Under the pieces are notes generated by a model that was given only the letters and a program-made list of their open reading frames with translations, was not told the DNA's origin and searched no databases. A stretch of 64,000 nt of DNA. It comes from Lasiosphaeris hirsuta. Its lineage: Eukaryota; Ascomycota; Sordariomycetes; Sordariales; Lasiosphaeriaceae. Position numbers and translations under genes: made by a program. The DNA lies in the NCBI GenBank assembly GCA_030549175.1, contig JAUKUA010000008.1, positions 434,001-498,000 of the forward strand, in the 5' to 3' direction. The first letter of the stretch is position 1; every line of letters starts with the position of its first letter. Positions 1 through 64,000 of the stretch are shown piece by piece.

Positions 1-1421
1 CTCTACCAGCCCAGTTAGTATTATCGTTATCATAAGTCGTGGTATCGTCATTATATAATACCGTCTTAGTTACTCTTATGACCGTTCCTTTAGTAACTAA
101 CGTATCACGAGATACTAATACCTTTTCTTCGATCTTATCGAGGTAATCACGAAGTGTGTTTTCAGTAGTTAGTTAAGTATAGAGCTGATATAATTCCTTA
201 TATAAGTTATTATATAGCCTAGTAAGTAATTAAAAATCCTCCTTGTCTCCTTATACTCTTACGTACTTAAAATAATCTATCACGTACGTATAGACTAACT
301 TACCGGTAATATTATCTTCGGCCTTAAACTTACTTATAAGTTAACTAAACTATCGTTCTATGTTTACTAACTTCAGTCTAAACTATTAAAGGATGATTAT
401 GACCTAGTTAAAGATACTTAGTCTTATATACTCCTTATCCTTGGTTAATAATTAAAGCTCATACCATTAGAGAGCTAATCTCCTAAATAATAAAAACAGT
501 TCTTTATAAAGAGTACTATATCTATCTAGATCTAGGGCCGCTTCCTCAACACGTATAGTCTAAAGATAAACGTCACGGTAACAAAGCTACTTACCGTCGT
601 AAAACAGTTAGGCCTTACCGTCTTTCTCCGATAGCATGTCTAGCTAGAGGAGACCGACATGATGAATCTGCTAGTTAGAGCCTCTCGTCGCCAACGGAGC
701 CTCTCGTCACTAACGGAGCGCTTACTTAAGCCACGGGGCCGGTCGCCGGTGTACTAGTCCTTATAAGGGTAATCGTAAGATATGTCTATATAACCTATAT
801 TATCTACGTAAGCTACTCCTCGATTGTTAATTACCTCGGAGGTAGAAATGGAGGTGGACCAGGGGGTTACTCGTTAGCACGATCCTTAAGCGGATCCGGG
901 TCCTACTCCGGCGTATGGTCTTCCGCCATTTCGCTTAGTGTTATAGGCGAGAATCCTTCATCTTACGATATGGTATCAGACTTCCCTAGTATAATATCCC
1001 GTCTAGCTACTAGCGTTACGCTACTTAGTAGTAGGATGGTTAGCGTGTCCCTAAGTGTTAGGTCCGTAGGCGGTGGCGTTGTCAAGGTCTGTTAGGTACC
1101 CTTTGGTTCTAGCGTTTCCGCCGTTCTCGAGTACTTTGGTATTAGGTAGAGGCCTTCCTATACTCCTTAAAGGTAGTTGTCGACCAGAGTTTTGAAGCAC
1201 TCTTTCGGAATGTGGTTGTCAACGTTCTAGGCGTTTAGATAGCTGTTCTAAATGAGGCTTCTTAAGTAGGTAAATGTTCCGTTGGTAAGAAAAATTAGGC
1301 TTGTTAACGCCACGAGTACTTACTTACGCTCCGGCTTTACACTAGTCTACCACTTGACTCTCGGATTCTTAAAGATATAGTCGGACACCTATTGGGCTTC
1401 GTAGAGCTTAACAATATATAT
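1..1421 (-). pseudogene. gag: A1 gag, N-terminal part, RIP-broken
   Basis: This is the same reading frame as the gag of A2, on the minus strand. The codon matching the A2 start is changed from ATG to ATA, a TG to TA change typical of RIP. The frame is interrupted by TAA/TAG where family members have glutamine or tryptophan codons. Gag would form the retrotransposon particle. It runs off the window, so length and C-terminus cannot be judged, and no function is expected. Confidence 0.75.
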
Positions 1422-1440
1422 CCGTTTGTCTTATTGTTTT

Positions 1441-1574
1441 AACAGTAGGTCGCCGACTTAGTTAAGAGCCTTCGTGCCGTTAACGTACACGTTGTCGTTA
1501 TTGTCTCAACAGTAGGCCGCCGACTCAGTTAAGAGCCTTCGTACTGTTGACGTTGACGTTGTCGTTGTCTTTAT
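1441..1574 (-). repeat. 67-bp tandem repeat in the A1 leader
   Basis: Two adjacent units, starting at 1441 and 1508, share the core GTTAAGAGCCTTCGT. The same two units occur in the A2 leader, while A3 has only one. They lie between the LTR and the gag start, in untranslated leader. Confidence 0.7.
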
Positions 1575-1659
1575 TATAACGTGGTACAAGCTGGTATTAG
1601 TTCCGGAGGCGTCAAATTAACTGGTAAGGTCTATCCGATTCGATGGTGGAGGCACCACT

Positions 1660-1893
1660 TACTACGGTCAAAAGGACCGCTTGTGTAAGCGTTACTTTGG
1701 TAGTCCTTTACATAAACACTGACATGACATATTATATGGTGGTGTAAATAATTTATAAAGGATGGCCCGTTGGCAATCAGTCTAGAGGGTACGCTACCAT
1801 TATATGGCAGCGCACCCCCTGTGCTCAATTGAGCGCAGGGACTACGCACAACGGACTAACCTATCTAGGCTATCTACATTTTTCCATGTAACA
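1660..1893 (-). repeat. 5' LTR of A1
   Basis: The LTR is 234 bp and on the minus strand runs from TGTTACATGG to a terminal GTAGTA (GTAGCA in less mutated copies). It aligns end to end with the LTRs at 11290-11523, 35409-35642, 44776-45009 and 47222-47455. The family LTR holds a near-perfect stem-loop around ATATAATG and the palindrome GCTCAATTGAGC. It is visibly less TA-enriched than the internal sequence beside it. Confidence 0.93.
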
Positions 1894-2114
1894 AATGTAG
1901 ATAGCCTAGATAGGTTAGTCCGTTATGCACAGTCCCTATGCTTAATTGAGCACAGGGGGTACGCTGCCATATAATGGCAGCGTGCCCTCTAGACTAATTA
2001 CCAACGGGCCATCCTTTACAAATTATTTATACCACCATACAATATGTCATGTTAGTATTTATGTGAAGGACTACCAAAGTAACGTTTACACAAGCGGTCC
2101 TTTTGACCGTAGCA
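1894..2114 (+). repeat. 5' LTR of A2, missing its first 13 bp
   Basis: It matches the 234-bp family LTR from base 14 to its end at GTAGCA. The missing terminus coincides exactly with the outer end of the A1 LTR. It contains the perfect hairpin CGCTGCCAT-ATA-ATGGCAGCG (around 1962-1982), whose loop includes a TATA-like motif that may be part of the promoter. Confidence 0.92.
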
Positions 2115-2116
2115 AG

Positions 2117-2134
2117 TGGTGTCCCTACCATCGA
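2117..2134 (+). promoter_or_regulatory. Candidate primer-binding site of A2
   Basis: Two bases after the LTR comes TGGTGTCCCTACCATCGA. A1 and A3 have the same position with variations (TGGTGCC..., TAGTACC...). Primer sites of LTR elements usually begin with TGG, complementary to the tRNA CCA end. I could not fit the following bases to a tRNA acceptor and T arm, so the primer is unassigned. Confidence 0.35.
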
Positions 2135-2199
2135 ATCGGATAGACCTCATTAGTCAATTTGACGCCTCCGGGACTAACACCAGCTTATACCACGTTATA

Positions 2200-2333
2200 A
2201 TAAAGACAACGATAACGTCAACGTTAACAGTACAAAGGCTCTTAACTAAGTCGGCGGCCTACTGTTAAGACAATAACGACAACACGTATGTTAACGGCAC
2301 GAAGGCTCTTAACTAAGTTAGCGACCTACTGTT
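2200..2333 (+). repeat. 67-bp tandem repeat in the A2 leader
   Basis: Two units of 67 bp, each ending in CCTACTGTT (2258 and 2325) and sharing AAGGCTCTTAACTAAGT, lie between the LTR and gag. A1 has the same arrangement and A3 has one unit. Confidence 0.7.
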
Positions 2334-2352
2334 AAAATAACAAGACAAGCGG

Positions 2353-5300
2353 ATGTACATTGTTAAGCTCCACGAAGCCTAACAGGTGTCCGACTATATC
2401 TCTAAGAATCTGAGAGTCAAGTAGTAGACTAACGTAAAGCCGGAGCGTAAGTAAGTACTCGTGGCGTTAACAAGCTTAATTTTTCTTACCAACGGAACAT
2501 TTACCTACTTAAGAAGCCCTATTTAGAATAGCTATCCAAACGTTTAGAACGTTAACAACTACATTCCGAAAGAGCACTTCAAAACTTTAGTCGATAACTA
2601 CCTTTAAGAAGTATAAGAAGGCCTCTACCTAATATTAGAGTACTTAAGAACGGTAGAAACGTTAGAACCAAGGGGTATCTAACAGACCCTAATAACGTTA
2701 CCACCCACGGACCTAATACTCAGAGATACGTTAACTATCTTACTACTAAGTAACGTGACGTTAGTAGCTAGACGGGATACTATACTAAGGGAGTCCGATA
2801 TTATATTATAAGACGAAGGATTCTTACCCGTGACATTAAGTGAAATAACGGAAGACTATATGCCAGGGTAAGACCCGGATCTACTTAAGGATCGTATTAA
2901 CGAGTAACCTCTTGGTCTACCTCCATTTCTACCTCTAAGGTAATTAATAATCGAGGAATAGCTTACGTAGATGATATAGGTTATGTAGACATATCTTACG
3001 ATTACTCTTATAAGGACTAATATGCCGGCGACCGGCTTCGTAGCTTAAGTGAGTGTTCCGTTAGTGATAAGAGACTTTAACTAGTAGATTTATCATATCG
3101 GTCTCTTCTAGCTAGATATGTTACCGGAGAAAGACGGCAAAGCCTAACTATTTTACGACGGTAAGTAACTTTGTTACCGTAATGTTTATCTTTAGACCGT
3201 GTATATTAAGAAAGCGGCCTTAGATCTAGATAGATATAATACTTTTTATAAAAAACTATTTTTATTATTTAGGAGATTAGCCTTCTAATAGTATAAGCTT
3301 TAATTATTAACTAAGGATAAGAAGTACGTAAGACTAAGTATCTTTAACTAGGTTTTAATTATCTTTTAATAGTTTAGACTGAAGTTAGTAGACATAGAAC
3401 GATAGTTTAGTTAACCTATAAGTAAGTTTAAGGCCGAAGATAACATTACTAGTAAGTCAGTCTGTATATATATAATAGATTGTTTTAAGTACGTAAGAGT
3501 ATAGGGAGATAAGAAGGATTTTTAATTACTTACTAGGCTATATAATAACTTATATAAGAAATTATGTCAGCTCTATATTTGACTAATTACTAGAGATATA
3601 CTTCGTGATTATCTTAATAAGATTAAAGAAAAGATATTAGTATTTTATAACACGTTAGTTACTAAAGGAATAGTTATAAGAGTAATTAAGACGATGTTAT
3701 ATAATAATAATATCGTAACTTATAGCGACGATAATACTAACTAGGCTAGTAGAGATAGAAGATAAGGTTAAGTTAATAATCGAGAAAGATAAGCTACTTA
3801 GTAAGGTAATAACGATAATCAAAGGTATTTTAATAATAGAGGGTTATCCTTTAGTAACTAGAGAAGTAGATAGTAAGGGCGTTTATATTTTAGTAATGTG
3901 AACGAATGTAGCTATGATATATACTTATACTAGAGATTTATTAACTAAGTACCTAGAGGTTTCTAGCCGAACTAAGTGTTCTAGAGGTGGCGGTACTACG
4001 GCTAACGTTAACCTTATAACAACGGTACTTTTACCTATATTAACAATAAGTTTATCTATAAAGAAAGTACTAACGTCTAGTAGTAATATAAGTAACTCGA
4101 GGTTAAGGGATATTACTTTATTAATAAAAAAAAATTAAAAAAGGATACTATTACTTTTCTTAATATTACGATGTCTCCTTTCTATTTAGCTTTCTTTCGT
4201 TCTTCCGTAGTACTAAGTAATCTTACCTAGTATAAGATACTTAATAAGAAAAAGTACAAATGTTCAAGTTATATAAAAACATTTAACTATGGAAATAAGT
4301 TATAGTAATATATCTAGACAGAGTATGTTAAATAACCGTAGAAGCTAAAAGAAGGTTTAATCGTATATTAGGAACCTAGGTTCCTAGAAGAGCCCGTGTC
4401 TCTTATACCTCCTATAAAGCCCGTAATCTTTAGGGAGTAAAGGTTCCTTATAAAGCTCATAACTCCGAGATAGCCTATCCGTTTAAGAGAAGAGTTAGAA
4501 AGTTTTAAGGAGTTAGAGGATAATAAGAACGTGAGGATAAGTAAGAACGACATAAGAAAGGTTCGTTTTAAATAGGTATCTATAGAAGATACGGAAGAGA
4601 AAGATAAAGGATTTATCATAACCTAGGAAAGTTACTTAATAAAAGACTAAAGTAGTAATAACTTAAGTAATAAAGAAGCTTATGTTATCTTTAAGGAAAG
4701 ATAGGTTATTAAAGTAAATCTATTACTTTATCCCGTGGGTTCTTAATATCCGAAGAAGTCCTATCTTCGAATTAACGTTAAAGTAGACTTAAACGATAAA
4801 CCTACATACGTTTACTTTGACATTAGTAACTTAATTAACCTCGTCGATAAAAAGTAGATTTAAAAATAGGTACGTTATTTATATTAGGTATCGTAGGAAC
4901 CCCGTTTCGTTTAGGGAGTTAACTTAAGAACTTATATCGATAAGTAAGCTAAGTTCGATTTTTACATTCCTAGTATAACGTAATAAACTAGTGTTAACGT
5001 TTATTTTTATATAAAGGCCGATGTTATTAACGAGTTAAGGCCGTATATATTAATCGGTATTATCTTTATAGATGATAATAATATAATTATCGACTTTTTA
5101 AAAAATAACGTTACTTTCTAATCTATTAGAAACATAAGGACAAGGATAGACTTAGTTACTAAACCTCGCCGAGAGATTATATATAAGGTTATTACTTTCT
5201 AAAATGTTATTTTTATATCTAGAAAGAAAGGTTTTATTAAGACTAAGATATATGATCTACTAAAGTTATTACCTAAGGAGACATATATTTATAACAAGTT

Positions 5301-8300
5301 ATAAACTTTTTATCTTATAGTAACATAAAAAGATATCTAAGATAATAATATTAACTACTTAATATCTTATATAACATACTTCTATAACTAGACATTTAAG
5401 TTAATAATTATTAAGAGAGGTTAAAAGATTAAGAAAGTTTAAGAATAGCCCGGAGTAAAATAGGTATTTATATTCGATTTAGTAAGTTATAATATAAATA
5501 TAAGAGTAAAGATTACGTAAGCCTCCTTTATAAGATATTATATAAAGCTTAATAACGTTAATATAGAAGAATGTTATTTAGTTATCTTTAATAAAATCTA
5601 TTAACTTAAGAGTAAAATAGAAGATGTTTTCGTTTATATTTTAAGCGGTTAAGTAAGTAATGAGACAAAGATCGTCGATACCTTATAGTTACTTCCTTTA
5701 AGCATAAGATATTATATATTATCATATGGAGTTAAGAAGCTAGCCGATTTTCCTACTATTAAAAGTAAGGTTAAAATAAGTATTTATAAGATAAACGGAG
5801 CCTTCGTAAAAAGGATTAAGGACTTCTTAGATAAGTATAATATATTCCGTGATAAAGGTATCATACCTATGTCCGATAAGAGTAAAATAAGGATTAACCT
5901 TGTTAAGGGATAGTAAAACTAAATTAAGCTAGTAAAGCTATATCCCTAGGAAGCGAAAGATTACGTTTTTGCCATGTAGAAACTTGATACTATATACACG
6001 GTTAGAAAGCTAACTTTTCTTAACAAACTAACCCTTATCGTATATCTTACCTTCGTGATATAAAAAACGGTTAACAAAATAGAGAAGAACTATCTTATTA
6101 TCGACTTACATATCTTAAATAAGGTTACGGTATTAAATATCTACCCGTTCGTAAACTAAGACGATATAATCCTCGTAATATAAGGAAAAAAGGTTTTCTC
6201 CATAATAGATATCTCTAGTTTCTTCTATTAGTTACTAGTCTATAACAAATATCGTAATCGTATAGTTATTGTCATAAAAAGAAGGTTTAAGCGATTAAAT
6301 ATGGTACTTATAAGATTTAAGAACTTACTTACTTTCGTCTAACGTTTTATAAACTACCTATTTTGTAATAGTTAAGATTTCGTACGGGTATATATCGATG
6401 ATATCGTCGTCTTTAGTACTATAGAAGACGAGTACTATAAGTACATAAGTAAGGTACTTAAGCTCTTAGAAGATATAAGAATATATATTAATACTAGTAA
6501 GTTATTTATGGCCTATCTAATGATTTAACTTCTAAGATATATTATTAACGGAGAAGGAGTTACAAAAACGGATAATTAAATTATGGCTTTCTAGAAGATA
6601 AAGTTCCTAGATACGTTAGATATACTCGAGATCTATCTAAAAATAGCTAGATAGCTACGATATAAGATTACTTAATATAACATTAAAACTAGACTATTAT
6701 AGAAAAAAAAGATGATATTACTAATATTAGGCCGTGAGGAAAGAAAGATTATAAACGGAAATATAAAGAACGTGAGAAAGGCTTATATATCGAAAATACG
6801 TTTTTAACCTTCAAAAGATAAATAGGAATCTTTCTACTTGTTATAAGAATACTTATATATATAATTTATAACTTATTATCACGTTAAAACAAAGTTATTA
6901 TTCTTTAAAGTCGATACTTATAAAAGAGCTTTTAGCCTCTTCGTTTTCTAACTTAAGGATAACTAAGATAAGAAAGTAATCTTAGGGCGTAACCTCGTAG
7001 CAGAGAGGGTTCTACCGATTATGTTCTTATTAAAAGTAACTATTATGACTAAGTAGAAATATAGATTTATAGAGATAGAGGTTATAGTAGTTGTATAGGT
7101 AGTTAGAAAGCTTAGAAAGATAGTTTAGTCAAACTAACATCGTTTAAATATCCTAACGAATTACGCTTCTACTAAAGATATCGTTAAGTATACGTCTTTA
7201 GTAACAGTAAACCTAAATAAGGCTAACCTTAAGTTTGTAAATATAGTAAACTAGCTTTCTCAGTTTGAGATCGACATTTTTTATATTCTAGACGTTCTTA
7301 ACGTCGTTTCTAATATATTCTTATAGCTTCTAACGTTCGAATAAGACTTTAAGAAGCTTAAGGTAGATAAATCTAACAAGCTTAATAATATTTAAGCTAT
7401 GGTATAGAATATAGAAGATAAGATACCTATTATAATTACTTAGGTAAGTACCAAGTTTATTATTAGTAACTCGTTTAAAACTATCCTATATGAGGGTTAT
7501 AAAAACGATACGAAATATAATAAGTTAATAACTAGTATTAACATTAGAATGGAAAAACGTACTAAAGTACCTAAGAGATATCTATAACTCCTAATAAAAC
7601 CATTTAAGATTAGAGATAAGTTACTATATTACGTTAATTACAATAGAAATCATCATCTCTATATCCTAAGAATATATATTAAGATAGTACTTAAGATAGT
7701 TTATGATAAACCGTATTATTTCGGCTTTTATAAGATGATAGATAACCTTTAAAATATATACTTTACTAATAAAGTATAGAAAGTAAAATGTTTTATCTAG
7801 TTTTATAAGGCTTACCGCTAAAACTAAACCGATAAGTAACTTACGAACGGGGAAATGATATCTATCTATATAACCCTATAGCCATTTTATATTATCGTAA
7901 TAAATTTCATTATCAGCTTACTTATAGTCTTATTAGCTAGAACGATATAATATCTCGAAGGCTATAACATACTTAACACACTTTATATAGTTATATATAA
8001 GTTCTTTAAAAAAACACTTTTACTGATAGGATACTGTACCTACATAGCTAAGGATTAGGTAAAAGTATTAACGAGATTATTATTTATATATAACTAGGGA
8101 CTACTAATAATAATTATTAACGATAAAAACCTAAAGTTTACCTCGGTATTATAGAAAGAGATTTTTAATATTTATAATATTAAACTACTCTTTTCTACTA
8201 CTTACTACTTATAAACTAATAACTAGTCAAAAAGAATAAACTAAACGGTCGAAATTACTATTCGTTTCTTTACCTTTATAATAGATAAAGAGATTTTATA

Positions 8301-9225
8301 AGTTAATATACTACTATCACTTTAGTTTAACATTAATAATACGTTAGTTATTACGATTAGTAGATTACCTAACGAACTAGTCCTTAGATTTCGGCTAAGG
8401 TCTCTAGTAGATATTCTAATTATAAAAGAAGATATAAGAGTAGGTACCGAGGTAGCGGAGGTTCTTAGGGGATATTACCAAAAGGAAGTAATTTAACTTC
8501 TTAATATCGTTGACGTAATGGTAAAACTCTACTATGACGACAAGTATATACCCGAGATCTTTAAGATCAGAGATACTATTTACTTACGCCTTTACAAGGA
8601 TTATTATCTATCCGATAAGCTAAAAAGGAAATGGTTACTTTAAAAGGTAAGCCCGTTTAAGATTATTAGTAAGGTAAAGATAAGTAATCTAGCTTATAAG
8701 CTTAATTTCCTAGTGTCATAGAGAGTGTATCTAATCGTCTTAGTTACGTAACTATACCGCCCTTAATAAGGTAAAGATCCTTTTAGCCGAAAGTAATAGG
8801 TATTACTAGCCGTTAAGATTAACGAATAAGAAAAATAAGAGCTTAACCATATCGTTAGTAGTAAAGTAAGTTAAAAGAAGAAAAACCTAAGCGTTAAGTA
8901 CCTCGTCTATTAGAAGAACTATGAAGTTAAGAACGATATATAGGAGCTAAGAGTAAACTTATTACTAAACATAAGAGATATTATTATAAGTTATGAAGTA
9001 AGGAATCCTATCGACTAGGATAAGGAGCGTAAGAAGAAGGATATTAAAGCCGTCGAGTACGTTAAGGTCGATATTATTCCTACTATAGAAATAGTAGTTA
9101 AGCTTCCACAATACCAAACCGCTAGATAAGGGATATTTTCGAGGACGAACAGCTTTCTTAATAAGGTAAGAAAATATTCTAGCCATAATATCAGATCTTT
9201 TCTTTCTTTTACTTTCCTTTATTAA
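2353..9225 (+). pseudogene. gag-pol: A2 gag-pol polyprotein, one frame, RIP-broken
   Basis: From the ATG at 2353 to a TAA at 9223-9225 (conserved in A3 and A4) a single frame of 2291 codons holds without a frameshift. Its only stops are of RIP type. The order is gag with a degraded cysteine motif near residue 510; retropepsin with the catalytic region near 823 and an ILIG-FID motif near 900; reverse transcriptase with YIDD at 1347; and RNase H about 1517-1646 with a degraded version of the family's ERNYWPTELE motif. A zinc-binding integrase domain lies about 1756-1837. In the integrase core the first Asp (1851) reads Asn, the second is present (1924), and the Glu (1960) reads Lys; the last two are spaced as DD35E. 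A chromodomain-like segment follows at about 2177-2216. Gag and pol share one frame, so separation would rely on the protease. The enzyme is dead. Confidence 0.9.
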
Positions 9226-9532
9226 CCTTACTTAGCTATATAAGCATCTTCTTACTATAAGCTAAAGAGACTAAATGATCAGATAGAAGCCTTATTATAG
9301 CGTCGTTTTTCCTCTGTCAATTTTTCTTATTATAAGGCCCTAGCCTACTAGGCTAGGCTACTAACTAAAAAACCCCTCCTATAAAATTTTTACGTTTTTC
9401 TTTTTTATAACTATTACTACCCTCGTCACCGCCATTAAGTTATACCTTTACACTTTCTTTATATCCTATTATTATGTTTATTTATGCTTTGAGATAGTTA
9501 AATTTAACTATTTGTAAGAGTACATTCGTAAA
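9226..9532 (+). other. Spacer between pol and ORF3, with a hairpin
   Basis: No coding sequence is evident here. At 9339-9357 a perfect stem-loop reads CCTAGCC-TACTA-GGCTAGG. It is nearly intact in A3 and weakened in A4, and is followed in the element sense by a run of A and CCCCTCC. One-base length differences between A2 and A3 in this stretch contrast with the perfectly kept frames on both sides, which supports it being non-coding. Confidence 0.6.
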
Positions 9533-11143
9533 ATAAAACGTTAATTCGAGGTAGCTCGAGTTAAGCTAAATAATCTAGATATGTCTAAAGATAGTCTAAT
9601 AGCTAAGAGTCCAGATTCCGTATATCTCTAAATTTTAGCCGAAGAAACCTTAAAACATGTTAGATAAGCCTAAGAAAGTGTTACCGTTACTACCGAATAT
9701 AGTAAAGACGACTATAACGAGCCTAAGCTTAACGATCTATCTAACTACGATTCTAACTACGATAATAATAAGAGTAAGCGTGTAAAGGATAATAACTTTA
9801 ATCTTACTATAGAAGGTAAACTTAATAACGAGGATAAAGAGATAACCTTAGATTCCTCGGGTAGCTTACCTAGCTTTTTTACTAACTTACCTATTAAATA
9901 TCGTACCCCTAAGAAGTATCACTACTAAGACGTAAAGATACTTTAGAAACAGGCTAAGTAAAGAGTTAAGTAACTTATTACCGGCGGTAAGAGGCCTAAG
10001 GTCTCACTAGACTATAGAGCCTACTTTGAGTTTAAATACCATAATAAGTCAGTAAGTAGACAAAAAGTTTATAAATATGTCGCTTTTACGATCGACGATC
10101 CGAAGCTTCTCTTTATAGTAAATAAAGAGATTAAGGGTATCTTTACTAAAAGATTAAAGTCGGTTATTAAAAACTAGGGTCTAATTAACAACCTATATAT
10201 ATACTAGTTAAAGAAGTTACTAAATAAGACTAAAGCGACATATAATAAGTAAGATATTAATGATAACTACTTATCTTCAAAGGTATTTATCCTTACGACT
10301 ATTTACTATTATTTTATAGCCACTTTAAATAAGAAACTATCTTTAGTTCTTATTTACCTTAATTACCTTAACCTTACATAAGTTCATACCTAAGCTAACT
10401 AAGTAAATACCCTCATTACCGGTACGAACTAGTACTAACATACGTAGTTTTAATACCTTAAGTATTAACTTACTAATAAGACTATAGAGCTTAAGAAGGT
10501 CAAAGTAGTCTATACGTCTTCTATAACTAGTATACTTACTGACATATACGATCTTTAGAAGTATCTTAAGAGTAAGATTGATACTCTTAAAAATAAGATT
10601 AAGAAGCTTCCGAGTTATAATAAGGTCCACGAAACTTTCTAGGCTATGAAGAGAATAACAATAAATAACCTCGATAAGTATGTTACTAAGAAGTAAGTTA
10701 ACGTTCTAACGGGCCATATAAACAAGGTCAGCCCGAAGACTAAAGTACTTAACAACTAAGTCTAAGATCTTTAGAAAGACCTGACAAAGCTTAACAAGGT
10801 TATTAAGTAACCATCAGCTACGTAACCTATAGCCGCCTTAACTACTCGTTTAAGTATCCCTATACCTGTTATAACCCTCAGCACCTCACGTAAGTACCCT
10901 ACTAAGGATACCCAAAGCGAAATCATAACTATAGATACTCTACCTAAGAAGTAAAATAAGCACGGTACCCTTACTAACCTATTCGGTACTAACGCTTCTA
11001 AGGTTAGTACACGTAGTAAGTCGGTAGCCTTTTCTCCTACTTAAGAGACCCTTACCAAAGGTATCGGTCGTAAGAAGCCTACCGTTAAGAAGTCGCCTCC
11101 CAAGATGACTAAGTGGAAGACGCTCTTCGACACTGTAGACTAG
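9533..11143 (+). pseudogene. A2 ORF3: unrecognised 536-residue frame downstream of pol
   Basis: I do not recognise this protein. The start codon is intact as ATG in A3 and A4 and reads ATA here. The frame runs 1611 nt to a stop at 11141-11143, exactly as long as in A3 and A4, with only RIP-type internal stops. In order it has an acidic Asn/Asp-rich segment (residues about 65-120, with YDSNYDNNKSKR), a middle region with conserved blocks such as AYFEFKYHNK, a leucine/lysine-rich stretch that could form a coiled coil (about 330-430, with DTLKNKIKKL and DLTKLNKVIK), and a Pro/Ser/Thr tail rich in lysine ending KKPTVKKSPPKMTKWKTLFD. I see no signal peptide or membrane segment, so a typical envelope protein is unlikely. 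A structural, nucleic-acid-binding or chromatin-targeting role is only a guess. Confidence 0.8.
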
Positions 11144-11289
11144 AGAGGTATGAGCGTAAGGAATGGGATGATCTAAGTATAGTAACGGTGTACGAAAGGG
11201 CTAGGGGTAATTGGTACTTTTCTTATAGTTTAAGAGAGCGGAGGACGATAGCGAGGACGCCCTTTTCTTTATTCTTTATCCCGGGTATA
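11144..11289 (+). other. A2 3' tail before the LTR
   Basis: This short untranslated tail ends CTTTTCTTTATTCTTTATCCC then GGGTATA before the LTR. A purine-rich polypurine tract is expected immediately upstream of a 3' LTR on the sense strand, but this tract is pyrimidine-rich. A3 and A4 show the same sequence. Confidence 0.55.
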
Positions 11290-11523
11290 TGTTACGTGGA
11301 AAAATGTAGATAGCCTAGATAGGTTAGTCCGTTGTACGTAGTCCCTACGCTTAATTGAGCACAGGAGGTACGCTGCCATATAATGGTAACGTACCCTCCA
11401 AACTGATTGCCAACGAGCCATCCTTTACAAATTATTTACACCACCATATAATATATCATGTCAGTGTTCATGTGAAGGACCACCAAAGTAACGCTTACAC
11501 AAGCGGTCCTTTTGACCATAGCA
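11290..11523 (+). repeat. 3' LTR of A2
   Basis: A full 234 bp from TGTTACGTGG to CATAGCA, colinear with the other family-A LTRs. It is followed directly by LINE sequence starting ATTAT, which would be the target duplication; the partner copy is not visible because A1 occupies the other end. Confidence 0.94.
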
Positions 11524-12960
11524 ATTATCTTATATAGTTTGAAGAGGATATATTTATACTTTGCTAAGTCGAGTAAAACGTTATTTATCCTTCTCTAAGT
11601 ATTAATTATTATTAGTTACCTCGTAAGATTAGTCCTTACTATTACTTCGGAATTTCCTTTAGTTACTATAAGAAGGTTATTTATATAAAAGCTTTAACCT
11701 TCTCCTTTAACTAATAACTTTAAGTATAAGTTAAAGAAGATTAATAATAATAACGAGTCTTATAGTAAGTTTATCTTTGTTAAACGTATAATCTTATCTA
11801 ACCTAAAGGTTACCTTCCTACCTAATAAGAAACTTTTAATAAACTTTACGAAGATCGGAGGTTATTTCTAGACTATTAGTCTGTTAGCTAGATACTTTCT
11901 TTAGACGTTGTTAAAACTTCTATCAATATTACCTATTAGAATTCCTACTGCCTTCCCGTTCCTTATGACGTCCTAGAGGTCGTAGACTATCCCGGTAAAA
12001 AGGTTTATAGCCGAGCGTTTAGAGATACCTCCTACTTAGTTAAGGCTAAGGACCCTTTATCGTAGTACCGCCTAACTTAACTTTTTTACTACTAGCCGTT
12101 CTAATCTTCTTCCATATGCCGGGATAAGGATGATTAACCGGAGCTGTTTCGTTATACTACGTAGCTTATTAGGTTTAGGCAGTAATATTACTTCCACCTC
12201 CTTCTATATGTCCAGATAGTACTCTAGGGCTACGGAGTAGGTACATATAGCGTAGACTAGTCTCACTAGTGCCGAGTAGAACTTTATCTCGACGCCGTTC
12301 TTAACCTTCGTATCCTACTAAGCAGCTCTAAGTATTATGATCGTAGTTCCATCCGGTCCTAATACCGTGGTTTTTACCCTGCTACCTACGAACACTTCAT
12401 CTACCTCCTCCAGCTCCGGCCGTAGGTCCAGGTTTAGTAGCGGCGTCCCCTGGGGTCTGGGTTCTAGCTTGGCGTCTATTCCGGGGTCGAAGGCTACTAG
12501 TTCTTTAAAGACTAACCTCGCCTTGTCTTCCGTTGTAACAACCTCTAGTTCCCTACCCCTGGGTCGGAGTGGTAGGATCGCCTAGCTTTGCGGCTCTTTT
12601 TCCCATGCCATGACCTTCCACAGGGAGTCCTCCGTAGCTCCACTTACTACCTTCCCGTAGTATTCTGTCCTTGCCTTCCTCAGGGTCCGTCTGTGTACCC
12701 TGGCGCCGAGCTCGGTGCCATCCGTGACACAGAGCCGTTTGCTAGCCTCGCAGCTGGCATTCCACCACTTAGCCCTCTTTAGCCCGTCCCATACCTTCGT
12801 TCCGTGGCGCCTCGTGGCCGTGCCCGTGGTATTGGTGAGGGTATTGTATTGTTATTTAACGTCCCGGGTTTTCGCTCTTGACGACTTGGACGTGTCGGGG
12901 CCGAGGACCCCGACAACGGCTGACTAACATAAGGAGATTCTCCTACCGAAATCCTAGCCT
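11524..12960 (-). pseudogene. Fragment of a Tad-like LINE: end of endonuclease and reverse transcriptase
   Basis: On the minus strand, reading from about 12960 to 11524, the translation shows a probable end of an endonuclease domain, a linker (RAKWWNASCEASKR), then reverse transcriptase blocks. These are GPDGTTI, EVEVILLPKPNK (near 12150), LRLIILIP, a degraded first-Asp block (IGNIDRSFNNV), FLLGRKVTFRLDK, and near the cut end a degraded FYIDDL-type catalytic motif. These match fungal non-LTR elements of the Tad/I type. The fragment ends where A2 inserted. Mutation is graded: about 12330-12960 has almost no stops, while 11524-12300 beside A2 is full of TAA/TAG. No 3' end or poly(A) tail is seen. 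Confidence 0.82.
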
Positions 12961-13014
12961 AATACATACCCCTGTTGCCGTTTGAGGGTCTCACCAACCC
13001 CCACAACTCTCCCG

Positions 13015-13303
13015 CCAGCCAAGGTACATAAAAACTCCGTAGAGAAAGTCCTCGACCACGATACTGAGGTTATATAGCCGCTTATGCCAGCCCTGGGGTC
13101 TGGTGACACTACCGCTTACGAGCTAGGCCCTTGTGGTGGGCCGGCTCGATTTGTGAGTGGTGTCTGGGATCCCGGCCTAGCCCGAGGACCCATCGACCTA
13201 CGTGTGGGCCAGGGGGTCCCTGATCACGCCCTTGATTTTGGTATGACTGCGTGTCCCACAGGTTGTGCCACGATATGGCCACCGTTGTGGCTATCACGGT
13301 AGG
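13015..13303 (-). repeat. Remnant of a B'-type LTR
   Basis: This aligns with the interior of the divergent B2' LTR (about 16330-16605). Shared landmarks are CGAGGACCCATCGACCTACG against CGAGGACTTGTCGACCTATG, and the segment ATATGGCCACCGTTGTGGCT. The copy is far less RIP-mutated than B2'. The last 60 bp or so of the LTR are missing where the next LTR starts. The 50 bp or so before it (12961-13014) could not be assigned. Confidence 0.65.
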
Positions 13304-14325
13304 TGTGACACAGGCCAGCCACCGAAGGTCTGGGGTGTGACAACCACAAGGTGAGATACCAGGTGAGGAACGGAACTGCAGAGCTATAGCCTTGATCACA
13401 ACTTCAACCGGACAGCTGACTACCCCGACAGTGGTATTAGTCTGATTTAGAGCTTTCAAGCCTTCCGACTTAGGGAGATGATCCTTACAAGGCCGCGTAC
13501 GACTCAATGGTCAAGTGTCTTGGCACAAGGTTAGATTCCAAGCTTTGGCACAGTGGTTGAGGGAGTTGATCGTCGTAGCCTAGAGTAGTAGTATGTGCCG
13601 TGGGAAGAGGTAGGCTCAGGGAGATGGAACGACGCCATAGAAGATAACATACAGTACTTCGTAGTTACAAGTCAAGAGAAACAGAAGGGTTCACAAGGTT
13701 GTATTACCCCTTAGCTTCACTGAAGTTTAGTTGATAATCTTTCTAGGTTGTTCAAAGAAAACTGGAAAACTTCTTCCTCTCGAGGATCCGTCGCAGCATA
13801 CCTATTCCTTTTATAGAAGGCTATGTATAAGATACAAGAATACCGAGATACCTGAAGGATCTGTCCTAGCCGCCCGTCGGTCCCGAATCTCCCTTAGCTG
13901 CCCGTCTCTCACGTCCTATAAATCCGTGGCTACAAGCCAAGTGAAGCCGGCTATTACACGTCGGTCTACGGCCGGTATTAGTACTTACTCCTGCAGCTTA
14001 AGTGGCATGGCGTCTATCGCTATGGAAGTTCTTACACGTCCTTGGTACTTGCGTCGGTTATAAGCCGCTAAGTCCTAAGGCTAGCGCTTGTCATAACGAC
14101 GGTTTCCTTTATGACTTACACGTAGAGGTCGTGACTACCTGTCACTACTGAAGCTAGACTCCGGAGAACGTTAGGGTTCAGGTCTTCTAAAGGAATGGTT
14201 ACGATAGTGGGAAGGTCAATGATTCGAAAGACTAACTACAGGACCTTGGCTGACTATGTAAGCCCTAATCACGATGTTAAGGTTTAAATAGCTCGTCTAT
14301 AATAAATCTGAAGTTTGATAATATT
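13304..14325 (-). repeat. B-family LTR, interrupted by repeat E
   Basis: It begins TGTGACACAGGCCAGCC, the reverse complement of the B LTR end, and follows the B LTR for about 1020 bp up to the segment shared with B1 and B4 (AATCTGAAGTTTGATAATAT). There repeat E begins, so the remaining 300 bp are absent. No B internal sequence adjoins it, so it was a solo LTR or a rearranged end. It is RIP-poor and GC-richer than most of the window. Small ORFs on both strands here are by-products of that. Confidence 0.8.
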
Positions 14326-15491
14326 ATAGCCTTGTTGTTGATGCCCTGATGTCCTCTGTCCTAGCAGTGTGTCACAGGAGATGTCCTCGGATGCTCACGG
14401 TGTGTGACCCGACGGATGGTGCACTCGTGTACCTCCATCTGATAGCAGGAGATTACGATCGTTCAGATTCGGATGTTTAAACTCCGGTAGTTAGCTAGTA
14501 CCTACATGGTACGGGGTCGTGCGCAATTGTTACATAGCTACCATGTACATTTCTCGTGAGGCATTTTTTCAATTGACGCATATATAAAATGAATTATTTG
14601 ATCGGCAAAATAACAACCGGACGAACCGGGTCATAGTTCAGCGGTTAACCGCTTGGCCATTTGGCCTCCGTCTCCTTATTCTTTTTTCCTCCTTATATCA
14701 ACTTCTCATATATGAACCATTCCCTTGGGACATTTTTATGAGTTCTCATGCCTTATCTACGCTATCGATAAGGAGGTTTTCGTCGTCTTTACCGCCGCCC
14801 TTATCGTTCCACATACCGTACGGAACGATTTTCGTCATATCGTCGACATCCCTATCATCACTACTGATACATTGGTAACAGTTATTGTTGCCGCGATTGT
14901 CTTAGCCGTGAGACAGATGTCTGATTCCCTACCTCATTACAATTTCGGTGTACGTTTTAAGTGCTACGATTTTTACGGGACCCCTGTTTATACGATAATC
15001 CCTCTTACATATTATTCGACCGACTAAACCTTTAAAAAAAGTTCTTTACTAATTATAACAACCTGCCGTGTCACCGGTTATTAACCGACCGGAAAGAACT
15101 TCAGGCTTAAGAACGTGTGAGATTTTGTTAGGGTTAAGACTTTTAACGACAACCTCCCTTTCTAGCTAGATTAAAGTTAGGTTGTCTCAACTGTCGTTTT
15201 ATCTCGGTACCGTCTAAATATCGTTTATGATGCCGTAAAGATTTTCGGGCAGTTCTTAACAGAGGTACTACTTTTATGTATCTAGTTATTAATTTGCCAA
15301 GGAAGGTTAAAGTAGTTACTAGTACTATGAAGTATATGAAACGATATCTCTATCTTAGGAATGATAAAAGGTTTTTAAGAGATATATATGTTAGTACCAA
15401 TTCTTATATTTTATAGTCTTAGCGATAGAGGTATTATGGAATGACGACGTCTCAATGAACGTTATTAAGACATAGGAGATACATTTATAGT
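14326..15491 (+). repeat. Repeat E, copy 1 (E1), unidentified
   Basis: From TAGCCTTGTTGTTGATG onwards this matches the reverse complement of 32427-34081 through to the base before the B2' LTR. The first 250 bp are GC-rich with the short repeat GATGTCCT. A tRNA-like segment and a 303-nt ORF (14725-15027, hydrophobic product) follow. The ORF is not kept in E2, so I do not call it a gene. No terminal inverted repeats, known transposase or polymerase motifs were found. E1 is cut at its right end by B2'. Confidence 0.7.
14617..14665 (-). other. tRNA-like segment with A and B box in E1
   Basis: On the minus strand TGGCCAAGCGG (14649-14659) resembles the A box of Ser/Leu-type tRNA genes, and GGTTCGTCC (14619-14627) resembles a B box. 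The two are closer than in a complete tRNA gene and no acceptor stem can be folded. It could be a tRNA-derived promoter fragment or chance; the matching E2 copy keeps both boxes in altered form. Confidence 0.4.
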
Positions 15492-16663
15492 TGTGACACA
15501 GGCCAGCCACCAAGGGCTGAGGTGTGGTAATCACAAGGTATGTTACCTTTGGTAGAACCGAACTGTAGAGCTATGATCTAAATTGGCTCAACCATCTTCT
15601 CTAGGCCAGCAATAGTGTTAGTCTGACTTAGAGCTTTTACATAAGGTAAGGGAGATAATCTTCGTAACCTAAAGTCCTAGTAGTTATGAGACAGAAGGTA
15701 GATATAGGGAGATGGAACGATCATAAGGAAGATAGCAGACAATACTTCGTAACTACAAGTCAATAAGAAATAGAAGGGTTTACAAAGTTATATTATCCCT
15801 CAACTTTACTAAAGTTCAGCTAATAATCTTTCTAGGTTGTTTCTAAAATGGACTGGGAAATTACTTCCTCTCAAGGATCTGTCGTAGGGCCCTCGTCTCT
15901 TTTATAGAGGCTGTGTACGATGTATAAGGGTATTGAAATATATAAAGAGCCTTCCTTAGCCGTTTCGCCAGCCCGGGGCCTTAACCGCCCGTCTCTCACG
16001 TCCTACCAATTAATGTTCCTACTAAGTATTACTACCTTTCTCTTAGTAGTCTACGGGCGGTATTAATACTTAACTCCAATAGTATAATAACTATAACCAC
16101 GGAGGTTTCTTTATGTTCTTAGTACTTACGTCGAATAACAACGGTTTCCTTCATAACTTCTTAGGACTCGGTTAAGTTTGGCTATAGTTACTGATTATTA
16201 CTAAGGTTAAACTTTAGAGAATATCGGGGTTTAGGTTGTTTACTGGAACTATCGTAATAACTAGGAGGTATGACCTTAAAGGTCTTCTTGAAATATTATA
16301 TAAGTTTCTTAGTTAGTTAATATAGCTTCTGACTATGATATTAAGGTTATGTAGCTACTCGTGTTAAACCTAAGGTTTAGTAACGTTGTAACCTATAAGC
16401 TAGACTCTCATGGTAAGCCAGCTTAACTTATAAGTAGAATTTAGGTTCCTAGCCTAGGCCGAGGACTTGTCGACCTATGTGTAAGCTAGGGGGTTCTTAG
16501 TTACGTTTTGATTATAGTATGTGTATGTGTATATATGTGTATGCATATATGTATGTGTCTTAGAAGTTAAACTACAATATAGCTACCGTTATGGCTATTA
16601 TAGTAAATTTACGTTAAGGGAGAATCTACCTTATTAACCTTAAGTAAGTCTACTAATATAATA
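15492..16663 (-). repeat. 3' LTR of B2' with an internal microsatellite
   Basis: It starts TGTGACACAGGCCAGCCACC, like the LTR at 13304, and ends at TACTAATATAATA. The next bases CTATTCTCCC are the reverse complement of a polypurine tract (GGGAGAATAG), as in B1. At 16517-16558 it has gained a TG/TA microsatellite that is absent from the remnant at 13015-13303. Confidence 0.85.
16517..16558. repeat. TATG/TGTA microsatellite
   Basis: About 42 bp of alternating TATG, TGTG and TATA units, inside the B2' LTR. It is a local expansion of the GGTATGACTGCGTGTC segment seen at 13240-13260. Confidence 0.85.
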
Positions 16664-17794
16664 CTATTCTCCCTCTTTATAAAGTCTTGGCCTGAGGCTT
16701 TAGGTTTCATACCCTAAGGTCCTAAAGTTCAGATAGGTACTTAATGTAGAAGTCTTAGAGTTTCTTAATGTCGAAAAAGTACACGTATAGTTTCTAAGTT
16801 CAATTTTTCTTTTTGGGATATCTTTCTTACTTAATAAGATATTTAACTATCTTCTTTTTAATGTAGAAGTTAATAATTTTCTCGACTACGAATTTCTTAG
16901 GATATATATCTCTGACTTATTTTAATACTCTTAGGAAATTTAGAGTTGGTTACGAGCTGGTTTGGTATAGTTCGATAAGGGAAACGTAAAAGGTAGGATG
17001 GATTTTCTAACGTTTTAAAAGTTTAAGTCGGATTATTACAGGAGATATTACCTTAAAGATCTTAAAGGGTCTAAATTGCTTTTTATCTAACTTCTTCGAA
17101 GGTCTCCTAGTTTTAATGTTTCTTATGTTAAGTATTATTAGTTACTTTTCTATAAAGGTAGGTACTTTCTTTATTTTTCATTGGCTTATTTCTTTATTTA
17201 ATCTTAAGATTTCTTAAAGTTATTATAATGGTTTTTATAAACCGTCATTATTTAATATACTCCGATTTTATTATGTAGATTTTATATGGATTTATTCAGG
17301 ATATTATGAAGAGTTAGGTAATATTTAAAGTTAACGTAGAAAGAAGAGTTAAAGACAAAAGTTGACTAGATATTATTTTATGTAAATTTTACTTTGATAA
17401 GAAAGATGTCTTAGTTATTTATTTTATAATTTACAAAGGTTTTGAGATATACTTCGATATGTTAATTAAGATATTTAGTTTAGTTATTAATTTAGAGATA
17501 AAACAAAGTAGATATATAAGACTTAACTCCTATGTATTCAAGAAAATCGTACCAAAGTTTAATATTAAATTATAAGTCCCTATCTAAAATAATATTAATA
17601 GATATTTTATGAAGGCGTTAGTATTTTTATGTAAAGATAGGTATTAAGTTTTCAATCTTCTTAGTAATATCTTTTAAAGATATAAAATATATTATTTTTA
17701 TAAAGGTATTAACTATGACCTAGCTAAAGTTATATCTATTAGAAAGGAGTAGGTCTATAATAAAGTCTTTAGAGATAAGTTTCTATAGAGAATA
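16664..17794 (-). pseudogene. pol: B2' pol fragment: integrase core and chromodomain end, RIP-broken
   Basis: The minus-strand translation matches B1 pol from the integrase core to the end. Landmarks are RRPSKKLDKK (near 17090) and KIHPTFHVSLIE (near 16990), which lie between integrase and chromodomain, followed by the chromodomain region and a stop just before the polypurine tract. Stops are TAA/TAG of RIP type. Integrase joins cDNA to the host; the chromodomain of such elements is known to target marked chromatin. Confidence 0.75.
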
Positions 17795-18027
17795 TCAAAG
17801 GGAGTGATGGAAGCAATGGAGGTGAAGTGGAGTTACAATGAAAGGTGGAAGAAAGAGTGCTATGAAGTGCATAATCAATTTTAATCTATCTGGGGAGCAC
17901 AGCAGTATATATAGAGCTTTTGAGCTTTTGCAGTATACGTTGCTTATAGGCTGTGCTTACGCATAGCCTTGCAAGAACGCCTTACGTGGAGCTAGTGCTT
18001 ATGTATAGCCTTGATGTAGTTTGCAGT
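17795..18027 (-). repeat. 3' LTR of the copia element
   Basis: On the minus strand it runs from TGTAACAACCACTGC to CCCTTTGA, 233 bp. Immediately upstream on that strand is AAGGGGGGA, a polypurine tract, which proves the orientation. It is nearly identical in layout to 35156-35398. Confidence 0.88.
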
Positions 18028-18381
18028 GGTTGTTACATCCCCCCTTAAGGTAGATAATAGTTACTTAGAGTATTATCCAGCTTACTTAAACTACTGCTAT
18101 ATAGTTATAAAGCTCTATATAAATCAGGATTTTTAACCTGTTGTTTAGCATATAGCCTTTATAGGAGTTTCAACCCATTAGGAATTTCAACCTTATAAGT
18201 GAAAATTAGCTGGAGAGCAGACTACTGAACTCAACGCTTTCAAAAAACACTTTAAATTCATGGTTTATTAAAGATCTTTTCTAACATACTATCTATAGTT
18301 CTTACACAAGGTAAGTTATCACAGATTTACTTAACTATAGTAGTTGCTAATGGCATAATAGAATAGTCTTATAACTAATTA

Positions 18382-21300
18382 TTAAAAGCCAATAAGACCT
18401 AGTTGTTCACAGTAACTAGTGAATTGATTTATTTCCACTCCTTTTGTAAGAGGGTCGACCAGATTGGTTTTACTACTTGTATAAGTTATAACCAATTCGT
18501 TGTTTTCTATTTGGGTATGGATATAGTGAAACGCTCCATCGATATGCTTGGTACGCTTGTGAAATATTACGTTTTCAGCTAGACTTTGAGCCGATTTACT
18601 ATCTGTTATTAATATAGGAACCTTCAAGTTCCAATTTAACTGTAGTAGCCTTAGTAACTTTGTAAGAGAGTGGTTGAGATACTAGGTTTCTTTCCAAGCA
18701 TCTCGTAAGGCCTGATATTTGGCTTCTGTACTACTTAACGCTTGTGTTATTTATAGGGTACTATACTAACTAATTGGATTACTAAATAGGAAGTAAACGT
18801 ATGTTATAGTACTACGTCTATGAGTCAGATCGTCTACCTAGGCTACATCTGAGTATCTAATTAAACCGGGGTTTGGAAGTTGTTTACTAAGAATAGTATT
18901 CTTAGTAGTATAGTTTAAACTAAGGCTAAGCCTGTAGTTTAAATATCCCCAGATTCTATTTAGAGCCTTCTAGTGAGCTTTATTTCGGTTAAAAGCAAAC
19001 CTAGTATAGTAGTTTACTGCAAAATTGATATCCAGCCTCGTTTTTAAAGCTAAGGATACTAATGAACTAATCTGTTACTGATATAGTTATATTTCTTCTT
19101 TTGAAGTAGTACTATTAGATTTTTCTAATTTAAGGCCTGTATCATAAGATATAGAGTATTTATATATCTTTTCTTTACTAAATTTGACTAGTAGATTCAA
19201 AGGTATACTTAGTTTAGTGGATTCTGAAGCTCTTGCCTTGTGATAGATTCATTTCGAAGCCTAGGAATGTGTTTGGCTCACTAAGGTTTTGTAGATTGAT
19301 AGTTTTACTAGCTTGTTTTTCTAGTAAGTCTTTCAATATATCGATATTTAGCCTTACAGCTATTATATCGTCAACGTAGCATAGTAGTATTATACTATAC
19401 TTGGTATGTATAAAACGGCCTTCATCATATGGAAAAACTACAAAACTGAGCTTTAGTAGGTATTCTTTTAGATACATGTACCATAGTGTAGGTGACTGTT
19501 TTAGGCCATAGAGAGTTTTATTTAGCTTACATACTATCCTTTCAATATTACTATTATACCTTTCAAATCCAGCTTACTGGATTATATAAATCTCTTTATC
19601 TATGTTAGTATGTACAAAGGCGTTTTTACGTCGTATTGACAGAAGTACTACTTTTGTTATAATGTAATAATAAATACCATATGGTAGGTCTCTGGCTAGC
19701 ACGTTATACTAAGGTATCTAAGTAATCTATTCCTAGTACTTCATTGAATCCTTAAACAACTTATCTAGCTTTGTACTTTATAGGGTTGTTTTGGCTGTTA
19801 GTTTTTAATTTATAAATCTAACGTCTCCCCAAGGTTATACGGCCCTCTGGTAAATCTATACGGAACCAAGTGTTCTAATCTTCTAGTTTTACTACTTCAG
19901 ACTTCATAGCTTTTAGCCATAGGTCATTTTCTTAGTTAGTTATAGCCTGTTTATAAGTTATAGGTTCTAGATAAGTAGCTTTTACTGTTAAGAGATAATA
20001 GTATTTATTTACTAGTTTATTAATATCATTCTTATACTATTTATGTTAACTATTAATAGTAGATTGAGTTAGTTAAGTAGTTAACTAGATAGATATATTA
20101 TCTATTATATCAGATTTGTTACTATGGCCATGATCTTCTAGATTTTTTAAGCTATTTAGTATGAAAGATTTATTAGTATTATATTCTATAGTCTGTGAAC
20201 TTGTTATAGTTATAGTAGTTTGTGAACTATTACTATTCTTAACAGTATTACTAGGTTCTATGAAGCTAGATATTAATAGTTTAAATGTGACTATTTTACC
20301 CTTAGAAGGCTTTACTCTTGATATTGTACTATTTTTATAGTTAAGAGGGTTCTTAGCTACTAGGAATTTATTCTCTAGTATCCTAAGGTCTCTAACCTAG
20401 ATAGGTCTATTATTTTCAATATCCCAGATACAATAATTAGTACTAGTAGTACAATAACTAAGTAATATTCCTAGAATACCACGTTGATCTAACTTCTTTA
20501 GCTTATTCTATAGTTTCCGTTTAAAGTACACGAGGCTTCTAAAGGTCTTGGTATTATCAATATCCGGCTGGCTACCGTATTTGATTTCGAATAGGGTTCT
20601 ATTATATAAATATATAGCTATGTAAGCTACTTCATCCCATAGATACTGTGTTAAATTACCATTTACTAACATAGCTCTTACTTTAGTTAAAATCGTACGA
20701 TTTACACATTCTATTTTACCATTTTGTAAGCTAGTATAAGAATCTTTTTCTATTATATTTCCTGTCTTTATTAGTGGCTACTACTTTTATATGCTCATTT
20801 CCAGTTAATTCTTAGTTTTTAACACGAGCCTTATAGCGTTGAAATACGTTAAGAGTTTTATCTTTTATATGTAGTAGTTCTATTTCTAGGAACTTAATAG
20901 TTAAATCTAGAAAGGTGATAATAAACCTATATTTATCATAAGTAATAGGGCTTTTTAGCTCACAAAGATCAAATCTAACTTTACTAAGATATTTATCAAT
21001 AGTAACTTAGTTACTTTGTGATATCTTATTAATAGATTGTCTAATATTTACCTTTAAACAAGTTAAACAGTCCATTATAAGGCTGTTACTTATTATATCT
21101 AATATGCTTAAAAGTTTCCTTTCATTGTACTATACTTTACTAGTATTAATAAGTTCTTATTAACTAGTTTTACTAGTTTGGTTCTTAACAACGTTGTCAT
21201 TCTTAAAAAGACTACTCTTTATAATAAAACGTAAGGCCTTAATGGATTTTTCACTGATGTAAGCAAAACGTTAATATAACAAGTAATCTATATTACATAT

Positions 21301-21872
21301 TGGTCTTGATACCTTTAGTATCTTAGTTAAAGTCTGTTTAGATCTTTGAACTACCTTTATTAGTAGTTGGTACAGTTTACTATTTAAAGATCCAGTAGTT
21401 AAGGTCTTACCTATAGTTCCATTTTCAGACTTTTTAAATACTATTACTAACTTTTCATCATATAAAGAGCACGTTTATGTAAAATTAGCTTGGCTAATTA
21501 GATTGATACTAATTTCTGGTATATAGAGACAGTTATATAGTGTTTTTTTTAAATATAACGATCTTAAAATTTAATTATAACTATACCAACGTCTTAAATA
21601 GTAGTAGTCTTCATATTTCCCTAGCTAACTTGTGTTACAAATTTACGAAAATCAGAAAAGAAATCTCTATTATATACAATATGTACCTCTGTAACCGTAT
21701 CTAGGATCTATTGCGTGGAATTTACTCTAGTATTTAAAACTATCTTTGAATCAAACTTTTCTAATACTGTTTGTAATTTAGTTAGCCTTTCGCTAGTAAT
21801 AGCAGGGGAATTTGTTATAAATCCCTAGATATTACCAAAAAGATCAAGCTCTTCAGTTTGTTCGATGTCCAT
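18382..21872 (-). pseudogene. pol: Copia pol (protease, integrase, RT, RNase H), RIP-broken
   Basis: It reads leftwards from an ATG at 21872 (MDIEQTEELDLFG), which may be an internal methionine of a longer Gag-Pol. A degraded protease motif (SKIVLNTR, near 21740) is followed by a pre-integrase cysteine motif (DCLTC, near 21070), an integrase block (IKVVATNKDRKY, near 20780, from the usual RTDNG-EY), reverse transcriptase with YVDD at 19367-19378, and RNase H with KHIDGAFHYI and DPLTKG before the stop at 18382. Integrase before RT is the Ty1/copia order. RIP stops and at least one frameshift (3491 nt, not a multiple of three) inactivate it. Confidence 0.86.
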
Positions 21873-21875
21873 GGG

Positions 21876-22076
21876 TGTAACAACCACTGCAAACTACATC
21901 AAGGCTGTGCGTAAGCACAGCTTGTAAGCAAGGCATACTACAAAAGCTTAAAAGCTCTATATATACTGCTGTGCTCCCCAGATGGATTAAACTTGATCAT
22001 ACACTTCACAGCACTCTTTCTTCCACCTATTATTGTGACTCCACTTCACCACCATTGCTTCCACCACATCATTTGA
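21876..22076 (+). repeat. Copia LTR in inverted (plus) orientation
   Basis: It runs TGTAACAACCACTGC to CATTTGA on the plus strand, so it is reversed relative to the pol next to it and to the other two copia LTRs. At 201 bp it lacks about 37 bp that the others have between two similar CTTAYGYAYAGCCTTG motifs, which suggests a deletion by slippage. It is RIP-light. Confidence 0.87.
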
Positions 22077-23971
22077 ATGGGGTCTACCATACTCGTAGTA
22101 CTAGTAGTAATATTGAAAGGTAGCCTTAGTACCAACTCCACGTCCCGAAGATGTCCCCCACAAACAACGTGTGTATAACAAACAAGACGCGGTCCATAAA
22201 AAAACATAAAACACGTCACCGTGTCTCACATTGACAATGCCGAACGTATCAGTTAGACTGTCGTAATTGTTCGACATAAGTTCCTCTTCTGTCGTAGAGA
22301 TACCAAGCTCCTAAGATTCTCTCAATTCATTCATCGTACCAGCTTTATCTTTCAATACACACGCTCAACCAAGAGATAGCCCATCTCCAAACCCGTCTAG
22401 TCTGTTCGTGACACAATCCGAACAGCTAAAACGCGATATACCCGAACCGGTAGTCGTACTAGAAGGCCCAGAAGGAATGGTATGGTATGTGACGTAGCCA
22501 GACAACGTTACAGTACCTACCAGAAAAAAACGCGACTTTCGCTTAGCTACCAAATCAGTTTTTCTCACGTATCCCAGATACCTACTAGACACAGACACAT
22601 TTAACGCGGTAATAAATTCATTCGGATTCGAAGATTACTTTACAATACAATACGTAAGAGTCATTAAGACGGTACCTCACATTTTTATATGATCGGGGTC
22701 TTCCCTAAAACGAAAAATATAAAGAACGTCTACTACTTTGACATTAGCCGGTATTATCTACAGATCGGTAAAACTCGGAGCCTTATCGTAACGTAGAAAT
22801 ATCTCTATGAAAAGAAGACAGATCTGAACACATCGACGGTAACCTCGTCATCTTAAAAACGGCCTAGGTCATAATATAAGACAACATATAGAAAGATACC
22901 GCCAAAGCTAAAACAAAGGACGACCTTTTTAAAACGTTAAAAGTAGGTATATCATAATAATTCATATGTTTATATACTAACATCAAAGCCTATATAAACG
23001 ATATGTTTTAGGCTGAACGTAAATAATATATCTTACTATAACTAGACGGCTTTTAAAAAATCTTAGAAGAAATAATAGAATAGATAAAAAAAACCTTCAT
23101 AACCTACTATATAAGTACTTTTACATAATAAGGTACGTTACTTAGGTACTTTCTATTAAATATTCTAAGCTTATTATTATCGAAATATGAGATTTCTTTC
23201 TCCTTTCTAAGAAGGCCCTTTCCTAAATTTTAAAATAAAATATTATTAAGTTACTTAAAAAATATCTTTCCTTCGTTTAGGTACTTAAGATCTAAAAATA
23301 AATTTAAGATTTAACGATTATAACCTTAATTATTAACTTTTTCTTTACGAGACTAAAATCACTAATTTTATTTAATCTAATAAGGCTATAGAAAATGATA
23401 TAGGTATAAAGTTTAAGTAATTATTATTATATATAAGGATATTAAAATAGTATATTACTTAATAAGATTAAAAAATATATTATTTTTAATAATATTTTAC
23501 TAAGTAATAACGATATATACTAATATTATAAATAGATTCTAAGATATTAAACTTCTTTTATATATATAAATAAATATAAACTAAAGATAAAAGTTACTAA
23601 ATAAAGATTACTATATATCTACGTTTATAATAAGGATCTAAGAAAATTATATAACAAAATCGATATAGATTAGTTAAAAGGAAACTATATTTTTATCAAA
23701 ATTACTAACCTCTTTTTTATAAAATAAATATTATTAAGAATATTTATCTTAATATAAGATAAATTAAAAGGGTTTTTATTATAAATTAAAAAAAATAAGA
23801 AATTTCTATAGTTATCTAGTCGTTTTTTTTTTAATATATAATAGTCTTAATCTTATTAATCTTAATAGCTAATAAAACAGTTTTTATAATATCTTTTTTC
23901 TTCTATATTATAATAATAATATATATCTTTAACTATAATATATTAAGATAAGATAACTTTATAAAGATATC
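22077..23971 (-). repeat. Repeat E, copy 2 (E2), distal part
   Basis: This was joined to 32427-34081 before B1 inserted, as shown by the ATATC target duplication at both B1 ends. About 22077-22620 is GC-richer and RIP-light and holds a 78-codon minus ORF (22365-22598) with no recognisable domain. About 22700-23966 is extremely AT-rich with only fragmented frames. One minus frame has weak Mutator-like character, too weak to call. There is nothing I can assign to a known gene. Confidence 0.55.
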
Positions 23972-25297
23972 TGTCACACTGGTAGGCTTACCTAGGTCAA
24001 CAGGGTCACTGACCTCCTTGACCGAGCTACATACCAGCGGCACGAACCACACATAAGAAGTATATACCCATTGACCCACGAACATCTATCACGGATCACG
24101 TGGATAAGGGAACTATCATAGAGGATGGCCACAACGTGGCTTAACCTCGGGACACGATCCTACGCGTGACTTATGGCCTATTCAGCTGACACGTAGGTCA
24201 GCGGATTCTCCTAAGCACCCACGGGTTACAATGGAATGCCTAAAACCACTCATAAGCCAGGGTAGCCGTACAACGGATCTCGCCTACGCTAGGTAATATC
24301 ATCAGACTTCAGATTTGTCATAGACAAGCTATTCAACCTCAGTATCGTGGTCAGGGCCTGTATAGCTAGCCTAGACCCTACAGTTGGTCTTTCGAATCAT
24401 GGACCTTCCCGTTATCACTGGCATTCCTTTGGAAGACTTGGAACCTGACGTTCTCCGGAGTCTAGCTTCAGTAGTGACAGGTGGCCGTGACCCCCGCGTG
24501 TGAGTCACGGAGGAAACCGTTGCTGTGACAAACGCTAGCCTTAGGACTTAGTGGCTTGTGGCTAACGTAAGTACTAAGGACGTGAAGGAACACCTGTAGC
24601 AATGGATACCATGCTGCTAGAGCTGTATAGATAAGTACTAATATCGGCCGTGGACCGACGTGTGATAGGCCGGCTTCACTTAGCTTGTAGCTACGGATTT
24701 GTAGGACGCGAGAGACGGGCGGCTAGAAAGGAGATTCGGGACCGACGGGCGGCTAGGAAGATCCTTTAGGTATTTTAGTATCCTTATATCTTATATATAG
24801 CCTTCTATAAGTAGGACCGGTACGTTACGATAGATCCTCGAGAGAAAGAAGCTTCCTAGTTCTCTTTAGACAAACCTAGAAAGATTATTAGCTAAACTTT
24901 AGTGAAGCTAAGGGGTAATATAACCTTATGAACCTTTCTATTTCTTTTAACTTGTAACTATAAAGTATTATGTCTTATCTTCTATTAGATCATTCCATCT
25001 TCCTAAACCTCCTTTTCCTTAGCTCTTTATTACTTTGTATTATAATAGTTAACTTTCTTACCGTTCTATTCTAAACCTTTGAATCGGACCTTGTACTTAT
25101 TAGTCTTACGAAGATTAAGTCCCTGAGTTTATTATGTAAAAGTTCTGAACTAGACTAATAGTAATTATCGGGATAGTTCGTTAAACGGTTAAGTCGAGAG
25201 TTAAAAAAAGGTTAAAGTTTTATAGTTTAACTTTCTATTTAATATCTTACCTTGTGGTTGTTACATCCCAGACCTTCGTAAGCTAGCCTATGTTATA
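23972..25297 (+). repeat. 5' LTR of B1
   Basis: It runs from TGTCACACTGG to TATGTTATA, the original terminal CA having become TA. It has the same length as the 3' LTR. Its outer part (to about 24700) is clearly less mutated than the same part of the 3' LTR, while its inner part is more mutated. Confidence 0.94.
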
Positions 25298-25348
25298 GAT
25301 AATCTTTCTTCTCTAAGAATATCTTTTTTACCCGCCATATCATACGTA

Positions 25349-27748
25349 ATGGCCGGCAACCCCATATTATATTTAGCTATATTCCGTGGTCGGGAAGCTA
25401 AACCTTTCTCCGGAATAGACCTTATAATTTAGGAACCTTCCGAGATAAAAATCTAGACTATCAAGTGATTTTCCATATTTTCTTTAAGTACTAAAACCCT
25501 TATTAAACTCTTATAATAGTTTATTTACCTCCATAATTAAGTTACCGAGGTATATAAGAAACTTTACTTCTTTATAAATAATATGTGTAAAGATAAGAAA
25601 AAGCTCGATTCCCTCACTTTAACATTTACTACCTTGATTACCGATTACTAATTAATAGTATAGTACATTAGGACAAACTAATACGTCCTTAAAAGTACCC
25701 GGTAAGAATTAGAAGCCTTTTATACTACCTTTAGTATCGAGGTTAACTAAAAATTAGCCCAGTTTACTACCTAAATAGCCTAACGTGAAAAATCTCTTAA
25801 CCTTATCGTCATACGTATTAAAGCCTTCTATAAGAAAATTACGAAGTAGAAACTTTAGTAAATACAATAGGTACGGGATTAGAAAGTACGGATTAGGGAA
25901 TAAAACGCTAAGCTTATCCGAGTTAAGGAACTCCTTCGTATCTAAGAAGAAAAATAAGCTCGATAAGACTACTATAACATAAAATTTAGCCACTGGTCTA
26001 CTACAACTTAAAGTTAGCTAAATTTCCTTATAGTACTTTAACAACCGGAAGTATTACGAACTTTAAAGGACTAAGAACTGTTTGACCAGCTTAAGGCCTA
26101 CTCTAATAACCTTATAAAAGAAGTACTCGCCTTAAGGTTAATATAAGTAAGATTTCATGATAAAGAATAGATTATCTAGAGAGTTATAACACGTTCATAG
26201 AAAACCTTATCTATCGAACTCTTATGATAGCCGTCATAACCGTCTAAGAAATCTATCTCTATATAATACTTCGATTAAGACAAAGACCCTCTCTCAGACT
26301 ATAACCTTTAAAGAAGGGCTACCTAAGAAATCTCGGTACGAGCCCGGAAATAGGTCGACAGTATATAAAATTCCGATGTTAAAATAAGAAGTGAAAATAT
26401 AGGAAGAAACTTACTTTCCCGTCATACTAAGACAGGTACTTTACCTCCTTTAAATGGTAGTAACAATAACGACTTAGACGACGACCTCTATCGTATGAGT
26501 CTATCCCCCGGTCCTCCTAGACTACTAGGAAGCTTACCTAGGCCTCCGGGACCTCTAGGACCTTAAGGTCCGAGATCCCAGAGCCTCTTACCTCCACGTG
26601 ACCCTATGGTAATCTTTCTCGACCTTATCCGTACTAACTAGTACTTGATCCGTAATAATACTAATATAATTAAGGAATCCCGTGGTTAAGGTACTGCCAT
26701 AACTATAGTAAAGTCCGAAAAGTATAACGGAAGGGATAAGGCCGAATTCGAGATATGGTAACGCTTCATCAAGGAGTATTTTAATGTTTACGAATAAAGC
26801 TTCCTTAACGATAAGGTTAAAATTAACTTTGTCGGTACTCTTACTAAAGGTACTACCCTCGAAAAGTATCAAAAGAAAGGGACTTAGATCGAAAAGCTTA
26901 GCTTAGTAAATCAGTAGAACAACTATATTACCGCCATAGTAAAACGTTTCCGTGACTTAGTACGATAAGTCAGAGATTATGAAGCTATAAAGGCTCTAAC
27001 TTACGATAAGGACATAAATAAGTATGTAACAAAGCTTTAAGAACTTAATCATATCGTCGACCTTAGTAGGTAGGCTTTATAGTTACTAGTTACTACTACT
27101 GTTCCTAATATGATTATAGACTTAATCTATTTATATATGGAATATCTCCTTCCCGATAACACGGACTTTCTTAAAGTAGTTGTTACGGCCGGTTTGATTC
27201 ATAAGAACAAAATAAGAAACTACGAAATAAACCATAAGGCTAAGTAAGAAAAAGAAGAGTCTACTTCGAATAATAAGGAACGTTCGAAGAAAGATAATAA
27301 CTAAGAGAAAGATAATATCTCTAGCTCTCGCTCCGGTCTAGTAACTGTTAAGAAGCTTAAGAAAGACTTAAAATAGAAGTAATAGGATAAGGAGGATAAA
27401 CCCTCGATATCTACCTAAACTAAATATTAGTAAACCTATAAGGAAGCTACTGCTAGGATAGATACCGTCGAGATTAACAAATATAAAGTAAGTAAGGGAT
27501 GTTACTGTTATAGACATCAAGGCTATAACACTCTCGAATGTTATAATGGGAAAACCGAGGATGGTAAGAACATTTCTAAGTTACCTAGAAAAGTCTCTAG
27601 AGCTAAGACTAAACGGGGAAGGAATGAGGACGAGAATATCTCTTAATAACTATTTAAAAAAGCTAAGGTCTTTATAATAACGGACTATCCTAAGCTTTTT
27701 TCTTATATTGTTAAACTGTCCGATAGTAAAGATATATCAGATTTTTAA
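25349..27748 (+). pseudogene. gag: B1 gag, long form, RIP-broken
   Basis: The ATG lies 51 nt after the LTR (MAGNPILYLA) and the frame stays open, apart from RIP-type stops, for 800 codons to a TAA at 27746. B3 also starts this frame with ATG; B4 has ATA there. In order: about 400 residues with no known domain, including a charged, coiled-coil-like stretch (REQNAKLIRVKELLRIQEEK); a Pro/Gly-rich segment (SPGPPRLLGSLPRPPGP); the typical gag core (KYNGRDKAEFE, then a degraded YQKKGT); and a zinc knuckle near residue 718 whose CX2CX4HX4C spacing is visible although C and H are partly changed to Y. The N-terminal half makes it longer than usual fungal gags. Confidence 0.85.
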
Positions 27749-30700
27749 CCGGCGCTCCGAACCTCGTAGTATCGGAACCCGTGCCTCGATATACTATAAC
27801 CTTTACTAAAAGGTGTACTTATGATAATACGGAGGAACCCTTTTATAAGAAGGTTAAGCGAAACTACGAGCCATATCATAGTATCCGTAAGATTGTTCTT
27901 ATAACTATTGTCTACTACGGATCTAAAGAAATCTCTATCTGAGTACTCTTAGATCTAGAAACCTCTAGCCCGGTTATAAGTAAAGACTTTGTTAAGAAAT
28001 GGAATATCTCTTATATTTATAGAACGATCCCGAAACCCTTAGAAGCCTTTAATAGAACTATTAACCTTAAATTAAGTAAGGAATATACTAAGGAAATCGT
28101 TTTACGGCATTAAGTAGAACACTTTTCTTATATAGTATTCGAAATCTCTCTTCTTAACGTAAAATGTAATATCCTTCTTCTATACTAGTAGCTGTAACAG
28201 TACTAACCGGACTACTTGTAAGACCCTAATATAACGAAAGTAGCCTTTATCTTAGACTATTGTTACTAGAACTATATATCATTCGTAGTCTTAAGAAACA
28301 AAAGCTCTATCGTCAGTGTTATCAAATCTCATATCGTAAAAATCTCCGAAAGATTTAAGGAATTTGTACCTTTAGCGTCTCCTAAAGCGGCCTAACGGCT
28401 ATTAGATTACTAGCTATGGGACTATGTGATTAATATCATTAAAGACGAAAAACTCCTATAGGGACCTTTTTATCCTATGTTACCCTTAGAAAAGAAAATC
28501 CTCCGTAAGTAACTAGACTAAATGCTTAAGGAAGGTAAAATATAGGAGTCAAAGTTACCTTATTCTTTACCTATCTTCTTTATAAACAAAGAAGTATCTA
28601 TGGAAAAGGTAGCTACTAAGGACTCGGAAAACCTCCGTCTTATAGTTAATTATCGGAAGATTAATAAACGAACTATTAAAAACTACTATTTATTACCTCT
28701 TATTACCGAACTCTAAGACGCCTTTGTTAGATTGATTATCTTTATAAAAATAGATTTAAAATCGGGATTTAACTTGATTTGGATGAAAAAGAGACACAAA
28801 TAGAAGATAACGTTTCGAACTTGTTACGGTCTCTTTAAGTTTAACGTAATGTCCTTCGGACTTATTAATGTTTTTACTACCTTTTAAGGTATGATAAATT
28901 ATATCTTTCGAGATCTTATCGATTAAGGCCTCCTATCTTACATTGACGACCTCCTTATTTATATAAGCTCTAAGGAAAAGTACGACAAAATTGTCGTTGA
29001 AGTCTTTAAGTGACTTTAGAAGTATAACCTTGTTATTAACCCCTTTAAATGTATATAGAATACTAAAGAATTGAAATATCTAAGTTATATTATTAGTACT
29101 AAAGATATTATAATATTAAAAGATAAGATAGAATGTATCCTCTTATGGAAGTAGCTAAAATTAGTAAAAGGAGTTTAATAATTTAATAGATTTGTAAACT
29201 TCTATAGGTATTATATTAAGGGCTACTTATATATTACTAAACCACTTACTGATTCTACTAATCTAACCTAAAAGGCCTAGACATGGAATAATTAAATAAA
29301 TATTATATTTAAGGTATTAAAGAAAGCCTTTATTAAAGCTTCTGTCCTAGTTTATTTTAACCCTAATAAACTACCTATTATCAAACTTAATACTTCTAAT
29401 TACGTGTTAGGAGAGATAATGTTATAAAAGTAAGATGACAGTAAGATATATTCTATAGTATTCTACTTAAGAAAGTTAATTCCTATAGAGATTAACTATA
29501 AGATCTATGATAAGGAACTCCTAACGATAATTAATTACTTTTAACGTTAGAAATATTACCTTAAGAAAGTTAAGTATTATATCGAAGTCTTCTCGGACTA
29601 TTATAATCTAAAATACTTCTAGACTACTAAGGTTCTTAACTACCGCTAGGCCCGATAGGCTTAGTAGCTTACTACTTTTAACTTCGTTATTAATTTCCGT
29701 CCTAGTACATAGAATGCTAAGATAGATACTTTCTTACGGCGTGAAAAGTACCTTTCGGAAGGTAGGGATAAAAACTAACCGATAACCTCTGTTTTAAATA
29801 AAAAGTATTTTTTACATTCTAAAGTTCTTACGTTTATACTCTTAAGAACATACCTCTGTAACATTTTAATACTAAAGTAGAACGAAGAATTCTTTAAGTA
29901 AATTAAAGTTACTACTTTTATGGACAAAACGTATTAGAAGGCCCTAGTTTCCCTTAGAAAAGACGTAACTAACGAAGATAGAGGCTTATTTTAATAGACT
30001 TTATAATAAACCTTCCTTTCTTAAATAGATATAGTTCTATCTAGGTTATTATCGATACCTTCATTAAAATAGTACATTTTATTACCTTAAAAGACGATGT
30101 TAAGAAGACAGAAGACTTGATCTTAATCTTTACCTACAAATGTTAAAAATACTATAATATACCTACTAGTATTATCTCTGATCGGAACTCACGGTTTAAC
30201 GTAGGCTTATGGTATAACTTTCTTAAACATATTAGAGTTAAACTAAAGATGTTAACCTCGTTTTATTCCGAAATAGATAGTTAGACTAAACGTCTTAACT
30301 AACATATCGAAGCCTATCTTAGAACCTTCGTTAACTATGAGATAAATAATTAGGACATCTTATTACCTATAACCGAATTTACGTGGAATAACGTTAGATC
30401 GACTTCTACTAGTAGCTTCCCCTTTTACGCTAACTACAGATATTATCCGGCCGTTAATAATCTACCTAACGAATCTATATGTAACCCGTATAACGAAATC
30501 ATGGTATATTAGATAACTACGGTCTACGAGAACCTTTACGAAACCCTTAAGGAGTCTTAAGAACGGATGAAGAAGTATATAGATCGAAAGCGAACGGAAG
30601 TACCTTCCTTTAAAGAAAAGTAACTGGTAATACTTAACACACAGAATATTAAGACTAAGAGACCTTCTAAGAAACTGGACAAGAAGTTACTTAGCCTATT

Positions 30701-31073
30701 TAAAATCTCTAAGGTAGTATCTCCCACGGCTATAAAACTTAAACTCCTAGAGCGTTAGAAAATTTATCTTACTTTTCATGTCTCTTTTATTAAACCTTTC
30801 CGAACCGGCTCTTAGCCGATCTCTGACCTTATTTAGGTCTTAAAGTAAGTAAGAGATGTTTACTTTAAGAAATTTGTAATAAAGGAAATTATGAACTTCC
30901 GTACTAAGAAGAGGGTAGTAAAGTATCTTATTAGATAGGATAGATACTCTAAAGAAAAGGATTGGACTTAGGAACTATATAAATACTTCTCTGACACCTA
31001 GGAACTTTAGGACTTTTACGTTAAGTATCTACATAAGCTAAAAGATCTTAGGGTTATTAACCTAGGGACTTAA
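27742..31073 (+). pseudogene. pol: B1 pol, -1 relative to gag, integrase zinc domain deleted, RIP-broken
   Basis: Pol continues in the -1 frame from the T-run that ends gag (GATTTTTAA). Domains are retropepsin (LLDLETSSPVIS near 27946, with D-S/T-G degraded), RT (about 28560-29150, YIDDLL at 28939), RNase H (about 29330-29750, with YKIYDKELL), and the integrase core (VHFITL; ISDRNSRFN near 30175; Glu changed to Lys in the QTERLNQ block). The chromodomain region follows (KYLIR-D-YSKEKDWT, about 30910-30980). At 29980/29981 about 270 bp present in B4 are missing, which removes the HHCC zinc domain and shifts the frame. Stops elsewhere are RIP-type. Confidence 0.88.
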
Positions 31074-31086
31074 GGCGAGTCTTCTT

Positions 31087-31100
31087 AGAAAGGGAGATAG
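31087..31100 (+). promoter_or_regulatory. Polypurine tract of B1
   Basis: AGAAAGGGAGATAG directly precedes the 3' LTR. B2' and B4 have the equivalent tract at the same place. It would prime plus-strand DNA synthesis. Confidence 0.85.
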
Positions 31101-32426
31101 TGTCATATTAGTAGGCTTATCTAGGTTAATAAGGTTACTAATCTTCTTAACCAAGCTATATACTAACGGTACGAACTATATATAAGAAGTATATACCTAT
31201 TGACCTATGAATATCTATTACAGATTACGTAGATAAGGGAACTATTATAGAGGATAGTTATAACGTGGCTTAACCTCGGGACACGATCTTATACGTAACT
31301 TATGGCCTATTTAGCCGACACGTAGGTCAGCAGATTCTCCTAAGTACCTACAGGTTATAACGGAATATCTAAAACTACTCATAAGCCGGAGTAGCCATAC
31401 AACGGATCTTACTTACGCTAAGTAACGTTATTAGACTTTAGATTTGTTATGGACAAGTTATTTAATCTTAATATCGTAGTTAGGGCCTATATAGCCAGCC
31501 TAGACCTTGTAACTAGTCTTTCGAATCATGGACCTCCCCGTTATTACTAACATTCCTTTGGAAGACTTAGAACCCGACGTTCTCCGGAGTCTAGCTTTAG
31601 TAGTGACAGGTGGCCGTGACTCCCGTGTGTAAGTTATGGAGGGAACCGTTACTGTAACAAACGTTAGCCTTAGGACTTAGCGGCTTGTGGCCAACGTAAG
31701 TACTAAGGACGTAAAGGAATATCTGTAGTAATAGATACTATGTCGTTAGAGTTGTATGGATAAGTACTGATACCGGCCGTGGACCGACGTATGATAGGCC
31801 GGCTTTACTTGGCTTGTAGCTACGGATTTGTAAGGCGTGAGAGACGGGCGGCTAGAAAGGAGATTTGGGACCGACGGGCGGCTAAGAGGATCTTTTAGGT
31901 ATTTTAGTATCTTTGTATCTTATATATAGCCTTCTATAAGTAGGACCGGTACGTTATGATAGATCCTCAAGAGGAAGAAGCTCCCTAGTTCTCTTTGGAC
32001 AAACTTAGAAAGATTATCAGTTGAACTTCAGTGAAGCTAAGGGATAATATAACCTTGTGAACCTTTCTGTTTCTCCGGACTTACAACTGCGAAGTATTGT
32101 GTCTTATCTTCTGTTGGATTATTCCATCTCCTTGAACCTCCTTCTCCCTGGCTCTCTACCACTTTGTATTGTAATAGTTAACTCCCTTACCGTTCTGTTC
32201 TAAACCTCTGAATCGGACCTTGTGCTTATTAGTCTTACGAAGATCAAGTTCCTAAGTTCGTCGTGTGAAAGCTCTGAACTAGACCAATAGTAATTGTCGG
32301 GCTGGTTCGTTAAACGGTTAAGTCGAGAGTTAGGAAAAGGTTAAAGCTCTGTAGTCTGACTCTCCATTTGATATCTCACCTTGTAGTTGTCACACCCCAG
32401 ACCTTCGCGGGCTAGCCTATGTCATA
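31101..32426 (+). repeat. 3' LTR of B1
   Basis: It runs from TGTCATATTAG to TATGTCATA, 1326 bp. Its first (inner) part is strongly RIP-mutated and its last 400 bp or so are nearly clean, the mirror image of the 5' LTR. Confidence 0.94.
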
Positions 32427-34081
32427 ATATCTTTATCTTTTATCTTTAACTTTATCTTTAATATGACTAATAGCTACTTTACTTATGTATAAGAAATATT
32501 AAATAAAATATAAAATATAATATTTATATATTAAATAATATCTAAAGTATAATTTACCTACTAAATATTATTTAAACTATTATTACCTATTATAACTTTT
32601 TTCTTTTAACTAAGCTAAATAAAAAAAGATTAAGACTTTAATATTAACATATTATATAATTTATAAATAAAACTCTTATCTAATTAAATATATATCTTAA
32701 CTTTCTTTCTTACTAACTAATATATAAGAAAATATATATTTATATAGATTAATAACCCCTTATTAAAAAATAAATATATATAATATAAAGTTTATAACTT
32801 TTTACTAGATAATAAGACCTAAGTAAATAAAAAAAGTTAGATATTATCCTTTAATATAATTCTATTAGAATCATATGTTATAAACGAACTCTATATTAAT
32901 ATAAGAAATGGCTAAAAAGTTAAAATCTTAATATAATAAGTTTAAGAACAAATAATATCAAACTATAATTTTATCCTACATATCTTAATCGTATTTATAT
33001 TAATATCGTCACTTTATAATATCTCTAAACTAAGAACTAAGAAAATATAAGAATCCGTACTAACATATATATCTTTAAAAAACTACAAATAGTCCTTATT
33101 ATATAAATACCATTTAATATATTTTATAGTATTAATAATTACTTTAACCTTATAAACAAACTAATAACTAGATATATTAAAGTAATATTTCTATTAAGAA
33201 CTATCTAAGAATCTTTAATCTATTATTAACAGTATAAGAATAGTAAAGAAACGGAACGGTAGTCAGTATAGCCGGAAAAAATTCTAATCTATCAAAAAGA
33301 TAACAAAAGAAGATATTCGATTTTATAATACTTCTACTATATAAGCTCCGATTAATTAGCTAACTATTAATCATATAATAAGTTAAAAAGATGATAGTAA
33401 CAGTTTTGGAACGGGATTAACCTATATATCTAACTAAAAGGAAATATATAACACGAACGTCTACGAAATCAAACCTAAAGATCGTACACTAACGGGAAGA
33501 AAGACATACGGTAAGAAAACTAAAATGATCGTATCAATACCGCCGATAGGAACGTCGTTGATACGACGAAAACCGTACGGTACGATATATAGAACGATAT
33601 AGGCGACAATAGAGACGACGAAAACCTCCTTGCCGGTAACGTAGATAAGGTATAAGAACTGACAAAAAATTCCTAAGGGAACGGTTCACATATAAGGAGT
33701 TGATATAAAAAGAAAAAAAGAATAAGGAGACGGAGGCTAAATGGCCGAGTAGTTAACCGCTTGACCATAGTACGAGAGGTTCGGTTAATATTTTACCGAC
33801 GTGACAAATCGTTCCATGTATGTACCAATTAAAAAAATACCTCACGGAGAACGTACATAGTAGCTACGTAACAATTACGCACTACCCCGTACCCTACAGG
33901 TACTAGCCAACCACGAAGGTTCAATCTCCCGAGTTTAGACGATCGTAATCTCCCACCATCGGATGGAGGCACACAAGTACGCCATCCATCGGATCACACA
34001 CCGTAAACATCCGAGGACATCTCCTATGACACACTACTAGGACAGAGGACATCAGGACATCAACACCAAGGCTATAATATT
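32427..34081 (-). repeat. Repeat E, copy 2 (E2), proximal part
   Basis: The reverse complement of this stretch matches E1. From 34081 leftwards come the GC-rich end with GATGTCCT repeats, the tRNA-like segment and the CGTCGTCT-rich region (about 33540-33640), then AT-rich sequence. Beyond the E1 match (left of about 32950) it is only AT-rich, with no recognisable product. Its right end lies in copia sequence between gag and the missing pol. Confidence 0.65.
33742..33787 (+). other. tRNA-like segment with A and B box in E2
   Basis: TGGCCGAGTAG followed by TTAACC resembles the D-arm/A box of Ser or Leu tRNAs, and GGTTCGGTT at 33779 resembles a B box. The boxes are about 27 bp apart, and no full cloverleaf is possible. 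Confidence 0.4.
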
Positions 34082-35037
34082 ACTATTACTAGCTAAGTTA
34101 AGGATATCCTTTGGTAGTTTAATAACTTGTTGTTGTTCTAGTTGTAGTTGTGATTTAGTAATTGTATGAAGAATCGCTTTTTCACGTTGTTGTTAAGCCT
34201 TGTTGGCTCTGTTATTGGCCTTGTTAGCTCGGATGAGTTGAATTTAAGTTGGTTAACTGGCTTCCTAGCTCTTTAAGCCACCTTTGCCATCTTTTCTAAA
34301 CAACGAATAACACTCTTCCTTGTTGTGGGTGGACTTTTGAGAGTACTTGTAGTATTGGCCTTTTGTCTTTTTCTACGGTTTACTACTTGATTTGCCTATT
34401 TTGTTTTTTTGAACTATGTTAGCTTGAATCGAAGTGGTGGAGTCGGCCTTTCCAAATCTTACGATCTTTATTAAGAATCTCGTTTAACAGTTCCTTTAAC
34501 GTATAACTAGCCTTGTTACGGCGTAGTTGAGCCAGTAAAGTCTGGCTGAAGACGTTGAATCTCTCTGGAAGTCTTTTACAGACCAATTCGATAGTTATTT
34601 CTTCAGAGGTAATAACACCGAATTTAGGGAGTGGTTGCGTTAGGAATCTAACGCGTTTAATAAAGGCCTCCATATCTTCGAAGTTGTTTAGATCAATATC
34701 TAGTAGTTCCGAGATGTAGAGTTGTTTTGTTGAATACTCTTTAGGAGCATAACTCTCTTTGAGAGCCAGCCAGGCTTCTTTTGCTGTTTTGATTGTTGTG
34801 ATAGTCCTTAAGGGACCACTTTCACAGCATAATCGCAGTGTGGCTAGGGCTGTAGTATCCTATATAGTAGTTGGGACTTCTATAGACTCTTGTTGTTGTT
34901 CTTTAACAACAACAACTTTAGTTAGCTTACTGTAGATACAGTGTAGTAACTTAGCCAGTGTTAGATAACTTCGCATCTAGATTTCCTAGACTTGATAGTT
35001 CTTCTCGCTTGAGTACTGGCAACTGGAACTTCGTCAT
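34082..35037 (-). pseudogene. gag: Copia gag, nearly RIP-free, cut at its C-terminal side
   Basis: On the minus strand an ATG at 35037 (MTKFQLPVLKREEL) begins a gag of the UBN2/copia type. The best block is at 34419-34770 (AKEAWLALKESYAP, MEAFIKRVRF, LVCKRLPERF, YTLKELLNEIL). A CX2CX4HX4C knuckle, partly mutated, lies near 34312-34350 in a different frame, so an indel separates them. Few stops are present, unlike the matching pol. Downstream Gln-rich sequence runs into repeat E2 at 34081, and pol of the same type and orientation appears 12 kb to the left. Confidence 0.82.
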
Positions 35038-35143
35038 TTTGAGTAGTTAATAACTACTGAATGAGAAGTAGGTGTTTTACTTGAATGAATCAAGCAAGTG
35101 ACTATTGATCTGTTAGATCAAGATGGGCTACTTAGTGCAACCC

Positions 35144-35155
35144 GGGCTCATAACC
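35144..35155 (-). promoter_or_regulatory. Copia primer-binding site for a half initiator tRNA-Met
   Basis: Directly after the LTR on the minus strand is GGTTATGAGCCC. Its complement GGGCTCATAACC is the anticodon arm of initiator tRNA-Met with the CAT anticodon. Some copia-type elements are known to prime from a 5' half of that tRNA cut in the anticodon loop, and this fits. Confidence 0.75.
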
Positions 35156-35398
35156 TCAAAAGAGGTGATGGAAGTAATGGTGGTGAAGTGGAGTCACAAT
35201 AATAGGTGGAAGAAAGAGTGCTGTAAAGTGTATGATCAATTTTAATCTATCTGGGAAGCACAGTAGTATTTATAGAGCTTTTGAGCTCTTGCAGTATGCC
35301 TTGCTTACAGGCTGTGCTTACGTACAGCCTTGCAAAAACGCCTTGCGTGGAGCTAGTGCTTATGCATAGCCTTGATGTAGTTTGTAGTAGTTGTTACA
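35156..35398 (-). repeat. 5' LTR of the copia element
   Basis: A minus-strand LTR from TGTAACAACTACTAC to CTCTTTTGA, 243 bp, followed by the primer site and gag. It matches the LTR at 17795-18027. Its outer end abuts 10 bp of B3 LTR and then A3. Confidence 0.88.
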
Positions 35399-35408
35399 AT
35401 TTGGTTAT
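35399..35408 (+). repeat. Last bases of the B3 5' LTR left of A3, with target duplication
   Basis: ATTTG plus GTTAT. GTTAT recurs at 45010-45014, so it is the 5-bp duplication of A3, and ATTTG continues the B LTR pattern (ATTTGATATC in B1). Confidence 0.7.
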
Positions 35409-35642
35409 TGCTACGGTCAAAAGGACCGCTTGTGTAAGCGTTACTTTGGTGGTCCTTCACATGAACACTGACATGACATATTATATGGTAGTGTAAATAA
35501 TTTGTAAAGGATGGCCCGTTGGCAATCAGTCTGGAGGGCGCGCTGCCATTATATGGCAACGTACCTCCTGTACTCAATTAAGCGTAAGGACTGTACATAA
35601 CGGACTAACCTATCTAGGCTATCTACATTTTTCTACGTAACA
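35409..35642 (-). repeat. 3' LTR of A3
   Basis: 234 bp, ends TGCTACGG and GTAACA on the plus strand. Compared with the 5' LTR of A3 it differs by scattered C/T and G/A changes. Confidence 0.94.
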
Positions 35643-35788
35643 TGTACCTGGGGTAAAGAATAAAGAAAAGGATATTCTCGCCATCGTCCTCCGCTCTCTT
35701 AAACTATAAGAAAAGTACTAATTACTCCCAGCCCTTTCGTATACAGTTACTATACTTAGATCATCCTATTCCCTATACTTATACCCTT

Positions 35789-37399
35789 CTAGTCTACAGT
35801 GTCGAAGAGTGTCTTCCGCTTAGTCGTCTTAGGAGGCGACTTCTTGGCGGTAGGCTTCTTACGACCAATACCTTTAGTAGGGGTCTCTTAAGTAGGAGAA
35901 AAAGATGCCTACTTACTACGTGTACTAACCTTAGGAGCGTTAGTACCAAATAGGTTAGTAAGGGTACCGTACTTATTTTACTTCTTAGGTAGAGTACCCA
36001 TAGCTATGATTTCGCTTTGGATATCCTTAGTAAGGTACTTGTATAAGGTACCGAGGGTCATAACAGGTATAGGGATACTTAAACGAGTAGTCGAGGTAGC
36101 TATAGGTTACGTAGTTGATAATTATTTAATAACCTTGTTAAGCTTTGTCAAGTCTTTCTAAAGATCTTAGACCTAGTTATTAAGTACTTTAGTCTTCGAG
36201 CTAACCTTGTTTATACCGCTTATTAAAACGTTAACTTACTTCTTGGTAACGTACTTATCGAGGTTATTTATCGTCATTCTCTTTATAACTTAGAAAGCTT
36301 CGTAGACCTTATCGTAGCTTAGGAGCTCCTTAATCTTATTCTTAAGGGTATTAATCTTATCCTTAAGATACTTTTAAAGATCATATACGTTAATAAATAT
36401 ATTAGCTATGAAAGACGTATAGACTACTTTAACTTTCTTAAGTTCTATAGTCTTATCGGTAAGTTAACACTTAAGGTACTAAAATTATGTACGTTAGTAC
36501 TAGTTCGTACCGGTGATAAGAACGTTTGTTTAGTCGGCCTAGGTATGAACTTATATAAGGTCGAGGTGATTAAGATAGATAAGAACTAAAGATAACTTCT
36601 TATTTAAAATAGTTATAAGATAATAGTAGATAGTCATAAAGATAGATACCTTTAAAAATAAATAGTTATTATTAATATCTTACTTATTATATGTTATCTT
36701 AGCTTTATTTAATAACTCTTTTAATTGACGTATATATAAATTATTAGTTAGACCTTAGTTTTTAAAACCCGACTTTAATCCTCTAATAAAGATATTCTTA
36801 ATCTCTTTATTTATTATAAAGAGAAGTTTTAGATTATTAATTATAAAGGTAATATACTTATAGGCTTCTTATTTACTTATTAACTTATTATAGTATTTAA
36901 ACTTAAAGTAGGCTTTATAGTTTAGTAAGACCTTAAACTTCTTACCGCCGGTAGTAAGTCATTTAACTCTCTACTTAGCCTGTTTCTAAAATACCTTTAT
37001 ACCTTGGCGATAGTACTTCTTAAGGATATAATATTTAATAGGTAAGCTAGTAAAAAAGCTAGGTAAGCCATCTAAGAAATTTAAGGTTATCTCTTTATCT
37101 TCGTTATTAGGCTTACCTTCTATAGTAAGGTTAAAGTTATCATCCTTTACATACTCGCTCTTATTATTATTATATTTAGAATCGTAATTAAGTAAATCGT
37201 CGGGCTTAGGCTTATCATAGTCGTTCTTACTATATTCAGTAGTAACAGTAACACTCTCTTAGACGTATCTAATACGTCTTAAGGTTTCTTTGGCTAGAAT
37301 TTAGAGGTATGTAAGATCTAAACTTTTAGTTATTAAGTTATCCTTAGATACGTTTAAATTATTTGGCTTAGCTCGAGCTACCTCGAATTAACGTTCCAT
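35789..37399 (-). pseudogene. A3 ORF3, unrecognised, intact ATG
   Basis: Same frame and exactly the same length (1611 nt) as ORF3 of A2 and A4. It starts with an intact ATG (ME-R, then TAA where CAA is expected) and ends with TAG at the same codon as A2. The acidic N-terminal segment (KYNNNKSEYV), the middle block AYFKFKYYNK, the leucine/lysine-rich stretch (NTLKNKIKEL, DLTKLNKVIK) and the basic C-terminal tail (KKPTAKKSPPK) are all kept. Differences from A2 are mostly transitions. I infer a real protein of 536 residues, function unknown. Confidence 0.82.
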
Positions 37400-37707
37400 T
37401 TTACGAATATACTATTACAAATAGCTAAATTTAGCTATCTCAGAGTATAAATAAACGTGATAGTAAGGTATAGAGAAAGTGTAAAGTTATAACTTAATAG
37501 TAATGACGAAGGTAGTAATAGTTATAAGAAAGAAAACGTAAAAATTTTTATAGGAGGGGTTTTTTAGTTAGTAGCCTAGCCTAGTAAGCTAGGGCCTTAT
37601 AATAAGAAAAATTAACAGAGAAAAAACAACGTCATAATAAGACTTCTATCCGATTATCTAATCTTTTTTAACTCATAGTAAGAAAGTACTTATATAGCTA
37701 AGTAAGG
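37400..37707 (-). other. Spacer between pol and ORF3 in A3
   Basis: Matches 9226-9532 of A2. The hairpin at about 37575-37600 keeps one arm CCTAGCC and one arm with a single mismatch. No coding sequence seen. Confidence 0.55.
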
Positions 37708-40700
37708 TTAATAAAGAAAAGTAAAAGAAAGAAAAGATTTAATGTTATAGCTAAAATACTTCCTTACCTTATTAAGAAAGCTATTCGTCCTCGAAAATAC
37801 TTATTATCTAGCGGTTTGATACTATAGAAGCTTAACTACTATTTCTATAGTAAAAATAATGTTAACCTTAATATACTTAACAACCTTAATATCCTTCTTC
37901 TTACGTTTCTTATCTTAGTCGATAAGGTTCCTTACTTCGTAACTTATGACGGCATCTCTTATATTTAGTAATAAGTTTACTCTTAGCTCTTATATATCGT
38001 CCTTAGCTTTATAGTTCTTCTAACGGACGAGATACTTAACGCTTAGGTTCTTTTTCTTCTAGCTTACTTTATTACTAACGATATAGTCAAGCTTTTATTC
38101 TTCTTATTTATTAACCCTAATAGCTAGTAGTACCTATTACTTTTAGCTAAAAGGATCTTTACCTTGTTAAGGACGGTATAATTACGTAATTAAGACGATT
38201 AAGTATATTCTCTATAACGTTAGAAAGTTAAGTTTATAAGCTAAATTACTTATCTTTACTTTATTAATAATCTTAAACGGGCCTGTTCTTTAAGGTAACT
38301 ATTTTCTTTTTAACTTACCGGATAGATAATAACTCTTATAGAAGTATAGGTAAATAGTATCTTTAATCTTAAAGGTCTTAGGTATATACTTATCGTTATA
38401 GCGGGGTTTTATTATTACGCCAACGATATTAAGAAGTTAAATTACTTTCTTTTAATAATATTTCCTAAGAACCTCTGCTACCTCAGTACTTACTCTTATA
38501 TCTTCTTTCATAGTTAGAATATCTACTAGGGACCTTAGCTAAAATCTGAGGACTAGTTCGTTAGATAATTTACTAATCGTAATAGTTAATATGTTATTAA
38601 TGTTGAACTAAAGTGATAATAATATATTAACCTATAGAACCTCTCTGTCTATTATAAAGGTATAGAAACAAATAGTAATCTTAACTGTCTGATTCGTTCT
38701 CTTTAACTAACTATCGGTTTATAAGTAATAAGTAGTAAAAAAGAACAGTTTAACATCATAGATATCGAAAATCTCTTTTTATAATACTAAGATAAACTTT
38801 AAGTCTCTATCACTAATAATCATCGTCGGTAGTTCCTAGTTATATATAAATAATAATCTTATTAATACCTTTACTTAATCCTTAGCTATGTAGGTATAAT
38901 TTCCTACTAGTAAGAATGTTTTTTTAGAGAACTTACACGTAATTATATAGAGTGTGTTAAGTATGTTATAGCCTTTGAGATATTATATCGTTCTAGCTGA
39001 TAAGACTATAGGTAAGTTAATAATAAAATCTATTATAATAATACAAAATGGCTGTAAGATTATATAGATAGATATCATTTCCTCGTTTATAAGTTACTTA
39101 TCGGTCTAGTTTTAACGGTAAGTCTTATAGAACTAGATAAAACGTTTTACTTTTTATACCTTATTAGTAAAGTATACATTTTAAAGGCTATCTATTATCT
39201 TATAAAAACCGAAATGATACGATTTATTATAAACTATCTTAAGTACTATCTTAACGTACGTTCTTAAGATATAGAGGTGATAATTTTTATCGTAATCGAC
39301 GTGATATAACAACTTATCCCTAATCTTAAATGGTCCTATTAAAAGTCGTAGGTACCTCTTAGGTACTCTAACGTGTTCTACCCGTTATAATATAATAGGT
39401 TTTTCTATTCTTGCGTTGATACTAGCTATTAACTTACTATATTTCGTATCGTTTTTATAACCTTCGTATAAGGCGGTTCTAAATAAGTAGCTAATAATAA
39501 GCTTAGTACTTACCTAAGTAACCGTAATAGGTATCTTGTCTCTTACGTTCTATACCATAGCTTAAATATTATCGAGCTCGTTAGACTTATCTATCTTAAG
39601 CTTCTTAAAGTTTTATTTAAACGTTAGAAGCTACAAAAGTATATTAGGAACGATATTAAGAATGTCCGAGATATAAAAAATATCGATCTCAAACTAAGAA
39701 AGCTAGTTTACTATATTTATAAGCATAAGGTTAGCCTTGTTTAAGTCTATCGTTACTAAAGACACATACTTAACGATACCTTTAGTAGAAGCGTAATCTG
39801 TTAGGACATTTAGACAATGTTAGTTTAACTAAACTATCTTCCTAAGCTTCTTAATTACCTATATAACTACTGTAACCTCTACCTTCGTAAATCCGTATTT
39901 CTACTTAGTTATAATAGTTACTTTTAATAAAAATATAATCGATAGAACCTTCTCTACTATAAGGTTACGCCCTAAGATTACTTTCTTATCTTAGTTATTC
40001 TTAAGTTAGAAAATAAAGAGGTTAAAAGCTCTTTTATAAGTATCGACTTTAAAGAATAATAACTTCGTTTTAACGTGATAGTAAGTTATAAATTATATAT
40101 ATAAGTATTTCTACAGTAAGTAGAAAGATTTCTATTTATCTTTTAAAGGTTAAAAACGTATTTTCGATATATAAGCCTTTCTCACGTTCTTTATACTTTT
40201 ATTTATAATCTTTCCTTCCTTATAGCTTAATGTTAATAATACCGTCTTTTTCTTTTATAACAGTCTAGCTTTAATATTATACTAGGTAATCTTATTTCGT
40301 AGCTATCTAGCTATCTTTAGATAGATCTTAAGTATATTTAACATGTCTAGGAACATTATCTTCTAAAAAGCTATAATTTGATTATTCGTTTTCGTAACTT
40401 CTTCTCTATTAATAATATATCTTAGGAGTTAGATCGTTAAATAAACTACAAATGACTTACTAGTATTAATATATATTCTTATGTCTTCTAAGAGCTTAAG
40501 TACTTTACTGATATACTTATAATACTTATCTTCTATAGTATTAAAGACGACGATATTATTAATATATACCCGTACGAAATCTTAACTATTATAGAATAGG
40601 TAGTCTATAAAACGTTAGGCGAAAGTAAGTAAGTTCTTAAATCTTATGAGTACTACGTTTGATTACTTAAGCTCTCTTTCCATGATAATGACTATATAAT

Positions 40701-43700
40701 TACGATGTTTGTTATAGACTAGTAACTGATAGAAAAAACCAGAGATATCTATTATAGAGAAAACCTTTTTTCCTTATATTATAAGGATCATATCGTCTTA
40801 GTCCGTAAGTAGATAAACGTCTAGTACCGTAACCTTATTTAAGATACATAAGTCAACGATAAGACAGCCCTTCTTTACTCCGTTAACCGTTCTCTATACT
40901 ACGAAGATAGGGTATATAATAAAGGTTAGTTCGTTAAGAAAGGTCAGCTTTCCGGCTACGTATATAGTATCGAGCCTCTATGTAGCGAAAACGTAATCTT
41001 TTGTTCCCTAGAAATATAGCTTTATTAACTTAATTTAGTTTTACCATCCCTTAACAAGGTCAATCCTTATTTTACTTTTATCAAATATAGATATAATACG
41101 TCTGTTATAAAATGTATCATACTTATTTAGAAAGTCTTTAATCCTTTCTATAAAGGTTCCGTTTATCTTATAGATACTTATTTTAGCCTTACTCTTAATA
41201 ATAAGAAAATTAGCTAGCTTCTCGATTTTATATAATAACATATGATATCTTATCCTTAGAGAGAGTGGCTATGAAATATCGACGATCTCTATCTCGTTAT
41301 TTACTTAACTACTTAAAATATAAACGAAAACATTCTTTATTTTACCCTTAAGTTAGTAGATTTTATTAAGGATAATTAAATAATATTTTTCTATATTAAC
41401 GTTATTAAGCTATATGAAATATCTTATAGAGGAGGCTTATGTAATCCTTACTCTTATATTTATGTTATAACTTGTTAAATTAAACATAAATACCTACTTT
41501 ACTCCGGGCTATTCTTAAACTTTCCTAATCTTCTAACCTCTTTTAATGATTATTAGCTTAGATGTCTAGTTATAAAAGTATATTACATAAGATATTAAGT
41601 AGTCGATATTACTATCTTAGATACCTTCCTATATTAATATAAGATAAAAAGTCTGTAACTTATCATAAATATATGTCTCCTTAAGTAATAACTTTGACAA
41701 ATCGTATATCTTAGTCTTAATAAAACCTTTCTCTCTAAGTATAAAAATAACACTTTAGAAAGTAGTAACCTTATGTATAATCTCTTAACGAGGTTTAATA
41801 ACTAGGTCTACCCTTATCCTTATATTTCTAATAGATTAGAAAGTGACACTGTTTCTTAAGAAGTCAATAGTTATGTTATTATTATCTATAAAGGTAATAC
41901 CGATTAATATATATAGCCTTAGCTCGTTGATAATATCGGCCTTTATGTAAAAGTAAGCGTTGATATTAGTTTATTATGTTATATCGGAAATGTAAAAATC
42001 GAACTCAGCTTACTTATCGATGTAAGTTCTTAAGTTAACTCCCTTGACAAAACGGGGTTTTTATAACACCTAGTGTAAATGGCATATCCATTTCTAAATC
42101 TACTTTTTATCGACGAGGTTAGTTAAGCTACCAATATTAAAGTAGACATGTGTAAGTTTATTATTTAAGTTTACTTTAACGTTAATTTAAAGATAAGACT
42201 TCTTTAGATGTTAAGAGTCCACGGGACGAAGTAGTAAGTTTACTTTAATAACCTACCCTTCCTTAAGGATAATATAAGTTCCTTTATCACTCGAGTTATT
42301 ACTACTTTAGTCCTTTATCGAGTAACTTTCTTAGGCTATGATAAATTCTTTATCTTTCTTTTCTATATTTTCTATAGATACTTATTTAAAACGAACCTTC
42401 CTTATATCGTTCTTACTTATTCTTATGTTCTTATTGTCCTCTAACTTCTCAGAACTCTCTAGCTCTTCTCTTAAACGGATAAGCTACCTCGGAGTTATGG
42501 GCTTTATAAGTGACCTTTACTTCTTAAAGATCACGGGCTTTATAGAAGGTATAAAAGATATAGGCTCTTTTAGGAACCTAGGTTCCTAGTATACGATTAA
42601 ACCTTTCTTTAGCTTCTACGGTTATTTAACATACTTTATCCGGATATGCTACCACAACTTATTTCTATAGTTAAATGTTTCCGTATAACTTAAACATTTA
42701 AACTTTTTTTTATTAGGTATCTTATACCGGGTAAGGTTACTTAGTATTACGGAAGAACAAAGGAAAGTTAAATAGAAAGGAGACGTCGTAACATTAAGAA
42801 AAGTAATAATATCTTCTTTCGATTTTCCTTTACTAATAAAGTAATACTTCTTAACCTCGAGTTACTTATATTACTACTAGATGTTAACACTTTCTCCGTA
42901 GATAAACTTATTATTAATGTAGGTTAAAGTGCCGTTGTTATAAGGTTAACATTGGCTATAGTACCGCTACCTCTAGAATACTTAGTCCGGCTAGAAACCT
43001 CTAGGTACTTAGTTATTAAATCCCTAATGTAAATACATATTACGGCTATGTTTATTTATGTTACTAAAGTATAAACGTTCTTACTATCCGCTTCTTTAGT
43101 TACCGGAGAATAACCTTCTGTTATTAAAGTATCTTCGATTACTATTATTATCTTACTAAGTAACTTATCTTTCTTAATCATTAACTTAATCTCGTCTTTT
43201 ATCTTTATTAACCTAGTTAATATTAATATTACTATAGGTTATGGTATTATCATTATATAATACCGTCTTAGTTATTCTTATAACCGTTTCTTTAGTAACT
43301 AACGTATTACGAGATACTAATACCTTTTCTTTAATCTTATCGAGGTAATCACAAAGTATATCTTTAGCGGTTAGTCGAATATAGAGCTGGTATAATTCCT
43401 CGTATAGGTTATTATATAGCTTAGTAAGTAATTAGAAATTTTCCCTATCTTCTTATACTCTTACGTACTTAAAATAATCTATCACGTATATATAAACTAA
43501 CTTGTTAGTAATATTATCTTTAATCTTAAACTTACTTATAAGTTAACTAAACTATCATTCCATATCTACTAGCTTTAGTCTAAATTATTAAAGAATAATT
43601 ATGACCTAGTTAAAGATACTTAATCTTATATACTTCTCATCCTTAGTTAATAATTAAAACTTATATTATTAAAAGACTAATTTCCTAAATAATAAAAATA

Positions 43701-44604
43701 GTTCTTTATAAAGAGTATTATATTTATTTAAATTTAAGGCCGCTTCCCTAATATATATAGTCTAAAGATAAATATCACGGTAACAGAGCTACTTACTATC
43801 ATAAAACAGTTAGGCCTTACCGTCTTTCTCTGATAGTACGTCTAGCTAAAGGAGACTAACATAATAAATCTACTAGTTAGAACTTCTCATCGCTAATAAA
43901 GTACTTACTTAAGCCACGGGGCCGGTCGTTAACGTACTAGTCCTTATAAGAATAATCATAAGATATGTTTATATGACCTATATCATCTACATAAGTTACT
44001 TCTCGATTATTAATTACCTCGGAGGTAAAAATAGAAGTAAACTAGGAGGTTACTCGTTAACGTGATCTTTAAGTAGATCTAGGTCTTACCTTGGCATATA
44101 GTCTTCCGCCATTTTACTTAGTATTATAGGTAAGAATCCTTCGTCTTACGATATAATATCGGACTCCCCTGGTATAGTATCTCGTCTGGTTACTAGTGTC
44201 ACGTTACTTAGTAGTAGGATGGTTAACGTGCCCCTGAGTATTAGGTCCATGGGTGGTAACGTTGTCAGGGTCTGTTAGATACCCCTTAGTTCTGGCGTTT
44301 CTACTGTTCTTAAGTACTCTGATATTAGGTAAAGGCCTTCCTATACTCTTTAAAGGTAGTTGTCGACTAGAGTTTTAAAACGTTCTTTCGGAATGTGGTT
44401 GTTAACGTTCTAGGCGTTTAGATAGCTGTTCTAAATGGGGCTTCTTAAGTAGGTAAATGTTCCGTTGGTAAGAAAAATTAGGCTTACTAACGCCACGAGT
44501 GCTTACTTACGTTCCGGCTTTACGCTAGTCTATCACTTGACTCTCAGATTCTTAGAGATGTAGTCAAACATCTGTTAGACTTCGTGGAACTTAACAATGT
44601 ATAT
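37708..44604 (-). pseudogene. gag-pol: A3 gag-pol polyprotein, one frame, RIP-broken
   Basis: 6897 nt (2299 codons) from the codon matching the A2 start, here ATA, to a conserved TAA. The length is a multiple of three. The clean 65-codon block at 41041-41241 lies between protease and reverse transcriptase (KAKISIYKINGTFIERIKDF). RT, RNase H, integrase and chromodomain follow to the left in the same order as A2. All interruptions I examined are TAA/TAG of the RIP kind. Confidence 0.9.
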
Positions 44605-44775
44605 CCGCTTATCTTGTTATTTTAATAGTAGGTCGCCGACTTAGTTAAGAACCTTCGTGCCGTTAACACGTACGTTGTCGTTGTCTTTATTACAACGTGG
44701 TATAAGCTGGTATTAGTTCTGAAGGTATCAAATTGACTGATGAGGTCTATCCGATTCGATGGTAGGGGTACTACT

Positions 44776-45009
44776 TGCTACGGTCAAAAGGACCGCTTGT
44801 GTAAGCGTTACTTTGGTAGTCCTTCATATGAATACTGACATGACATATTGTATGGTAGTGTAAATAATTTGTAAAGGATAGCCCGTTGGCAATCAGTCTA
44901 GAGGGCACGTTACCATTATATGGCAGCGTACCCCCTGTGCTCAATTGAGCGTAGGGACTACGCACAACGGACTAACCTATCTAGGCTATCTACATTTTTC
45001 CACGTAACA
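44776..45009 (-). repeat. 5' LTR of A3
   Basis: Full 234 bp. The outer end GTAACA is followed by the target duplication GTTAT. Confidence 0.94.
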
Positions 45010-47221
45010 GTTATACCGAAGATAATACACCTTATAATTACTACACCCCGAACCTTCTCAGTCTAGCCTATGTTATAAATAATCTTTCTCTTCATTTATT
45101 ACTTAAACAATATCAAATTTCTACAATGTCGGGAAGATACCCCTTTTACTCGGCCACCTTACGTGGAAGAGAGCCAGAACCTTTTATAAGTACTGACCTC
45201 ATGATTTAAGAACCTCTTAAGATGGAAATCGCTACTATTAAAAAGGTCTCTACGATCTCCTAGGGTTCCGAAATTATTACTAGACCTTCTTAATAGTTTA
45301 TCAACCTATATCTTTAGGTAACTAACGCCCATAAGAAACTTTATTTCTTTATGGTAAATACCTAAGAAAACAAAGAAAGACTAGAAACCTTTACCTCGAC
45401 GTTCTTAATACTCGTAACTAATTATCGTATAATAGTCTAAGTTATCAAAGTTAACTAGTATATCTTCGAGAGTACTAAGCTTAAACTTGAGACTTCTTAT
45501 ATATCTTTTGGTATCAAAGTTAACAAAAAACTTACTTAATTTATTAACGTGTAAGTATAGTACGAAAAGTCTCTTATACTTAACGTCGCCCGAAACCTCT
45601 AGCCTTCGTAAGAACCTGGCCAAACAGAAAAAGGCTTAGGATGTAAGAGTACGGGAAACTTATAAGTAGGCTACCGAACTTACTAGAGTCAAAGAACTTC
45701 TTAAAATCTAAAAAGAAAAGTAAGCTTACTAGGATTAATACAATATAGACATTGGCCAATAGTCTACCTAGGCCTAAGACTAACTTAACTCGCTTATAAC
45801 CTACTAAAGGCCCAAAGTACTACAAACCTCTAATGATTAGAAACTATTCGACCAGCTTAAAGCCTACTTTAAAAACCTTATAGAAAAAACTCTCACTTCA
45901 CGGTTTACCTAAGTAAGACTAAATGAAATGAAATAACTTATCTAAAAGGTAATATCTCATTCACAGAAAATACTATCTGTTAAGCCTTCCTAATAGCCAC
46001 TACAACCGTCGAAAAAATCAATTTCTACGAGGTATTTCGACTAAAGCAAAGACTCTCTCTTGGACCGTACCCTCTAACGGAAAGTAACCTAGGAAATCTT
46101 AGCCAAAGCCTAAAGACAAGTCGATAGCATATAGAACTCTGACGTTAAGATAAGAAATAGAAATAACGGGAGAAACTTACCTCTTCCTCGTAATCATACC
46201 AAGGTAAAAACCTTATTCCTACCCTTAGACAATAACAATAACAGTAACTCTAGCAATAATTTATATTATACAAGTCCCTTACTAGGAGGAAATCCATCTC
46301 CTATGGGACTACCCGAGCTACTAGGAAGCCTACCAGGCCCCTGAGACCCCTAAAACCTTAGTGTCTAGGCTCCCAGAGCTTATTGGTAAATCCTTCCCTC
46401 GACTGAATAGTAGTCTTTCTAAACCTTATCTATACGAACTGAATAATAATATATAAACATACTACTATGATTTATAAATCCCGTGGTTAAGGTGCCGCCG
46501 TAACTATAGTGAAACCTAAAAAATATAACGGAAAGAATAAGGTAGAATTCGAAACATAGTAACATTTTATCAAAAAATATTTCAACGTCTATAAATGTAA
46601 CTTCCTCAATAACAAAGCAAAAATCGACTTTGTAAGAGCCCTTATGAAAGGTACTACCTTAAAGTAGTATTAAAAAAGAGGTAGCTAAATCAAAAAGCTT
46701 AGCTTAGTAAACTAATAAAATAACTATATTACTACTATATTCGAATGCTTCCGTAACTGAGTATAAAGAGCTAAGGATTACGAATATATAAAAGCCTTAA
46801 CATATAATAAAGACGTTAATGAATATGTAACAAAGTTTTAAGAACTTAATTATACTGTCAATCTTAGTAACTAAGCCCTATAATTACTAGTCATAACTAT
46901 GATTTCCGAGGCTATAATAGATTTAATCTATTTACGTACGAGATACTTCCTCCCTGATGACATGGACTTTCTAAAGGTAGCTATCACGGCTAAACTAATT
47001 TAAGAAGACAAAATAAAAAACTGTGAAATTAACCATGAAGCTAAATAAGAAAAAGAAGAGTCTACTTTGAATAATAAGAAACATTTGAAGAAGGATAATC
47101 ATAAGAAAGAAAACTTTAGCTCCTGTCCCAATTTAACACCTACAAAAAAAGACTAAGAAAGACCTTAAGTAAAAGTAATAAGATCGTAAGGATAAGATAC
47201 TAAATACTATCTGAAATAAGT
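45010..47221 (+). mobile_element. B3: 5' end of a B-family element, split by A3 and cut by A4
   Basis: After the A3 duplication come the last 63 bp of a B LTR (to 45077, ending CTAGCCTATGTTATA) and then a leader and gag colinear with B1. A4 interrupts gag at 47221. The LTR upstream of A3 is reduced to 10 bp by the copia junction at 35398. The rest of B3 would lie beyond A4 and B4. Confidence 0.85.
45126..47221 (+). pseudogene. gag: B3 gag, C-terminus lost to A4, RIP-broken
   Basis: ATG at 45126 (MSGRYPFYSA) lies 48 nt after the LTR, as in B1 (MAGNPILYLA). The frame holds past the typical gag core (VKPKKYNGKNKVEFE, near 46509), showing that the long N-terminal half is a family trait. It ends in the Lys/Glu-rich stretch before the zinc knuckle, where A4 begins. 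Stops are RIP-type. Confidence 0.82.
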
Positions 47222-47455
47222 TACTACGGTCAAAAGGACCGCTTGTGTAAGCGTTACTTTGGTGGTCCTTCACATGAACACTGACATAACATATTATATA
47301 GTGGTGTAAATAATTTGTAAAGGATAGCCCGTTGGTAATCAGTCTGGAGGGCACGCTACCATTATATGGCAGCGTACCTCCTGTGCTCAATTGAGCACAA
47401 GGACTACACACAACGGACTAACCTATCTAGGCTATCTACATTTTTCCACGTAACA
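47222..47455 (-). repeat. 3' LTR of A4
   Basis: 234 bp; the terminal TGC has become TAC by RIP. The five bases outside are TAAGT; the partner duplication is not in the window. Confidence 0.92.
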
Positions 47456-47601
47456 TGTACCCGGGGTAAAGAATAAAGAAAAGGGCGTCCTCGTTATCGT
47501 CTTCCGCTCTCTTGAACTATAAGAAAAGTACTAATTACTTCTAGCTCTTTCGTATACCGTTATTATACTTAGATCATCCCATTCCCTACGCTCATATCCC
47601 T

Positions 47602-49212
47602 TTAGTCTATAATGTCGAAGAGTGTCTTCCGCTTAGTCGTCTTAGGAGGTAACTTCTTAGTGGTAAGCTTCTTATGACCGATACCTTTAGTAGAAGTCTC
47701 TTAAGTAGGAGAAAAGGCTACTGACTTATTATGTATGCTAACCTTAAGAACGTTAGTGCCGAATAGGTTAATAAAGATACCGTACTTGTTTTACTTCTTA
47801 GGTAAAGTATCTATAGCTATGATTTTACTCTAGGAATCTTCAGTAAGGTACTTACGTGAGGTACCGAGGGTTATAATAGGTATAAGGGTACTTAAACGAG
47901 TAGTCAAGGTAGCCGTGGGTTATGTAGTTAATAGTTACTTAATAACCTTGTTAAGCTTTGTCAGGTCCTTTTAAAAATCTTAGACCTAGTTATTAAGTAT
48001 TTTAGTCTTCAGACTGACTTTATTTATATAGCCCGTTAAAACTTTAACTTACTCTTTAATAACATATTTATCGAGGCTATCTATCGTCATTCTCTTTATA
48101 GCTTAGAAAGCTTTATAGACCTTATCGTAGCTCGGAAGCTCCTTAATCTTATTCTCAAAGGTATTGATCTTACCCTTAAGATACTTCTAGAGATTATATA
48201 TATTAATAAGTATACTAGCTATAAAAGACGTATAGACTACTTTAGCCTTCTTAAGCTTTATAATCTTATTAACGAGCTAGTACTTAAGGTACTAAAACTA
48301 CGTATGTTAGTATTAGTTCATATTGGTAATAAGGACATTCGTTTAGTTAACCTAGGTATGAACTTATATAAGGTCGAGGTGATTAAGATAGATAAGAATT
48401 AAAGATAACTTCTTATTTAAAATGGCTATAAGATAATAATAAATAGTCATAAGGATAGATACTTTTAAAGATAAGTAATTATTATTAATATCTTACTTAT
48501 TATATATTGTCTTAGTCTTATTTAATAACTTTTTTAACTAGTATATATATAAGTTATTAGTTAAACCTTAGTTCTTAATTGCCGACTTTAATCCTTTAGT
48601 AAAGATACTTTTAATCTCTTTATTTATTATAAAAAAAAGCTTTGGATCGTTAATTATAAAGGTAACATATTTATAAGCTTTTTATCTATTTACTAACTTG
48701 TTATAATATTTAAACTCGAAGTAGACTCTATAGTTTAGTAAGATGTTAAGCTCCTTACTATTAATAGTAAGTTACTTAGTTTTTTACTTAGCCTATTTCT
48801 AAAGTATCTTTATATCTTAGCGGTAATACTTCTTAGGGATATAATATTTAATAGGTAAGCTAGTAAAAAAGCTAAGTAAGCTATCTAAGAGATTTAAGGT
48901 CATCTCTTCATTTTTCTTATTAGGCTTACTTTTTATAGTAAGGTTAAAGTTATTATCTTCTATATACTTACTCTTATTATTATCGTAGTTAGAATCGTAG
49001 TTAAATAGATCGTCGGGCTTAAGCTCGTCGTAGTCGTTCTTACTATGTTTGGTAATAACGGTGATATTCTCTTAAGCTTATATAATATGTCTTAAGGTTT
49101 CTTTGGTTAGAATTTAAAGATACGTAGGATCTAAACTCTTAGTTATTAAGCTGTCCTCAGGTACATTTAGATTATTTAGCTTAGCTTAAATTATCTCGAA
49201 TTAACATTTCAT
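47602..49212 (-). pseudogene. A4 ORF3, unrecognised, intact ATG
   Basis: The third copy of the 1611-nt frame, with ATG in place (MKC, then a RIP stop, then FEII) and a stop at the same codon, here TAA. Conserved segments are the same as in A2 and A3. With three copies of identical length and no indel, whereas the adjoining spacers carry length changes, the frame must have been kept by selection before RIP acted. Confidence 0.82.
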
Positions 49213-49521
49213 TTTATAAATATACTCTTATAAATAACTGACTTTAACTATCTCAAAGTATATATAAATATAATAGTAAGATATAAAGAAAGTATGAAGA
49301 TATAACTTAATAGTAGTAACGAGGGTAGTAATAATTATAAGAAAGAAAACATAAAAATTTTATAAGAGGGGGGTTTTTTTTATTAGTAGCTTAGCTTAGT
49401 AAGTTAGGATCTTATGATAAGAAAAATTAACAGAGGAAAAACGATATTATAATAAGGCTTTTATTTAATTATCTAGTCTTTTTAACTCATAGTAGAATGG
49501 TACTCGTATAACTAAGTAAGG

Positions 49522-52500
49522 TTAACAAAGGAAAGTAAAAGAAAGAAAAGATTTGATATTATAATTAAAATATTTCCTTACCTTGTTAAGAAAGTTGTTC
49601 GTCTTCGAAAACACCTATTATCTAACGGTTTAGTACTATAGAAGCTTAACTACTATTTTTATAGTAGAGATAATATCGACCTTAATATACTTAATAGCCT
49701 TAATATCTTTTTTCTTACGCTTCTTATCCTAGTCGATAAGATTCCTTACTTTGTAACTTATGATGGTATCTCTTACGTTTAGTAATAAGTTTACTCTTAA
49801 CTTTTATATATCGTCCTTAGCTTCGTAGTTCTTTTAGTAGATAAGATACTTGATACTTAGGTTCTTTTTCTTTTAACTTACTTTACTATTAACGATATAG
49901 TCGAGTTTCTATTTTTCTTATTCGTTAACCTTGACGGCTAGTAGTACTTATCACTTTTGACTAAAAGGATTCTTACCTTATTAAAGATAGTATAGTTATG
50001 TAATTAAGATGATTAGGTATACTTTCTATGATACCGGGGAGTTAAGCTTATAAGTTAGATTACTTGTCTTTACTTTGTTAATAATCTTAAATAGGCTTAT
50101 CCTTTAAGGTGACTATTTTCTTTTTAGCTTGCCGGATAGATAGTAACCTTTATAGAGGTATAGGTAAATAATATCTCCGATTTCAAAGGTCTCGGATATA
50201 TACTTATTATTATAATAGAGTTTTGTCATTATGCTAACGATGTTAAAAAGCTAAATTACTTCCTTTTGATAATATCTTCTAAGAACTTTTATTACCTCGG
50301 TACCTACTTTATACCTTCTTTTATAGTTAGAATATTTACTAGGGACCTTAGCTAGAATCTAAGGACTAGTTCGTTAGATAATCTATTAATTGTAATAGTT
50401 AGTATGTTATTAATATTAAACTAAAGTAATGATAATATATTAACTTACGGAACCTCTCTATCTATTATAAAGGTATAGAAATGAATAGTAATCTTAACTG
50501 TCTGGTTTGTCCTTTCTAACTAACTATTGGTTTGTAGGTAGTAAATAATAGAAAAGAGTAATTTAATGTTATAGATATTAAAAATCTCTTTCTATAATAT
50601 CGAGATAAACTTTTAGTCTTTGTTACTAATAATCATCGTTAGTAATTCCTAGTCGTACATAAATAATGATTTCGTTAATACCTTTATCTAATCTTTAGCT
50701 ATGTAAGTATAGTATCCCATTAATAAGAGTAGTTTTTTAAAGAACTTACATATAACTATATAAAATATATTAAGTATGTTATAGCCTTTAAGGTACTATA
50801 TCGTTCTAGCTGATAGGACTGTAGGTAGGCTAATAATAAAATCTATTATGATGGTATAGAATGGCTATGAGATTACGTAGATAGGTATTATTTCTTTGTT
50901 TGTAAGCTACTTGTCGGTTTGGTTTTGGTGGTAGATCTTATAGAACTAAATGAAACGTTTCGCTTTCTATACCTGGTTAGTAAAGTATATATTTTAAAGG
51001 CTGTCTATTATCTTATAGAAACCGAAATGATATGATTTATCATAAACTATCTCGAGTACTATCGTAACATATGTTCTTAAGATATAGAGGTAACGATTTT
51101 TATCATAATTAATATAATATAATAACTTGTCCTTAATCTCAAATAGTTCCATTAAAAGTTGTAGGTACTTTTTAGGTACTCTAGCACGTTCTACCCGTTA
51201 TAATACGATAGATTTTTCTATCTTAGCGTTGATACTAGCTATTAACTTACTATATTTCGTATCGTTCTTATAACCCTCGTATAAAATAGTTCTAAACGAG
51301 TCGTTGATAACGAGCTTAGTACTTACCTAAATAATTATAACGGATATCTTATCTCCTATGTTCTATACCATGGCCTAGATATTATCGAGCTCGTTAGATT
51401 TATCTATCTTAAGCTTCTTAAAGTTTTGTTCGAACGTTAGAAGCCATAAGAATATATTAAGAACGACATTAAGAATACTTAGGATATAAAAAATATCGAT
51501 CTTAAACTAAGAAAGTTAGTTTACCGTATTCGTAAGCTTAAGATTAGCCATATTTAAGTCTATCGTTACTAAAGACGTATACTTAACGATACCTTTAGTA
51601 AAAACGTGATTTATTAAGACGTTTAGGCGATGTTAGTTTAACTAAACTATCTTCTTAAGCTTTTTAACTACCTATATAACTATTATAACCTTTACCTCCA
51701 TAAATTCGTATTTTTACTCGGTTATAATAATTACTCTTAATAAGAATATAATCGGTAGAACCCTCTCCGTTATAAGGTCGTACCTTAAGATTACTTTCTT
51801 ATCTTAGTTATTCTTAAGTTAAAAAACGAAGAGACTAAAAGCTTCTTTATAAGTATCGACTTTAAAAAATAATAGCTTTATTTTAACGTGATAGTAAGTT
51901 ATAAATTGTATATATAAGTATTCTTATAGTAGGTAGAAAGATTTCTATTTATCTTTTAAAGGTTAAAAACGTATTTTCGATATGTAAACCTTTCTTATGT
52001 TTTTTATACTTCCGTTTATAATCTTTCCTTCCTCACGGCCTAATATTAGTAATATTATCTTTTTCTTTTATAACGGTTTGGCTTTGATATCATATTAGGT
52101 AATCTTATGTCATAGTTATCCGGCTATCTTTAGATAGATCTCGAACATATCTAACGTGTCTAGGAACTTTATCTTTTAAAAAGCTACAATTCGATCATCC
52201 GTTTTCGCGACTCCTTCTTTGTTAATAATATATCTTAGGAATTAGATCGCTAGATAAGCTATAAATGACTTACTGGTATTAATATATATCCTTATGTCCT
52301 TTAAGAGCTTAAGTACCTTATTTATATGTTCATAGTACTCGTCTTCTATAGTACTAAAGATGACGATGTTATCAATATATACCTATATAAAATCTTAACT
52401 ATTACAGAATAGATGGTTTATAAAACGCTAGGTAAAAGTAAGTAAGTTCTTAAATCTTATAAGTACCACATTTAATCACTCGAGCTTTCTTTTTATAACA

Positions 52501-55500
52501 ATAACTATATGATTATAGTATTTATTATAGACTAGTAATTAATAGAAGAAATCAAAGGTATTTATTATAGAGAACACCTTTTTTTCTTATATTACAAAGA
52601 TTATGTCGTCTTAGTTTATAAGTAGATAGACGTCTAATATCATAATTTTATTTAAGGTACATAAGTCGATAATAAGACAACCCTTCTTTACTCCGTTAAT
52701 CATTCTTTATACTATGAAGGTAAGATATATGATAGGGGTTAGTTCGTTAAGAAAGGTTAGCTTTCTGGCCGTATATATAATATCGAGTCTTTATATAGCA
52801 AAAACGTAATCTTTCGCTCCTTAGAGATATAGCTTTACTAACTTGATTTAGTTTTACTATCTCTTAACAAGGTCAATCCTTATTTTACTCTTATCGGACA
52901 TAGGTATAATACCTCTATCACGGAATATATTATATTTATCTAAGAGGTCTTTGATCCTTTCTATAAAGGCTTCGTTTACTTTATAGATACTTATTCTAAC
53001 CTTACTTTTAATAGTAGAAAAATCGGCTAGCTTCCCGACTTCGTATAATGACATATAATATCCTATCTTTAGAAAGAGTAGCTATGAAGTATCGATGATC
53101 TCTATCTCGTTACTTACTTAATTACTTAGAATATAAACGAAAATATCCTTTATTTTACCTTCGAGTTAGTTAATTTTATTAAGGATAGCTAAATAATATT
53201 CTTTTATATTAACGTTGTTAAGTTTTATGTAATATTTCGTAGAGGAGGCTTACGTAATCCTCGCTCTTATATTTATGCTGTAACTTGTTAAATCAAACAT
53301 AAATACTTACTTTACTCCGGGCCATTCTTAAACTTTCTTAATCTTCTAACCTCTCTTAATGATTATCAACTTAAATATCAAATTATAGAAGTATATTATA
53401 TAAGATATTAAGTAGTCGATGTTACCATCTTAGATATCTTCTTACGTTAATATAAGATAAAAAGTCTATAGTCTATCATAAATATACATTTCCTTACGTA
53501 ATAACTTTAATAGATTATATATCTTAGTCTTAATAAAACTTTTCTCTCCGGATATAAAAATAATACTTTAAAAAGTAGTAACCTTATATGTAATCTCCCG
53601 GTAAGGTTTAGCAACTAAGTCTACCCTTATTCTTATATTTCTAATAGATCAGAAAGTAACGTTATTTCTTAAGAAGTCAATAGTTATACTATTATCATTT
53701 ATAAAGGTAATATTAATTAATATATATAACCTTAGCTCGTTAATAATATCAGCCTTTATATAAAAGTAAGTATTAACATTAGTTTACTACGTTATACCGG
53801 GAATATAAAAATTAAACTTAGCTTACTTATCGATACGAGTTCTTAAGTTAATTTCCTTAACAAAATGGGGTTCCTACGGTACCTAGCGTAAATAGCGTAC
53901 CTATTTCTAAATCTACTTTTTATCGACGAGGTTAGTTAAGTTACTAATATTAAAGTAAACGTATGTAGGTTTATCATTCAAGTTTACTTTAACGTTAATT
54001 CGAAGATAAGACTTCTTCGGGTATTAAGAGCCTACGGGGCGAAGTAATAGGTTTACTTTAATAACCTACCCTTCCTCGAAGATAACGTAAGCTCCTTTAT
54101 CGAGTAACTTTCCTAAGTTATGATGAATCCTTTATCTTTCTCTTCCGTATCTTCTATAAATACCTATTTAAAACGAAGCTTCTTTACGTCGTTCTTACTT
54201 ATCCTTATGTTCCCATTGTCTTTTAACTTCTTAAAGTTCTTTAGTTCTTCTCTTAAACGAGTAGGCTACCTCGGAGTCACGGGCTTTGTAAGAGAACTTT
54301 ACTTCCTAAAGATCACGGGCTTTATAAGAGGTATAAGAGACATAGGCTCTTCTAGGAACCTAGGTTCTTAGTGTACGATTAAACCTTCCTTTAGCTTTTA
54401 CGGTTGTTTAACACACTCGGTCCGGATATACCGTTACAGCTTATTTCCATAGTCAAATATTTCTATATAGCTCGAACATTTATACTTTTTCTTATTAGGT
54501 ACCTTATACCGGGTAAGGTTACTTAGAATTACAGAAAAACGAAGGAAAGTTAAATAGAAAGGAGATATTATAACGTTAAGAAAAGTAGTAGTATCTTTTT
54601 CCGATTTTCCTTCGTTGATAAAGTGATATCTCTCAGCCTCAAGTTGTTTATACTACTACTAGATGTTAATATTTTCTTTATAGATAAACTTATCGTTAAT
54701 ATAGGTAAAAGTGTCGTTATTATAAGATTAACGTTAGCCATAGTACCACTACCTCTAAAACACTCAGTCTAGTTAAAAACATTTAGGTACTTACTTATTA
54801 AATCTCTAGTATAGGTACATATTATAACTACGTTTGTTTACGTTACTAAAGTATAAACACCCTTACTATCCGCTTCTTTAGTTACGAGAGGATAACCTTC
54901 TATTATTAAAGTACCCTCGATTACCGTTATTACCTTATTAAGTAGCTTGTCTTCCTCGATCGTTAACTTAACCTCGTCTTCTATCTCTATTAACCTAGTT
55001 AATATTATCGTTACTATAAGTTATAATATTGTCATTATATAATACCGTCCTAGTTACTTTTATAACCGTTCTTTTAGTAACTAACATGTTATAAGATATT
55101 AATATCTTTTCTTTGATCTTATCGAGGTAATTACGAAGTATATCTTTAGTAGTTAGTCGAGTATAGAGCTAACGTAATTTCTTATGTAAGTTATTATATA
55201 GCCTAGTAAGTAATTAGAAATCTTCCTTATCTCTCTATACTCTTACATACTTAAAACAATCTAGTATATATATATAAACTAACTTACCGGTAATATTATC
55301 TTCGGCCTTAAACTTACTTATAAGTTAACTAAACTATCGTTTTATATCTACTAGCTTTAGTCTAAACTATTAAAGGATAATTATGACTTAGTTAAAGACG
55401 CTTAGTCTTACGTACTTCTTATCCTTAGTTAATAATCAAAGCTCGTATTATTAGAAGGTTAATTTCCTAAACAATAAAAATAGTTCTTTATAAAGAATAT

Positions 55501-55737
55501 TATATCTATCTAGATCCAAGGCCGCTTCCTTAATACATACGGTCTAAAGATAAACGTTACAGTAACAGAGTTACTTACTATTGTAGAATAATTAGGCCTT
55601 ACCGTCTTTCTCCGGTAATACGTCTAGCCAAAGGAGACTAACATAATAGATCTACTAGTTAAAGCCTCTCGTTACTAATGGAGTACTTACTTAAGCCGCG
55701 GGGCCGGTCGCCGGCGTATTAGTCCTTATAAGGGTAA
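49522..55737 (-). pseudogene. gag-pol: A4 gag-pol, 5' end missing, RIP-broken
   Basis: 6216 nt colinear with A3 gag-pol from about codon 228 to the conserved TAA. A clean block at 52857-53054 corresponds to the protease-RT linker of A3 (KVRISIYKVNEAFIERIKDL). RT, RNase H, integrase and chromodomain follow in order to the left. Inactive. Confidence 0.88.
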
Positions 55738-57064
55738 TGTAACACAGGCTAGCCCACGAAGGTCTGGGGTGTGACAACCACAAGGTGAAATATCAAATGG
55801 AGAATCAGACTGTAGAGCTTTAACCTTTCTTAACTCTCGACTTAACAGTTTAGCAAACCACCCCGACAATTACTATTGGTCTAGTTTAGAGCTTTCACAC
55901 GATGGACTCAGGAACTTGATCTTCGTAAGGCTAATAAGCACAAGGTCTGATTTAGAGGTTTTAGAATGGAACGGTGAGGGAGTTAACTATCGCAATATAA
56001 AGTGGTGGAGAGCTAGGGAAAAGGAGGTTTAGGGAGATGGAATGATTAAACAGAAGATAAGACATAATACTTCGTAGTTATAAGTTAGAAGAAACAGAAG
56101 GGTTCATAAGGTTATATTACCCCTTAGCTTCACTGAAGTTTAGTTAATAATCTTTCTAGGTTTGTCCAAAGAGAACTAGGAAGCTTCTTCCTCTCGAGGA
56201 TCCGTCGTAGCATACCTGTTCTTTTATAGAAGGCTATGTATAAGATATAAGGATACTGAAATATCCGAAGGATCTTCCTAGTTACCTATTAGTCCCGAAT
56301 CTCCTTTCTAGCCGTCCGTCTCTCGCGCCTTATAAATCAGCGGCTATAAGCTAAGTGAAGCCGGCCTATTACACGTTGGTCCATGGCGGGTATTAGTACT
56401 TATCTATATAGCTCTAGTGGCATAGTGTCTATTGTTGTAGGTATTTCTTCACGTCCTTAGTACTTACGTTAGTTACAATATTGTTAGGTCGATCCTATGT
56501 CGGCTATCATAGTAACGGTTCCCTTTATGACTTACACACGGGGGTCGTAGCTACTTGTTACTACTAAAGCTAGACTCCGGAGAACGTCGGGTTCTAAGTC
56601 TTCCAAAGGAATACTAATAATAACAGGAAGGTCTATGATTCGAAAGACTAGCTGTAAGGTCTCGGCTAGCTATGTAGGCCCTAACTATGATACTAAGGTT
56701 AAGTAGCTTGTCTATGACAAATCTGAAGTCTGATAACGTTACCTAGTACGGGTAAGATCCGTTATACGGCTACTCTAGCTTATAAGTGGTTCTAGGTATT
56801 CTATCATAGCCCGTAGGTACTTAGGAAAATCCGCTGACCTATATACCGGCCGAATAGGCTATTAGCTATACATAAGATTATGTCCCGAGGTTAAGTTACG
56901 TTATAGCTATCCTCTATGATAGTTTCCTTATCTACATAATCTATGATAGATATTTATAGGTCAATAAATATATACTTCTTATATATAGTTCATACCGTTA
57001 GTATGTTAGCTCGGTTAAGAAGGTCGGTAACCTTATTAACCTTAGTAAGCCTACTAGTATAACA
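55738..57064 (-). repeat. 3' LTR of B4
   Basis: 1327 bp, from TGTAACACAGGCTAGCC to CTAGTATAACA on the plus strand. The next bases TTATCTCCTCTCTTAGGAG are the complement of the polypurine tract. The outer 700 bp or so are cleaner than the inner part. Confidence 0.93.
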
Positions 57065-60000
57065 TTATCTCCTCTCTTAGGAGAACTTACCTTAAGTTCT
57101 TAGGTTAATAACCCTAGGGTCCTTAAGCTTACGTAGGTACTTAATGTGGAAGTTCTAAAGTTCTTAGATGTTAAAGAAGTGGTTATATAGTTCCTAAGTC
57201 TAATCTTTCTTATTAAGATATTTCTTCCATTTAACGTAATATTTTACCTACTCCTTTCTTAGTACGGAAGTTTATGATTTCCTTTACTATAAATTTCTTA
57301 AGGTAAATATCTCCTACTTACTCTAAGACCTAAATAAGATTAGAAATCGGCTAAGAGCCGGTTTAAAAAGGCTTAATAAGGGATACATAGAAAGTAAGAT
57401 AAATCTTCTAATATTCTAGGAGTTCGAGTTTTATAGTTATAAAAGATACTACCTTAGAGATCTTAAACGGGCTAAGTAACTTTCTGTCTAGTTTTTTAGA
57501 AGGTCTCTTAGTCCTAATATTCTATACGTTAAGTATTACTAGTTACCTTTTTTTTTCAAAGGAAGGTACTTCCGTTCGCTTCCGATCTATATACTTCTTT
57601 ATTTGTTTTCGAGACTTCTTAAGGGTTTTACAAAGGTTCTCGTAGACCGTTGTTATCTAATAAGCTATGATTTCGCTATACGAGTTACGTATAAACTTGT
57701 TTGGTAGGTTGTTTACGGCTAAATAATAACCGAGGTTAACATAGAAAGGAGAGCTGTCAGTAGAAGTTGATCTGGTGTTATTTTATGTAAATTTAACTAT
57801 AAGTAATAAGATGTCCTAGTTATTTATCTCGTAATTTATAAAGGCCTTAAGATAAGCTTCGATATGTTAGTTAAGACGTTTTATCTAGTTATTTATTTCG
57901 GGATAGAACGTAGTTAATATCCTTAGTTTAACTTCTATATATTTAAGAAAGTTATACCAAAGACTCACGTTAAGCCATAAGTCCCGATTAGAGATGATAT
58001 CAGTAGGTATACTATAATATTTTTAACATTTATAAGTAAAAAGAAAGATTAAGTCTTTTATCTTCTTAGTATCGTCTTTTAATAAAATGAAAGTATATTA
58101 TTTTAGTAAAGGTATCGACAATAACTTAGATAGAACTATATCTATTAAAGAGAGAAAGGTCTGTTATGAAGTCTATTAAAATAAGCCTCCAGAGAAAATA
58201 TTCTAATTTAATAAGATAAAGTAATTTGAAAGGAAGGTAACGTCTTAGCTTATTACTTTAACACTTATAGTAAGAGTATATAAATTTAGTGATATCTTTC
58301 TTAAGGTTCTGTTAGTATATATGCCGTCTAATAAGTTTAATGGTCTTATCTATGCCTATATAGCCTACTACTTTGGTATCGTATTCGAAGTAGATAATCT
58401 AAATCTTAAGTTCCTTGTTATTAGGGACCTAGATACGATTCTTTATAAATAAGATTTTATCTTCGTTAGTTATGTCTTTTCTAAGAGAAACTAAGGCCTT
58501 TTAATACGTTTCGTCTTCGGAAGTAGTAGCTTTGATTTGCTCGAGAAATTCCTCGTTTCATTTTGGTACTAGAATACTATAGAGATAAGCTTTTAAATAA
58601 GAAAAATATTCTTTATTTAAAACTAAGGTTATCAGCTAGTTTTTATCTCCCCTTTTAGAAAGATACTCCTTATATCGTAAGAAAGTATTAACTTTAGTAT
58701 TTTATATGTTGGAATAGAAATTAATAACGAAGTCGAAGGTAACGAGTTACTAAGCCTATTAGACTTAGCGGCGGTTAAGAACTTTTATAGTCTAGAAATA
58801 TTCTAAATTACGGTAGTCTAAGAAGACTTCGATATAGTATTTAGTACCCTCGAGGTACTGTTTCTAATGTTAGAAATAGTTAACTATCGTTAGAAGTTCC
58901 TTATCATAGATTTCGTAGTTAATTTCTATAGGAATTAGCTTTCTGAAGTGAAATGTTATAAGATATATCTTATCGTTATCTTACTTCTATAACATTATTT
59001 CTCCTAATACGTAGTCTAAAGTATCAGGTTTAATAATAGGTAGTTTACTAAGGTCGAAATAAACTAAGATAGGAGCTTTAGTAATGGCTTTCTTTAATAC
59101 TTTAAACGTGGTATTTATTTAATTGTTTTACGTTTAGGACTTCTAGGTTAGGTTAGTAGAATTAGTAAGTAGTTTAATAATACGTAAGTAATCTTTAATA
59201 TAATACCTATAGAAGTTTGTAAATCTATTAAATTACTAAACTTCTTTTATTAATCTTAACTATTCTTATAAAAAGATATATTCTATCTTATCTCTTAACA
59301 TTATGATATCTTTAGTACTAATAATATAGCCTGGATATTCTAGTTTCTTAGTATCTTATATATATTTAGAGGGGTTAATAACGAGGTTATGCTTCTATAG
59401 TCACTTAAGGACTTTAACGATGATTTTGTCGTACTCTTCTTTAGAGCTTGTATAAATGAAGAGGTCGTTAATGTAAAATAAAAGGCCTTAATTAATAAGA
59501 TTTCGAAAGATATGATTTATTATATCTTAAAAGGTAGTAGGAGTATTAGTAAGGTTAAAGGATATTACTTTAAACTTAAAAAGACTATAATAAGTTTGAA
59601 ATATTATTTTCCACTCGTAGCCCTCCTTTATCTAAATTAAGTTAAAGCCTATTTTTAGATCTATCTTAATAAAGATAATTAATCTAATGAAGGTGTTTTA
59701 AAGTTTAGTAATAAGAGGTAACGAGTAATAGTTTTTAATAGTTTATTCATTAATCTTTCGGTAGTCGACTATAAGTTAGAGATTTTCTAGGTCTTTAGTA
59801 GCTACCTTTTTTAATAATACTTCCTTATTTATAAAGAAGATAGGCGAAGAATATAGTAACTTTGATTCTTATATCTTACCCTCCCTAAGTATTTAATCTA
59901 GCTATTTATAGAGGATTTTCTTTTCTAAGGGCGATATAAGATAGAGAGGTTCTTATAGAAGTTTCTTATCTTTAATAATATTAACTACATAGTCTTATAG

Positions 60001-60673
60001 CTAGTGATCTAATAGCCGTTAAGCCACTTCAAGAGACGTTAAAGGTATAAATATCTTAAATCTTTCGGAGATTTTTACGATGTAAGATTTAATAACATCA
60101 ACGATTAAGCTCTTATTTCCTAAGACTACAAAAGAGGTATAGTTCTAGTAATAATAATCTAAGACGAAAGTTACTTTCGTTATGTTAAGATCTTATAGTT
60201 AGTCCGGCTAATATTGTTATAGCCATTAATACAGTAAAAAAATATTACATTCTATGTTAAGAGGAGAGATTTCGAACGTTATGTAAGAGAAGTAATCTAT
60301 TTGATACTATAAAACGATTTCCTTAATATACTTTTTACCTGATTTAAGGTTAATGGTTCTATTAAAGGCTTCTAAAGGTTTTAGAATCGTCTTATATATA
60401 TAAGGGATATTCTATTTTTAGATAAGATCTTTACTTATAACCAGGCTAGAGGCTCTAAGGTTTAAGAGTATTTAAACGGGAATTTTCTTAGCTCCATAAT
60501 AAATAATAGTTATAAGAATAATCCTACGGTTTCTATAATATAGTTTATGGTTATATTTAGTCTTTTTATAAAAAAAGCTTTTTAGTGTTATTAAAGTAAT
60601 AGACATGCTTATTTAGTAAAGGTTATAATATATTAAGGTACAAATCTCGATACCGTAAGATTCGGAGTACCAA
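57065..60673 (-). pseudogene. pol: B4 pol with complete integrase, RIP-broken
   Basis: Same domains as B1 pol, reading leftwards: protease, RT, RNase H, integrase, chromodomain, stop just before the polypurine tract. At about 58210-58480 it retains the HHCC zinc domain that B1 lacks (GYIGIDKTIKLI, then FIYSYYKC from FIYSCYKC). The T-run and TAA that end gag are conserved with B1 (GGATTTTTAAYYGG), with pol in the -1 frame. Inactive through RIP stops. Confidence 0.86.
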
Positions 60674-63092
60674 TTAAAAATCCGATGTATCCTTACTATC
60701 AGATGGTTTAATAATATGAGAGAAATGCTTAAAGTAGTTCTTTTCCGTTATTATAGAGACCTTAATCTTTTTAAATAGTCAAGGGGAGATATCTTTTCGT
60801 TCCTTATTATCTTTATTTTTTTTTCCCCGTTTAGTTTTAGTTTTAAAGATCTTACTAGGTAGTTTAGGAATATCCTTCTTATCTTCGGTTTTCCTATTAT
60901 AATATTTAAGGGTATTATAGCCTTGACGTCTATAATAGTAATATCTCTTACTTTCCTTATACTTATTAATCTTAGCTTAGTTTATCCCGGTAGTAACTTT
61001 CTTATAGGTTTACTAATACTTTATTTAAGTAGGTACCGAGAGCTTGTCCTCCTTATCTTATTACTTTTGCTTTGGGCCCTTCTTAGCCTTATTAGTAAGT
61101 ACTAGACTAGGACGGGAGCTAAAGGTATTAGTTTCCTTCTTATGATTATCCTTCTTCGAACGCTTTTTATTATTTAAAGTAAACTTTCCTTTTTTCTATT
61201 TAGCCTTATGATTAATTTCACGGTTCTTTATTTTATCTTCATAAATCAAACCGGCTATAATAACAGCTTTAAGAAAGTTAGTATCGTTAGAAGAGAGATG
61301 TCTTATATGCGAATAGATTAAGTCTATTATAGCTTTAGGGACGGCGTTAGTAACTAGCGATTATAAGGCCTAGCTATTAAGATCGACTATATAATTAAGT
61401 TTTTAAAACTTTATTACATACTTATTTATATCTCTATCGTAGGTTAAAGCTTTTATAACCTCGTAGTCCTTAGCTCTATGTACTAAGTTACGGAAACGTT
61501 TAACTATAGTAATAATATAGTTATTTTATTAATCTACTAGGTTAAGCTTTTCGATCTAAGTTTCTTTTTTCTAATATTATTTAAAGATAATACCTTTAGT
61601 AAAGGTACTGATAAAGCTAATTTTAGCTTTGTCGTCGAGGAAGCTTTGTTTATAGATACTAAAATACTCTTTAACAAAGTGTTACCATATCTTAAACTTA
61701 TCTTTGTTCTTTTTGTTATATTTTTTAGGTTTTACCATAGTTACGGCAATACCTTAACTATAAAACTCTTAGATCACATTAGTATTATTATAGATTAAGT
61801 CCTAATTAGATAGATGAGGTTAAGTAAGATTATTATAAGATCACCTAGAGGTGAGAGGCTTTAGAAGTTCGAACCTAAAGGTCCTAGGGGACTCGGAAGC
61901 CTAGGTAAGCTTCTTAGTAGTTTAGGAAGACTAGGAAGTAGACTTACACGATATAGGTTATCATTTAAGTCATTATTATTTCTATTATTAAAAGGTAGTA
62001 ATGTTCTTATCTTAATATAACAAAGAGGTAAGTTTCTTCCGGTATTTCTATTTCTTATCTTAACATTAGAATTTTACATACTATCAACTTGTCGTTAGGC
62101 TTCTGTTAAGATTTCTTAGATAGCCCTTCTTTAGAGGTTATGGTTTGAGAGGAGATCTTCGTTTTAGTTAAGTACCGTGTAAAAGTTAATTTTTTAAATA
62201 GTTATAACGGTTATTATAAGAATTTGACAAAAGGTATTTTCTATGAACGAGTCATAACTTTTTAGATGATCTATTCCTTATTATAAGATCTTACTTATGT
62301 TAGCCTCGATATAAGAGTTTCTTTAACGAGATTGTTAAAGTAGGCCTCAAGTTAATTAAATAGTTCTGAGTTCTTTAGGGTCTATAATACTTCTAGTTAT
62401 TAAAGTATTATAAAAGAATTAAGTTGACTTTAGGCTATTATAAACTAATAACTAAATTTTATGTTATGGTAATCTTAATAAGTTTATTTCTTCTTTTAAA
62501 TTTAAAAAAGTTTCTTAACTTAAATAAGCTCGGTATTTTATTTCCTAACCTACGCTTCTTATTCTTATAACTATCATACTTATTATTATTTTTGTCTTAT
62601 AATTTCTTTATGGAGTACTTTTATATATACGATAATAAGGTTAAGAAATTTTTTACGTTAAGTCATTTAGGTAGTAAACTAAGCTAATTTTTAGTTAACC
62701 TCGATATTAAAGGTAATATAAGAAATTTTTAGTTTTTACTAAGTACTTTTAAAAATATATTAATTCGTCTTAACATATTATATTATTAATTAGTAATTAG
62801 TGACTAAGGTAATAAACGTTAAAACAAATAAGTTAAGCCTCTCTTTATTCTCACGTATATTATTTATAAAGAAATAAAGTTTTTTATAGGCTTTAGCGAC
62901 TTAGTTATTGAAATTAATAAACTATTAAAATAGTTTAATAATAGTTTCTAAGCTTAACGGAAGTGTAAGAAATTTCTTAATAGTTTAGATTTTTATCTTA
63001 GTAAGTTTCTAGATTATAAGATTAATACCGGGAGAGAATTCAGTTTTCTAATCCTAGATTATAGCCGAATATAATATAAGATTACTAGTTAT
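60674..63092 (-). pseudogene. gag: B4 gag, RIP-broken with frameshift
   Basis: The start codon reads ATA in place of the B1/B3 ATG. The layout follows B1 gag (long N-terminal half, gag core near 61720-61750, zinc knuckle near 60930). The length, 2419 nt, is not a multiple of three; a run of nine or so T near 60820-60835, absent from B1, is a likely indel site. The small plus-strand ORF at 60923-61105 is antisense to it. Confidence 0.8.
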
Positions 63093-63142
63093 CGTAAATG
63101 ATATAATGGGCAGAAGTATTCTTAGGATAAAGAAAGATTATT

Positions 63143-64000
63143 TGTAATATAAGTTAGCTTATAAAGGTCTGGGATATAATAACTATAAGGTAAAATATTA
63201 AATAGAGAATTAAACTATAGAGCTTTAACCTTTCTTAACTCTCGACTTAACCATTTAACGAATTATCCTAACAATTACTATTAATTTAATTTAAAGCTTT
63301 TATACGATAGACTTAGAGACTTAATCTTCATAAGGCTAATAAGTATAAGGTCTAATTTAGAAGTTTTAGAACAAAATGGTAAGGGAGTTAACTATTATAA
63401 TATAAAATAATAAAAAGCTAGGAAGAAGGAGGTTCAAGGAGATAGAATGATCTAATAGAAGATAAGACATAATACTTTGTAGTTATAAGTCAGAAAAAAT
63501 AAAAAGGTTCATAAGGTTATATTACCCCTTAGCTTCACTAAAGTCTAGTTAATAATCTTTTTAGGTTTGTCCAAAGAGAACTAGGAAGCTTCTTCCTCTC
63601 GAGGATCCGTTATAGCGTATCTGTTCTTTTATAGAAGGCTATGTATAAGATATAAGGATACCGAAATATCTAAAAGATCTTCCTAGCCGCCCGTCGGTCC
63701 CGAATCTCCTTTCTAGCTACCCGTCTCTTACGCCTTACAAATCAGCGGCTATAAGCTAAATGAAGCCGGCCTATTATACGTCGGTCCATAGCCGGTATTA
63801 GTACTTATTTATACAGCTCTAACGGCATAGTATCTATTACTACAGGTGTTTCTTCACGTCCTTGGTACTTACGTTAGCTATAGTACTATTAGGTTGATTC
63901 TATGTCGGCTGTTACAGTAACGGTTCCCTTTATAACTTATACACGGGGGTCACGGCTACCTGTCACCACTGAAGCTAGACTCCGGAGAACGTTAGGTTCT
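63143..64000 (-). repeat. 5' LTR of B4, incomplete
   Basis: It begins TGTAATATAAGTTAGC, a RIP-mutated form of the B LTR end, and follows the LTR to the window edge. The first 300 bp or so (inner side) are heavily TA-mutated, and sequence from about 63500 on is much cleaner. Confidence 0.9.

What the first reader, a model, noticed from the sequence alone, without database searches (positions are those of the whole stretch)
9533..11143. A third, unrecognised ORF of exactly 1611 nt in three copies of family A
Downstream of pol, A2 (9533-11143), A3 (35789-37399) and A4 (47602-49212) each carry a sense frame of identical length, starting ATG (ATA in A2) and stopping at the same codon. Only RIP-type stops interrupt it, and there is no indel, while the spacer before it varies in length. 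The predicted 536-residue protein has an acidic Asn/Asp-rich N-terminal part, a possible coiled coil and a basic Pro/Ser/Lys tail, with no membrane segment, so it does not look like an envelope protein. It is the best candidate here for an undescribed retrotransposon function.
Basis: partly seen in the sequence, partly recalled or inferred. Interest (0 to 1): 0.78.

Follow-up and report, generated by a model that had tools for sequence, protein, structure and literature searches.

The report
Extra gene in a fungal retrotransposon
A mutation-riddled fungal jumping gene carries a real extra gene after its usual ones; the gene matches no known family but shares one domain with an apparently ordinary gene of the same fungus, so the element may have taken it from its host.

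Summary
A2, A3 and A4 each carry a 1611-nt sense frame between pol and the 3' LTR; the genome has at least 42 DNA matches to it. Of 845 internal stops in 31 RIP-mutated copies, 838 lie at codons that RIP turns into stops. Such a frame arose in 0 of 4000 simulations.

Constraint shows instead against two older stop-free relics (dN/dS 0.28 for one; excess third-position change in both).

The element is a chromodomain Ty3/Gypsy retrotransposon. ORF3 follows 32 of 36 pol 3' ends examined. No Pfam or PDB family fits; no membrane segment. One stop-free frame on C10, away from any pol match, shares a domain of about 120 residues, 35% identical.

Best reading: an accessory gene, probably host-derived, encoding an oligomeric nuclear DNA- or chromatin-binding protein made from its own promoter. 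The gene is well supported; the function is inference.

The parts
9494..11143 (+).
35789..37438 (-).
47602..49251 (-).
9130..9493 (+). A2 spacer between pol stop and ORF3; in the open copy pyrimidine-rich and without ATG for the last about 195 nt (candidate internal promoter and 5' UTR)
37439..37803 (-). A3 spacer
49252..49617 (-). A4 spacer
2353..9129 (+). A2 gag-pol (one frame, many stops); RT part 6166-6948, pol 3' part ending in the chromodomain 8644-9129
   Evidence: most domain calls made on the C8 copy
37804..44604 (-). A3 gag-pol (many stops); RT part 40009-40791
49618..55738 (-). A4 gag-pol, truncated at its 5' end inside gag (no leader or 5' LTR found); RT part 51822-52604
   Evidence: (pair I7)
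1887..2114 (+). A2 5' LTR
11290..11523 (+). A2 3' LTR (234 nt)
44776..45009 (-). A3 5' LTR; element flanked by 5-bp duplication ATAAC
35409..35642 (-). A3 3' LTR
47222..47455 (-). A4 3' LTR

Best explanation
ORF3 is a genuine accessory gene of a chromodomain Ty3/Gypsy retrotransposon (gag-PR-RT-RH-INT-chromodomain in one frame, then ORF3 in the same sense). SHOWN: the frame is real and lies inside the LTR-bounded unit, the window copies were killed by RIP, and amino-acid change was restrained between the element lineage and older relics. SHOWN by sequence only: an acidic N-terminus, a domain of about 120 residues shared with a frame outside the element on contig C10, a probable coiled coil (about residues 290-430) and a basic Pro/Ser/Thr/Lys tail with SPxK/TPxK-type motifs; no membrane segment. 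INFERRED: the gene came from a host gene related to the C10 gene; it is expressed as its own mRNA from a promoter in the pyrimidine-rich spacer; the protein oligomerises through the coil, enters the nucleus, and binds DNA or chromatin with its tail, where it helps the element's DNA-integrase complex reach or engage chromatin, or modulates host silencing of the element.
For: Naturally open copy of 549 codons; 0 of 4000 simulated frames as long, and codon-position composition like that of the element's own pol. 838 of 845 stop cells are RIP-type. Two stop-free relics: 129 codons with dN/dS 0.28, bootstrap pN/pS 0.34-0.60, differences by codon position 37/33/64 (p 4e-4); 63 codons, 20/16/36 (p 2.5e-3). 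ORF3 follows 32 of 36 pol 3' ends. The open copy lies inside an element with LTRs 99.6% identical and duplication CTGCC. Domain shared with the C10 frame: E 4.5e-9 in the genome search, 9e-13 pairwise (25% over 277 aligned positions, coil included), 35% over the 133-column core. Tail pI 11.1, N-terminal pI 3.6, maximum 19-residue hydropathy 0.95, heptad score reached by 5 of 200 shuffles. Weak coiled-coil hits to SMC- and Rad50-type models, far below cut-off. The spacer's last 120 nt are 70% pyrimidine against at most 62.5% in the gag-pol and ORF3 stretches scanned; a simple scan found no branch-point-plus-acceptor pattern.
Against: No transcript, localisation or binding data. The coiled coil and nuclear role are predictions, and the NLS-like and SPxK patterns are recalled motifs. 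The C10 frame's own heptad score was reached by 14 of 200 shuffles, so its coil is less certain. Direction of transfer (host to element or the reverse) is not resolved. The relics are single fragments of 129 and 63 codons. No relative was found outside this genome, so constraint could not be tested across species.
Confidence: 0.5

Rival explanations
1. Passenger: a host gene fragment transduced by read-through, carried by the element without a function of its own.
For: A frame outside the element shares a domain; copies within this genome show no selection signal (transversions 25/18/23 by codon position).
Against: Third-codon-position excess in two relics and dN/dS 0.28 in one; an open frame of full length in one element copy; presence behind 32 of 36 pol 3' ends.
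Confidence: 0.2
2. Structural or particle role: ORF3 is a second Gag-like or nucleic-acid chaperone protein acting in the cytoplasmic particle.
For: Basic tail and coiled coil would suit RNA binding and assembly; Pfam reports no CCHC knuckle in the element's gag pieces.
Against: No significant similarity between ORF3 and the L038 gag-pol DNA (best E 0.92); a gag region is already present upstream, judged by eye.
Confidence: 0.15
3. Envelope-like protein as in retrovirus-like plant and animal elements.
For: [quoted passage not shown]
Against: No hydrophobic segment: maximum 19-residue hydropathy 0.95 in 536 residues; pI 11 tail and acidic N-terminus.
Confidence: 0.02
4. Not a gene: an open frame left by chance or by RIP composition.
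For: In the three window copies the antisense frame carries about as many stops (30-34) as the sense frame (29-34, terminal stop included).
Against: Open 549-codon frame in a 56% GC copy, 0 of 4000 simulations; protein-level constraint against relics; longest antisense frame beginning with ATG, GTG or TTG in the open copy's 2.7-kb locus is 134 codons.
Confidence: 0.02

Closest known systems
Fungal chromoviruses (chromodomain Ty3/Gypsy elements), including those drawn with an 'add. ORF' of unknown function in PMC2864245 Figure 3
   Same: LTRs, single gag-pol frame, RT-RH-INT-chromodomain order; that paper's legend shows additional ORFs of unknown function have been seen (section 5 and passages read)
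   Different: Which element carries that ORF and its sequence are not in the text held, so identity with ORF3 could not be tested; the extra enzyme named there is a dUTPase, and none was listed here
Boty of Botrytis cinerea with the additional gene brtn
   Same: Fungal element with gag-pol ending in a chromodomain and an extra gene between pol and 3' LTR; passages only
   Different: brtn is antisense to gag-pol; ORF3 is sense.
Maize Grande gene23 and other plant elements with additional ORFs
   Same: Accessory gene near the 3' end; the review reports gene23's protein as nuclear and its transcription from a promoter upstream of the gene (PMC7264820, parts 1 and 2 of 3 read)
   Different: Antisense, plants, no sequence comparison made
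Bdelloid rotifer LTR elements with captured ORF3 types
   Same: ORF3 acquired from other sources (abstract of PMC5408684; position downstream of pol from a passage of PMC5718144)
   Different: Those encode an env-like fusion glycoprotein, GDSL esterase or DEDDy exonuclease; none of these among the families listed for ORF3

Membership tests
Ty3/Gypsy chromovirus | RT followed by RNase H, integrase and a C-terminal chromodomain | tested here: met
   RVT_1 9.7e-22, RT_RNaseH 1.2e-11, Integrase_H2C2 1.7e-6, rve 0.0015 (below its cut-off), Tf2-1 SH3 1.2e-9; Chromo 1.8e-9, on the C8 copy
Ty3/Gypsy chromovirus | TG...CA LTRs with short target-site duplication | tested here: met
   234-nt LTRs 99.6% identical, duplication CTGCC in the C8 copy; ATAAC in A3, none evident for A2
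Ty3/Gypsy chromovirus | aspartic protease upstream of RT | tested here: inconclusive
   Asp_protease_2 E 0.0087, below cut-off
LTR retrotransposon with conserved sense additional ORF between pol and 3' LTR | same-sense ORF present in most copies | tested here: met
   32 of 36 pol 3' ends
LTR retrotransposon with conserved sense additional ORF between pol and 3' LTR | ORF under selection | tested here: met
   two relics only; no signal among young copies
Envelope-like ORF | transmembrane segment | tested here: not met
   maximum KD-19 0.95
Boty/brtn type | antisense extra gene | tested here: not met
   ORF3 and the chromodomain frame are on the same strand of L037
Boty/brtn type | BRTN protein homology | not testable with these tools
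dUTPase-bearing fungal chromovirus | dUTPase domain | tested here: not met
   not among the best 25 of 35 families for ORF3 at E up to 10, nor listed for the gag-pol pieces searched
Captured host gene | homologous gene outside the element | tested here: met
   728-aa open frame on C10, shared domain only, no pol match near it
Captured host gene | host gene is the ancestor, not a derivative | not testable with these tools
   no fungal genome collection on hand; protein searches found no relative

The most novel reading that the evidence does not exclude
A fungal retrotransposon family has taken over part of a host nuclear coiled-coil gene and kept it as a trans-acting chromatin factor that counters or exploits the host's own heterochromatin and RIP defence, so that a host gene (on C10) and an element gene (ORF3) now compete for the same partner.
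Probability: 0.1. Interest if true: 0.85.

Novelty: new variant of a known kind. Interest (0 to 1): 0.5.

Why it matters
Extra genes between pol and the 3' LTR are mostly unexplained. The review read here, discussing antisense ones in plants, says that similar gene sequences are lacking outside the elements (PMC7264820). Here one is constrained, sense-oriented and shares a domain with an apparent host gene in the same genome, which makes both its origin and its target testable. It also shows that 31 young RIPped copies can hold no usable selection signal, and that constraint then has to be read from copies and relics that RIP left alone.

Tried and rejected
Rejected: indel avoidance as evidence of constraint (ORF3 2 indels in 18 copies, two pol pieces 2 in 14 and 4 in 16; some 5' pieces look worse because alignments ran into truncated copies); dN/dS among the young copies (no non-RIP signal); envelope; ORF3 as a duplicate of gag; a known Pfam, NCBIfam or PDB family (only weak, mostly coiled-coil hits; the Pfam and NCBIfam ones lie below cut-offs).

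Led nowhere: protein searches with ORF3 and with the C10 frame (0 hits each among about 8000 scored candidates). The pol control with the same tool gave 1021 hits including named fungi, so fungi are held; but the word filter limits sensitivity and only the candidates sharing most words were scored. Viral contigs gave nothing, and the pol control there gave nothing either, so that collection is uninformative; prokaryote contigs gave nothing. A scan for spliced-mRNA signals printed two donor-like positions and no acceptor-like one. Passages of PMC3248453 and the abstract of PMC11963269 added only background.

Full report
WHAT WAS CHECKED. The window lies at 434001-498000 of a 957-kb contig (C13) in a 44.4-Mb genome of 14 contigs. 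A DNA search of the own genome gave 42 matches to this stretch, a lower bound because 40 of 52 candidates were scored.

RIP. I aligned 32 of the 42: the three in the window, 28 other near-full-length matches, and the 74%-identical match at the end of contig C8; ten shorter matches were left out. 22 of 32 have no indel in the 1611 nt; the other ten have one to three events each. The 31 copies other than the C8 one carry 19-33 internal stops each (20-34 counting the terminal stop). Relative to it, every other copy shows 222-491 C-to-T or G-to-A changes, but only 0-10 transversions and 1-14 other transitions. The changes follow CpA (80% of sites changed), then CpG (44%), with CpC and CpT at 20%. 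Of 845 internal stop cells, 838 fall on codons reading CAA, CAG, CGA or TGG in the open copy, and each of its 33 such codons is a stop in at least one other copy.

Apart from RIP the copies are near-identical, so they hold almost no selectable variation. The 66 columns where some copies differ from the open copy by a transversion fall 25/18/23 on codon positions 1/2/3 (p 0.55). Indels per kb per copy, counting only copies aligned over 85% of a piece at over 65% identity: ORF3 0.067 (18 copies), the two best pol pieces 0.089 (14 copies) and 0.155 (16 copies), spacer 4.1 (18 copies, one rearranged copy giving 11 of 27 events), 3' untranslated piece 0.38 (18 copies). The other gag-pol pieces and the leader score 0.95-4.9, which I put down to alignments running into truncated copies.

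WHY IT IS NEVERTHELESS A GENE. In the open copy, 0 of 4000 Markov simulations gave a frame of 549 codons or more (maxima 327 and 385). Codon-position composition (GC 0.60/0.42/0.65) resembles that of the same element's pol (0.55/0.42/0.61). Two older relics without stops in the matched part give an independent test. At C7:3447771-3448163 (L041), 129 codons give differences 37/33/64 by position, NG86 dN 0.34, dS 1.2, ratio 0.28, bootstrap pN/pS 0.34-0.60, third-position excess p 4e-4. At C7:6423562-6423750 (L042), 63 codons give 20/16/36, p 2.5e-3. These tests pool both branches, and the relics are short; that RIP spared them is inferred from the open frames.

THE ELEMENT. The C8 copy has 234-nt LTRs 99.6% identical and a CTGCC duplication. 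Gag-pol is one frame with 20 stops in its 5' two-thirds and none from about L038:5385 to its end, so this copy is not an intact element. Pfam finds RVT_1, RNase H, integrase zinc-binding and SH3 domains, a weak aspartic protease and a chromodomain at the end of pol: a chromodomain Ty3/Gypsy element. A3 has the duplication ATAAC. Of the 70 pol matches listed for the genome (70 of 140 candidates scored), 36 reach the 3' end of the 634-residue query; 32 of these have ORF3 within 1.5 kb downstream on the same strand. The four misses include one 26%-identical other family and one whose ORF3 lies about 2 kb away (coordinates). Within the window the only ORF3 matches are A2, A3 and A4, so the window's other repeat families carry none that this search recognises.

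THE PROTEIN. The open copy's product has an acidic N-terminus (residues 1-120, pI 3.6), a basic stretch, a middle domain, a probable coiled coil and a basic tail (residues 431-536, pI 11.1, 35% Pro+Ser+Thr). Maximum 19-residue hydropathy is 0.95, so there is no membrane segment. The best heptad score in 285-430 was reached by 5 of 200 shuffles. Pfam (best E 0.027, below cut-off), NCBIfam (SMC- and Rad50-type coiled coils, far below cut-off) and PDB (best E 0.013) give nothing firm. SPxK/TPxK motifs and NLS-like clusters are patterns I recognise from memory, not tested families.

A HOST RELATIVE. A six-frame search of the genome with the protein gave 69 matches, 64 of them with stops inside. 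One of the five stop-free ones is different: a 728-codon frame on C10 (3696008-3698191, L040), matching residues 168-288 at E 4.5e-9. Pairwise E is 9e-13, and the 133-column alignment of the shared domain is 35% identical with the run ATIYCHP invariant. No pol match lies near it. It continues into a possible coiled coil (heptad score reached by 14 of 200 shuffles). The first 320 residues of that frame have no counterpart in ORF3, but a 31%-identical second piece of them lies elsewhere on C10. I read this as a host gene and as the likely source of part of ORF3. The reverse, domestication of an ORF3 piece, is not excluded. The frame ends just after an A-run, and another open frame with coil-like and basic sequence follows.

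EXPRESSION. Between the pol stop and ORF3 lie 365 nt in the open copy, of which the last 120 are 70% pyrimidine, against at most 62.5% in any 120-nt stretch of the gag-pol and ORF3 sequence scanned. Three ATGs lie upstream but none in the last roughly 195 nt. The 300 nt before the C10 frame are also pyrimidine-rich, 65% or more in four of five 60-nt bins. A simple scan found no branch-point-plus-acceptor pattern. An own promoter is therefore the better guess, untested.

KNOWN OR NOT. [quoted passage not shown]). In fungi the precedents found were Boty's antisense brtn (passages), dUTPase domains and an unspecified 'add. ORF' in a figure legend (PMC2864245, section 5 and passages), and a statement that a clade of fungal chromoviruses carries additional genes (PMC2774666, passages). 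I saw no paper describing a sense ORF3 with this make-up in the ten searches listed in Tried and rejected; most subscription papers are not in that library. The verdict is therefore a new variant of a known kind.

Recounting one search gave 22 of 32 copies without indel (not 24), the spacer lengths were restated, and A4's gag-pol was extended to 55738.

Noticed in passing
L040:809-2995 and 3030-3524 (G000:C10): Frame of 728 codons outside the element with a possible coiled coil; it ends just after a run of nine A, and a further open frame with a basic tail follows. Frame break, intron or assembly error not decided.
   Followed up: partly
L038 and L037 (G000:C8 end, 6294244-6304244): Element copy with graded damage: 20 in-frame stops in the 5' two-thirds of gag-pol, none in the last third or in ORF3, and LTRs 99.6% identical; it ends about 0.8 kb from the contig end.
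   Followed up: partly
L037:2400-2457: The sequence just before the 3' LTR is not purine-rich, so no ordinary polypurine tract was seen next to the LTR; purine-rich sequence lies a little upstream.
   Followed up: no
L038:548-785: The leader between 5' LTR and gag holds a motif repeated twice (AGGCTCTTAACTGAGTCGGCG followed by similar bases).
   Followed up: no
window 1-3076: A2's 5' LTR abuts an inverted copy of related sequence (inverted repeat arms 698-1881 and 1893-3076, 88%), suggesting a rearranged or head-to-head insertion; no target-site duplication was evident for A2.
   Followed up: no
L038:2301-3995: Gag region shows only a weak C2H2-type finger (Pfam E 0.056-0.071, below cut-off) and no CCHC knuckle match.
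   Followed up: no
G000:C13 (957 kb), C14 (844 kb), C2 (603 kb): Small contigs carrying several RIPped copies; possibly accessory chromosomes. Not tested.
   Followed up: no
L043 (G000:C10:647311-647688): A second, stop-bearing relative of the N-terminal part of the C10 frame (31% identity), hinting at an otherwise unnamed host gene family.
   Followed up: partly
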